Source of the DNA: Ilex aquifolium
Lineage: Eukaryota > Streptophyta > Magnoliopsida > Aquifoliales > Aquifoliaceae
Direction: 5' to 3'
Assembly (NCBI GenBank): GCA_951799425.1
Contig: OX637398.1
Coordinates: 15,658,270 to 15,722,269, forward strand
DNA length: 64,000 bases
Made by a program: the position numbers and the translations under genes. Shown here one piece after another: positions 1-64,000 of this stretch; position 1 is the first letter of the stretch, and each line of letters begins with the position of its first letter. The notes below the pieces were generated by a model. It searched no databases. It was not told the DNA's origin and saw only the letters and a program-made list of their open reading frames with translations.

Positions 1-88
1 CCATTTCCAATAAAAGCCAACGATAAGTTTTTCCATCTCAGTTTTTTCAATAAGTTTGTGACTACAAGAAGTAGCTAAAAAAGCCAAT

Positions 89-391
89 GATGAGCTCCTA
101 AGCTCATAAAAACTAAGATGAGCTCTTCAGCTCATAAACATAAGATGAGCTCTTCAGCTCATGAACATAAGATGAGCTCCTAAGCTCATAAAAACTAAGA
201 TGAGCTTTTCAGCTCATAAACATAAGGTGAGCTCCTCAGCTCATAAAAACTGAGATGAGCTTTTCAGCTCATGCATGAGCTTAAGATGAGCTCCTCAGCT
301 CATGAAAACTAAGATGAGCTCTTCAGCTCATAGAATCTAGATGAGCTCTTCAGCTCGTAGAATCTAGATGAAATTCTCAGCTCATGAATCC
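89..391. repeat. Tandem repeat of a GAGCTC palindrome unit, 11 copies
   Basis: Eleven units of 27-28 bp (one is 31) begin at 89, 117, 144, 171, 199, 226, 254, 285, 313, 340 and 367. Each holds a near-palindrome of the form TGAGCTCNTCAGCTCA, so every unit can fold on itself. Spacers alternate between AAAACTAA and AACATAA types. The array lies downstream of the antisense gene at 551-1725, where its 3' untranslated part or terminator would be. Confidence 0.9.
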
Positions 392-550
392 ACAGAAAAC
401 ACTCCAGCCCACGAGTATACAAAGAAACAAAGGAAAACCTTGTCAAAACCAAGATTCGCAGTCGTAAACATTCATGGAAGAAAAATACAAAAGTGACATA
501 AGAGCCCTGTAGTTCATCAGACAAAACAAGGTACAAGAAAAGAAAAGTTC

Positions 551-1725
551 CTAGTCCTTCCCAAGCTGCTGCTTCAGCTCAACAACTTCTTCCTTTAGGC
601 GGGCATTCTCCTCCCTCAGCTCGTCTCTTTCCTTTTCCACCTCCGAAAGCATGTTAAGGAGTTTTTTCCCAGCTGAGGAGAACAAAACTATACCGAAGGA
701 GGAACCAGATGAAGGAGAAGAGGATCCACCCCTCCTGCACTTCCTTGAAGGCGCGCCAACATCCCCTTCGTCATTGGAGTCGGAAGGGGAGGTCCAAGGA
801 GAATCTGGGAAGAAAGAAAACTCCAGAGCAGTTGTTTCAGCACTAAATAAGTAAAGGTTTTCGGGCGTCACCAGGTCTGAAAAAGGCATAGGATCAACAT
901 GGATTATTCGCTCGATGTTCATCATCTCCACCAAGTCCAGGTCGGGGGCACTTGCACAACGGAAACATAATAAGAACAAACTTTCACAGGATTTAGCCAA
1001 GTCAACTCTTCCTGAACATACCTGTATGGGAGAAGCTATCCCAGGAGCGTGGAATTCTAGTCTCTGAACAGCGCTGCTCGGTGGACCTCCAAGAGTTTCT
1101 GGACGCAAAAAAAGAAGCGTCAAGACCACCCTTCAAGAAGGGAGGGAAGGTCAAGAACCAGGGGGCGCAAGTGGAAGTGCCTCCACCGAAAGAAATTGAA
1201 GCAGGGGAGTTCATCTTCTTCGATCTCATAGAGGTACAGGAACTCGGCAATAGTAGGAAACTCACTATTACCGTGTAAACGCTAGAAGGGGAAGAAACTG
1301 ATCATAGTAGCCCAACCTCTGGGAGAAAGACGAGAAGGGCACAAACCGTAGTAAGCAAGGACCCGCCCGAAGGAAGGATGAATGGGAAGACGAAGGCCAA
1401 TCTCAAAGGCACCTTCAAAGATGCAAACCTCTCCTAGAGGAAGAAAGTTGCAAGGCTCATCAGAAGTTAGGACTCGCAGAGTTAAGTCTATAGGAAGATG
1501 AAATCGCCTGCTGATTTCATCCAGCCCAGAAGGAGTAATCACGGAGGGAGCCAAGTAATGGGATTTCCATCTCAAGTCAAGACCCGCAGAAGCACGCTCC
1601 TGGAAAAGAGAAGAGGATGGAGCAGCCATTAGAAACGCCGAAGAAAGGAGCGCAATAAAGCAGGAACGTGATCTCCAAGATTCAAGAAAAGACTCTAAGA
1701 TCTTTAGGCTATGGAGAAAGTCCAA
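551..1725 (-). pseudogene. Antisense accessory gene of element A, distal copy (PF04195-like)
   Basis: Minus-strand coding pieces of an accessory gene carried by the LTR element. The 5' piece (about 1725-1282) contains the motif FEIGLRLPIHPSFGRVLAYY, typical of the Transposase_28 'putative gypsy type transposon' domain (PF04195), in which a hydrophobic L(R/P)FPIHPF-like stretch recurs. The 3' piece (about 1129-551) is acidic and Ser-rich and ends in a short coiled coil (LLNMLSEVEKERDELREENA) before the stop. A GT-AG intron is plausible between the pieces, as these genes are usually spliced. The biochemical role of the family is not established; despite the name it lacks a recognised transposase active site. 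It is treated as a fossil and appears broken or spliced in several places. Confidence 0.55.
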
Positions 1726-2205
1726 GAAATATGAAAACTTTAAAGAATCCTGAATTTAAAGGGGCAAGAAGTACAAGGAAACGAAAAGACTTCCCTCAAC
1801 TCCACAATCATTGCAACGGTTACAAATTTGGAAGGTAGGTGGGCGCTCGCAACATTAATAAAGCATTTAGGTCTAGCTCAACCAGACTAACGAACCCAGG
1901 TCGATTCTCTGAGCTCGAAGTTATTCAGGAATGGATCGAAGCACAATCAAAGTTAGTTCAAGAGTGAGCCTCTTGAGGACCTCAGATTTCTTTAGTCTGA
2001 GGTCAGCTCGAATGTATACACGGATCTGCTCAAAGCAATCTATCGCAAGACCTCGCTTGATTCCGTGGGAAAAATAGAATTGCTCTTCAGCCTCTCCGAA
2101 ACTTAACAACTTTGCTTCATGGAGAACTGAAGTTTTCCTCGAAGCAAGGGGGGGAAGGGAGTTGCAGAGTAAAACAAGCAAAACAATGCGCACAGAAGTA
2201 CAACA

Positions 2206-2285
2206 GCTCAGAAGGAAACAAGTTATAGTATTTAAGTCAGTTGGTGCTCAGAAGGAAACAAGTTGTAGTATTTAAGTCAGTTGGT
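2206..2285. repeat. 40-bp tandem duplication
   Basis: Two adjacent copies of a 40-bp unit beginning GCTCAGAAGG (2206-2245 and 2246-2285) differ at about one base. They lie between the two antisense accessory genes. Confidence 0.9.
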
Positions 2286-2350
2286 GTAGTGTTTACATCA
2301 GCAACTCAAAAAAAAAAACACACAACAACAAATTTCTTAAGTCAAATTTC

Positions 2351-5040
2351 TTAAGCCTGAGCAGAAGGAGAAATGGAGGGGTCTGGCAGTTCAGCATCTG
2401 AAGCTGTTGTTTTAGGAACATGAGGCGAGCTTGGTAGTTCGGCAGCAGAAGTTTTGGTGGATGAGTCCTCAGGTAGAATAGGGGCAGGGACCTCGACCCC
2501 AACTGTTGGCAAAGTCACTGCTAAAGTTGAAGCTAAGAGCTCGGCAGTGGTTGAAACAGTAGCAGGCGCAGAACCAAGAGCTGTAGGAATGAGTGAGGCA
2601 GACGAAATTTCTCGAGGCTGGACCTTGATTGAAGGAGCAGGCACCCCAGCACCTTCTAAGGCTGTCTCAGGGGCTGGAGGCGCCAAATTCAGTGTTGGGC
2701 ACCCCTAACCCCTCTTCGGGAGGGATTTCAAAATCAAAGTCTAGGTTAGGATATGTCTATTCAGCTAAGTCCTAGAAAGCAAGCTACCTTATGGCCCATT
2801 TGGTGGTAACATTGTCTTTCAGCTGATCAATCAGTTCATCCTTCTGTTTGACGAGGGCCCTCTGCACCTCAAGCTCGCCTCGGAGAGTGTCGCTCACCTC
2901 AGCCAAGACTTCATACTCTCTTTTCATGACTCTGAAGGACTCCAAGGCCTCAAAGGTCTCCTTGCTGGCCTTAACCCAGGCATCAGTCTTAAGTCTGAGC
3001 TCTTCTTGGACCTTTTTGAGCTCATCCTTGGTCCTACTACCTTCTCCTTCAACCTCCTCCTTCTCGACCTCCAAACCCCTGATGGTAGAAGCTTGTTTCT
3101 CCATCTCCGCCTGCAGGTCCTGAACCTGAGCCTGAAGGTCGTTATTAGAAAAGGAAAGCTCAGATGTTTTGATCTCGAACGCCTTCGACATTTTAGCAGA
3201 GCTCTCCAGTTCTTGGATTCGGCTCAGTAGCCCCTTCACATGGATGGCCAGCTAGGAACAAATATGGCAAGAGGAGAAAATCAGCATAAAACAAAAGGAC
3301 AAGGTAAGAACAGAGCATGAAAAGGGGTGAGGACTTACCGCAGTAGTAAGGTTGAATTAACAGAAGTACCAAGCGACATAGTGGTAGCCCTCTGAACGTC
3401 AGAATCAGGGAGGATGGAGGAAAGGGCAGCAGCAGCAAGCTTCGCATTGTCGTGGAAAAAATCTTTGCTTGCCTCACCTTTGGGATGCTTCCCTTTCTCA
3501 GTCTTAGAACCTGTTTGTGGTAACTGAAAGAACTTCTCAGGTGGCTCAAAGGAAGTAGGAGCGGGCAGAACACGAGGGATCACTTCCAAGGCTCTCTCAA
3601 CCTCAGCCGGGGAAGGGGAGGTCGGATCTCGCTCATGAGCCCCTCTAGGGGCAGGCAGTGTCCCTTGGGAAGAAGAGGTCTCTGTGACTTTCGGAGGACC
3701 CGATGGTGGGGCTAGAGCTACCTGAGTCGAAGTAGAAACAGTAGGGGACACACTCAACTTTGGCACCTTAGCAGAGGAAACAACGCCGCTGCCTGTCCCA
3801 ACCTCCACTTTACGTTTACTCCCACAACTGTCTTTCTTTAGCAGATTCACCTTTGCCTAAAGTTCCGCTACAGAGGGCTTCATCGAGGAAGAGCCTAAAA
3901 AAAACTCAAGACAAAGAGTACAAAATATATATATATATATATATATATAAAGCATGAGGGGAGAAGGGATAAAAGTTGAAAGTAGTGCCACATGCCACTT
4001 CTTCAGCTCCAACAACAGAGAGGGGAACAGGGGTCTCAATCCTAACCTCGGGGGAGCTGAACCCGAGCGCTACCAAAACCTGAGGCTTGATGAGCTCGAA
4101 TTATTTCTCTGAATCGCAATGCTCCAGACTCAGTAAGACCCGACTATCCGCAGCGCTGAGGTCAGGTCGAGCACCTAAGGAGCAAAACAAAGTGAGTGCG
4201 ATCAGGTCAGCGAGGCAGGCTATACAATTGCTCAGACAAGGACTTACCCAAGTTGTCGGGGACAGACCAGGCTCGGGGAACTGGAAGAGTATCCGTGCTG
4301 TCGGTAGGGTTGTATTCCCAATGTCTACCCCATACGAAGAAGAAATATTTTTTCCAACCCTTGTGGGAGCTCGGGAGGTTGATAATAATAACCTTAGTTT
4401 TCACCCATTTAGAAAGGTATAGAAAACCGTCGAAAGGAGTATACTTAACATTGAAAAATTTCATGAGTAAAGAAACGGTGGGAATCCCAAGTTTGTGTTT
4501 CTTGAAGAAAACAAGAAGACCCACCAGTATACCCTAGAAGTTAGGGGAAATCTGAGCCGGGCAGACGTTAAAGTGCTGCAGAACACTCTTGATAAAAGGG
4601 TGGATGGGAAAGCGAAGGCCGTTCTCAAAAGCAGCCGCAAAAAAACAGACCTTTTTGGGGATTGGGGAGGCGTAGCGGGTATATTCGTCAGGACTCCAGA
4701 ACTGAACTCCCAGTGGGAAACCAAATCGACCGGCTAGAACCTTCATATGGGAAGAGGAGACCTCGCTGGGACCCACGAGCTCTGCAGCTCTATAGGCAGC
4801 CTCCTCAGCACCACCAGAAATCCCTATGCCACTCACCTTGGCTTTACCTTTGTGGGGATTTTTGGATTCTGGGGGGGACGATGAGGGAGGCTCCTCTGTA
4901 TTTCCCTCTACATCGGTAGACTCGACACCTGGAAATTTGTCAATCTCATCACCTACATCTCCTAAGTCAGTATCATCCCCGGTAGACCTGTCTCCCATCA
5001 AAGAAATAGATGAACCCGTAGCCTCAGAGGAAGCAGACAT
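2351..5040 (-). pseudogene. Antisense accessory gene of element A, proximal copy (PF04195-like, coiled coil)
   Basis: Minus-strand gene-like tract upstream of the 3' LTR and antisense to it. From its likely start (ATG at 5040, MSASSEATGSS) it shows an acidic Ser/Pro-rich N-terminus, then the PF04195-type core with FENGLRFPIHPFIKSVLQHF (about 4610-4550), a basic Ser/Thr/Pro-rich stretch (3850-3335), a long coiled coil with heptad pattern (3239-2784), and a Pro/Ala/Ser-rich tail (2686-2351). This order of conserved core followed by coiled coil is common in plant proteins annotated as putative gypsy-type transposon proteins; function unknown. Pieces lie in different frames, consistent with introns, breaks or both. 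An AT microsatellite sits at 3924-3949. It is treated as a fossil. Confidence 0.6.
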
Positions 5041-5502
5041 GACTGGACAGGAGAAAAGAATTCTAAAGGATCTGTAAAGGGGGGGAACCTCCGAAAAACA
5101 CTCTCTTAAGGTCGAGGGAGCAAGGCACCAATGACCTATAACGAAAATCCTAGCCGTACAATAAGGGTCCAAAAAGAGGGGGAGACGGGACAAGGAATAA
5201 CCTCGGTTCCTAAAGTAGCAGAATTGAAAATTCTAGAAATGCAATAACCACCTCAGATTCAAGGGATCCAGAACGAAGAAACACGTAAGGGACAGGAAAC
5301 GTACCTAATCAAGGGCGAATGGCAAACCAAAACTCGAAGCAGGAAACAAAGAGCAAGCCAATTCAAGGAAGAATGATACTTAGCGAAACCCTAAGATCTC
5401 TAGTAGGTTGGGGAAAACTAGAAATTGCAAGGAAGAAGAAAGTGAAAAGCTTGGGGGGGAAAGTTCAAAGGGTGAAATGAGCTGTTTCCCATCAGTGCAG
5501 AG

Positions 5503-5513
5503 GCATTTAAAAC
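5503..5513 (-). promoter_or_regulatory. Weak TATA-like box for the antisense gene
   Basis: On the minus strand the sequence reads AAAGTTTTAAATG about 465 bp upstream of the ATG at 5040, followed by a pyrimidine-rich leader. It sits between the accessory gene and the LTR, where a private antisense promoter would be expected. The match to a TATA box is poor, so this is only a candidate. Confidence 0.25.
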
Positions 5514-5697
5514 TTTTGGTACGTGGACCTCGAAAGTGGAGAACGTGCATGGAAAAAGAGGAAAAAAATGATTACCCAAAACCGTCATAAAAACCTGTTC
5601 GTGGGCAAATTGAGGTCAGCGCATGGAGGTCTACCTCGATTCAGCTTCAGCTTAGCCCCTGTCCGAGCTCACTTGGGCCAAGGGCTGGGGGGGCAAC

Positions 5698-6240
5698 TGA
5701 TGATACCTGGGGTGGATTTTAAATAAGTATGAGCTCGAGAAGTGAGGTCAGACAGGGAGGTTAGGTATGTCACCCAAAACTCAGCGGGTCAAACCTCGAA
5801 TTCCCCTCAGATGAAACAATAGATGAAGTACGGAGGTGACAGCTGGTTGATGGCAGATACCCTCGGAGTAATTAAAGGCTATAACCAAGGCATAAAACTC
5901 TCAACCAAGCGAGATCCTCTCCCAAAATTAAGGGAAGTCCAGCATATGAAAGGCGAAGATCTCGCTGCAAGTCCCTTCAAGTCAGGGGTTAGACTATAAA
6001 TACTTTACAACGCCTCCATTAGTGGGGCAATAAAAAAAATTGTAACAAAAACTATCTGTAAACCAGAATCACCTAGAATAAAGACTACTAGAGGAAGAGA
6101 CTCCATTCACAGAGTGGACTAGCCGAGCTCCCGAGCTCGGTGAACCACTATACTTTCACTTGTGTCAGGATTTGCAGCAGCTCTTTTTATTCCTTAAATT
6201 AAGAATTCTCTGACCACGAGATTCATAACCTATCCCAACA
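5698..6240 (+). repeat. 3' LTR of element A
   Basis: Begins TGATGATACC directly after the G-rich tract GGGCTGGGGGGGCAAC and ends ...ATCCCAACA. Inside are TATAAATA (about 5995), AATAAAG (about 6077) and a 3' GT-rich stretch, as in an LTR with U3, R and U5. The right boundary is set only by the CA dinucleotide because no second LTR lies in the window. Confidence 0.6.
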
Positions 6241-6368
6241 CCACCACTTTGATTCCCTCAAACTGCTCAGTCGCATAATTTACACTGTTAGAATCAGTGG
6301 TCAACACGACTTTATCTTTGCAAGTGACTGCCCTCGGGGTCCACTCTTCGGCATGCTCAGCCTAGAGA

Positions 6369-7597
6369 TTAGTAGTAGGGGGTGGTGGGGTTGTGGGACA
6401 AGATGACGAGTTGGAGAGACTCGGGAGTCATGATAACATTTGGACCTTCACTCTTGGGTAAGATCCTCTTCTCAGCCTCGGCATTGACCACGTCGAGGGG
6501 ATTCAGGTTGGCTTGGAGGTAGATTCTACGTTGGCAGGGACGGCGGGGGCAATTGTTGCTATTAACGTTGATGTTGTTGGGAAGGGACAGTGGTGGCAAC
6601 TCAGGAAGTTTCACTGGGCCCAGAGGTGACTAATCACCGAGCTACAACTGCGGCCTCTAGTCTGTCGACAGTGATTCTTGGCATCTGAAACATGTCTGAG
6701 TCAGAAGAAACAGTGAGAGAGGCCTTAGAATCTTAGTCGTGGGCCTTCTTCTAGGTTGGCGTCTTCGTCTTTTTCTTGTCCCTAAGATTGGTCGGTCCAA
6801 ATGGAAAGATCAAAAGCTTCTAGGACTTGGGAGGAATGCGTATACCCTGGTCTATATGCCAGTAGCACGTGGGCGGCCCGGGCAAAAATGTCTTTCCACT
6901 TATACTTCCACACTTTAAGGATATCCCCGAAGACTATAATAAAACTCAATGGCTGAGCGGCTTCCCTCTTGTACCCTTCATCTACATAGAAAGAAATATC
7001 AGCACTTGAATTATCACCCGAGTAAGATAGGTGACGTAATGGAAAACTACGTAGCTGACATCCTCCTTTCCTTGGGGGTAGTAGAGGCCTTCATACTCGA
7101 GGTTCATCACCCTTTTCCATCTCCCATCGATCATGATGAGATCTTTGGTGTATCACTTGTTCGGGTCAGGCATGTGGGTCACCTAGTACATTGAGGGGTC
7201 CCAAGCCTTCAAGTAATACTTTTTGTTGCTAGCTAGCTTCATATTGTAATAGATCAAAATCTCATCTACACCTAAGTTCACCCCGAGCAGGGAGTTCAAG
7301 GCAACTACGCCTAGGGAAAAGTCTAAAGTGCATAAGGAACCTCAGAAGAAGGGGAGCAAGGGGGAACCCGATTCCCCCTTCCATGATCACCTTGGTTTGG
7401 AAGGGCATGAACTCAAGAAATCTCGAGTCTTCCCTAAGAAACTTGGGATCAAAAACAATGGTATAAACATCCTCTAGGATTTTATAGGTTGACCTAAAGT
7501 CATCTAAAAGGGTTTTGGTCACCTGGGTTTTCCTAAGCTTGCCTTCTTTTCTGGGTCTGTCGACCCCCGACACATTCACTCTATTGGTTCTGGCCAT
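6369..7597 (-). pseudogene. Antisense accessory gene of element B (PF04195-like)
   Basis: The likely start is the ATG at 7597 (MARTNRVNVSGVDRPRKEGK), a basic N-terminus. Residues 70-100 of that piece carry VIMEGGIGFPLAPLLLRFLM, a weak match to the conserved hydrophobic core of the PF04195 domain found in the two accessory genes of element A. A further piece at 6614-6369 is Pro/Asn-rich. It lies downstream of a good TATA box (7772-7781) and runs against the adjacent LTR. Function unknown. It is treated as a fossil with several breaks. Confidence 0.45.
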
Positions 7598-7771
7598 TGA
7601 AAACTAAGAAAGCGATAAAGGAGAATGGAAAAGTTATGGGAAATGATAAGGATCAAGTATACTTACAAAAATTGATGTTCAGTGTTTATCCTTGGCTAAA
7701 AGCTACTCCAGAAATAGAATGACTTGAGAGAGAGGATCATCTGAAGAGTCTCAAAACTAGGGATTCTTTCC

Positions 7772-7781
7772 CTATTTATAC
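7772..7781 (-). promoter_or_regulatory. TATA box of the antisense accessory gene of element B
   Basis: The minus strand reads GTATAAATAGGG about 175 bp upstream of the ATG at 7597. The leader between contains a donor-like TTTTTGTAAGTA, suggesting a 5' untranslated intron. This is the clearest promoter among the antisense genes here. Confidence 0.55.
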
Positions 7782-8013
7782 TACTCAAATGAGGGAGCGG
7801 TTACCGAAGAGGCAGGATAATTTATTGAAAAATCAAAAAAGGGAGGCAAACGTGCCTGTAACGACCCCCCAAAACAGATGCGTGTTCAAGAAGCCTCCAT
7901 TCCCCTTACACCAAGTTTTCCATGACGTAAGAAAACCAGAGGCTAGGAAAGTTAACGGAATGTGGGCGGCTCGCCAATCACAAATCAATATGTGGCATAT
8001 TTCAGGGGACAGA

Positions 8014-8762
8014 TGTGTCCCCCGAACTTCCATAGACATAGACCAAGTGACGAGCTTCCCCTAGACCAAGTGAATATGACCAGCAAGATGGTGAACATGT
8101 ACACAACTAAACCCGAGGATTGATTACCGTTCGAAGACGCGTCTCGTGCAGAGTGTTGATGTAACAAACAATCATTACCTTCACCAAAATTCAGGAATTA
8201 TGTCAGACAACTATAAAGATGGAGGCATGTCCCTTGCTGGCTAAGAATATCCCTTAGGGTATCGAATTGAATGTTCGACAAGAAATTATAAATGCTCAGC
8301 AATAGACTTCGAGTATTTGACGTAGAGCACTTGATGTTCGGGATGACATGGTGTTCAAGAGATGAGAAACCATAAATGCTCGGCATCACCCAGAATACAG
8401 TTCAGATTACGTCCCATCACTAGGCATTTATGAGGCATGACATAGAACATTAATTGTGCGCCTAGATGGTTGTAGTTTGTCAGGCCTAGGCTGTTAGCAC
8501 TCAAGTAGCTACCACGTCATCACATTTGAAGTTATAAATACATTAATGAAACATAACACATGTATGCATGATGAATTAGTTTTGCACTGTACACTTATCC
8601 TTTCAGCCTTGGGCACCAATTGACTTAAACATCGGATGAGTTAAGTTGGGTACACCCCTGATCCCTTTCTGACTTCATTCCTTGTTTTAGGAATCTCATC
8701 CAAGCTCATCTTGGGATAGACTATCTCAAATTATTGCAGGAAATCACCCCGTGCAAATACCA
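8014..8762 (+). repeat. Probable 3' LTR of element B
   Basis: The tract follows the G-rich TTCAGGGGACAGA, begins TGTGTCCCCCGAAC and ends near ...GTGCAAATACCA. It contains TTATAAATACA (about 8531) followed by an R/U5-like stretch ending in GGGTACACCCCTGATCC, the style of Tat-type LTRs. Both ends are estimates, as no partner LTR is in the window. Confidence 0.4.
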
Positions 8763-9622
8763 AAAAAAGTAGTAAGAGTTTTGATGTGCGTATGAGGATA
8801 AATTACACATTGACCTCTTTAACTATGACCATTTTTTTAAAATTGTCCTATCAACAATCATATTTTCATATTGCACTTTCAATTATGAAATTAGTTTCAC
8901 ATTGTTTCAATTATTAACATTCATTTCATATTTAACGAAAATCTATGTTATTTTGTCCTTAGAATTGTGTAATATTTTTCAGTTTGCATCGATAAAATTG
9001 AATTTTTTTTATCTAAAAAGATAATGGACGTTTAATTAGGGTAATATAAAATAATTCAAATAATTGAGAAGAAAATATAAAAAAATTAGTAATTCAAGAA
9101 GCAAATGAAACAAATCCATATTTTAGCATATCAAAGTATAATTTTTCTTGAGTATAATTATTGAGTAATACTAGATTGACCAAATAAGGGACAAAAAATA
9201 TGACCTAAATAATCATATTGATGTTTCTGGTCCTATTTTTATACATTTAAATTTTAAATTTTTTTATTATAATAATATCACATCATTTAATTTTTTTTTA
9301 TTTTTTTTAGTCAGTTTAACATTAATGATAATTATTCTTTGTACCTGGTGAATATAGGGACACGGGAACTCTTAGCAAAAAATTAATGCGTAGCATTTAA
9401 GGCATAGAACGGTTGGGGCGTGGGCTTCCGTGCGAGCTCAGCTTCGACAATGCGTGACGCTAGTCTAGGAGTCAACTTGCATTGAATGGTTGCTATGTGC
9501 CCCTATAGCGGGGGATAAGGTGTTCATTTGCTAAACCAACCTCATTTTGGTGCACGTGACGTCACGGGCTGTTAGCTAAAAAGAAACACCATTGGGGCAC
9601 GTTTAGTGAAACCATTTTTTAT
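8763..9622. other. AT-rich intergenic DNA
   Basis: No gene or clear mobile element is seen. A less AT-rich island at about 9355-9600 contains CACGTGACGTCAC (9553-9565), which joins a G-box (CACGTG) to a GACGTC core, both plant bZIP-type sites. No gene start lies nearby to give it a job. Confidence 0.5.
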
Positions 9623-11031
9623 GGGTTAAATTTCACTAACACCCCCTAAATTTAAGTCATATTTCACTAATATCTATCTTATTTTTGAAATATCATTGTT
9701 TACCTCTGTCAAATTTTGTCTGTTAACAGACCAAACAGAAAACATGATTTTACTTAATTATCATTACTAAAACTCTCATTTTACATGTGTTATTCGATTT
9801 TACCATTATATTTTTTATTTTATTTTTTGTTTTATCCTATGTTATGACCTGATCTAACCATGGTCACAATTTTTTTTTTACTGGAGAAGTTTAAATGTTT
9901 ATTTTATATATTACCATTATTAACATAATTGTATCCAATTAATACAAATTTAATTTATAATTTTATCAAATTAACATCAAATTGACCTATAATTTTGTTT
10001 GATTAATATTAAATTTTATTCAATTAATATTTAATTTTATCAAAATTAATGCTAAATTAATATTTAATTTTATCAAAATTAATGCTAAATTAATATTTAA
10101 TTTTATCAAAATTAATGCTAAATTAATATTTAATTTTATCAAATTAGCACCAAACTAACATTAAATTTTATCAAATTAACATTTTAGCATTCAATTCATT
10201 CAATTAGCATTCAATTTTATTAAACTAATACCAAATTAATATCCAATTTTATTAAAATCACATTAAAATTTATCAAATTAACTACCAAATCAATATGAAA
10301 TTTGATCTAATTAACACCAAATTAACTATAAATTTAATTAATTAACATTAAATTTTATCAAAGTAATACAAGATTTTACCAAATTAACGTGAAATTGATC
10401 TTAAATTTTATATAATTATCATTTTATTTCAGCAAACTATCCTTCAATCTCATCAAAGCGATATTCAATTTTATAAAATTTACACTAAATTAATATTCAA
10501 TTTTACCAAATTAAGCCCACATGAATATTTAATTTCATCAAATTTATCAAATTAACATCATTTTTTGATTGAATTTCTAATTAACATTCAATTTCATCAA
10601 ATCAATACCAAATGGTCGATCAGTTTTATAAAATTAACATTCAATTTTTTAATTTAATATTTAGTTTTATCAAATTAATATTATTTTTTAAAATTAACAC
10701 CAAATTAAAATTTTGTTTAATCCAATTTTTTTTTTTAAAATAAACATTATGTTTAATCCAATTAGAATTTAATTAAATTAAATTAATTCTAAAATGATGT
10801 TTTCTACTACTTTAAGCTTGTTTTATATGGCCAAAGATAAATTTGGCAACTCATAAGAGAATAACTCATCACATTACACTTTTTTTGCTTGTTAGTAATG
10901 GTATTTAGACGACAAGGGTAATTTGTAAAACATGCACATAAACTATAAGGGCGTGCAGTGATATTTCAAAAATTAGAAAAAATGTTAGTAAAATATGACT
11001 TAAATCTAGGAGATGTCAATAAAATTTACCC
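9623..11031. mobile_element. 1.4 kb TIR (MITE-like) element with AT-rich core
   Basis: The left end GGGTTAAATTTCACTAACAC is matched in inverted form at the right end, where the reverse complement reads GGGTAAATTTTATTGACATC. The match continues for about 75 bp through ATTTAAGTCATATTTYACTAA and TTTTTGAAATATCA. The core is very AT-rich, with short TTAATTTTATCAAATTAA-like units and no ORF, so it is non-autonomous. A Mutator-like origin is possible, but the flanking bases do not form a clean 9-bp duplication. Confidence 0.7.
10022..10140. repeat. 33-bp tandem repeat, about 3.5 copies
   Basis: A 33-bp unit beginning AATTAATATTTAATTTTATC and ending AATGCTA is repeated almost perfectly inside the 1.4 kb TIR element. 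It looks like a recent local expansion of the more diverged units around it. Confidence 0.85.
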
Positions 11032-12242
11032 TTTTATTTTTTATTTTCCATTTTTATTTTTGCAACAGAGGATTTGATTTATATATACTGAACGATCATT
11101 AACATAATTTATTGGCTAAATTTCTTTTTACCATAAATTGTCAGTATATATATTTTTCCTACTTAAAATGCTTATTTTTTTTTTCATGATTAATATCACC
11201 GGCGGATCTACTAAGGGGTGAAGGGGACTTGGGTCCACCCTCAATTTTTTCAAATATTTTTTATATATTTGAAAAAAAAATTTCAAATATATTTTCAAAT
11301 ATATATATTATTTATGAAACATTATAAATATATATTGTATTGTGTTCAGTCTAATATGTACATATTCTAATTATATTTTTGTTAAAACAATTTTAGGTTA
11401 GGTCAATATATGTGTTTAGTAGTTTTTATTTTGTTAGAACTCTTTTAAATTGGTCTTGATTTGTATATTTATGAGTTTTTGTTTCAATGTTCGTAATAAG
11501 GTATTGAAATTATTTTGTAACTGATAATTATTTTTGTACGATTGTCTATTTCTGTATTTCTTTGACCGATAATTTATTGTGTTTGAGTTGGATTTCGTTT
11601 GTATTACTATGCTTTATATTCAATTTTTTGTTGAATGACTTTACTATTTTGAAACCTTGATTTTAATTTTAAGATATAGTTTGTAAAATAAATTAAAAAT
11701 CGTCAAAAATTGGCTATGTAACGAAATAGATGATTAATAGATGACTGAGAGCTTGATTGTATAACAACATACTTTTAATGTTACTAATAATGAGTTTACC
11801 ATGTAATGCTATCGAATTATAAAAAATCATCTGGCCAATAATTTTTTTTTTTTTTATGATTAGCTTCTCATTTTTAAAGAGTTGTAATTAATCCTTTTTT
11901 TTTTGTTATTTTTCTTTGTGTTTTATATTTATTATTTTATTATTATCAATAAAAACAAGAGGTGATTTGGTGTTGACTCTCGTTTCACTATCAAAAAAAA
12001 AATAAAATAAAATAAAAACATTAGGGTGTCTACCCTAAAAAAGTTTTTTGGTTCCGTCCATGAATTTAATATGAGTGACAATGAGGATAAATAATAAGAT
12101 TGTTGTCTTCAGATTTGAGCCTCTATCAGCGGAATGCTTGAATCTAATCATTCCCATCCCCGCACCAACGAATGTATCATTACAGCCATCTATTCATTGA
12201 CTTGTAGTTAAGTGTTGGCAACTAATAAGTAATATTAGCGTA
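11032..12242. other. AT-rich intergenic DNA, possible degraded transposon ends
   Basis: No ORF of note. CGGCGGATCTACTAAGGGG at about 11202 and TTTGGTTCCGTCCATGAAT at about 12047 look like the ends of a decayed non-autonomous transposon, but no repeat pair or target duplication proves it. Several long A and T runs are present. Confidence 0.4.
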
Positions 12243-13806
12243 CTAGTTAATAAAAAAAATTATCAATAATAAATATATTTATATTCACAGTCAAAATTAA
12301 GTCATAAATATAGAAGAGTGAAAAAAAAATTTAAGCACTAGTTATAGTGGGAGTGAGGGGTGGTAGTTGTGGTGAGCGACAATGGTAGTGATGGGAGACG
12401 GTGATGGTTGTGGTTGATAGCGAAGACTGTGGTGATGAAGATAGTCATGAGTGACAATGGTGATGGTGGTGGTAGTGGCAACTATGAGTGACAGCGGTGG
12501 TAGTGGTAGCCATGAGTGACGACGGTGATGGTGGTGGGTGGCGATGGCAGTGGGCGACGTTAATAGTGGTTGATAGTGGTAGTGGTGGGGCGACAATAGT
12601 GGTGAGTTCTGACAATGGTTGTGGTGGTTGACAACGGGTGTTTCTAGGCGACAATATGATGGGTGGTGGCGAATGGTGGTGGTGGTGGTGGTGGTGGTGG
12701 TGGTGGTGGTGGGGGTGAGTGACAGTGGGTGATGACAGTGCTGGGTGATAACGGGTGGTGGTGGTAAGTGTGGTGGGGGTGGTTGATAGTAGATGGCGAC
12801 GATGATGAGTGATGATGGGTAGTGATGGTGGACACCAATGGTAGTAGTGGGTGCTGGAGCTAGGCGACGGTAGTAATTGGATGATGGTGGTAATAGTAAT
12901 AAATATAAGAATGAGATGACGATGGTAGTGGGTGGTGGCAGTGGACAACGGTGGTAATAATCGGTGGTGGGTAGCGATAGTGATGGTAGTGGTGGCAGTG
13001 GCGATGGCGGTGGCGGTGGGGTAGTGGGGTAGTGGGGGTGGGGGTGGGGGTGGGGCAGTGGCGATGGTGATTGTCGTGGGGGTGGTGGTGGAGCGGTAGG
13101 GGTGATGGTGGTAGAGGTGATCGTGGGACAACGGGTGTGGTGGGGGTAGTGATAGTAATAGTGGGGATGATGGGGGTGGTGGTAGGGTGGTGACAGTGGT
13201 AGTGGTAGCGTGCGGGGTGGTGGTTATTGTTGTGGCAAAGGTAATAGTGAGGTGGCGACGGCGAGGGTGGTGGTGGGGGTGGTAGGGTGGCAACATCGAT
13301 GGTGGTGATGGGGTAGTGGTGTGGCGATAGGGGTGGTGGTGTGGCGATAGGGGTGGTGGAAGGGCGGTGGGTGGGGTGGTAGGGGGCGGTGGTGGCGACG
13401 GTAGTGATGGTGGTGGTTGTGGCAGAGGTAATGGTGAGGTGGCGGCGATAGTGGTGGTGGTAGTGGTGATGATGTCGCAGTGGTGATGGTGGTGGGGGTA
13501 GTTGTGGCGGTGGTGGTAGTAGTGGTAGTGGTGATGGTGATAGGGCGATGGGGGGTGGTGGTGGTGCTATTCTAAAAACTATTTTTTTTAAAAGTACTTA
13601 TGAGAAGTTATAAGTCCTATAATCATTTTGAAAAAATCACCTCAAACACATCTTTAGGCCCATATTTTGTATATTAAATTTGGAGTGTTAATATTAGCCG
13701 TCGGATTAACTTTAAAGTACAATTTAAAGAGATCTCAACCGCGAAAAATAAAATTCATTTTGTTTATTTTTTGGGATTTGAATTGTATTGTACTTTATTA
13801 TATAGA
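12243..13806 (-). mobile_element. Helitron-like non-autonomous element, copy 1
   Basis: Read on the minus strand, the element starts TCTATATAATAAAG after an A (13807 on plus is T) and ends CTAG followed by T (12243-12246). TC...CTRR termini inserted between A and T are the Helitron signature. The flanks of the core are shared with the copies at 28009-29546 and 29547-30103. Almost all of the interior is a GGTGGT-type minisatellite. The 3' hairpin seen in copy 3 is missing here. No Rep/helicase gene, so non-autonomous. Confidence 0.6.
12350..13565. repeat. GGTGGT/GATGGTG minisatellite, 1.2 kb
   Basis: The plus strand is almost free of C and consists of GGTGGT, GGTGAT, GGTAGT and GGGGGTGG words for more than 1.2 kb. 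Minus-strand frames through it read as His/Pro/Thr-rich protein; these are composition artefacts. The G-runs (for example 13034-13058) could form G-quadruplexes. Confidence 0.9.
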
Positions 13807-13860
13807 TAATGCTGACAAATGCAAATTGGAGGACAAATTACCAAGATGTGAAAACAATAA

Positions 13861-14348
13861 GGGTTTATTTGGTTTAGGAATTAGATAGTATTGGATTGGA
13901 CAAACTCGTCCATCTCATACCCATCTATCTGGGGCTTAGACTAGTTATAGTACTAATTCCTCATTCCATATTTGGTTAAAATATTAAGAAGTAGTGAGTC
14001 CCACATTTATCTCATCCAATATTTTATTTGGATGGAGTATTGAATGATATTATAAACATTAAATTACTAAAGAACCCTTGAGATAATTATATCTTAGAAA
14101 TTTTTTAGGGTAAAAATATCTTTTGTCAAAACTTACTCCAACTAAACTATTTAAACCTACCAAATAGGTGAGTTTATTTAAGAGGTTATATGTGGGTTTA
14201 AAAATAATATTCATCGAGGTCGAGAGTATTTTTAGGTGATAATATCGGGTCCAAAGTGTATATCCAAGCAACGAAGTAAATGGGATAAAGTGAGTCAAGA
14301 CATTATTTTTTCCAATATTCCCTCCTAATGCCTAAACTAAACACACCC
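13861..14348. mobile_element. Tourist-like MITE, about 490 bp
   Basis: Left end GGGTTTATTTGGTTTAGG and right end (reverse complement) GGGTGTGTTTAGTTTAGG form a terminal inverted repeat of the GGSYTGTTTGG type used by PIF/Harbinger MITEs. The left flank ends TAA and the right flank begins AAA, so a 3-bp duplication is possible but not perfect. No coding capacity. Confidence 0.6.
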
Positions 14349-14754
14349 AAAAGATATCATTTGGGTCGGGGGATTGAGTGGTATATCTCCCTTGGATTGG
14401 GTAAAATAAATTATGCGCTCATATATCCTATATTTGGAGAAGATTTTTCTCGATAGCATTATGAATTCAGGCCCATGATCATCATTATAAATAATCCCAC
14501 CTATATGGGATTATTGAAACCCACATTGGAGTGGTATTCAAATATGTGGATTATAATTATCATTAAAATTATTAATATGTTTTTGCATCAAATCAAAAGA
14601 ATTTATTAGACGAAGGATAATATTGTCGAAAGTGTATCTGATTTAATATAACATTGCAAGACTTACATGCTTCTCCTACTCTTATGATGGGTGGAACTAC
14701 ACAGCGGCTATGGTGGGCAAAGACCCACTCTTAATTTTCCTTAAAAATAAATAT
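14349..14754. other. Intergenic DNA
   Basis: No gene, repeat or element end that I can support. It separates the MITE from the 5' LTR of the Tat-like element. Confidence 0.5.
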
Positions 14755-14834
14755 TGATGGACCAAGCCCAAGGGCCCAACTCATGTTATAAGCCCGATCT
14801 GAATTAATAGCCCAACTCCAAGAGATCCAACAAG
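14755..14834 (+). repeat. 5' LTR of the Tat-like element, left piece
   Basis: Matches the start of the 3' LTR at 22159 (TGATGGACCAAGCCCAAG) up to the point where the Tekay-like remnant enters. Confidence 0.8.
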
Positions 14835-14838
14835 TGAA

Positions 14839-15165
14839 TGTCAAATCTTGAAATCAATAACCAATAAATATCAAGTATTGAATATCAAGAATAAATGAAT
14901 CACAAGGGTTAGAATCAATAACAAATGAATATTAAATTTGGCTATTCAGAACCAATGGATCATCAAGCCTGGGGAAATTAAAAACAAAGGAACAACCAAG
15001 TCTTGAAATCAAGAACCAAAGGATGTCAAATATTGAATATCAAGAATAAATGAATCACAAGGGTTAGAATCAATAACAAATGAATATTAAATTTGGCTAT
15101 CAAGAACCAATGGATCATCAAGCCTAGGAAATTAAGGACAAGGAAACAATCAAGTCTCGAGATCA
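14839..15165. repeat. Tandem duplication with about 157-bp period
   Basis: GAATATCAAGAATAAATGAA and the following ~65 bp occur at 14879 and again at 15036, with a partial third unit after 15148. The sequence resembles the LTR interior (around 17740), so it is probably an internal expansion of LTR-derived DNA. Confidence 0.8.
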
Positions 15166-15417
15166 ATAACAACGGATATCAAGCTTGGAATCAGAGATAA
15201 AGTAACAATCATATATTGGAATCGATAACAAACGACTATCAAGGTTTGAAATCAATGACAAAGGCAAGATAAAGAGAAAACACATCTCCCTTGAAAACTA
15301 GTCGTTTGTAAGTTCGGGAACAAATAATATTTAAGTTCGGGAATCAAGAGCAAAGGAGAAATCAAGAGAAAAACACATCTCCTTTGTAAACTAGGGTTTG
15401 AAGGCATAAGAAAAGAT

Positions 15418-16229
15418 TTAGGGTTTACCCAAACATAATATATTTTGGAACAAGGTAGTATTATCCAGAATGGCAAGACATGATGATTCCCTAGCAATTA
15501 GATATAAATTAGAGTCAAAGATTACATATAAATAAACCCTACTGGTATCCCCTTGTTTTCCCGTAGGCAATTTAACATATATAGTAAGTTCTATTTCCTC
15601 GAAACCCAATCCCAATTCCACAGCGTACACAGTACGTAGAAAAGAATAAGTCGCATAGGAATCCAATATAATTCGAGCCCAAAAATTGTAGAGGAGAGCA
15701 ATATCTTCCACCACGGCGTTGGAGGCATCTTCCTCCGGTTGAGTCAAAGCAAAAACCCTTGCTTGATTGGCGCCGCCGGGGGCTTGAGCTTGTACAGTCT
15801 CTGTGGTGGTAGTGGCTGTCGTAGCAGTGGCCTGTTTGCATTCACTCGCCCAGTTGTTTGGTTGGTCTTGGTAGAAAGTAATGGACAATTATCTATGAAG
15901 TGCCCAACACCTCCACAGGCAAAACATCGGCGTGCATCCATGCCTATTCTCTCTGGTACGCCTCCCGCTCCTCGAGCTATCGGAGGTCTCTGCTGTGCTG
16001 GCCTTTGTAGAGGTGGCTTGTTTGCTGGTACTTGCTCGAGTGCTTGCTTGGTCATTGGGGGAAACGAGGGACATCTATGTTTGAAGTGCCCATACTCTCC
16101 GCATGCAAAGAATTGGCGCGAGTCCATGCCTGCTCTCGTCTGAGTAACTCCATCTTCTCCAACTGTCTGAAGTCTTTGCTCAACCGCGTCCACGTCCACG
16201 TCCACGTACACGTCCACGTCCACGTTCAC
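15418..16229 (-). pseudogene. Gag zinc-knuckle and protease-like fragment (Tekay/Del-like)
   Basis: The minus-strand frame at 16229-15744 has two CCHC zinc knuckles, FFACGEYGHFKHRC and CFACGGVGHFIDNC, as in the nucleocapsid part of Gag, which binds the element's RNA. An overlapping frame at 15888-15418 has ARVFALTQPEEDASNAVVED, the linker before the aspartic protease in Tekay/Del elements, then protease-like sequence. The N-terminal VDVDVDVYVDVDVD run is coded by a CCACGT hexamer repeat (16186-16230). It is a fossil fragment of a larger Gag-Pol, broken. Confidence 0.7.
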
Positions 16230-16525
16230 GAGATCTTGTATTCTCGAATTCAGAGTGTAACCAGCTTCTCGCGGATGGAAGGCCTCAAATCTTGTTCAAA
16301 GCATTTAGCCCTCCTTGCCTCAGTGACCACAAACTTGATTGCGTAGCGAGACAACTCATCGAATCCGAACAAATAATTAACCCTAACCTAAATATACAAT
16401 AAATCTAACATATCTGATAAGCACATAACTTCAAACAAATGCAAGCATACGGTTCCTTCAACCTAGTCCTACCTTTCCAGTGGTAATCCATAACCTACAG
16501 CTCCCATGTAAGACTTAAAGCCTAA

Positions 16526-16537
16526 GCTCTGATACCA
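16526..16537 (-). other. Primer binding site (initiator tRNA-Met type)
   Basis: The minus strand reads TGGTATCAGAGC four bases downstream of the LTR end, the standard tRNA-iMet primer site of plant LTR elements. Confidence 0.85.
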
Positions 16538-16541
16538 ACTT

Positions 16542-18899
16542 TGTAATGCCCCAAAAACCACCTTGGACGGCATTACATTCTAAAACCATTTACATAATGA
16601 GAGCACTAAGATAATCCATCAATAAGAAAATTTTTCCATTCATCATCCATAGAATTTACAATATCATCCCAAAAGAATAAGCAGAACAATGACATTTACA
16701 TTTCCCAAAGAAAACATTAACTATTATAGCGCAGCGGAAATTACAAAAGAGATCTAGACTATACAGTGTTTCAAAAGAATATTCTAGTCTAGAACAAAAG
16801 TAAACGACATCTCTAGATGTCCCACTCGGGATCCAAGTATCCCTCTAGTGAAACCTCTCCATGACCCGACTCGTTAGCACCGAGCTCATCCTCTAGCACA
16901 ACATCTGAAAAATGTTCAACTGTAGGGGGTGAGCACGAAGCTCTGTAGAAAAATTCTTCCAAACCCGAACAAGGTTTAGAAAACAGATAAAAACCGGTCG
17001 GTATCATTTCGTAAATAGCATATATCAATTTTGAAGGAAAAACGGGACAATTTAAATAGATCTCAAGTTTAAGCCGTAACAATAATCAAGTAAAAGGTTA
17101 AGGTAAATTTCATAGCAATATACCATTTTCAACTTTTAGCCATTTAGGAAGGGCGCCTTCCGATGCATTGTCCCATACCAATGCACCGGCCAAGGCGGTC
17201 CAACCCATCATCCCATTTATATTGGTTCATCCCCGTACCATGTATGTTGATTGCTTCTCATGAATCTACCCAACGATTATACCTAGTCCACCAATCACAA
17301 TCACAATCACAATCACAAACACTTTAGGAAAGGGCGTCTACCATCCCAATGACAGTGACGAGTCCCTTCCCAGGAAAAATATACCATCATTTGTTCGAAC
17401 TCCAGTGAACGATAGTGGTCGCATTACCAAATGACAACCCACCACAAGTGTTAGGAAACCATCTCACCCCCACTAGGATAGACTAACCTCTAACACTCTA
17501 CGGCATCTCTCGAAGGCAATCCAAATCCATCACAACAACCATACCAATGAGGAAACCAAAATATTCTCAATTCACCAACAATTCCAAATAACTACAAAAT
17601 CCACAATTTCTCATTTTACAAGCATATCTCAAAATCCCCAAATTAAGCATGTGACATTTTCAATAACCAACCAAGAAAAATGCAAGAGATCATAACAATA
17701 TCATTTTATTACTCAACACAAAACACTATGATTTTGAAATCAAGAATAAAGGAAGAGTTCAAGAGGAAAACTCATCACTCTTGAAAACTAGGGTTTTTCA
17801 AACAAAAGAGGGATTTCATGGGTATACAACCCTAACTTTGTGTAAAACATGTTAACCATTGCAAGAGAACCAAGAAACAATGAACCCATAGCAAATACAT
17901 ATGATTAGGAGTCAAAACATATATATATAATAACCCTAACATCAATGAACAAGAATGGAAGAAAACCCCTACCTTGGTGTTCTTGAAATCTAGGGTTTGA
18001 TCTTGAATCACTCTTAAATCCTTTGTTTTTCCCTTTTGATCTTGTGTTTTCTCCTTCTTTATTCTTTTCTAAGACTCTCTCTAGGAGTCCAAGAGGTGTG
18101 GGTAAGGGTGTAGTGAAAGTGTAGAAGAAGAGAGTAGAAGAATGGTGTTCTTGAGGAATTTCGGTTTTGATCTCTATAAGGGGTAACTCTCTCAAGATCT
18201 TTGTGTTTTTCTCTCATTTTCTCTTCTCTTAGGGCTCTAAGATATTTGGGGTGAGAGTGGGATGGAAGAATGGGTCAAATGAGGCTTAAAATGGTGTTTT
18301 AAAACACCAAAATCCTGACTTTTACTGTGCCAAACTTCGGGCGTACCGGTACGGTTTAGCTACTGGTTCGGGCGTACCGGTACGGTACGGTACCGGTACT
18401 GTGTTCCGGTACACTTTGGCTACTTTGACTTCCAGGGCAGTTTTGACCCATTTAGAGGTTGAATTGGAAAATCTTCATGAAATACACTTTTGTAGCCCTA
18501 GATGTCTACTATCTACTGTCCAAATTTCAGATCAATTGGATATAAGGATAAAAAGTTATAACCTAAATATTAGAAGGTGTCCCAACTCCTTTTTACCCAA
18601 ATTCTCTCTAAGTGTGTTTTCACTCCGGAATACTTCCTAGCTTCCAATACACCCCATATTACCTCTCCCAATGTTTTTCGACCTTCCGGATTCAATGGAG
18701 AACTTATTTTGACCTAAAAATATTTAAAAACTTCCATAATCCCTCTTCTCAAGTTTACACACCTTCGAAACTCAAACTTCCCAATTCATTTGTCTCCCTA
18801 GTATTTATTCCTACTATTACTACACATATCCACATTTTTTACAACAATTATTTACTATATATCTATATACATATATAAAATAAAATGCGGGGTGTTACA
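16542..18899 (-). repeat. 5' LTR of the Tekay-like remnant, 2.36 kb
   Basis: The plus strand begins TGTAATGCCCC and ends GGGGTGTTACA, so on the minus strand it opens TGTAACACCCC and closes GGGGCATTACA. It directly follows the primer binding site. Such long LTRs are usual for Tekay/Del. A cluster of GTACCGGTAC palindromes lies at 18341-18411. Confidence 0.8.
18341..18411. repeat. CGTACCGGTACGG palindrome cluster in the LTR
   Basis: GGGCGTACCGGTACGG occurs at about 18339 and again at about 18370, followed by overlapping GTACGGTACCGGTAC words. The self-complementary core could form hairpins or act as a protein site within U3. Confidence 0.8.
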
Positions 18900-19320
18900 T
18901 CCTCGGCGCTTCGGAGAGAGTCAACTCCCACCTCATCCTTTGACCGAATCTTATGGAGAACACCGTAACTACCTCATCCGTTGAGAAGAAGTCGCTTGCT
19001 CCATTAGATTAGCCATTTAGTTACTATTAAGTCGCCCTAATCTGTTAAGAGGTGACTATAAATTATAAGCCCCACCAACACTTGAGCGGCAGATCACACC
19101 CAGTCGAGCACATCTCTGTAACTCTCATAGCTTGTATCTCTTTGCTCTCACTACACACCTTACAGTAATAAAATACTAGACGACCGTAGCCCTTCAAAGT
19201 GGACGTAGGTTACGTTGACCGAACCACTATAAATCCTTGTCTTCTCTCTCCCTACTTGACTACTGTATTTATTACTTTTTACTTGATAGATGGTGTGCAA
19301 ACCCAATTTGTGCATCATCA
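18900..19320 (+). repeat. 5' LTR of the Tat-like element, right piece
   Basis: Resumes homology with the 3' LTR at GAGTCAACTCC (about 18917 against 22359) and runs to GTGCATCATCA. It contains TATAAATTATAAGCCCC (about 19050) and AATAAAATAC (about 19168), the U3/R features, and ACCGAACCACTATAAATC in U5. Confidence 0.8.
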
Positions 19321-19340
19321 GTTTGGCGCCATCTGTGGGA
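19321..19340 (+). other. Primer binding site-like sequence
   Basis: GTTTGGCGCCATCTGTGGGA follows the 5' LTR end directly. TGGCGCC is shared with the tRNA-Asp primed sites common in Tat/Athila elements; the exact tRNA is inference. Confidence 0.6.
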
Positions 19341-19381
19341 AGGACAGAATTCTCACCTAAACACTTCCTTTGTTGAGCCTA

Positions 19382-20430
19382 TGGTGATCACCACCAGATT
19401 CATGAATCAGACTGAAGATAATTCACCACGAAAGGAGGAGGTTGCTCCTCCAACAACCAATCATGTTCCAAATGCACAGCAGATATTGGAGACAATGAAA
19501 CAACTCGTAACTCAGAATCAGCAGATCCTGCAACTGATGCTTGCTGGACAACAAGGAGGAGCATAGCCGGAGGACCTCAAGCCAGAGGAGCTCCGCGCCT
19601 TGGGCGTCAAGAAGCTCCCCACCTGGACGCCCCCTTGGGCACCCCATATAGGGGAGCCCCGGGCCAAAACCACGAGGCACCTTCACCTCCTCCTCAAACT
19701 CCCTCTTCCCATGGTGGAGACCCCCATTTTCAAGAGGATGGGGGTGAAAATCAAAGTGTGGAGCATGAGAGTCATTTCTATGATAATTCCAAAGGAGTCC
19801 CAAATCACTGGGACAAAAACATCAAAGAAATACAGAATCAACTGGGCGACGTCTTCAATGTCATGAAGGCACAAGGACCAGAAACCGTGGAGTACCTCGT
19901 AAGGCGAACTGACACACCTTTTGTGCCAGATGTGGTAGACTACCCTCTTCCCCAAAAGTCCAAAATGTCATTCGTCAAAATCTTTGACGGCACAAAAGAC
20001 CCACTTGATCATTTTGAAACTTATAAATCGTTGATGCAGTTGCACAATGTTCTTGATAAAATCATGTGTAGGGATTTCCCGACTACCTTGAAGGGATCTG
20101 TCCGACAGTGGTCTGCCAAACTCATCCCAGTCTCCATAGGCTCCTTCGCCGGACTAAACAGATCTTTTTTGGCATAATTCATTGGCGGACGCCGCCACTA
20201 GAAGCCTGCCACCCATCTGCTCAGCAAAAAATAGGACTGGGATGAAAGCCTGAGAAGTTACCTCACTCGTTTTATTGAGGAGGTCCTTCACATTGAGGAG
20301 CCCGATGACAAGGTCGCCATGACCACTTTCTTGGAAGGCCTACGCTCATCTAGTTTTATCTTCTCAATGATGAAGCACCCACCAAAAAGAATGCCAGAAT
20401 TGTGTACAAAAGCTTAGAAATACATAAACA
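19382..20430 (+). pseudogene. Gag-type fragment of the Tat-like element
   Basis: The first frame (19382-19566) begins MVITTRFMNQTEDNSPRKEE and is Gln/Asn-rich. The next stretch (19635-20177) contains SFVKIFDGTKDPLDHFETYK, the start of the Retrotrans_gag domain (PF03732), and the following DNA encodes the end of that domain around YLTRFIEEVLHIEEPDDK (about 20258-20312). Gag builds the virus-like particle. No zinc knuckle or pol follows. It is a fossil with a few breaks. Confidence 0.65.
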
Positions 20431-20584
20431 CTAAGGATGTCACCAAAGCGAGGCGAGGTGAGCCCTCGCCGTCATCATCACCACCTACGCCCGACTCTAA
20501 AAAAAGAAGCCACAAAGGTACTAACAGATTTTGTGGCTGAGCTCACACCGCTTGAGGAGAGAGATTGTCAAGAAGACTCAACGT

Positions 20585-20775
20585 TAGGTGCCCAACACTG
20601 CGCCCAAGCCCAGGCGCCTAGCACCTAAGGTGCCCAACACCCAGCACCTAGGCGCCTAGCACCCTAGGCGCCCAACACCAGGTGCGCAGCCCCAGGCGCC
20701 CAGCACTAGGCGCCTAGCACCCAGGCGTAGAGCACCCTAGGCACCCAACCCAGGCGCCTAGCTCCTCAGCGCCCT
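20585..20775. repeat. GGCGCC-rich short tandem repeat
   Basis: CAGGCGCCTAGCACC and related 12-14 bp words are repeated about a dozen times. Similar GGCGGCGCC words recur in the LTR and interior of the related element at 62487-64000, linking the two. Confidence 0.85.
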
Positions 20776-20851
20776 CCTCATCTCAATCTATTGGAATGAG
20801 CCTTCGGCTTGGTGACCCTCCCATGGGCTAACCCTCAAATTCTATGCTCTA

Positions 20852-21350
20852 CTCTCAAGCAGGCAGCCTATCTCAAACTTAGCGGCTCTCTCGCTGGTCG
20901 CCAAAAAGCCTGGCCTCTGTTATGCTCTCAAGCAGGCAGCCTATATCTCCAGCTAAGCGACTCTCTCGCGGGTTGTCAAAAGCTTGGCATATCTCTGCTC
21001 TGCTCTCAAGTAGGCAACCTATATCTCTAGTTGAGCGGCTCTCTCGCAGGTCATCAAAAGCTTGGTCTATCTCTGCTCTGCTCTCAAGTAGACAACCTAT
21101 ATCTTCAGCTGAGCGGATCTCTTGCGGGTCGTAAAAAGCTTGGCCTATCTCTGCTCTGCTCTCAAGCAAGAAGCCTATATCTCTAGCTAAACGGCTTTCT
21201 CGCGGGTCGCCAAAAACTTGGTCTATATCTCCAGCTGAGCGGCTCTCTCGTAGGTCACCAAAAACTTGATCTCTGCTCTGGTCTCAAGTAGACAGCATAT
21301 ATCTTCAGCTTAGTGACTCTCTCATGGGTCGCCAAAAGCTCGGTCTCAAA
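20852..21350. repeat. About 78-bp tandem repeat, 6 copies
   Basis: Units start with CTCTCAAGYAGGCAGCCTAT at about 20852, 20925, 21003, 21081 and 21159, with a diverged one near 21277. The usual period of 78 bp equals 26 codons, and the minus strand stays open for 96 codons (21169-20879) repeating CLLESRAEI..AFDD.RESR. I see no independent sign that this is translated. Confidence 0.85.
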
Positions 21351-21679
21351 AGGTGTAGCTCTCTCACGAGCAATCCTCAGACTCTGTCTTTGCTCTCACA
21401 CAAGCAGTCTGCCTCTCTCTCTTTCCAGGTAATCATGTTAGATATTTTGATGTTGGAATAACATTATTTTTGTCATCTCTAGGCACGCTTTTGAAACTCA
21501 GGCCGTCTGCAACCCACGGGACTACATTAGATTGAATGTCAACAATCGGGCCTCCTCCATCCGGCACCACCGCCTCGTTGCCGCAACACTCCCATGCTTA
21601 ACACCTAGCGCAAACAAGGTCTGTCTGCACTTGTCCCCAAACAGCTCTCCTCCATCACGATTAGCAAAATCGCCAGCCA

Positions 21680-21990
21680 ACGACGTCCAGCACCATAGGC
21701 GCCTCTCCAGCAGCACCCAGCACCATAGGCGCTTCTTCAGCAGCGCCCAAAGCCATGGGCGCCCCTTCAGCAGTGCCCAGCGCCATGGACGCCCCTCCAG
21801 CAATGACCAGTGCCATGGGCTCCTCTCCAGCAGGGCCAAACACCACAGGGGCCAATCCATCAGCGCTTATAGCCCCTCCTACGTGCCCAGCCAGCACAGC
21901 AGCCCCTCCTGCGGCCCAGCCCACGCAGCAGCCCCTCCTACGCGCCCAGCCAGCACAACCGCCTCTCCTGCGCGCATGGCCAGCTCGCCC
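21680..21990. repeat. 30-bp GC-rich tandem repeats
   Basis: Units of about 30 bp with the form CAGCGCCATGGGCGCCCCTC are repeated from about 21690 to 21860, then shift to GCCCAGCCAGCACAGCAGCC-type units. Open frames on both strands here are Ala/Pro/Gly-rich and reflect composition. Confidence 0.8.
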
Positions 21991-22158
21991 ACCTCCAAAC
22001 GAGGCTCATAATATATCAAATCGAAACTCTCAGCGAACCCTAGAAGCATCTGTTTTGGCCTCCCGAAGTTTTTCCAGTTGTGCGTTCAACCGAAATTCAA
22101 ACTCAACCGAATGCCCTCCTCTCCAAGTTTCATTGGACGTAGGGCATTGGGGGGCAAA

Positions 22159-22763
22159 TGATGGACCAAGCCCAAGAACCCAACTCATGTTATAAGTCCG
22201 ATCTGAATTAATAGTCCAATTCTAAGAGATTCAACAAGTCCAGCCCAAAATGGTCCATGCCCGGTCAAGCTTATCAAGTTCGAGGAGCTACATCAAGTAG
22301 CTACATCAGTAGGGGAGCATGCAGAGTCATCCAAGATCCTCATCCTTGCCGCATTGGAAAGAGTCAACTCCGATCTCATCCTTTGACCAAATCTTATGGA
22401 GAGCACTGCAACTACCTCATCCGTTGAAAAGAAGTCGCCTGCTCCACCAGATTAGCCATTTAATTACTATTAAGTCGCCCCAATCTGTTAAGAGGCGACT
22501 ATAAATTGTAAGCCCCGCTAACACTTGGGGGGCATATCACATTCAGTCGAGCACATCGCTGTAACTCTTATAGCTTGTATCTCCCTGCTCTCACTACACA
22601 CCTTGCAGTAATAAAATATCAGGCGACCGTAGCCCTTCAAAGTGGACGTAGGTCACGTTGACCGAACCACTATAAATCATTGTCTTCTCTCTCCCTAATT
22701 GACTACTGCATTTATTATTGTTTACTTAACAAGTGGTGTGCAAACCCAATTTGTGCATCATCA
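22159..22763 (+). repeat. 3' LTR of the Tat-like element
   Basis: Follows the polypurine tract TTGGGGGGCAAA, begins TGATGGACCAAGCCC and ends GTGCATCATCA, 605 bp. The end motif and the ACCGAACCACTATA stretch are shared with the LTR at 62487-63347. Confidence 0.85.
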
Positions 22764-22771
22764 TATATATG

Positions 22772-23796
22772 GGAGAATTACACTTAGACCCCATGAGATT
22801 TGTCACTTAATCACTCAGACCCCCTGACATTTGAAATATTAGACACAGACCTCCTGAGGTTTGTGCAAGCGTAACACTTAGACCACTGCTATAAATATAT
22901 CCGTTAATAAATTACACTTAGACCCCCTGCAGTTTGTAGGTATATAATACTTGAACCCCTTAAGTTTAAAATATTATACTTAGACCAAAAATACTACAAT
23001 TAAAAATAAAATATCAAATATTTTAAATTTTAAAATCAAAATTCATGTTATATTGTATCATTTATTGAAATAAAATCAAAAATAAAAATTTAATTTTTTT
23101 CTTAAAAAATCGTAATTAGTATACAATTATATTGTCTATTGGAATTTAATTTGGTCGTTTAAATGACCAAATTAAAATATCAAACTACCCCAATTAAACC
23201 TAAAAGATATTGTGTCAATTACAGTTTGACTCATTGTTTAATTTTTTAGTTTTATTCTAACATATAGTATAATTATATATTAATTATGATTTTTTTTTAA
23301 AAAATTAGACTTTTATTTTTGATTTTATTTCAATAAATGACATAATAGAACATAAATTTTGGATGTAAAATTTATGTTCTATTATAAATGACTTAGACCC
23401 CTTATTTGATTTTTTAGTTTTATTCCAATAGATAGTATAATTGTATACTACTAATTACGATTTTTTAAGAAAAAAATTGAATTTTTAATTTTAATTTTAT
23501 TTCAATAAATGATACAATAGAACTTGAATTTTGGTTGTAAAATTTAAAATATTTGATATTCTGTCTTTGAATGGAGTATTTTTTTTCTAAGTATAATATT
23601 TTAAACTTAAGGGTCTAAGCATTATATAGTTACAAATTTCAGGGGGTCTAAGTATAATTTATTAACAGATATATTTATTACAATGGTCTAAGTGTTACGC
23701 GCGTACAAACCTCAGGTGTCTGTGTGTAATATTTTAATTGTCAGGAGGTCTAAGTGATTAAGTGATAAACCTCAGGGGGTCTGGGTGTAATTCTCC
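22772..23796. mobile_element. Fold-back TIR element, about 1.0 kb, copy 1
   Basis: The ends are GGAGAATTACACTTAGACCC and, inverted, GGAGAATTACACCCAGACCC. The inverted match extends hundreds of bases on each side of a short centre near 23180-23260, so the whole element can fold on itself. There is no transposase. It is flanked by TATATAT-type sequence, so a target duplication cannot be read. A copy in the opposite orientation is at 46565-47575. A Mutator-like class is likely but unproved. Confidence 0.8.
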
Positions 23797-23822
23797 ATAT
23801 ATATATATATATATATTCTAAT

Positions 23823-24168
23823 GGGTTAATAACAATTTTAGTCCATAAAGTATACATTTTTTATTAGTTTAGTTCTCAATATATCAATTTTATTAATTTG
23901 GTCCCTAAAGTATTCAATTCGTGTCATTTTGATCCCTACATAGATGAACCATTAAGCTTTTGACGGAATGATCATAAGTTGGGTACGTGATACTGTCTAA
24001 AAAAATGACACGTGATCACTTCTGCAAAAAAACTTAACGGTCTGTCCATGTAGGAAGCAAAATGACACGAATTAAATATTTTAGGGACCAAATTGATAAA
24101 ATTGACACATTGATGACTAAATTGACAAAAAAAATACATACTTTAAGGATAAAAAATACTGTTAACCC
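23823..24168. mobile_element. Mutator-like MITE with a perfect 9-bp target duplication
   Basis: 346 bp, starting GGGTTAATAACAATTTTAGT and ending in the inverted form ...GTTAACCC. The two arms match for most of their length (for example TTTGGTCCCTAAA.TATT.AATTCGTGTCA on both). TATTCTAAT flanks it at 23814-23822 and 24169-24177. A 9-bp duplication points to the Mutator superfamily. No coding capacity. Confidence 0.85.
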
Positions 24169-24177
24169 TATTCTAAT

Positions 24178-25219
24178 ATTTATAAAAATATTTTTTTTTT
24201 GTGCCCACCATTAAATTTTATTCTTCATCAGTTTAGTCTTTGTTATTATCTCAAGTCTTTTTACAAGTGATCTTAATATTGATATTTATGAATTTAAATT
24301 TTATTTTCTTAATTTGAAAGTAAAAGTACTTGTAATTGATCATCATTTGGCTTCTGCGATAACTAGTCTATATTTTTATTCGACTATTATTATAGTGTTC
24401 ATTATGTGTCAATTGATTTTCAAAATTTCTAATATGTTTAGTACCTAAATTTTAGTTTAGAAGCTTTACTATTCTAATATTTTAGTGATAATGTTTGGAA
24501 AATAGTTTATTGAATAAATTTAAATGATGGTGAGTGGACAATTAACCCTACTTTTTTTTTTACAATGATGATAATTATTTATTTTTTTTATACATACACA
24601 ACATAAATTATTTTTTATTTTTTTAGCCCTTTTATGTTGAACGAATTTCATGTATTAAATATGATATGATTAATATAAATGCATTATTTTATCGAGATTG
24701 GTTGGAAGAAAAAAATTAAAGTATATAATTAAAGTGTCCATCATAAACTGATTCAATCTTAAATAATATCCCAAAAATTCAATTGCATGTTGTTAAATTG
24801 ATTCAATCTTAAACAGTAAAATTTATCGAACTACCCTATGAGTTGAGAAATTTTATCCTTTATATATACATTAAATGAAATTTTAAAAATTATAACTCAA
24901 ATATATATTATTTTTTAAATGAGTGAATCTCATCAAATTTTTCAATAAGACCTACTCATTTAAAGTATAATATATATTTGAATTACATTTTACTTGCGCA
25001 ACATTTTTCAAGATAATTACATCAAAAGAGATAAGGTTACAAGCCTATGTCTGGGGGAGTTCATGTGATCCCTCAGAATAGCCAACCGGATGCGTCGAAG
25101 GACGTCTGATGAGACATGCTGACAAATACAACTCTCTCTCTCTCTCCATACTATCTTGTGTCAGCTGGCGGGAAACCGCAAATGTATGTAGGAACTAGAA
25201 ACAGAAAGAGAAAAGGACA
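24178..25219. other. AT-rich intergenic DNA with one inverted repeat
   Basis: No gene seen. Arms at 24893-24924 and 24954-24986 (ACTCAAATATATATTAT and its inverse) form a 29-base loop hairpin, perhaps a small MITE relic. A less AT-rich stretch at 25030-25195 is not recognised. Confidence 0.5.
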
Positions 25220-26012
25220 GGCCATGTTTGGTTAGTTTTTCGGAAACTGTTTTTTGTTCTCAAAATTTTAAAAATACTCAAAACTTGTTTGTTTAGCATT
25301 TTTGTTCTCAAAATTTTGAGAAAAAATGAGATTTGAGTCAAAGAAACAGAAAACAAGTCTAACTTGTTTTCAAAGTTTTCTTTGAAAATTTTGAAAACAA
25401 GGAGAACAATTTTGGACTTTAATGAGGTATGTCCTTCGAGTCTCCTTAGCAGCAAATTTCTTCATTCTTTTTTTTTTTTTACTTCTTCCTCTCTCTCATA
25501 ATATATAATATATATTATATAATATAATATTATAATATATATATATATATAAAATAGATATTATAATATAATATATTATATAATAATATAATATATAAAT
25601 ATTATATAATATAATAGAATATTATAATATATAATATAATAGAATAATATAATATAATATATAAATAATTTATATTATTATTTATATATTTATATAATAT
25701 AATATATAAATATTATATAATATATATTATATTATATTATATTTTAAAGTTTGGTTTATTGAATTTTTTTTTATGAAATTATCAATCTAAAAATAACTTT
25801 CTTATATTTTTTTATTAATGTTTGAATTACTGTTCAAACATATATTTAGGCTATCCAAACAGGTTTTACTATTTTCTGTTCTGTAAAATTGTTTTTGAAA
25901 TTATCTAACCAAACAAGTTTTTTATCTCAAAAAATATCAAAACCATTTTTTTAAAACTCTTCTAAAAAACTGTTTTCGGATACCTGTTTTTGAAACGCAA
26001 ACCAAACAGGCC
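25220..26012. mobile_element. TIR element with GGCCTGTTTGGTT-type ends, about 790 bp
   Basis: The left end GGCCATGTTTGGTTAGTTTT is matched inverted at the right end (GGCCTGTTTGGTTTGCGTTT). Sub-terminal AACTGTTTT and CAAAATTTT words also mirror each other. The centre is replaced by an AT microsatellite. The ends suggest PIF/Harbinger or hAT; the target duplication is unclear. Confidence 0.65.
25497..25745. repeat. TATAATA-type AT microsatellite, 250 bp
   Basis: Pure A/T made of TATAATATA, ATATTATA and TAAATATT words, expanded in the centre of the surrounding TIR element. Confidence 0.9.
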
Positions 26013-28008
26013 CACAGTTTTTGTTATTCTTTTCTACACTTTCTAATTTATCTCTTAAAGTATTTTTTTATTATTTTTAAAAAAAATTGTAGTTCAAAGT
26101 CACACTTTTAATATAAATTTTTTATTTCCATGACTTGTTTTTTTGATAAATTCAAATTTGAAATTGTATTCTCATAAATAATTTTTAACTATGTTTTGAT
26201 GAAAATAATGATAATTTTTTTTTAAAAAAGTTAGAAAGTAACATAATTACATAAAGAAGATGCAAAAATATTACAGAGAATCCTAAGTGATAGTTGAATT
26301 GATAACAATGATGAGGTATAAATTCAGACGTTCTTAATTCAAATCTTGATAATTTCTTAGGCGAGATCATGAGAAATTTATTTCTTATGAATACCCTAAT
26401 TCCGACGCACATGGTATGTTTTTGATTAAAACAGAGAGAAATTTAATCGATGTGCTGATAAACTAACTCGAATACCCCTAACTGTTGAAAAAGAAAAAAA
26501 AAAACAATAGAGAGGACATTGATTCCACCCACCATGCACCTATACTTACCCATCTCCCAGTATGCACAATGCTTTCTCTCTCCCTCGCAATGTTAATATC
26601 TTGTGGAAAGCCCGATCAATGAGATTTTTTATTATTAGAATGAAGGTCCTTAATTCTTGAAAGTTATATCAGTTAGACCCCTTAGCTACATAATAAATAA
26701 CTTTTGGGTAAAATTTGTGTATTCCAAAGCCCAATTCTACCTTTAGTCAATATTACTAGTTAAGAAGTTGCAAGTCATAACAATCCTTTTGAGATGGGAA
26801 GTCAATATGATAACGTGCTTATACGACATCGTTTGAGCTCGAACTAATTTTTAGCGACATTTTAGGCATAGGATGTCGATATTTTCACGTTGTCTTTTTA
26901 ATTAGTGAAAGAGTAATACTAGTTAGACTTAATTTAATTATCTAATTATTCATTGTCTTTGGAAGACAATGAGTCATACCTAGTCTTAATTTACATTGTC
27001 TTATTAATTTACTGATTTAATTCACATTGTCTTATTAATTAGCGAAAAAATAATACTAATTAGACTTAATTTACTGACCTAGCCTTTGGGTGAAAATGGG
27101 TCATGAGATGCTAAGATAATAGCACCATTGCAGAACCACCTATGCTCCAATAATGCGTTGGTAAGCAACGCAACATACCAGCTAGGACAACATTGTCTTC
27201 AACTCCTGAATAAAGTATCATGGGATTGCTTTGTATATAAGAGAAAGAGTAATGTTACTTGAAGTTAATTTGGTGACATAATTTACAAATTTAATAGATT
27301 GTCGTTGTTGGATTAGCAGCAAGTCTTTATACATTGGATGAAGTCCACTGTTAATCAAATATATATAGTGAATTAGATTAGCAAATTAGATTTGAATAAC
27401 ATTATTCATAAGAGAATGATGATAAATCAAGTTTCTAACACAATCGGAGAACACTACGCTATTCTATTTCACTTTTTCAGTACCATGTCAAATTCACATA
27501 ACTTAAAAATTCATTCTCACAAAAGGGTTAAAAATCAATATTCATAATGTATACAAGCCAAAAAAAAATTAGATTAATTACAACTATTTACAATTAACGT
27601 ACACCAATTTTTATATTTTAAAATGACGGCATCATAACTTCATTATTAATATTATCGAAAATGTCTTTCTCAATATACACAATTAATATATAATGACCCC
27701 TAATTTTTGTATAGTACCAAAATAATGTCAAATTTTTAAAAAATTATAAATTACCTCAATATATCCAAAAACTTATCCAACCATGCCAAAAAAACTCGCC
27801 CAAAAATTGATAACCATTTAAGTGTGGGTGTGATAGTTGATACAAAGATGGTGGACATTATCTACGGGATATTATTAAAGGGTGGATACGAAATAGAGTG
27901 AATATTTAGTTTTACATTTGGTTTTGAAATGGATATTTGTGGTGAGAAATAGTTAACTTTCTTATTCTTCTTTTTTTTCCTTTTTTAAAGTTATTGGAGT
28001 ATGTGTAA
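26013..28008. other. Intergenic DNA, no gene recognised
   Basis: The minus-strand frame at 26412-26185 has no recognisable domain. A diverged direct repeat (AATACTAGTTAGACTTAATTT at about 26929 and AATACTAATTAGACTTAATTT at about 27053) is related to the small MITE at 27246-27412. The rest looks low-copy. Confidence 0.5.
27246..27412. mobile_element. Small MITE, AGAGTAATGTTAC family, copy 1
   Basis: The left arm AGAGTAATGTTACTTGAAGT pairs with the right arm (inverted: GAATAATGTTATTCAAATCT). The centre (TGTCGTTGTTGGATTA...) is shared with the inverse of the copy at 48978-49134. About 165 bp, no coding capacity. Confidence 0.5.
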
Positions 28009-29546
28009 TTAGAATTTACCATAAAGACATGGAGTAATAAAAAAAATAGTCAACAATAAACATATTTATATTCACACTCAAAATCAATTCACAAACATAG
28101 ATGAGAGAGAAAAGAATTTTAGCACTGATTGTAGTTAGGGTGAGCGGTAGTAGTGATGGTGGAAGACGATGATGGTTGTGGTGGGTGACAACGACTGTGT
28201 TGATGGTGACAACCATGGGTGCCAACGGTGATGGTGGTGGTGGGCTTTGGGTGTCGATGGTGGTAGTGGCAGTCATGGGTGATGACGGTGATGGTGATGG
28301 GTATGGATGGTGGTGGGCGACGGTGATAATGGTTGGCAATGGTGGTGGTGGTGGGCGATGACAGGTGCTTCTGGACGACAGTGTGATGGGTGGTGGTGAA
28401 TGACGGTGGTGGTGGCAGTGGTAGGTATGGTGGGGGTGGGTGATTGTGAGTGGCAGTAGTGGTGGTCGATGACGGGTGGTGGTTGTTGGTTATAGTAGGT
28501 GTGGTGGGGGTGGGTGACAATCGCTGACGACAACGATGGACGACGATAAGTGGTGATGGGTTGTGGTAGTGGGTAGCGGTGGGTGGTGATGGGCAATAAT
28601 AGTGGTGATGGGTTCTGACGGGGGGCGACGGTGATAGTGGGATGATGGTGGTAGCGGTAATAAATATAAAAATGGGATGATGATGGTGGTGGGTGGTGGA
28701 GATGGTGGTGGGAATGGCGGTGATGCAGTGAGGGGTGGGGTGAGGTAGTGATGGTGGTGCTGGTAGTGGTGATGGTCATGGGGGTGGGGGGTGGGCCGTT
28801 GGGGGTGGTGGTGATAGAGGTGATGGTGGGACATTGGCGATGGTGGTAGGGTGACAACAACAATGGTGATGGTGGGATTACAGTGGTGATGATAGTGCTA
28901 GGGGGCTGGTAGTGAGGATGGTGGTGGTGGGGTGGTGATGGGGTGGTGTTGGAGGGGTGGTGGCAATAGTGATGGTAGCAACAGTGGTGGTAGTGGGGAG
29001 GTGGTGATGGTGGTAGTTTTTGTGGCGAAGGTGGTGATGGGATGATGACAGTAATGAGGGTAACAACGATGGTGGTGATAGGGCAATAGTGGTGGTGGTG
29101 GTGGTTGTTGTGGCGGCGGTGGCGGTGGTGGTGGTGGTGGTGGTGTTGGGGTGGCGACAGTGGTAGTGGGGATAACGACGATGGTGGTGGTGGTGGAATG
29201 GCGACAGTGGTGGTGATAATGGTAATGGTGGTGGTGGTGAGGGTGGTGATGGAACAGTGGGGGTAGTGGTGGTGGTGGTGGGGTGGTGATGGTGGTGGTG
29301 GGGCGGTTTCAAAATACTACTTTTTTTTTTAAAGTACTTATGAGAAGTTATAAGTCTTATAATCACTTTTAAAAAGTCACATCAGACACACTCTTAAAGT
29401 CCTATTTTCCTTATTAAATTGAGGGTGTTAAAATTAGCTATCGAATTAACTTTAAAATAAAATTTAAAGTGATCTCAACCTCGAAAAGTAAAAGTCATTT
29501 TGTTTATCTTTTGATATTTAAATTATATTGGACTTTATTATACATA
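28009..29546 (-). mobile_element. Helitron-like non-autonomous element, copy 2
   Basis: The minus strand 5' end is TATGTATAATAAAGTCC, aligned with TCTATATAATAAAG of copy 1. The plus-side left end is GGAGTAATAAAAAAAATAG, matching GGAGTAATAAAATAAATG of copy 3, with a decayed hairpin and CTAA-like terminus at 28009. Both flanks of the minisatellite match the other copies. It abuts copy 3 without any spacer. Confidence 0.55.
28130..29306. repeat. GGTGGT/GATGGTG minisatellite, 1.2 kb
   Basis: Same kind of C-poor GGTGGT array as at 12350-13565, with a different internal order. Minus-strand His/Pro/Thr-rich frames are artefacts of composition. Confidence 0.9.
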
Positions 29547-30103
29547 CTAGTTATTGTCCGTGCCTGAAGGTACGGAGTAATAAAATAAATGATCAACAAT
29601 AAACATTTTTGTATTCATATCCAAAATCAAATCACAAATATAGAAGAGAAAAAAAGGAATTTAAGTACCGGTTGTATTGTGGGTGAGCGATGGTAATGGT
29701 GGTGGTGGTGGTGGGAGACGATGATGGTTGTAATGAACGGCGACGACCGTTGTGCTGGTTGCATTCGTGGGGGGCCAATAGTAATTGTGGTGGGGTGGCG
29801 GTGGTAGTGGTGATGGTGGTAGTGGGGGTGGCGGTAGTGGTGATAACTGTTGGGTGGCGGTGGTGGTGGTTGGACGATTCTAAACTCTACTTTTTTTTAA
29901 GTATTTTTGAGAAGTTATAAGTGTTATAAACACTTTTGAAATGTCATCCCAAACATATTATTCGGAGCCTATTTTTTTAATTAAATTTGGAGAGTTAATA
30001 TTAATCGTCGAATTAATTTTAAAATAAAATTTAAGAAAAAACTCAATCGCAGAAAATAAAAATTATTTTATTTATATTTAACATTTAAATTATATTATAT
30101 AGA
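29547..30103 (-). mobile_element. Helitron-like non-autonomous element, copy 3
   Basis: On the minus strand it begins TCTATATAATATAA (30103) and ends with the hairpin CCGTACC-TTCA-GGCACGG then ACAATAACTAG at 29547, followed by T. A GC-rich hairpin about 10 bases before CTRR is the classic Helitron 3' end. The interior minisatellite is short (29683-29873). It is head to tail with copy 2. Confidence 0.65.
29683..29873. repeat. Short GGTGGT minisatellite
   Basis: About 190 bp of GGTGGT, GGTAGT and GGTGATGG words in copy 3, roughly one sixth of the array length in copies 1 and 2. Confidence 0.85.
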
Positions 30104-30350
30104 AAAGTTATTCACGTTAACCTTTCACTTTGCATGGAGCTCCGTTCTTCATTTTCCATTTTGGCTGAGAATTTACTTTTATATATTATTGTGTAGACAG
30201 TATCAGCGCAGGGTGTGTGTTTGTCTGCTTCTTTGTGTATTTGTTTCAAAGAGACTCAGGGAATTGCAGGGAAAAGGAAAGTGGATAGTGACACGACGAG
30301 AAAAGGTAGGGCGACCCTGATTACCATTTCTATTTCTTTTGCCAGCCTTT

Positions 30351-30393
<43 letters not shown>

Positions 30394-31027
30394 GCTTTCC
30401 CTACAGTGGCCCCATGCTACCCTCCTCTCATCATCTTTTCCATATTCTTATTCATTACAGCTAGGTCAGATAAGACATCCCCGCGGTAACAGTAACTTTT
30501 AGTACTAGCGGCGCCTCACTTGATGGACGGTACCTCTACCCCACCCTTAACCTTTATTGCCACCCTTCATCCCACCTGCACCCTGACCCTATTATTTTTA
30601 GAAAATTACCTATTACTTTGCTTAACTAAGAAGGATAACATAGAGTAATTTTGTGGAGTAGTTACATAATCCATGTATATATAAAAAAAAAAAGTTACAT
30701 AAGCATGCGAATATAATATAATTAAATGAAATCAATGCCCTGTTATTAAATAATTTAAAAATTATAATTTCAAAGATCAATCATGACATTGTTTTGGAAG
30801 ATCGGTCATACTTTTTGTCGCTATAACTTACACCTTAAAATTATAGTTTGAACTTAAAAAATTATAATTTTTGTTACAATACCTCCATCGGAACCGTAGT
30901 CTTCCTCTTTGCATTAATTTTTCCCTAAAGTCTTTGAAATTATACTCATTTTTTGGATCACAATTTTCTTGAATACATTATTTTAATTTTAAAAGTCACC
31001 AAAACACGCACATTAATGCACTAAAAC
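30104..31027. other. Intergenic DNA with a CT microsatellite
   Basis: The 30190-30500 part is GC-balanced and holds a (CT)n run at 30355-30389, the type often found in plant 5' leaders. No ORF with a recognisable product follows, so a promoter role is only a guess. 30600-31027 is AT-rich without features. Confidence 0.45.
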
Positions 31028-31222
31028 ATTGGTGTATTAGTGTGTGTTCATTTTGGTATATTGGAGTGTGTGTTCATTTTGGTGTATTAGTATATATGTG
31101 TGTGAGTGTGTTATTTTTGGTGTATTTGTATGTGTGCGTGTGTTTATTTTGGTGTATTAGTGTGTGTGTGTGTTTTAGTGTATTAGTATATGTGTACTTT
31201 TATTTGTGTATTAGGGTGTGTG
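31028..31222. repeat. TG-rich minisatellite
   Basis: Five or six diverged units of 30-40 bp built from TTTTGGTGTATTAGTRTATGTGTG. The open frame through it (Cys/Val-rich) is a composition artefact. Confidence 0.85.
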
Positions 31223-33077
31223 TACATATTTTTTTAAGTAAAAAGCAATAAAATTTACGTTTTTTTCTTTAGAAAAGTACTTTCAAAATGCGTTATCTTA
31301 TCAAACAGAGGTTTAGGGTTCAAGTCATGATTTTTTGGGGTCAAGTTAGGACTTTTTAGGATACTTGGAATTGATCTTTGCAATAGAATACTTGGGATTG
31401 ATCCTAATAAGAATCTTAAAATTATTAGAATCCATCCTAACATGCCCTTAAAACTCAGAAGTCATAAAAGGCCCCCAAAATCTTAAAAAAAAAAAAAAAA
31501 AAACCCCACAAAACTTGTACATAGTAGTACGGTTCAAAAAAAAAATTATGTGTCCCATGTCAAAGATCTGGTAGAAGAACCTTTGTCTATCAAATTGATG
31601 ACTTTCCAACTGAAATCATGGTCCCCTCCCTCTAATAGTGCCTGACCAAAAAAAAAAAAAGCTGAAAATATGTTGAACGACTGAGTCCGAGTTTCAGTCC
31701 GAGTCCAATTTTGCTAATCAGGCGGCCCATTTATTAGCCTACATACTGCTTCAAGTTTCTGAAGAGATCCTCTCATCAACCCAAATGGATGGAATGTTGA
31801 ACCGAAGTGATGAATTACTGTGTTTACAGTCCTTGGCTAAGAAATTTTAGATACAAGGACAGCCATGGAAAAGGCCTCAATACTGTGAGGAATAAATCAT
31901 TATGCAGCAAGATAGCAACAATTCAGTCACGAGAAACCTATGCAGCAACAACCTTCACTCAAACAGGCTTTTCACATTAACAACATCAAATTTTGGGGAC
32001 TATAAGAGGTACTCAGAAGTAGGAATGAGAGGGGACAGGGGCGGGGAGTAGTCTCCATCCTCGTACCTATTTAAAAAAGTTTGTTCATCTCTCGTCCACT
32101 CTCATTAACGGGACAAGTTTTAATCTCATCCCCGCTTTGCAGGTAAATTCTAATCCCCGCCCCCCATCACCTGCCACCCGTCCTCGCCTTCACCTCCGCC
32201 CATAATAATTAATTTTGTAATTTTAAGAAAAAAATTTAAAAAAAAAACCATAACAATGAAAGTATAAGTTTTATGCATGTATCACATGATATGATCAAAA
32301 CCAAAAACAAAGAAATAAGTTAACAAAAGGTATAATCAGATAAGGCACATATTTTTATGTTATATCCATCATCACACGGGTTTAAATGAGTATTCTTATA
32401 TACGTCTACCGTCCAATACATATGGTCCATCACCAGTCTAAACGAAGCTGGCTTGCATGAATCCCTATTTTTTCCAGGTCCACTATCATTCCTGCTCAAA
32501 AGTCTTTTTCACATTGAAAGAGTGAAAATAGTAATAAATATTTTACTCATATTGAGACAATACTATTCTAACGATCATACTATATATGTCAATATCAAAC
32601 ACGGGATATCACAATTTAATAATAAACATCCCCATAGTCACAATGAACCACACGTAATATAATAACAACCATATCCAACATAATACAGTAACTATCATAT
32701 GGGCAAATAAATGGAGTTCACCATCCCATATTATTATTTAAGGCAAACATCATTTTAGGCCTTGTGGTTAAACTTTATTGCGCGAATCTCTGAAGTGCTT
32801 CGTGAGCGCTTTATTGTTGCACTTTATAGCACATGGAGTTCACCATCCCATCCCATCGTTGCACTTTATTGATTTGGAATGCATATTTGAGATATAAATT
32901 TGAGATATATAGCATTGCTCTTATATTTGAGGGTGATAATGTGCAAAAGGACCAAATCTCAAGGGGATAAAATGAAATTTTCCCTATTATTTATTATATA
33001 TTGTGATATTAGGTATTAGTGATGACAAGGTATTACGTTGTCAAATATCTTGTCATGTTGTTGAGGAACACCCTTGA
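31223..33077. other. Intergenic DNA, no gene recognised
   Basis: Contains A-runs (31483-31502), a GC-rich dispersed-repeat-like tract (about 32030-32215) with CCCCGCCCC words, and a low-copy-looking stretch at 31740-32000. GGAGTTCACCATCCCAT is present twice (32713 and 32826). No coding region can be supported. Confidence 0.45.
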
Positions 33078-33621
33078 GCCTGTTTGGTATGAAGGTTTGG
33101 GTGGGTATATAAAGATGAGTTTAACAAAAATAGTCCAATGAAGTGGCTTAATCCATGTTTGGATACAGGCTTAAGGCTTGGTATTTAAATCCCGGCCCGC
33201 AACACACAGACCCCTAAAACCCCTTAACAAAGGTTTCACCAAACCCAGGGGGAGGTGGGTTTGAAATAGCCCAACCCGGATATAATGGTTAAAAGACAAT
33301 TTTATCCCAAATAAAACAACATATTTACCCAAATAATATCCCAACCCCCAAACCCTTTCAACGATCAATTGCCTGGGAAATCCAAACAGACCCAAATCTT
33401 GGGAAATCTATGGGAAAGACGGGTCTGGGAAATGGGGAGGACGCTTGTCTTCTTTCTGGCAACGATCGAAGAAATCAACGGGTGAGTAGGGAGATTCGCG
33501 CAACACTGGGGAAAGGAAGAAGTTTGTCCTCTCCTCTGCCACCGATGGAAGAGAAGCAAGGTGTGCCAGAGAGATTCTTCATTGTCCAAGTCAATCACTA
33601 TTCGAACAACCTTCGGTTGGG

Positions 33622-33630
33622 CTATAAAAA
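33622..33630 (+). promoter_or_regulatory. TATA box and first splice donor of the Harbinger unit
   Basis: CTATAAAAA at 33622-33630 is followed 39 bases later by GAAG/GTAAGTC, a strong 5' splice site (GT at 33669), and by a pyrimidine tract ending TTTTTTCAG at about 33860. This looks like a promoter with a short non-coding first exon reading toward the transposase. Confidence 0.5.
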
Positions 33631-33929
33631 GCCCTCTTGTTCTTCGATTTTGTGTTCATCTAACGAAGGTAAGTCAGAATCTTTTTTCTTCGTCGCTCGT
33701 CTATTTTCTTCTCTTCTTCACGAAATCTGAGAGCTAGGTTGGGGGGTGGTCTTGAATGGACTGAAGTTTGGTTTAGGTTTTTGTTTTTTTCATAATAACT
33801 TCGACTTTTTTGTTCTCCATTTGTGAAATTTTGGCTGAAATTTTTTTTTTTTTTTTTTCAGTTTGGCATTTACATTGAGCATTTGTAAGGGAGAAGACTG
33901 TACTACTCAAGTCATATGAGATTTGGAGG

Positions 33930-34770
33930 TTAGTGGAATTTTTTTATTAAATATGGTTTATGTGTAATAGGAAATTACACATGCCTACCCGGTGTAATTT
34001 TTTTTTTTTTGAAAGAATAGCAAAAATTTTATAGATTGAAAACAAAATTCCTTATGTATGTTTAACCAAAACATGTCATAATATGATCTGAATATTGACA
34101 GCAAGATGAACTTCATATAGGTAGCTTGGTTGTGAAGATTTACAGTTTATAGACAAAATTTTAAGTACATGTAAAGATGGATTTGATTTTAGTTTAGACA
34201 TACTGTGGTTAGTGGAAAAAAACTATTAAATATGGTTTATGTGTAATAGGAAATTACACATGCCTATCCTGTGTAAATTTTTTTTTTTTTAAAAGACTAG
34301 AAAAAATTTTATAGATTGAAAACAAAATTCCTTATGTATGTTTAACCAAAACAGGTCATAGTCCAATGATCTGAATATTGACAGCATGATGAACTTCATT
34401 TAGGTAGCTTTGTTGTGAGGATTTATGGTTTATAGACAAAATTTTAAGTACATGTAAAGATGGATTTAATTTTTGCTTATACATATTGTGGTTAGTGGAA
34501 AAAAACTATTAAATATGGTTTATGTGTAATAGGAAATTACACATGCCTATTCTGTGTAATTTTTTTTTTTTAAAGGCTAGAAAATTTTTTATAGATTGAA
34601 AACAAAATTCCTTATGTATGTTTAACCAAAACAGGTCATAGTCCAATGATCTGAATATTGATAGCATGATGAACTTCATATAGGTAGCTTGGTTGTGAGG
34701 ATTTACGATTTATAGACAAAATTTTAAGTACATGTAAAGATGGATTTGATTTTTGCTTATACATACTGTG
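33930..34770 (+). repeat. Three tandem copies of a 280-bp unit
   Basis: Units start with TTAGTGG at 33930, 34209 and 34492 and end at about 34770 (279, 283 and 279 bp). Each contains GGTTTATGTGTAATAGGAAA, a T-run and CATGTAAAGATGGATTT. They are about 95% identical, so the duplication is much younger than the coding decay around it. They lie in the leader or first intron of the Harbinger unit. Confidence 0.9.
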
Positions 34771-35928
34771 CACTAGCCCTATTCAAGACTGTACGTATAG
34801 ACTTGTCTGTCATTGAATCTGAACCAATCCTGAAATCAATGAAAAACCTTCAATAGCTTGAAGGTTTTAATTTGTGATGTGCTTTACAATTCTTATTCTT
34901 ATATCAATTGATGTTTCTTGTACCTGTATTGATTCTACTAGAATTTCCTAAAGAAAGGTGCAGGCTTGTTCTTAGCAAGAAGAATTAAGCCCATGCTCAC
35001 ATGAATTCTGAAACTCGATGCGGCACGATTTTGCTTATCTACTTGAGTATTTGAGTAAACTGTAACATAATCAAAGAGGGACAAAACTCATTAGAAGCAC
35101 ACCAATCACAGACTGGGATAGAATTAACAAAACCCATACATATAAGATTCCCTGGAATGCCTGACTAAGTTCCCTACATGTGTTTGTAGAAGTACATCAG
35201 TCAACTTAAGAATGTAAAGGTCCTTTTTTTATGTATTCAAGGTAATGGTCTAGATCATACATCAACTAAACTGAAAGCACTTCTGAACCCAAATTGCCTC
35301 CTTCCCAATTCCCATGTATACTTGACACAAAAAGAACCTGAATTAGTATGCCTCCACAATCTTCTATCCTGTGTGATTTTTTTTCTCTTTGAAAGGATAT
35401 TTGCATTGGTAATTCTGTAATCGTCAACTTAATTGGTTTTTGGTATTTTATTTGTTTTCATTTTCTATCTTTTTTTGAGTTACTTATTTTTGTTTCTACA
35501 TTAAGTTGAGTGGGAAGTTCTTGATCTATATATCTTGCACCTACTCGAAAAACTTACATCATGATGTTTATTTTACTTACATCGATATACATTTATTCAT
35601 CCTTTTATCCCTTTAATTTTTGCTCATTATTCATGTTTATTTTACTTATAAGTGAATATCATTCTCAAGTAACAATAAATATCATTTTAATGTTTTCTGG
35701 ACATTAACTAAATTAAGATGTGTAGCATAAGAATTTGATGCGACCCATTTCCTATAGAAAATCTAACTTAAGCTATATCTTCTTTATAAATTAATAGTGA
35801 TATGATGGATGTTTTTTGTGTTATTATTTCAGTGAGTATGGCTGGCCCGTAAACATGACAATGTCGCAGCTGTCCTTGTTACTCTTAAAAATTTAGTCAG
35901 GGAGTTCATTATTTTTTGTACTTGTATT

Positions 35929-36601
35929 TTGATGATTATGATTGCGTTATGGGCCAATGAAAAGCGAAAGACACGGGTATTGACGCGGTCAGTTGATAGG
36001 TTCCGTGCACAAGGTGAGCATCTCCATAGGCTTATCCGAGAAAGCGATAGAACACGTGTAGAAAAACTTAGGATGGATAGACATACATTCCATGTGTTAT
36101 TCTGCCTAGTTAGGGAAGTCGGTGGGCTTACCAACACGAAGAATGTGCGCGTCGAAGAGATGGTTGCAATGTTCTTGAGTGTCATAGAACACGACGACAA
36201 GAATCGCCCAGTTAAGTTCAACTTCATTAGGTCTGGGGAGACAGTGAGCAGACACTTCAACGCGGTTCTACACGGTGTTCTTAAATTGAGACGATTACTC
36301 TTGAAGAGTCCTGAACCGGTTACATATGGGTGCAGTGATCCTAATTGGCGGTGGTTCAAGGTAGACGTTTACAGGCAGCGTGGTTGTTTTTTTTTTTGGG
36401 AAGCATAATTCAAAGTTCACATTTTTAATTATTTATTTTCAACGTCATTGGTTGTTATAAGGATGTGTAGGGGCACTAGATGACACACATATTATGGCCA
36501 AAGTATCCCTTCTACACCAAGGTAGATATAGGAAAAGGAAAAGGTGGACAACAACTAATGTGTTGGGCGTTTGTGGGCAAGACGTGAAGTTCTCAGTTTG
36601 A
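35929..36601 (+). pseudogene. PIF/Harbinger transposase (HARBI1-like), N-terminal half
   Basis: The first frame (35929-36408) has MDRHTFHVLFCLVREVGGL and VEEMVAMFLSVIEHDDKNR, then FIRSGETVSRHFNAVLHGVL, the helical N-terminal part of plant HARBI1-like nucleases. A donor-like AAG/GTAGAC follows NWRWFK; after about 90 bp the frame resumes with GCVGALDDTHI, which carries the first catalytic Asp of the DDE_Tnp_4 (PF13359) domain, and RYRKRKRWTTTNVLGVCGQD. It stops at 36599-36601. The second Asp and the Glu of the DDE triad are missing because the DNA passes straight into the Myb-like gene, so a deletion has removed the C-terminal half. It cannot be active. The family cuts and pastes the element by DDE chemistry. 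Confidence 0.85.
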
Positions 36602-37377
36602 TAAGGGACCGAGACGAATGTGGACAATGTCAATCTATCCTTTTAAATGCGCTTAAAGACATTTGCAATCAGGCTAAAAATCACAAAACGGGGCGTTCAG
36701 ATCTGGTTATTTGCACCACTTGGAGAAGGCTTTATCAGATGCACTTAGAGGAACTGACCTACGTGTCATTCCACACATAGAGTCGAAGATTAAAAACTGG
36801 AAGAAAACATACAACACACTCTTCACCATGCTTAGTACATCAGGTTTCGGTTGGAACGACGTGGAACAAAGGATTGATGTTGAAGGGGACAACGTTTGGG
36901 CTGAGTAAATCAAGGTACTTACTTCCCACCCCCTACTATCCGCCTTAAGGCATTCACTAACGACATGTTGTTTTCTAGAAAGACCGCAATGCAAAAAGAA
37001 TGCGTGAGAAAAGCTGGCTTTACTACAATGACTGGAGCATAATTTTTGACAAGGACCGTGCAACCGGTGAGTATGCTAAAGATTTAGAAGAGATGGTTGG
37101 GAGTGACGATGTGGGAGTTCATGTGCATGATACAGAGAATGCAGCCAATACTGACGTAAACATGGTAGACACTGGAATGTCTAAAAACACGCCTCAAACC
37201 AGTGTGGTTGGACAAGGCGACACACCCACAAGCCGTAAACAACGGAGGAAGAAAATTGTTGAACCATCTGATGGAATCGCACACAACATAAGTAAAATGA
37301 CCGACATACTTGGTGACTATGTGTCGAGCTGTGGAAAACAACTCTCAGACATTGCTCAGAGGATTGGATACGAGTAA
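36602..37377 (+). pseudogene. Myb/SANT-like DNA-binding gene of the Harbinger element
   Basis: Resembles Myb_DNA-bind_3 (PF12776), the Myb-like partner that binds the transposon ends and helps the transposase. ILLNALKDICNQAKNHKTG (frame of 36604) and YLHHLEKALSDALRG (frame of 36711) lie in different frames, so there is a frameshift near 36690. The run continues with HIESKIKNWKKTYNTL and SGFGWNDVEQRIDV. A TAA at 36906-36908 stands where relatives have Tyr in EYVKKD. A GT-AG intron (36915-36978) leads to KDRNAKRMREKSWLYYNDWS in the exon at 36979-37377, ending in a Lys/Arg-rich and acidic tail. Two lesions are therefore visible; dead or strongly altered. Confidence 0.8.
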
Positions 37378-37756
37378 GATGCTGCAGAGGCGAGACGTCA
37401 ACTGAACGCAGAGTTGGCAAAAATCGATGGCCTAACCATGGATCACCGACACAAGATGACTTACAAGATTGCTAGTGATCCGATTAAGGTGGACCTCTTC
37501 ATGAGCTTGCCAGAAAATGAGAGACCAACCTAGCTTCTTGGTGTTCTATGGGGTAATGCATCTGTGATGGACAATTAGGACTTATCCTTACTCGCCTATT
37601 TTGGAATCTTCTCGGCAATGTTAAGTAATCTCCTCTTCGTTGTTGTTCTTATGTTATGTGTGCAAGTGGTACTTGGACAATGTAGAAAAATATGTAGGAT
37701 TATTTTCCCATCATAATGTACTTCTTGTAACTTGATTGGTCGTGGATTTTTAATTT

Positions 37757-37987
37757 ATGTGTTTTAAAAATGTATCCAACTCCTTGTTTTATTCAAATAT
37801 CACAATAGTCTTGACTGCAATAACAGGAATGAAAATGGTTTTGAAGAAGAAATGGTATGTTGTGTTCAATGGCCGAAGGGTAGGAATAGTTGATACTTGG
37901 CAAGAATACCACGGACTTGTCACTGGATATCCCGGTGCATTGTACAAATCGTTTTCATCATACGAAGTTGCACAAGAGGCAGCTTAA
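37757..37987 (+). pseudogene. RNase H1-type hybrid-binding (viroplasmin, PF01693) exon
   Basis: KKKWYVVFNGRRVGIVDTWQ followed by GLVTGYPGALYKSFSSYEVA matches the small domain at the N-terminus of eukaryotic RNase H1, also found in caulimovirus protein VI, which binds RNA-DNA hybrids. Trp, the GRRVGI turn and the YKSF strand are kept. An acceptor-like CAATAACAG precedes the likely first codons at 37828. The catalytic RNase H domain is not seen; the copia element begins right after the domain, and the DNA beyond it (44448 onward) does not resume as RNase H. It may be a captured host exon or an old element gene. Confidence 0.65.
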
Positions 37988-38437
37988 TGTTGAAAATTTT
38001 CCTATATTGGACTTTCATTAATTGATTGTTAATTTTTAGTTTGTGAAAAACGGGTTGAATTTATGGTCCAATGAGATGAGCCCAATATTATTAAAGTGAT
38101 CTATTTTGATGGGCTTATGTACATCTTTTAATTGGTGTGGTTGAGGCGGTTAAATGTAGGCTTTAATCTAATTGTGGCATGTAATGGGAGAGTCCATTAG
38201 ATTTCATTATAAATAACAGGCTAGGTCCCATCTCCACTTCATAACCCTAAATTGGCTTGTCTCATTGAGAGTTGCCTATTGCTTTGAAGAAGGAGATGAA
38301 GACCTTGCCCTTCCAAGAAAGAAATTCAGAGATCGAGTATCATGGCTCATACATGTATGTTCTAAATCTTGTATATGATATAAATCTTGAATTTGGGTGT
38401 TCTAAATTTCATATACGAATCATTAAAATTTCTTACA
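37988..38437 (+). repeat. 5' LTR of the copia element
   Basis: 450 bp, TGTTGAAA...TTCTTACA, with TATAAATAAC (about 38210) in a promoter-like position. Its partner is 43998-44447. Confidence 0.9.
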
Positions 38438-38439
38438 TA

Positions 38440-38450
38440 TGGTATCAGAG
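38440..38450 (+). other. Primer binding site (initiator tRNA-Met type)
   Basis: TGGTATCAGAG two bases after the 5' LTR, the usual plant copia primer site. Confidence 0.85.
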
Positions 38451-38767
38451 TCTATCGTATATGAATTTAGGACCCAATAAAATTTATATTATAATTTTAT
38501 GTCTCGAGCCTAAAATTCAATTTTTGTGTCATCGTCTATGGCCTTGATTCATACAGACGGCAGACGGCGTTGATCAAATGTTACAACAACAAAAAAAGTG
38601 AAAACAAGAAAAATCCTTCATGCAGAAGAAAAGAACAGAAAAGTGTGTTCTTAATTCTATACTTGAATACTTTAATTCGGTGGCTATATATATACATATA
38701 AACTAATTGAGATACTGATTTTTCTTGAATGGTTTGGTGGTTATCATTGATTGCCATCAATCTTGGG

Positions 38768-38803
<36 letters not shown>

Positions 38804-39769
38804 GATGGTCTAATCATATTAGACCTTTATATTGGTTTTTAATCCAATTACACATACAAATATAATTTCATTAAGGGATTTGATTTAAATTGGATCAGTG
38901 TATCAAATAAATTTTGTATTCACGATCCCTATAAAATTTTTTTTTTTTTTTTAAGTTTAATGTTATTACGGTGGGGTTGTTATTTTATTTGATTATGTCA
39001 TATTCGATCAGCTTATTAAATTATTTATTGATCTTATTGACGAATAAACATATGCTTTACCCATACAAATTGTTTTCTCATTTTGATGCAACTTTGATTG
39101 AATTGCTATAATTTGTAGAAAGTGTTTGTACAATTCTAATTTTAGTCCCTAGTGATTTATAAGATGAAATTTTTTTTATGATTAAATGTTAGTAGATGTG
39201 AATTTAAATTAAGTATGTATATATATATATATATATATAATTGAGACCTGAATGCAACGATTGATAATAGGTGATCTAAAGAGATACATATTGATTAGTG
39301 TCTCATATTGATTGATCACATGATACTTAATTATGAACAATTTGTTATAATATCTAGGTTTGAGAAATTCTATGAGTTAAGATGAATAGTTGCCACCAAA
39401 GTGATCTATTCATTAAAATTTGTAGTTTTTCTCATGATTTTGTTACGGGATGGTCTCTAAATTAGAAAATACAATTTTCTGCCCAAAGGGGGTTATTTTG
39501 TATTATAATTTGGAGATGTCATGAAACATTGGGATAGATGTGCAATAGTCTAGAAGATTTATCTGCCCAAAGGGGATAAATTTTTTGAAACTTGAGCATT
39601 CTTATTGGTTAGTTTCGTGGAAGATAGGACCTATAGCATATTGCATTCTCTGCCCAAAGGGGAGTTTGTAGTGATGTATTTGGACTCTCTTAATAAAATA
39701 TGACTTATTATGTTCAAAACATATTTTATTTATTTATTGCCCAATTTTTCTAAATATTTGTATTCTCAT

Positions 39770-40686
39770 TGCCTTGAACAATCTCTTTTGCTGTGAATAA
39801 CAATAATGCCAACATTTAAGTCTTGACTGGTTCTAATTATAAGATATGGAAGCAAGATATTGAGTTTGCCCTGTGAATTGTTGATATAGACTTTGCCTTG
39901 AAAGAGAATGAACCTGCTAAACCTACTAGTGAGAGTTCTCCTGATGAAAAAGAACTTTATGCAAAGTGGGAGAAATCTAATAGGCTGAGTATGATTGCTA
40001 TGAAAAGGTCTATATCTGAACACCTTATGAGTGACTTGCCTGAAACCAAGAATGCTAAGGAGTTCTTCACCGCTGTAGGAGATAGATACAAGGTATCCAA
40101 TAAGACTGGAGCTGGGGGCCTAATGAATGAATTAACGAGTATGAAATATGACAATGCAGGTGGTGTTAGTAAATATATCCTTAGAATGGTCCATGTTCAA
40201 ACCAAACTCAAAGTCTTCAAAATTGTTATTCCTGATGATTTCATTGTTTATCACACTCTTAACTATTTGCCTCCTGAGTTTAGCCAAATTAAAACTGCCT
40301 ATAATACCCAAAATGAGTCTTGGACAATTAATGACCTTATCTCCAAGTGTGATTCTGAGGAAGAAAAACTTAGAAAAGAAAATAGTGAAACTGCCTTGTT
40401 TGTTTCCCAGCCTAAATCTAGTTTCAAAGGTGGGTATCAGGGAAATAATATAAAACTTAATCATTATGCTCCAAAAAATGGTCGAAATTTTAAAAGGCAT
40501 GGTACTGGTCAGAATGTGGGAAGTCCTAAGGCTGCCATTCGAAAAGATGTAAAGTGTTACTTTTGCAAGAAAATAGGTCATAAGAAAAGTGAGTGCACTC
40601 GATTCAAGTCTTGGTTAGAAAAGAATAATAAAGAAGAAGAGATTCACAATCAAACGGGGGCCAAGTGCAGGGGAAGCCAAGCTTAA
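39770..40686 (+). pseudogene. Copia Gag
   Basis: Contains a UBN2-type Gag core (RSISEHLMSDLPETKNAKEF, LNYLPPEFSQIKTAYNTQ) and one CCHC zinc knuckle, CYFCKKIGHKKSEC, at about 40555-40597. Gag packages the element RNA in virus-like particles. It is a fossil; most of the frame (39898-40686) is open. Confidence 0.8.
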
Positions 40687-40739
40687 AATAGGAGATAATA
40701 ATGAAGTTCATGTTGAGTTCATAGGAACTGTTAACTTGA

Positions 40740-43260
40740 ATTTAGACACTGATTTTTAACTTGTTTTAGAAAATATTTTTATGTACCGTCATTTAGGCGG
40801 AATTTGATTTCAGTTTTCTTACTTGATGAAATTGGGTATTATTTTAATTTTAGTAATGGTAAAACTCAATTGTCTTTAAAGGTCATTGTGTTTTATCAGA
40901 TGGTCTATATGGTATATGCTTGGCTGTCAATAATGAATATGGTCGTTCAAATATAGTAAATGTCGTATCTAAGAGACCTCTCATTAAAGAAAAATCTTCA
41001 CAGTTGTGGCATAAAAGTTTGGGTCACATTGCTGAGAAAAAGTGGAAAGATTAATAAATAATGATATTTTTCCTCTCCTTGATTTTGAAGACCTTGAAAC
41101 TTGTGTTGACTGTATTATGGGTAAATTGACCAAGACTAAGAAGAAACGTGCAATTCTCAGTTTAGATCTTTTAAAAATCATTCACTGACATCAATGGACC
41201 TTACTCACCTACCTTGTGTGGTAATAAATATTTTATTACATTTATTGATGATTTCTCTCGTTATGAATATATTTATTTAATTAATAAAAAAAATCTAATG
41301 TCCTTGAAAATTTTTAAATTTTCAAAACTGATGTAGATAAACAATTAGGGAAAGTCATCAAAATTGTTAGGTCTGACTGTGGTGGTGAGTATTATGACAA
41401 ACATGACATGTCTGGGCAGCATTTGAGACCGTTTGTCAAGTACTTGCAAGATTGTGGGATTGTTGCCTAATATACTATGTCTGATAGTCCCGAGCAGAAT
41501 GGTGTGGCTGAAAGGCGTAATCGCACCCTTAAAGACATGATGAGGATCATGATGAGTAGGTGTAACTTACCTGATTATCTTTGTTGAGAAGCCATTAAAA
41601 CGGCTTCATACATTTTTAATAGAGTTCCTATCAAATCTGTTCTAAAAACACTTTTTGAATTATGGACCAATAGGAAACCAAGTCTAACCATTTTCAAGTC
41701 TGGGGTTCTCCAACTTAGGTCAAAATCTATAACCCTTTTGAGAAAAAGACTGATCTTAGAACTATTCGTTGTTTCTTCATAGGTTATCTAGAACATTCGA
41801 AAGGATACCGGTTCTATTGTCCTACATGTGGTACTAAAATTGTTGAGTACTTAACAACAAAATTTCTGGAGCTTGATGTTTCTGATGTTGGTTGCTCACA
41901 GCCTATTAGTGAGCATGAGCAAGATAAATTTGTTTCTATTCCTTTACCTGTTGTGCAAGAGAATATTATACCTGCTCCTACTATTAATTTTTCTACTCTA
42001 GCTGTTGATCCTCTTGTTCCTACAATTGACCCTTCTGTTCCTATTGAGGCTCCTCAACCTTTAGAGTCTACTATTGAAATTTCCTTGAGAAGGTCTACAA
42101 GACCAATGAGACCTATTATTTCTGTTGAGTATTATGTATATCTTGGGGAAAATTATTATGATATTGGTGATATTGTTGATCCTGTAACATACCATAATAC
42201 TGTTACTTGTCCTGAATCTGATATGTGGGTAGATGCCATGAAAGATAAAATGCATATATCTTAAGGTCAGTGGGAGCAAATTTATTTATTTATTTATTTT
42301 TTGTTCTTTATACTGATAATATTTTACTTTCTTGTAATGATTTGGGCTTACTTTATAAGATTATTATGCAAAATATTTGACATAAAAGATATTGGGGAAA
42401 CATCTTTTGTGTTAGGCATTAAGTTTCATCGGGATAGGAGTCGTTGGATTAGTGGGACTTTCTCAAAGGGCATATATAGATCGTGTGCTTGAAAGATTTA
42501 ATATGCATAATTATAAGTTTGGGGATGTACCTGTTGTGAAATGTGATAAATTCAGTTTAAGTCAATACCCCAAGAATGATCTTGAGGAGAAGTCTATGAA
42601 GAATATATCTTATGTGAGTATTGTTGGCAGTTTAATGTATGCACAAGTTTGTACCAAGCCTGACATTGCTTTTGCAGTTAGTGTTTTTGACAGATATCTT
42701 TTTAAACCAATATTAGATCATTAGGTCTTAGCTAAGAAAGTTATGAGATACTTGCAAAGAACAAAAAAAATTATATGCTTGTTTATAGGAGAGTTGATAG
42801 TCTTGAGGTGATTAGTTACTCAGATTCAGATTTTGCTGGGTGTCAAGATGATTTAAAATTCACTTCAGGATATATTTTCATGTGAGCTAGAGGAGCAATA
42901 GTATGGAAGAGTGTTAAACAAACTCTCACAGCTCCTCCCACTATACAAGCTGAATTTGTAGCTTGTTATGGAGTTGTAACACAAACTATATGGCTAAGAA
43001 ATTTTATTTCAAGACTTATGATTGTTGATTCCATCTCTAGACCATTAACAATTTATTATGATAATATTGCAGCTGTGTTTTTCTCAAAGAACAACAAACA
43101 TTCTAGTGGGTCTAAACATATGAAAATTAAATATCTTTATTTTAGGGATCTTGTGAAGAAAGGTGACATTGTGATCGAACATATTCATACATAATCAATA
43201 CTTGTTGATCCTTTAACCAATGGACTTAAACCCGTAACTTTTAAGAAACATGTTGACAAT
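40740..43260 (+). pseudogene. Copia Pol region
   Basis: Recognisable parts in order: a GAG_pre-integrase motif (SQLWHKSLGHIAEK, about 40996), integrase core with GKLTKTKKKRA and SPEQNGVAERRNRTLKDMM (about 41490), RT-end motif DIKDIGETSFVLGIKFHRDR (about 42380), and RNase H with SYSDSDFAGCQDD and SSGSKHMKIKYLYFRDLV (about 43110). This is the Ty1/copia order, integrase before RT. It is a fossil broken in many places; the lineage within copia is not assigned. Confidence 0.8.
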
Positions 43261-43997
43261 ATGGGAATTTTGGGGTCTTTTGATGTACTTGGTTAGTGGG
43301 AGTTTATTTATGTGTTAAGAACTTTAGTATTGATTTAATTATATATGTGATATTTGATACTCATTATGGTTGAGATATATCTATTTGATGAATAGTAAAT
43401 ATTTGGATGATTATCCTTATTGTTAACACGATATTCTTGCTATGTTATATGTGTGCACATTTATGACATGTCATTTTATGCAAAATCTTAAGACTTGGTG
43501 TATGTCTTAAGTATGACTGTTTTGTCAATGAAGTATGTCTTTGATTACACCATTTGAGAAAATCTTGAGATTTTAAGTTAGAGACATACTAGCTTATTGT
43601 TGAAGCTAACGGATTTCTCTAGCTTATTATTGAAACATGTTGTTAAAGAGAAATCATTTGGAGGACTGACAATGAAAATAACATGTTTATCAGATCACAT
43701 ATTGAGATGTTATTTTCTTGCTACACTACCACATCTTGATTCATGTCAATAAAATTATTATTTTTTGTAATCATAGATTGGTCCTATGTCAATAAAGGAT
43801 GTAAAGGCCGTCATGGTTCGAAAATAGTAGTTTTATTGGACCGGATTGTGTTTGAGATGTTGTCTCAGGACCATATTATTTTTTATTGTGGCCACATTGA
43901 GTTTTGTTTGATTAGCCCGAGAGTCGTTTTTCAAAAATATATTTTATTTTATTTTATTTTTTAAATGACTACAATTAATGTTGTCCAAGTGGGAGAA

Positions 43998-44447
43998 TGT
44001 TGAAATTTTTCCTATATTGGATTTCCATTAATTGATAGTTAATTTTTAGTTTGTGAAAAACGGGTTGAATTTATGGTCCAATGAGATGAACCCAATATTA
44101 TTAAAGTGATCTATTTTGATGAGCTTATGTACATATTTTAATTGGTGTGGTTGAGGCGGTTAAGTGTAGGCCTTAATCTAATTGTGGCCCGTAATGGGAG
44201 AGCCCATTAGATTTCATTATAAATAGCAGACTAGGTCCCCTCTCCACTTCATAACCCTAAATTGGCTTGTCTCATTGAGAGCCGCCTATTACTTTGAAGA
44301 ATGAAAAGAAGACCTTTCTCTTCCAAGAAAGAAATTCAGAGATCGAGTATCATGACTCATACATGTATGTTCTAAATCTTGTATATGATATAAATCTTGA
44401 ATTTAGGTGTTCTAAATTTCTTATACGAATCATTAAAATTTCTTACA
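43998..44447 (+). repeat. 3' LTR of the copia element
   Basis: 450 bp, about 94% identical to the 5' LTR; most differences are transitions. Preceded by the purine tract GTGGGAGAA. Confidence 0.9.
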
Positions 44448-44477
44448 ATATTAGCAGTACACATTTTCGCTATAGTG

Positions 44478-44708
44478 ATGGACCAACATAAGAATCCAAT
44501 GCATAGACACGAAGACAACAATGTGAATGAATCATGGCCCGCTAGACCACGTGAATGCATTCTCATGCCACACGAAATGTTTGGAAGAAAAGACTCTCCA
44601 GAAATTGAACCAGTCCCACAAAATGGAATTCTGCTCATTCTAGTAGCGTTCATATTGGGTTTCATAATTTACAATATTTTGACCTCATTTGTGGGGAAAT
44701 TTGTTTGA
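44478..44708 (+). CDS. 76-residue tail-anchored membrane ORF, unknown
   Basis: The first ATG after the copia LTR opens an intact 76-codon frame, MDQHKNPMHRHEDNNVNESW onward. Residues 1-50 are polar with HKN-HRHED and PARPREC patches. Residues 51-72 (GILLILVAFILGFIIYNILT) form one strong membrane helix, and only about five residues follow, so the product would be a small tail-anchored protein. I do not recognise a family. Most of the 5' flank is copia LTR, so upstream exons may be missing; it may also be the last exon of a gene that the copia element cut. Whether it is expressed cannot be seen. Confidence 0.35.
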   Translation: MDQHKNPMHRHEDNNVNESWPARPRECILMPHEMFGRKDSPEIEPVPQNGILLILVAFILGFIIYNILTSFVGKFV

Positions 44709-44892
44709 CCAAACGATCATGTACGATGATCATGTTTCATGAAAATTTCCTCACCAAATTATGCTATGTTTGTAATTTATGTATTCCCTTTTATGGATTG
44801 GTGTCACTTTACTTTAATGTACAAATTTGTATTACGTTATTAACCTATTTCTTGCGCATTCATTTTGTAATGGATATTATTGGTAAAAAAAA

Positions 44893-45450
44893 ATGCGGCG
44901 CTTGAGGCTAACAGAAGATGAGGAAGATGTTTTGTTGGATTGTCTTATGGACCTTAAGTTGGAAAGACGCATTTCCAACACGCGGGTGAATTCCTCGAAG
45001 GAGGCTGGAGTCATCTATGGGAGATGATAAGTCAACGTCGGCAAGCACCGCGATTAACTCTTAGATTAGTTATGGAAGTCGTTATTTTTTTAAAAAGACG
45101 TCATTTCAAGATGAAAGATATGGAGACTTCGGGGTTGTTCTGTTGGAACAATGAAGAACGAGTTCTTTTCCCAATCAATCTGGCCGGAGTGTCTTTTTTA
45201 GAGGTTTATTTTTGTTGGGTTTTTACATATGTATATTAGTATACAAATCATTATGTACATGTGTGCATAAATCCAATTTGTCATTTTTTGTAGGATGACA
45301 GTTTTGCATCTCGAGCATGTGTGCGGATTTTTCCCAATTACGAGATCTTCACGGAAATATTCGGCCCACATGGAGCAGGCGGAAACATATCAACAGTTTC
45401 CAGTGTTGTTTCCAATTCAGTCACGTCTCCATATAGGCCTATTGTGGACT
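44893..45450 (+). pseudogene. Second Myb/SANT-like gene, decayed
   Basis: From the ATG at 44893, MRRLRLTEDEEDVLLDCLMD has the spaced acidic and Leu/Trp-type pattern of the first SANT helix. The frame ends at a TGA near 45027; the homologous continuation (SQRRQAPRLTLRLVMEVVIF, then KRRHFKMKDMETSG and CWNNEERVLFP) is in another frame, so one frameshift lies near 44997. A GT-AG intron (about 45207-45293) leads to DDSFASRACVRIFPNYEIFT. The layout parallels the Myb/SANT-like gene at 36602-37377, but the sequences are far diverged. It could be the partner of a second, older PIF unit. Confidence 0.55.
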
Positions 45451-45961
45451 TGGTTATCATTGATGATTAATGTCATCAATAGATGTGAGCTATTTGTAAA
45501 CAATATAATGATGTTTAATATGGTGTAACAGGAATATGTCCTTCCGGTTTGAATTATTTGGGAATGAACAAGTTTTATGTGTATCCCTGTATATGTAAAT
45601 GTTAGAATGTTGTAATGTCTTATTGCGTTAATGTTTTATTGCGTTTATTATGGTTATTAATTACCTCATATTTTATCAACATTCATATTTTTTTTTTATA
45701 AGTTAGAAAGAAAAAATAATCAAATATGAAACCAAAAATAGTCCAAGAAAATATACGTACACAAACATGAGTTTGAATTAGATTGATGAAGGGGCAAAAT
45801 AATCATTTATATACAAATATATTATCATACTAGTGATATATCTGTGGTCATACCAAACATGGGTATGAATGTGATTGAATGTTGAATCCCATGTTTCTAA
45901 AGATGAGTTTGGGTTTGGAGAACCCAATCCAAACCCCTCTCAAAAAACCATCCAAACAGTC

Positions 45962-46537
45962 TTTTGTAGACTGGGGACTTGACAAAGAAAAATTTCCGTT
46001 ATCGGACTTTTAACTTTTATTACCTTAATGAATTTTTTTATAATTCTAATGGGACATTTTATAATAAAAAAAAATTTATTATTTTTGTGAATAATTTATC
46101 ACATTTGTGGATATTTTTATCATATTTGTAGTAATTATTTTTATCGCTTTTATTCAGTACCAAAAAAATACCATTTTTATGGGTGATTTATCACATTTGT
46201 GAATGTTTTTACACTATTTTTACCACTTTTTTTGGATATCAAAATATTGATAAAAATAATCACAAATGTAATAAATAGAGGTATAATACCAAAAAAAATT
46301 TCGATACCGTGGACAACTCCTATAAACTGAGAAGACTAGCAAGCCGACAAATGATATTCAGTAAGCTCTGTAGTAGGTACAATCAGCATATGGGAAGGAA
46401 GCTAACCCAGCTTGAAAGCAAACTTTTCTACCAACACAATGAAAAACTTGACCTAGTATGAACAGTCAATGCTTGACAAACAAACAAAATTGAGTTTCAA
46501 AAGTCACTACGTAAATCTTCAATTCGTGATCAGATCA
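45962..46537. other. Intergenic DNA
   Basis: AT-rich up to about 46300, with repeated TTATCACATTTGTGGATATTTTTATC-like words, then plain sequence. No gene. Confidence 0.5.
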
Positions 46538-46564
46538 AATTTATAAATCATTATGAGATCAAAT
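46538..46564. repeat. 27-bp flanking direct repeat, left copy
   Basis: Identical over 27 bp to 47576-47602 (starts AATTTATAAATCATT). It brackets the fold-back element; far longer than the 9-11 bp made by Mutator or the 8 bp by hAT. Confidence 0.9.
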
Positions 46565-47575
46565 CATTATGTGACCCTTTAAAGTTTGTCAATTAATCAC
46601 TCAGACTCTTTGATATTTGAAATATTACACATAGACTCCTGAGGTTTGTACGCGCGTTACACTTAGACCCCTACTATAAATATATCTGTTAATAAATTAC
46701 ACTTAAACCCTCTTGAAGTTTGTAAGTATATAATACTTAGACCCCTTAAGTTTAAAATATTATACTTAGACCAAAAATACTCTAATTAAAGATAAAATAT
46801 CAAATATTTTAAATTTTACAACCAAAATTTATATTTTATTGTATCATTTATTGAAATAAAATTAAAATTAAAAATTTAATTTTTTTTTAAAAATCATAAT
46901 TAGTATACAATTATACTATCTATTGAAATAAAACTAAAAAATCAAACAAGGGGTCTAAGTCATTCATAATAGAACATAAATTTTACATCCAAAATTCATG
47001 TTCTATTATGTCAATTATTGAAATAAAATCAAAAATGAAAATCTAGTTTAAAAAAAAATCATAGTTAGTATATAATTATACTATTTATTAGAATAAAACT
47101 AAAAAATTAAATAAATGGTCAAACTGTAATAGACACAATATCTTTTAGATTTAATTGGGGTAGTTTGATATTTTAATTTGGTCATTTAAAGGACCAAATT
47201 AAATTCCAATAGACAATATAATTGTATATTAATTACGATTTTTTAAGAAAAAATTGAATTTTTTATTTGATTTTATTTCAATAAAAGATACAATAAAACA
47301 TGAATTTTAATTATAAAATTTAAATTATTCGATATTTTATCTTTAATTGAAATATTTTTGGTGTAAGTATAACATTTTAAACGTAAGGGGTCTAAGTAAT
47401 ATATGTTTATAAACTTTAAGGGGTTTGAGTGTAATTTATTAACGGATATATTTACAGTAGGAGTCTAAGTGTTACGCGCGTACAAACTTCAAGAGGTCTG
47501 TGTGTAATATTTCAAATATCAGGAGGTCTGAGTGATTAAGTGACAAACCTTAAAGGGTTTGGGTGTAATTCTCCC
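46565..47575. mobile_element. Fold-back TIR element, about 1.0 kb, copy 2
   Basis: Same family as 22772-23796 but in the opposite orientation: the GGGGTAGTTTGATATTTTAATT centre is on the other strand. The right end GGGTGTAATTCTCCC is intact; the left end reads TGTGACCCTTTAAAGTTTGT and has lost the GGAGAATTAC terminus. No coding capacity. It lies about 500 bp downstream of the stop codon of the hydrolase gene. Confidence 0.8.
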
Positions 47576-47602
47576 AATTTATAAATCATTATGAGATCAA
47601 AT
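47576..47602. repeat. 27-bp flanking direct repeat, right copy
   Basis: Identical to 46538-46564. Confidence 0.9.
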
Positions 47603-47907
47603 TTTCAATAAATCTTAGTTTCCTAATTATGTTTGATTTCCAAAAATGGGCACCCCAGAATAGCCTTGTTCATGGAATACGGGCCGGATTGTCGGTTCCA
47701 TAGATTAAGGCTCTCATGAGTTTTTCCAATTAAGATCCCTAGGTTTCATATCGGATAACATGCTAAGTATAACGGAACTTAGCACATTCACAATAAAAAT
47801 ATCTCATTTAATCGTTTTTTCACCTATTTCTTCAACATATAAACATTATTTTGGAGTTATCAACCCCATCTCAATCAATTCCATTTCCTTATCCAAACTA
47901 AGTTGTT

Positions 47908-47913
47908 TTATTT
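47908..47913 (-). terminator. Candidate polyadenylation signal of the hydrolase gene
   Basis: The minus strand reads AATAAA about 160 bases after the stop codon at 48072, a usual plant 3' UTR length. Other A/T-rich signals nearby could serve instead. Confidence 0.45.
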
Positions 47914-48071
47914 TTTTTCCTTTGTTTCAGCTATTTGAAATTTTGTATAGCATAGAAATGCCTTATTCTATTAAAACAATTAGTTTTCAAGCACACAATA
48001 TTCCACAAAAGGCAGAGACACTTCAATGGGATTTGCAGATCATCAATAACGTGACATCAGAAATTTCATCA

Positions 48072-51000
48072 CTATTGTGGGAGAACAATGCACTCTTCGT
48101 CTCCAGGAAGATCTTCTATCCCTTCATGCAGTGGCATTGTCTGAACCTTCTCAATGAAGCTGAGTAATGTTTCAAGGCTTTTCTCATCTGCACAAATTTA
48201 AAAGAAAGGAAACATGAATGCAGTGTATGATTCACCTTTTGTACACGAGCATTTGGAAGGAACTTATGCAGAGACAGAGTGGAAGTTGTTCATAGGAATA
48301 GAACCAGAAAACCTTATACTCCCACTCCCACCAACGGCATGTAGAATTTATGTAAAAATGCTTGTCTAAATTTTTAGGTTGGTAATAGGTTATGTCATAT
48401 TAAAGTTCAAGTCGCATATGTCTAAGTTAAAATTTAGGATAAATTATAATCACCTCCCTCGAGGTTTGGCCAAATAAAATAATAATTAAACCCCCTCTTG
48501 TCAGAGAAATAACACTGACCTCCCCTATCACATTGATGTCCATCCATTTTGATAACAGCAAACATAAAATAATTGTAATATCCTCCATGATAACTATCGA
48601 ATGACAAAAATACCCTCTATGGGAAATGTTGCTTGCTTTGGAGGAGTTTTAGAGGACTTTTAAACCAAAAAAAAAAGAGTAATAATACATAGACTTAAAA
48701 ATCAATGATCATCTTCTCCGATGAGATATCCAAGCCACCAAAAAACCACAAGCACCACCCATCTTATTCGGCAAATGATGCCGATATTTTTTTTTTGTTG
48801 ACTCAACATGATGCCGATTTGTGGTATGTTGGGTTCTCTGTCTTTGTGTGTGTATGTGTGAGAGAGAGAGGACACTTGACTGGAGCAATCCCCTTCCAGT
48901 CACCTCCGCTTCTTCATCACTCAACCCAATCCAGCCGCATGCATTACCAGAGGCAGAGACCCCAACCCATTTCAATGAGGAAAATGTTAAATTGACTTAA
49001 AACTTAACTTGATAAATCACTATCATTGAATAGATAGTGGATTCTAACAAATACGGAGACCTACATTTAAATCAACGACAGATGTAACAGCCACATTCTC
49101 AAGTCAATTTTTTAAGTCTATGTAACATTACTCTTCCAATGAACACCCATTCTAATGTCCATTTTTCTCTCTAAAAATTCCATTTTCTCCGTCAAACAGT
49201 CACTACCCAAAAAGCCCCAACGGATACCCAAAAGCCTACAATAGCTTCTGCTATTCTGTCTCCTACACCCAAAGACAAAAAGCTATCTAACCACAACTCA
49301 CATACACACATTGATCAACACACACAAATCTCAATGACATGGAACCAACACTTATATTGACCCAAAATGGTTTTTAATCTGTGAATTGTGTATGTGTGTG
49401 TGTTTCTACTCCAGGGTGAGGTATGGTATACTTACTGAGTTGGTCTGATGCTTGTCTAGAGTGGTAGGTTTGTGCCGTGTACAACAATGACTTGTGCAAA
49501 CCCATTTCTTAAACGAGCCTTACTCTTTTCAGGAAGGGGTAGACAGCCCAAAAGATGAAGAGTAGATGCTATATATTACAAAGGGGATGTAATTGTACAT
49601 GCTATATATCAGTCATTATATCCCAAATAAGCCACAAACATCGAGCATCATTATAACCTTAATTTGATCAATTTGCTTTACTTCACTGTAGAAACATCTC
49701 CAATAAATCATACTGGCATGGAATAATAGATCAACTTCAAATGAAGAGCCTACTACCGATTGCAACAGCAAGGCACCTCCTAGTCCTACATATAGTATAC
49801 CTTACAAATGTGTATCCAACGGTGTCTTATCATTGAGTTGCAATGCTACATGTTAGTGATGACGTGATATTACTAAATTATATTTATCTTAGATATTCAT
49901 TTGTAGACTGTAGTAGAGATGCAGGTTGAAGGCACCTTGCGGGTCAAATACGTACACTACTCATACTACATATAAAAATAACTGACCAAGTCTTGGTATT
50001 GTGTGTCCCTTTGGGTGATGAATCACGACGGGATCCACAAATGATTCCAGTAAAGCAATCCCTTCTTCCTTCAGGAAGTCCATATCACCTGTACAGCACG
50101 AAATTTTGTAAGATTATATATATATATATATACATATATATAAGTTGTGGACCTTCTCTCCTTGGAATATGTTTTCTCCTACCACACTACAAAATTTTCT
50201 TTGCTTGATGTTTCTTTCTTATCAGCCACACCCCTTCTAGATTAAATTATCTTCGAGGACACCCACTCTGTTTTCTAAATCTTCACTAACACCCCCTTCT
50301 AGTTCATATATCTGTTTCACATACACTTCCTAACCTAACTTTATCGATATGGACCACTCAAAAAATGCTAATGTCATTCTAAGTACCCAAATTACCCATG
50401 TCTGTTTCACCCGGCCTCTTCCTCCATATGATATGAGATTAATTCATTCCATTTTAAGTGACACAGAGGCGTAAAGGTTAGTTAGTTTTGGACACGAATA
50501 TATAAATGACACGACCTGTTAATACGAATAATAAATAGGTCAGGTTAGTATCAAAAAAAAATAACATGAATTAATAATTAACATGTTTAACAAGTATTAA
50601 AAAGTAAATGTCAATTTTTTGTTATTTTTTATCAAATATTGACTGAATCCTTATACAAAAAGAGAATGTTTTATTGTTTTATTATTATATTTAACATGTT
50701 AATTGTTAATTAATGAAAAAAAATATGAGCATGAGTTCGATTAAGAGATAATAAAATCTTAAACTTCAATTTTAGTATTTAATTTTTTATTCAATAGTTA
50801 CATGAGTCAATACAAACATGATTCGAAAATAAACAAGGCAAGTTGACACGATACGATTAGTTAAATGAGTTGGGATCGAGTTGACTAATATTCGACACGA
50901 ACCTATAAATGAACCTATATATTTTATATATAATATACATTTGACTTGTGTTGTTAATTTTTTTATATCTGATGGGCAAAAATGAAAAAAATACTATTTA

Positions 51001-52342
51001 TGTTGTCATCGTTACCAAACAAACACTGAAAATAGAGGGGTGTTCTTGAAGCTAAGGTAATCTAGAAAAGTTGTGGAGAAAATTTTGCCAAAAAAAAAGA
51101 TGGGGCTATTTTTTTTTTTCATTTTTGAGGATTTACAATTGCATTTGTGCCTTGTAACCATAACAATTTGGATGGATTTTTTTTTTTTTTTAAGTCAAAT
51201 TGCAAAAACAATGTGTGTCCTGCTTACCTTCAATTTGGACCGAATTTGTAACGTTGACATAGAAATCACAAACCACACGAAACCAAAACCCACCAAAGTA
51301 CCTATTAAGTGAAGGGATGGGCACTGGACTGGGGAGGAGAATGCATTAGCAGCCAGCTTGGGCAACCCAAACTTGTATCCTCCAAATTTTGCACCTGATA
51401 TTATAATCACAAACTTTATCTTTGGAACTTTGGTCAGAGCCACTTTCTCTATTTGCATCCCAGGCAGTGCTGATGATAATATCGCCCCCTATTCAAGTCC
51501 CAAATGCAATGAACCCTTAGTATATAAAGACTAAAAACTAACTTGATCAAATTGATTATGTGGTCGAACAAAAGGCGATACGTAAATCAACACCTCCTTA
51601 GTCCGCCCACTTGGCCGCACTAAGTTCAGTTTTAACCGATACACGTGATAGCAAGTGATTGTGCACATTTGAAATTGTATGTAAGATCTGTCATTGGGAC
51701 ACATACAAAACATTCATTGGAATTTGACATAAAATTCCAACCAAACTCACCTGGGAGAAACCTAGTAAACCATCAAAAGGCCCATGTTTCATCATATAAT
51801 CCTCCAGGAATTCAAGACATTCTTCAAAATTGTAGTACTCTGTAAAGCCCTGCAAATAAAAGTATAAGTTTCCTATGCAACATTGTATCAAACAGCCATA
51901 GTTCAGTAACTTTGTTAAGCTTTGGAAAAAAATTCAATTACTATGTGACCTGGCTAGATTGGAACCACTCGTAGTAGGGAGGATCAAAAATGCCTTCAAC
52001 ATCAGATTTGCCTTGTGCCGGATAAGGTGCATCGGTGAAGACAAGGTCTAACCTTTCGAGCAAGGTTTCTGGCCACCGTCCGACCAATCTCTTGAGGATT
52101 TCACCACTGGTTCTGAAGCCATGGAGGCAGAGAATTCTAGGTTTCTTTTGGATTTGAATTTCCATTTGAATGCTTTTGTCTTTCAAGTTTCTTTTTGGGT
52201 TAGTGTTTTTCCAGTATCTGCTATTGATGGTTTGGGTTGTTGGGATATGAATTGGTGGGCAGGAAGTGCTGGTGGAGTTATTACTACTTAGGGAACTGGA
52301 TGAGCAGCTACCAGTCATTTGGAAGAGTTTGAAATCCGTCAT
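48072..52342 (-). CDS. FSH1-type serine hydrolase (alpha/beta hydrolase), five exons, intact
   Basis: Exons, in order of translation: 52342-51950, 51849-51751, 51488-51302, 50088-49987 and 48187-48072. All introns are GT-AG, phases agree, and 897 nt give 298 residues. It matches the FSH1 family (PF03959): KPRILCLHGFRTSGEILKRL at residues 67-86, nucleophile in GFSQG (Ser163, split by intron 2), Asp228 or Asp230 after LHLIG, and His255 in HPKGHTIPRL, a full Ser-Asp-His triad. Plant relatives are small cytosolic esterase-like hydrolases of uncertain substrate. Relatives start near Met60 (MEIQIQKKPRIL, ATG at 52165); the Ser/Thr-rich first 59 residues could be a transit peptide or untranslated leader. 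Introns 3 (1.2 kb) and 4 (1.8 kb) carry repeats. The TATA box at 52407-52416 favours the first ATG. This is the only clear host gene here. Confidence 0.92.
48978..49134. mobile_element. Small MITE, AGAGTAATGTTAC family, copy 2 (intron 4)
   Basis: The right end, inverted, reads AGAGTAATGTTACATAGACT and pairs with AATGTTAAATTGACTTAAAA on the left. The centre (TGTCGTTGATTTAAATG when inverted) matches the copy at 27246-27412. A lone arm of the same family (AGAGTAATAATACATAGACT) lies at 48676. Confidence 0.5.
50470..50930. repeat. Dispersed repeat in intron 3 of the hydrolase gene
   Basis: The tract with GACACGAATATATAAATGAC, AACATGTTAATTGTTAATT and GAGCATGAGTTCGATTAAGA shares order and words with 52895-54165 (for example GAGTGTGAGTTTGGTTAGGA and GATTAATTAAATAAGTT), so the two are copies of one old repeat. 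The ends are not defined. Confidence 0.5.
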
Positions 52343-52406
52343 GAAACAAGGCGTTGTAGTTAGCCAATACGGTCATCTTCTAAATGTACCTACCAACCAC
52401 CTTTGT

Positions 52407-52416
52407 CTATTTTATA
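52407..52416 (-). promoter_or_regulatory. TATA box of the hydrolase gene
   Basis: The minus strand reads GGTTATAAAATAGAC, about 65 bp upstream of the first ATG at 52342. With a start site some 30 bp downstream the leader would be about 40 nt. Confidence 0.6.
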
Positions 52417-52465
52417 ACCAAACAAAATATTAAAAAAGGAGATAATTGCGGGCTAATATCGGTAA

Positions 52466-52824
52466 GAGCAACTCCAACTCAACTCTCCATTTTAACTACT
52501 TAAATTATATTTAAATATTACATTCTTTATTTTAGATAGTCACTTTTACAAATTTAAACCTACTACGCTCTTTATTTTAACTAACTACTTCACTTAAGTT
52601 TTATTAATTTTCAATAATTTAAAAGGGATTGCAACATATATAGAGAGAGATAAAGAGATAGAGAGAGAATTTAGAGAGGCTGAATGTTTCTCCACATTTG
52701 GAGAGTCATTTGGATGAAATGAAAAATAGAGAATGGAATAGAGAATGGGTTGAAGAGTTTTTATAGTATTTAGCTAGTTAAAATAGCTAAAAAAGAGGAA
52801 ATAGAGAGTGAGTTGGAATTGTTC
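52466..52824. mobile_element. Tourist-like MITE in the hydrolase promoter, TAA duplication
   Basis: 359 bp. The left end GAGCAACTCCAACTCAACTC is matched inverted at the right (GAACAATTCCAACTCACTCT), and ATTTTAACTA words are mirrored further in. TAA flanks both sides (52463-52465 and 52825-52827), the PIF/Harbinger target duplication. Its near edge is about 50 bp from the TATA box. No coding capacity. Confidence 0.8.
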
Positions 52825-52894
52825 TAAGTCGGGGGTTGTAAATTTGCAATTTATAACATGACACCATATTACCGCTCGATCTATAACATGACAC

Positions 52895-54165
52895 CATTTT
52901 ACCGCTCGAACACCATGTTAGTGGATTAGGATTGTTATTTTTGATACAAATTTGAAAATAATATGATTTATTAACACATAATAAACGAGTGAAATTAGTG
53001 TGAAACACGAATAACCTGAAATCGACATGATTAGCATGTTTAATCAATATTATATATAGGCCTCACCACAAAGCTCAAAGCCTAATAGGTCGCCCATGGC
53101 CCAGAAGCCCAACGGGCTAATGGGCAGCCTGGCCCGTACACGTGGCAAAGATTGGGTAGCCCGCTAGCCCGGCGGGTAGGGCCTGGGATGTGTTTTTTAG
53201 GGTTCGGGGCCTCTCGAGCCGGCCCATTAACAAGCCTATTACCCCGTCCATTAGCCCAATAAGATAATTAGATTATATTTCATAATTGTATTGTTTATTT
53301 TATATTTGATCTGTAATTTTTATAGGTTGAGACTTGTAAATGATTGACAATTGTGTAGGTGTCAATCTAATTAGGATGTACTCAATTTGTAGTGATGCAA
53401 AATAGTCTCACATACCAATCAATTTGTAATGTAACATTGTAACTCTATATAAATATTAGTTAAATTCAATTAATATGAATAATTTTTTTGTTAATTTATT
53501 TTTTCATACCAACTTCATGCAATTAATTTTTTTTGTATTTTTATATAAAAAATAAACTTTTCGATGTCTTTTTGTATTTTTTTTTACATAAAAAGTAATT
53601 TTTAATAAAAAGCCCGTTTTAGGCCCAATGGGCAAGCCATAAGACCCGACCCGTATTTAGCTCATTTTTGGCCCAATAGGCCAGCCCACTGGCAGGCCAG
53701 GGGCTTTAAAAATTCCTAACGGACTAGCTCGGCCAGTTGACTAGTCAAAAGCCAAGAGGCCTGACCCATGGGCGGGCTATGGGCTGAAAAATGCTGTGCC
53801 GGCCCGGCTTGGCCTGTTGCCAAGGCCTAATTATATGAATAAAATATTTTTTTGTTGTCAATTTTTATTAAATACTTACATGAATCTTAGTAAAAATAAG
53901 ATAATTGTTTTTTTCACTTTACTATTATATAGATATAGTGAACTTTTAGTTTATAGAAAAAAAAAATGAGTGTGAGTTTGGTTAGGAGATAATAGAAACT
54001 TAATTTAGATTTTTTATTCAATCAACCCGAATATGACATAATAATAAATATGTCGAGTTATTTTCAAGACAGCTGGGCTGATTAATTAAATAAGTTAAGT
54101 TAAAATTAATCACTATTTGATGTGAATCAAAACTAATATAACATGAACACCACTCGACACAACAT
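52895..54165. repeat. Old dispersed repeat, split by a hAT-like element
   Basis: The two halves (52895-53056 and 53830-54165) resemble the intron 3 tract at 50470-50930. Exact limits and class are unknown. Confidence 0.4.
53057..53829. mobile_element. hAT-like non-autonomous element, 773 bp
   Basis: Begins TAGGCCTCACCACAAAGC and ends, inverted, TAGGCCTTGGCAACAGGCC. Both arms are rich in GGCCC/GGGCC words (GCCCATGGCCCAGAAGCCC against GGCCCGGCTTGGCC). Flanks ATTATATA (53049-53056) and ATTATATG (53830-53837) agree at 7 of 8 bases, the hAT target duplication length. No transposase; the centre is AT-rich. Confidence 0.75.
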
Positions 54166-54419
54166 AGGGTCATCCCCAGGACTAATGGCCCGTCTCGTTA
54201 AAGGCTGATATAAGGATCTCGTCAAGTTATGGATCAACATAGTTGTGCATAACGGTCGTTATGGTTGTGAAAGTTTGGGCATAAAAAATAAATGTATTTT
54301 CATTTTCATAGAGAAACTCGTCTGACCATTTGAAAATATTTTTGAGTGAATGTATGAGTAAAATTTGGGAAACACAAGCATGCTGAGTGTTTATCTGTCT
54401 TTATGAGTAATGAGGGTTT

Positions 54420-55301
54420 TGCTAGGTAAAAACCCCCTTAGCTCTTTGGCGGCATTGACATGTGGCAGCCTCGCCCAAAGGCGCTCATGCCTTAGCCAAG
54501 TTGGGTTATACTCAGGCAAAGTATACCCTTGGGCAAGATTGACAGAAGTCCCATGCATGGCTGAGGGAGACAGTCTATGCATGGGCACGTTGGGCTTGAT
54601 TGGACACGATCAGTGGGCCAATTGAAGACCCATGCATGGCTGAGTGAATTAGCACATGCATGGGCACAAGGAAGCATGCAAACAAGATAGTCAGATGGCT
54701 TGAATTGCGGGGCAATGCTAACTTGAAGGGCTGAGCCATGGGCTGGGCATGGCTAGGCACGGATGCAAGACAATCAAAGGCTGAGGGTTCATGAAGAAAG
54801 GCACATGCACAACTTGTGAGGAAGTTGTGGCATGTGCTCTGCAGATGGTGGCAGTTATGTGCAGTTTTATGGCAAGTGCACAGCATGTGGGATCTCTGTC
54901 AGATTCAGACAGCGTGCAAAGAAGTTGCAGACCAGTTACAACTTCCTTTGCCTTCCAATCACAGCAGACTTCTGGGCGGATTTGAATTGTAGGCAGTTGC
55001 CTAGGCGGTTGGGCTTGTAACCGCCACCCTGAATATTATAAATAGTGATGTCAGGGTCTGTAGTGCAACCAAGAGAGTTGGGCACGTTTTTGTAAGTAGA
55101 CCCAAGACTGAGTTTCCTTATACTTTATTGAGAAAGAAAGGTTTGGCCTGTAATGCTTTTGTGCTCTGTGTGTGTTTCTTATTGTCCCTACTTTGTTCCT
55201 TTGTGCATTCTGTGAGCGATTGAGTGTTTGGCTGAGACTGAGTGTTGGATCTCAGTGCCATCACGAGGCAGAAATTTAGTGAGAAAATTAACCCTGTGAC
55301 A
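54420..55301 (+). repeat. 5' LTR of the chromovirus
   Basis: Shares CCTTAGCT.TTTGGCGGCATT and TATTATAAATAGTGATGTCA with the 3' LTR. TATAAATAG (about 55036) is the likely promoter. Ends CCCTGTGACA. Confidence 0.85.
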
Positions 55302-55303
55302 AT

Positions 55304-55315
55304 TGGTATCAGAGC
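55304..55315 (+). other. Primer binding site (initiator tRNA-Met type)
   Basis: TGGTATCAGAGC two bases after the 5' LTR. Confidence 0.9.
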
Positions 55316-55330
55316 TTCAGTTTGCGACCA

Positions 55331-56425
55331 TGGCTGGTGGAAACGCTACTGAATTGCGAGAACGTGTGACTCGTCTCGAAGATTTTCTGGGCGCCCCTGA
55401 AAGTGATGCTGCAACAAGCGTGTCTGTGTAGATGGAGTAGTACGCTATTCAGATTGCTGGTTTACAGATGGCTTTTGATAGTTATGTGACCAACACCGAT
55501 GAGAAAATTACAACAATGATGGAGGACATCTTGTCCCTCACAGACCCTGTCAAAATGAATTTGAAGGATCTTGAAGACGAAATGTCCCTGGTGAAGAGGG
55601 CCATGAATTCTCGACCTGCTGTGGGCGAGACGTTTTCAAAAATCAAAGTCCCTGCACCAAAGGCCTTCGGAGGCAATCGAAGCGCCAAAGATCTGGAAAA
55701 TTTCCTGTGGGACATGGAGCAGTAATTCAAAGCTGCTCATGTGCCTGATGGAGAGAAAGTTACAATAACCAGTATGTATCTTTATGGTGATGCCAAATTA
55801 TGGTGGCGGACCCGGAATGAGGACGATGCATCTGCTGGGCGTCCAAAGATAGAGACATGGGAAACTCTGAAAAAATAAATTGAAGGATCAATTCCTCCCT
55901 AGCAATACGACCTGGATTGCTAGGGATTCACTCAAGAAATTAAAGCACACCGGAACTGTTCATGAGTACGTGAAGGAGTTCAATTCGTTGATGTTGGACA
56001 TCAAGAACATGTCGGAGGAAGACAAACTCTTCAACTTCATGTCCGGGTTACAAGGCTGGGCACATGCCGAGTTGCGAAGGCAAGGGGTACGTGATTTTGC
56101 CACTGCCATCGCTACTGCAGATGCCCTTGTAGACTTCAAAATGGGCGGCAGTCAAGGCCCTTCTGAAAAGAAAAAGAAGGATGGTGATGGCAGGAAAGAC
56201 AAGGCTGGCACTTCTAAAGACGCAAAGAAGGCAGATTGGAAGAAAAAGAAGAATGCTTCTGACCCTAAAAAGCCAGACAACAAGCAGAAGAAGAAAGCCT
56301 TTGATTCTGGTTGTTTTCTCTACGGTGGCCCCCATCATGTCAAGGACTGTCCCAAACGTGGGAAGTTAAGTGCCCTTGTTGTTACAAGTGGGGATGATAG
56401 TGAGGATGAATGCCCACCCAAGTAA
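55331..56425 (+). pseudogene. Chromovirus Gag
   Basis: Begins MAGGNATELRERVTRLEDFL. Further on are KVPAPKAFGGNRSAKDLENF and LKKLKHTGTVHEYVKEFNSL, the Retrotrans_gag core, a Lys-rich stretch and a zinc-knuckle-like CFLYGGPHHVKDC at about 56317-56355. It is a fossil with a few breaks. Confidence 0.8.
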
Positions 56426-56459
56426 ACCCTCTCTAGCTGCTGAACGCAATTACCGTGGG

Positions 56460-58477
56460 CAAAGTTCAGTAACCCTGCAAAGGCCTTATGTTTGTGCAGG
56501 CTTGGGTGAATGGCAAGGAAGTTCAGGCCATAGGTGGACACGGGAGCCACCCATAACTTTGTTGCTCAGAGAGAGGTGGGAAAATTTGGCCTGCAGTTGA
56601 CAGAAAACACTAGCAAACTCAAGGCGATAAACTTTGAAGCAAGGCTAGTGAATGGTATGGCAAAAATACGCCTAAAGGTTGGTCTGTGGGAAGGCCAAGT
56701 GAGTTTGATGGCAGTACCCTCGGACGACTTTGATGTCATCCTAGGGAACGAATTCTTTATTAAGGCAAGGGTGGCACTGATACCACACTTGAATGGAGTG
56801 TTGATCACGGATGAGAAAGCACCCTGCTTTGTGCTTGTAGTTATGGCAGACCAAAGCAAGAAGGAAGGAAAGTGAAAGATGGAAATGTTGTCCGCTATGC
56901 CAGTAAAAGCTAGGTTGAAGAAGGGCAAGATGACATACCTCACAGCTTTGGTGGAGATCAAACCAGATGTGCTGGTTGAAGTACCTGATGCAGTGACAGA
57001 TGTACTGGGGGAATTTTCTGATGTTATGCCCCCTGAACTCCCCAAAAGCCTTCCACCCAGACGTTCAATTGACCACAAGATAGAGTTGGAGTCTGGTGCC
57101 AAACCTCCAGCTCGTGCCCCTTACTGGATGTCGCCAATGGAACTGGCAGAATTGAGGAAGCAATTGAACGAGTTGCTAGATTATGGCAGTATAAAGCCAT
57201 CCAAGGCGCCATATGGAGCCCCTGTTCTATTCCAAGAGAAGCAAGATGGGTCGTTGCGTATATGCATCGACTATAGGGCATTGAATAAGGTGACAATAAA
57301 GAACAAGTACCCTGTTCCAAATGTTGCTGATCTATTTGACAGACTACCCAAGGCCACTTTCTACACGAAGCTGGATCTTAGGACTGGATATTGGCAAATT
57401 AGAATTGCAGAAGAGGATGAGTCTAAAACTGCGTGTATGATGCGCTATGGTTCTTTTGAATTCCTTGTAATGCCGTTTGGGCTCACTAATACCCCGGCAA
57501 CTTTCTGTAATTTAATGAATGATGTCTTTTACGAGTACATTGATGTCTTTGTGGTCGTTTACTTAGATGACATTGTGGGCTATAGTGAAACGTTGGAAGA
57601 TCATATAGATCATTTGAGAGCGGTGTTCTCACAGCTTAGAGAGCTCCAGCTGTATGTCAAAAAGAAAAAGTGTGAATTCTGTTGCCAAGAAGTAATGTTC
57701 TTGGGACACTATATTAGCAAAGGCAAGATCTGAATGGATGAGAGGAAGGTGAAGGCAATTGTTGATTGGCCTGCACCAACCAAAGTGTCTGAACTACGGT
57801 CATTCCTTGGCCTAGCCAACTACTATCGCAAGTTCATTGAGGGATATTCTAAGAAATGCAATATCCTGACTGACTTGCTAAAGAAAGACCAGAAGTGGGA
57901 TTGAAATTGTGCATGTCAGACAGCTTTTAAGAAGCTGAAGCATGCAGTATCTTCTGCACCTGTACTGAGACTGGTTGACTTCGATCTGCCATTTGAAGTG
58001 CACACAGATGCGTCTGACTGTGCCATTGGAGGAGTCCTTGTTCAAGAGGGACACCCTGTTGCCTTTGAAAGCCGGAAACTGAAAGATGCTGAGCAGCGAT
58101 ACTCATCACATGAGAAAGAAATGACTGTTGTGGTGCATTGCCTTGAAATCTGGAGGCACTACTTGCTGGGAACGAAGTTCACTGTTATGACAGATAATGT
58201 GGCAAACACTTATTTCAAGTGCCAGAAGAAGTTGACCCCAAAGCAAGCCCGATGGCAGGAATTTCTTGCTGAGTTCGATTTTGTGTGGGTACACAGACCC
58301 GGGAGGAAAAATCAGGTTGCTGATGCATTAAGCAGGAAGGAAGTCCACGACTATGTTGTTGCACTGTCTAGTGTACAGACTGACTTCATTGCAAGAGTCA
58401 AAGAGCGTGCCCAGACTGATGTTGCTTATGGAAAATTGAAGCAGCAAGTTAAAGAGGGTCTGGTGCGCAGGTACTAG
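56460..58477 (+). pseudogene. Chromovirus protease, reverse transcriptase and RNase H region
   Basis: A DTGATHNF protease motif sits at about 56535. RT follows with CIDYRALNKVTIKNKYPVP, TKLDLRTGYWQIRI, FLVMPFGLTNTPATF and the VVYLDDI polymerase site (about 57562). RNase H has HTDASDCAIGGVL (about 58000) and RPGRKNQVADALSRK (about 58295). It copies the element RNA into DNA. Fossil. Confidence 0.88.
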
Positions 58478-58483
58478 ATTGAT

Positions 58484-59362
58484 GATGGTCTGCTCTATGC
58501 CAAAGGTGGTAGACTTTACATTCCTACGGGAGTGGAACTAAGACTGGAGTTGCTGCGTGAGACACATGACTCCCAGTGGGCTGGACATCCCGGAGTAGAG
58601 AGGATGCTTGCATTGCTGGCTCGCTCCTATTACTGGCCCAAGATGGAAGATGATGTTGAGGCCTATGTCAGAACCTGTCTCATGTGCCAACTTGACAAGA
58701 TTGAGAAGAAGAAGGCAGCAGGCTTGCTTCAGCCTTTGCCGATTCCTGACAGACCGTGGCAGTCAGCCTCAATGGATTTTATATGCAACCTGCCGAAGGT
58801 TGATGGCATGCGTTCGATCATGGTGGTGGTCGATCGTTTCTCCAAGTATGCGGTGTTCATTCCTGCACCTCATGTTTTCCCTACAGATGTTACTGCAGAA
58901 CTATTTTACAAGTACGTGGTGAAGTACTTCGGGTTGCCTGAAGACATAGTCAGTGATCACGACACCAGGTTCACTGGTAGATTCTGGACAATGATGTTCA
59001 ATCTCATGGGTTCTGAGTTGAAGTTCTCTACAGCAAGTCATCCTCAGACTGATGGACAGACTGAGCGGATCAATGCCTTGCTGGAGGACTATCTGCGACA
59101 CTATGTCACTGCAAGTCAGAAGAATTGGGTGGAACTTCTGGACACTGCCCAGTTTTGCTACAACTTGCACAAGTCTTCAACAACAGGAATGAGTCCCAGT
59201 GAGTTAGCTATAGGACAGCAGCCACTTACTTCTCAGGAAGTGGTGAAACAAAGAACCGGGGGAAAATGTCCTACTACATATCGATTTGCCCGTTCCAAGC
59301 AGGAGATGCTTGACGAGGCAAAGGACAGCTTGGCCAAAGCTGCCCGATGTATGAAGAAGTAG
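58484..59362 (+). pseudogene. Chromovirus integrase
   Basis: Starts with the zinc-binding part (ETHDSQWAGHPGVERMLALL, YVRTCLMCQLDK), then the DDE core with SMDFICNLPKVDG, VSDHDTRFTGRFWTMMF and FSTASHPQTDGQTERINALL. Most of the domain (58532-59362) is one open frame. Fossil. Confidence 0.88.
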
Positions 59363-59410
59363 GTTGATCAGGGCCGCAGACCGATTTAATTTTAAGTTGG
59401 TGATCTTGTC

Positions 59411-59890
59411 TTGCTGAAATTGACTCCTGCGCTATGGAAAAGGATCAACAGCAAGGTAGTACACCGTGGGCTTGTTCCCAAATATGATGGCCCCTTCGAA
59501 GTGATGAAGAAGGTTGGGAATGTTGCCTATCGCTTGAAGCTGCATGATCGATTGAAAATTCACCCAACTTTTTATGTGAGTTTTCTGAAGCCTTTTCATG
59601 AAGACTTGCTGAATACAGGAAGGAAACAAGCCAAGAGGGCTCCGCCTATAATCAGGAAACAGTTCGATAGAGAGGTCGACAAGATTCTGTCTCACCGGAC
59701 CATAGGTCAGAGTAAGAAGAATCGCATGACTGATTTTCTAGTACATTGGAAGGGTGGTTCCGAGGCAGATGCGAGTTGGGAAAGAGATGTGACTCTTTGG
59801 CAGTTTGAGAAACAGATCAAGGAGTATTGGGACAACCTCTCGACGAGGAAGTCGAGTTCTTCTGGTGGGGGTGGTTTGTTACCTCCTTAG
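59411..59890 (+). pseudogene. Integrase C-terminus with chromodomain
   Basis: After KVVHRGLVPKYDGPFEVMKK and LKIHPTFYVSFLKPF (GPY/F-type module), a chromodomain reads REVDKILSHRT...FLVHWKGGSEADASWERD. The W-x-G and SWE positions are kept. In this family the domain is thought to steer insertion to particular chromatin. Confidence 0.85.
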
Positions 59891-60769
59891 CTTTTTGGCG
59901 GCATTGGCATATGGCAACCTCGCCCAAAGGCATCCATGCCTTAGCCAAGTTATGTTATACTCAAGCGAAGTATACCCTTGGGCAAGAATGACAGAAGTCT
60001 CATGCATAGCTGAGGGAGGCAGTCTATGTATGGGCATGTTGGGCTTGATTGGACACAATCAGTGGGCCAATTGAAGACCCATGCATGACTGAGTGAGGCA
60101 TCACATGCATGGGCACGTGGCCACAAGGAAGCATGCAAGCAAGATATTCAGATGGCTTGAATTGTGGGGCAATGCTAACTTGAAGGGCCGAGCCATGGGT
60201 TGGGCATGGCTAGGCACGGATGCAAGACAATCAAAGACTAAGGGTTCGTGAAGAAAGGCACATGCACAAATTGTGAGGAAGTTGTGGCATGTGCCCTGCA
60301 GATGGTGGCAGTTATGTGCAATTTTCTGACAAGTGCACAACATGTGGGATCTCTGTCAGATTCAGGCAGCATGCAGAGAAGTTGCAGACCAGTTACAACT
60401 TCCTCTACAATCCAATCACAGCAGACTTCTGGGCGGATTTGAATTGTAGGCAGTTGCCTAGGCGGTTGGGCTTGTAATCGCCACCCTGAATATTATAAAT
60501 AGTGATGTCAGGTTCTGCAGTGCAACCAAGAGAGTTGGGCACATTTTTGTAAGCAAACCCAAGACTGAGTTTCCTTATACTTTATTGAGAAAGAAAAGTT
60601 TGGCCTGTTGGCCTGTAATGCTTGTGTGCTCTGTGTGTGTGTTTGCTTATTGTCCCTACTCTGTTCCTTTGTGCATTCTGTGAGCGATTGAGTGTTTGGA
60701 TGAGACTGAGTGTTGGATCTCAGTGCCATCACGAGGTAGAAATTTAGTGAGAAAATTAACCCCGTGACA
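59877..60769 (+). repeat. 3' LTR of the chromovirus
   Basis: Begins TGTTACCTCCTTAGC, ends CCCCGTGACA, about 93% identical to the 5' LTR. The last codons of the chromodomain frame overlap its start. Confidence 0.85.
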
Positions 60770-62370
60770 GTAAGACTTCAACTCTGTGAAGGCCCTCTCA
60801 TATTCATCATTCCATAGGTTTCCCCCTTTATTTCTCAAGGCCTTAAAGACAGGTATGCATTTGTCGGATGATTTTGATATACACATGTTTAGTGTAGTAG
60901 TCATCCCTATTAACCTCTAGGTTTCATTGATTGTTCTAGGAGGCTGGAAGGCTTGAATTTGTTCGAGATTAGCTTCAATCCTTTTCCTCGAACTAATTCT
61001 GAATGTACATATTGTCAATTTAAACCTTCATGGTATACTCGAGTAGATCCTTGAACATCCAGGTCCTAACCTCTGGATGGTTGCGTCTAGGCTCTTTAGT
61101 CCGAATGGCATCAACTTGCAATGGAATGTCCCCCTAGGGATTATGAAAGAAGTCTTCTAGTGGATTGACTACTGAAATGGGATCTAGTGATAGACTCTAT
61201 ATGCATCAAGGAAGTCTATTCTCTCGTATCCAGACATGACATTCACCATCTGGTCTATCTCTGGCAATAAGAAATTTTCTTTGGGACACATTTTTAAAAA
61301 AATATTGGTTAAATCCACACACACTACCACTTGCAATTCTTCTTTTTGACCATCACCATGTTTGAAAACCACTCCAAGAAGAATACCCCCTTCCCGAATG
61401 GACTCGACTTCCAATAATTTGGTGACCTCTGCATGGATTCCCTCCACATGTTGGATGACCGATCTCCGTTGCTTATGCTTACTAGTTTGAAGCTTGGATT
61501 GGCAAGCAACTGATGAGAAATAAGTTCGAGGCTAATGCCAAGTATCTCATAGGGTGATTGTGCAAACATATCAATATTTCTCTGTAGCAGACTCTCCATC
61601 ACTTCCTTTTCCTACTTGGTCCGTGATGACCCTTCTAAGAAATACTGTGGGGATCGGAACCACATCCTCCACAGCTCAGTCAGTCGGGCTTGTTAATGGT
61701 TCCTATAGGTCGGGCCTCTCATACTTTGATTGCTATTTTTAGGTTGCCTCGGGCACTTGGTCGGTATCCCCAAGCCTATCCTTTCCCTTTTGGGACCCAT
61801 AAAAATGGCTCCTTGCAGTGACTTGGTTCCCCATGAATGTCAACCATCCCCTTAACAAACACGAACTTCAGAATGTGAGGATAGTTATAAAGACTCTTCT
61901 CATCTTTTACAACCATATGCGCCCCATGATGACATTGTGTGCTGAATATGTGTCCACGATTAAGAATTCGATCGCAGTTATAATTGATCTTGCTGAAATG
62001 GGAAGGGTAACTTTGTCCTTAGACAACAAAATTTTTCTGCTAAAGCAAACCATAAGAACATAAATTAGGTCCTCGTCCTTCATACCCAACTTCTTGAACA
62101 AACCAATGCACATAATTTCTAAAGAACTCCCTTGATCTATCAAAATCCTTTTCATATAACTTCACGATGCTGAGGACTAGGATCAGGGCATCATTGTGGG
62201 GGTGGTGGATCCTCGTTAAGTCCTCATCTGAGAAGTTGATCAACTCTTCATTCTGCTCGCTTCAAGGGTTCTTGGCTATCTACTCGATTGTGTTTCCAAT
62301 CTTTGTTAGCCTCCCTAATGGCGATCTGCTCACTTTATTTGTGGCCATATTCTTCTCAGTGATTGCATGA
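60770..62370 (-). mobile_element. Tat-type Ty3/gypsy pol remnant
   Basis: Minus-strand pieces in order: protease (62155-61907, ILIDQGSSLEIMCIGLFKKL and HNVIMGRIWL), a linker and RT start (61602-61184, SYERID-like region with CVDLTNIFLKMCPKENFLLP), and the RT/RNase H junction (60904-60770, SKSSDKCIPVFKALR). LP.IDQ and CPKE.F.LP are typical of the Tat/Athila branch. It is an incomplete, broken fossil, cut at 60770 by the chromovirus LTR. It could be the helper type for the non-autonomous Tat-like elements here, by inference only. Confidence 0.75.
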
Positions 62371-62486
62371 ATCACCTTTATTTGTGCTGTAGAAAAAGAA
62401 AACTCTTACGTTTTTTTTTTTAGTCTTGTTTTACAACCAGGATTTATAATTGCTATTACTAAGTTTTTTCAAATATTATAACTTTT

Positions 62487-63347
62487 TGATGATGCACAAA
62501 TCGGTATTGCGCAAGATCAACAGTCAAGAATATAAATGGGTGCAGTCGATGAGCGATAAACAGATAATTAAAGGCGGGACAATAAATAACAGTGAACGCA
62601 AAGATATATAGTGGTTCGGTCCGGATGACCTACTCCACTCTCAAAAACGGCAGCGGTGACCGGAGGTGTTTTATTGATGAACAATGTAGCCAGGAGAGTA
62701 ACTCCGGGAGTATTACAGTGTTTGGGGAAGAGAGAGAGCAATGTGTGTAGTGAAGTATGTGAAGTATTGGAGGCATGCCCTTACTCTTGAGAGGGCTTAC
62801 ATTATATAGTTAGGGTAAGGCGGTGAGGCGGTGACGTGAGGAAGGGGTCTTCCACTATTTTTGTAAGTACAATTTTAGTAGGAATAGATCTCTTTGGTAA
62901 GCACAGTTAAGGTAAGAATATATCTCCGTATCCCGGTATTCTTTCCTCATGCTTCTATTCAGTCGGAGGATGATCCTGAGCTGGACTGAGCTTGATCCTG
63001 AGCCTGGGCTTTGAGTTGGAGTGGTTGGACTTGAGTTGGAGTGGCCAGCAGAAGAGAGCGAAGGAGGAACCAGGAGGGATAGCCCTTGGCGGCGCCCCCT
63101 GGGCTGCGCCTGGCTTGGGGATGACTTGGGCGACACCCTCTGATGCCTTGGGCGGCGCCCTCTTGGGTGCTTCCTTTGGCTCTCGCTCTATTTGATTCCT
63201 TCTTGATTTATGAGCAAGTCCAACTTCCTTTAGACTCCGGTGATTTGGACTCCTTTTAATGGGTTGACCCAGCTACGATTGGGCTTTCCTTTGGGCTCTC
63301 TTGGTTTATTCAAATAGGGCTTGGCCCAGTAAAATTCGGGCTCATCA
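62487..63347 (-). repeat. 3' LTR of Tat-like element C
   Basis: 861 bp with TGATGAGCCCG...TGCATCATCA ends on the minus strand and a TATATAG box at about 62810. The GC-rich part at 63030-63180 has repeated GGCGGCGCCC words. Confidence 0.7.
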
Positions 63348-63604
63348 TTTGCCCCCCATGCCCTGAGCCTCTGACTGTCTTCATAAGGAAGGGGTCGAGG
63401 GCATGTGCTTCGTTTTATCCGGGTGAGTCAGAATTTCTCTTGCTCCCCACAGTATCTTTTCATCCTGGGGGACTCGTTGAATTTTTCGATATCGAAATAT
63501 ATATATATATATATATATTCTTGCTGGTTATTGAGCTATTTAATCTCTCCTTCCTCATCCTATTTTCAATTCCTCCTGAGGCTTCCTTAAGAAACTATTC
63601 CTTC

Positions 63605-63680
63605 AAAGCTTCTCCAAGAAGCCATTTACCAAGCTTCCCCAAGAAGCTACTCACCAAGCTTCTTCAAGAAGCTATTTTTC
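63605..63680. repeat. 25-bp repeat of an AAGCTTCTNCAAGAAGCT palindrome
   Basis: Three units (about 63607, 63632 and 63657) with inverted TTC..GAA halves stand just upstream of the TATA-like box. One reads AGCTTCTTCAAGAAGCT, containing TTCNNGAA, the dimer core of a heat shock element. An AT microsatellite lies at 63497-63520. Confidence 0.7.
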
Positions 63681-63682
63681 CT

Positions 63683-63693
63683 CTATTTAAAGG
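63683..63693 (+). promoter_or_regulatory. TATA-like box of the antisense ORF of element C
   Basis: CTATTTAAAGG lies 73 bp upstream of the ATG at 63766, on the strand opposite to the LTR. Confidence 0.45.
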
Positions 63694-63765
63694 CTTCCTT
63701 AAGGAGTTACTATTCACCTCTCAGTTTTCATTCAATCTATCCTTCCCCAAGTTCCCACAAAAATC

Positions 63766-64000
63766 ATGGAGACGAGGAGTTCAAAGAAGGTGGCTCCCAT
63801 GGGCGAGACGAAGAAAGGCCCAAGAGTGGGCGCCGGTGCATTGGGCGGCGCCAATGATGAGGTGGGCGACGCCCCAAGGGGCTGCCATGGTGACGGCGGC
63901 GTAGTGGACAGCGGGTCAATAGAGCATGGCCCCTTTGGTGTGGAGTTGAGAGGTGACCGCAGGCCACAAAGCAAAGGGGAGCTCACAGGCAGCGCCCGTG
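63766..64000 (+). CDS. Antisense ORF of Tat-like element C, 5' part
   Basis: From ATG at 63766 the frame stays open for 78 codons to the window edge: METRSSKKVAPMGETKKGPR and then a Gly/Asp-rich stretch (GALGGANDEVGDAPRGCHGD). It runs opposite to the element and starts about 420 bp from the 3' LTR, the same position and direction as the accessory genes of elements A and B. The part seen has no recognisable domain; the start is basic like MARTNRVNVSGVDRPRK of element B. Whether a PF04195-type core follows cannot be seen. Confidence 0.4.
   Translation, partial: METRSSKKVAPMGETKKGPRVGAGALGGANDEVGDAPRGCHGDGGVVDSGSIEHGPFGVELRGDRRPQSKGELTGSAR

Follow-up and report, generated by a model that had tools for sequence, protein, structure and literature searches.

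Decayed antisense accessory genes, probably of Retand/Tat-type retrotransposons, at one end of a 64,000-nucleotide window of Ilex aquifolium

What are three genes on the minus strand doing next to sequences that look like plus-strand LTRs, and to which kind of genetic unit do they belong? The question is raised by the first few thousand bases of a 64,000-nucleotide stretch of contig OX637398.1 of Ilex aquifolium, the whole of which is referred to here as the window. The genes had been interpreted, in a first-pass annotation made from the letters only, as antisense accessory genes sharing a PF04195-like core and belonging to Tat-like elements. The analysis described below very largely agrees with this interpretation as to the kind of gene, insofar as antisense PF04195 accessory genes of a plant Ty3/gypsy Tat-type element are concerned, with the qualification that the third gene can be assigned to this kind by pairwise tests only. 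On the evidence of the sequence, the genes are likely to be accessory genes of the TRP28 (PF04195) kind, antisense and now decayed, that belonged to two plant Retand/Tat-type Ty3/gypsy retrotransposons whose pol lies outside the window.

Homology and decay of the three genes

All three genes lie on the minus strand, gene 1 at 551..1629, gene 2 at 2351..5040 and gene 3 at 6233..7597, and the minus-strand coding pieces which had been placed here were borne out as open frames. The proposal that all three possess a PF04195-like core held for two of them; indeed, with respect to the Pfam curated cut-off of 26.2 bits for PF04195 (TRP28, Transposase_28), an HMM search yielded matches above the cut-off for gene 1 at 1282-1755(-) (E 8.2e-11, 42.4 bits) and for gene 2 at 4534-5232(-) (E 1.5e-8, 35.2 bits), whereas the six stop-free pieces of gene 3 gave no PF04195 match with E up to 10, their sole Pfam match being DUF7602 (E 0.08, below cut-off). 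Genes 1 and 2 are paralogues, with 36% identity across 81 amino acids (E about 3.5e-11); over their 76 aligned codons, read in the minus-strand frame, agreement is found 39, 50 and 34 times at positions 1, 2 and 3, respectively, uncontrolled counts whose order would be that expected for a coding frame.

The relationship of gene 3 to the other two is seen by pairwise shuffle tests only. Its first 111 residues, compared with genes 1 and 2, give z values of 5.7 and 6.6 in local and of 4.9 and 7.5 in global alignments, the score being reached by 0/1000 shuffles in each of the four tests, and among the 272 ORFs of the window having at least 60 residues gene 3 ranks third, behind genes 1 and 2 (summed score 105, the next being 67). 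HMMER by itself gives E values of 0.06 to 1.4 for the link between gene 3 and genes 1 and 2, which fall short of significance. The motif common to the three is GGIGFPLAP in gene 3 and IGLRLPIHP and NGLRFPIHP in genes 1 and 2.

Gene 1 consists of the TRP28 region followed by a short C-terminal, coiled-coil-like tail, and gene 2 of a TRP28 exon, a linker, a long coiled-coil exon (2784..3251, minus strand) and an Ala/Pro-rich tail. The long coiled coil was called by eye and from matches to coiled-coil families below their cut-offs, the only kind of match that NCBIfam returned; the exon is Smc-like in this same sense, its match to SMC_prok_B having an E of 3.9e-4 and 18.3 bits where the cut-off is 567. 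No gene of the three is intact, gene 1 being broken by frame shifts and several stops, gene 2 by a stop at 4534-4536 within the TRP28 region and by further stops later, and gene 3 by frame changes inside its TRP28-like region. As judged from their reading frames, none would now be able to make a full protein.

Further searches were aimed at relatives and at structure. The viral contigs contained no relatives of gene 2, of gene 1 or of their alignment, the genome contigs none of the gene 1/gene 2 alignment, and the plasmids none of the first exon of gene 2, which was the only query in that tblastn search; this absence from microbe and virus collections is expected, the family being a plant one. 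No solved structure matched the first exon of gene 2 with E up to 1, and the AlphaFold prediction of the TRP28 region from three sequences of the window was poor and unusable (mean pLDDT 40.8). No Rfam family was matched anywhere in the window when gathering cut-offs were applied. The Pfam matches to DivIC, HALZ, hAT, DUF7602 and others were rejected as being below cut-off, and a bacterial promoter scan, meaningless for plant DNA, was set aside.

The elements that appear to carry the genes

Two stretches on the plus strand have been read as 3′ LTRs. LTR A (5698..6240), the putative 3′ LTR of element A, begins with TGATGATACC after a G-rich tract and has a TATA box, TATAAATA, at 5995, its end having been set by eye; LTR B (8014..8760), the putative 3′ LTR of element B, begins with TGTGTCCCCC, contains TATA-like words at 8212, 8287 and 8533 and has an uncertain end. 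Their apparent lengths are 543 and about 750 bases. The start word TGATGATACC was thus found at 5698 as the first-pass annotation had it, whereas the same word, which it had also assigned to 8014, is replaced there by TGTGTCCCCC; each of the two start words occurs once in the window. Since blastn of 1-9000 versus the window returned no second copy of either LTR, each is inferred from a single copy. As had been claimed, the genes are antisense to the plus-strand LTR-like starts at 5698 and 8014, the orientation of genes 1 and 2 being judged against these starts and not against gag-pol; no RT domain or pol of element A or B is present within the window, and the 5′ end of element A, together with its pol, lies outside it.

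In the Retand lineage a tandem array lies between pol and the 3′ LTR in about half of the clusters, and an array is indeed found here at 89-388 (plus strand), GAGCTC-rich and made of 9.6 copies of a 27-base unit, which is probably part of element A. The word GAGCTC occurs eight times in the array (82-390, 309 bases), once in 1756-2340, seven times in gene 2, once in 5041-5697 and three times in LTR A, then not at all in 6241-9000 and eight times in the whole of 9001-64000; it is absent from gene 1 and from 391-550. Small as they are and uncontrolled by shuffling, these counts have a distribution that would join array and LTR A in a single element A, gene 1 and 391-550 excepted. Genes 1 and 2 probably sit in this one element, as the first-pass annotation had proposed in speaking of two stacked genes, a conclusion suggested by the words of GAGCTC type on both flanks of gene 1.

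Gene 3 belongs to a separate element with a different LTR start. Its last open frame (6233-6361, 43 residues) stops 8 bases inside the presumed edge of LTR A, which would be consistent with A having inserted into element B's antisense gene, so that the two elements may be nested; a frame of 43 residues such as this is also common by chance.

The remainder of the window holds other repeated sequences. An LTR pair at 18898-19320 and 22341-22763 (89.6% across 423 bases) encloses an ORF at 19422-20177 which we take to resemble a Tat gag fragment; this ORF has no Pfam match, no TRP28-like frame ranked within 18898-22763, and the whole is possibly a non-autonomous element. A second pair, at 37967-38437 and 43980-44447 (93.0%), delimits an element spanning 37967-44447 whose frames presumably resemble those of a Ty1/copia element, and a third, at 54432-55301 and 59881-60769 (91.3%), contains gag-pol-like frames at 55871-59890 which we assume to be Ty3/gypsy-like. 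Two CCHC zinc knuckles (PF00098, E 4.7e-8) are encoded by a minus-strand frame at 15744-16295, which is likely a retroelement gag remnant. Two AT-rich copies of about 1 kb, built of inverted repeats and placed in opposite orientation about 24 kb apart (22770-23781 and 46573-47576), are possibly a foldback or MITE-like element, while the related GGT-rich low-complexity stretches at 12342-13597 and 28016-29381, with their long minus-strand Pro/His/Thr frames, are probably simple-sequence DNA rather than genes. A tandem array lies at 33945-34770, where a 280-base unit is present in 2.9 copies with 93% matches.

Signs of splicing and of minus-strand promoters

A likely intron of gene 2 lies at 4175..4247 (minus strand, 73 bases) and runs from a GTAAGT donor to the acceptor CTCCTTAG: the reading frame reaches PRAWSVPDNL and the donor at 4247 and, past the acceptor at 4175, resumes in phase as G-ARPDLSAADS. 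Gene 1 has a possible intron at 951..1021 (minus strand, 71 bases), with the donor CAG/GTATGT and a weak AAG acceptor. Its frame containing PRSWDSFSHT terminates at this donor, at 1021, and the distance from the W to the donor is six residues plus one base, as in gene 2, so that the two genes have a strong donor in the same place and in the same phase. After the possible acceptor at 951 gene 1 reads APDLDLVEMM, in a frame that is out of phase with the PRxW frame. When genes 1 and 2 were compared by shuffling, the score was reached 5/2000 times for the stretch after TRP28, 21/2000 times for the PRxW stretch (three frames were tried, of which this was the best and the others gave 273 and 1475) and 76/2000 times for the post-intron exon, the homology of the latter being weak.

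Other candidates are found in genes 2 and 3, all on the minus strand. Immediately before its coiled-coil exon gene 2 has a possible 87-base intron (3252..3338, GTAAGT to TTCCTAG), across which the frame is off by one, and a possible intron in its 5′ leader (5043..5304) ends 3 bases ahead of the ATG; a fourth, near 2790-2760, was dropped as too short. In gene 3 a possible 63-base 5′-leader intron (7604..7666, GTAAGT to CTTAG) is preceded by an antisense TATA box, TATAAATAGG, at 7771..7780, and the word TATAAATA is expected 0.034 times on the minus strand of 391-8013.

Strong minus-strand donors number four against 2.10 expected, a count reached in 82/500 simulations, and because there is no overall excess of donors the argument for splicing rests on their positions. 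A search for TATAWA motifs ahead of genes 1 and 2 gave none, the words present there being weaker TATA-like ones at 5511, 1860 and 1760, and downstream of these genes, on the minus strand, there is none of the poly(A) words AATAAA, AATAAT and AATGAA. The lack of a donor excess and the weak acceptor of gene 1 speak against splicing. On the other hand, given the donor position and phase common to genes 1 and 2 and the TATA box and leader intron of gene 3, the three look like genuine, spliced genes of the minus strand, and it is from these signals that we infer both the splicing and the promoters.

Known relatives, rival readings and possible function

How unusual is such a set of genes? A paired set had been thought less usual, a view not upheld by PMC11963269, which reports, for young, recently active Retand elements, antisense TRP28 ORFs in 61 of 63 clusters and 104 antisense ORFs over 600 bp, 57 of them with TRP28 and 11 with Smc domains; with 104 antisense ORFs among 63 clusters, more than one per element would be common. 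The same survey describes tandem arrays in 32 clusters, LTRs of 315-1,194 bp, a range within which both LTRs deduced here would fall, and a distance from pol to the 3′ LTR of between 2.9 and about 6.6 kb. Its elements resemble element A in having a PF04195 gene ahead of the 3′ LTR, on the strand opposite to gag-pol, together with tandem arrays and, in some cases, Smc-like domains, so that, in view of these published ORFs, arrays and domains, the genes of the window belong to a kind already described. What differs here is the presence of two TRP28 genes in an apparently single element and of likely introns, neither of which is mentioned in the available text, where the word "intron" occurs 0 times. 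Elsewhere TRP28 has been reported in 23% of Retand elements (PMC6317226), and PF04195 is more frequent than any other domain tabulated in a study of blackgrass circular DNA (PMC10606437).

Other systems offer partial parallels, as far as the available parts of the respective papers go. Maize Grande gene23 and rice RIRE2 are likewise antisense accessory genes with a promoter of their own, from which gene23 is transcribed, and the Grande protein is nuclear, but a single such gene is drawn per element, and the splicing of these antisense genes is described as still to be sought (PMC7264820). Silene Retand has two extra ORFs, ORF3 and ORF4, in one element; ORF4 carries PF04195 and both diverge fast between species (PMC11728184, PMC3290532, PMC7264820). 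In bean, an antisense ORF2 precedes the 3′ LTR in 15 Ty3/gypsy families such as pvRetro13, some with an SMC-type domain; unlike element A, these have one ORF2 per family in Table 2, and PF04195 is not named in the part available (PMC4093653). In the literature searched, which did not extend to the original descriptions of Grande, RIRE2 and Retand or to a 2011 survey on additional ORFs, there was no report of two TRP28 paralogues per element or of introns. The new details are modest, namely a paralogue pair in an apparently single element and signs of splicing, the backwards genes themselves being already known; what the window would add is the reading of TRP28 and coiled coil as exons of one spliced gene.

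The assignment of genes 1 and 2 to a single element has a serious competitor, in which gene 1 would be a remnant of another Retand element joined to A by nesting, deletion or recombination, two TRP28 genes never having been present in any one element. This is somewhat the less probable of the two accounts: it would explain why gene 1 and 391-550, unlike the rest of element A, are devoid of GAGCTC and why the two genes are merely 36% identical, and it gains from the position of the 5′ end and pol of element A beyond the window, but both flanks of gene 1 (the array and 1756-2340) have GAGCTC-rich words in common with gene 2 and with LTR A, and neither by eye nor by blastn within the window was an LTR start or end seen between 1629 and 2351.

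That the antisense frames matter only as RNA, pairing with the genomic RNA and feeding small-RNA silencing, the protein being secondary or absent, is unlikely. Double-stranded RNA has been suggested as a possible role in PMC7264820 and all three genes are broken here; yet conservation at the protein level across diverged copies and the codon-position pattern point to past selection on a protein, and the TRP28 domain occurs in 61/63 young clusters (PMC11963269). Far less probable still is that host genes, or fragments of them, were caught between LTR elements, for which the failure of gene 3, alone of the three, to match PF04195 could be quoted. Against it, two matches above cut-off are to a family which, according to PMC11963269, has no similarity outside transposable elements, and LTR-like starts lie just downstream on the plus strand.

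If the genes are indeed antisense accessory genes of two retrotransposons, how might they have worked? Upstream of its 3′ LTR, and next to a tandem array, element A would have possessed genes 1 and 2 as diverged TRP28 paralogues, and element B a more diverged TRP28 gene, gene 3, the possible site of insertion of A. In working copies RNA polymerase II would read each gene from its own minus-strand promoter, located between the gene and the 3′ LTR, and the minus-strand transcripts would then be spliced; as the introns are opposite to the strand of the genomic RNA, they would not be removed from the sense RNA and would be passed on whenever the element transposed. The TRP28 protein would enter the nucleus, bind DNA through the TRP28 region, for which DNA binding has been predicted (PMC11963269), and self-associate by means of its coiled coil, thereby tuning the transcription or the integration of its element. 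A mode of this kind, in which an accessory protein expressed from an antisense promoter within the element acts on DNA in the nucleus, has been put forward for the family in published work and is the most likely one; to the regulatory role itself, drawn from that work, we give slightly less than even weight. More doubtful, though still to be taken seriously, is the broader proposition that one Retand-type element bore two ancient, diverged, multi-exon TRP28 genes, the first short and the second extended by a long coiled coil, spliced from minus-strand promoters and having a conserved intron, and that the TRP28 and Smc ORFs recorded separately are often exons of single genes.

The copies present in the window are ordinary, decayed examples. 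The interest of the matter lies in the family, since TRP28 ORFs occur in almost every one of the recently active Retand clusters that PMC11963269 examined. If TRP28 and coiled coil are parts of one spliced protein, counts of single ORFs would be truncated, as would any construct based on a single ORF, and the full spliced protein would represent a more direct route to the function of TRP28.
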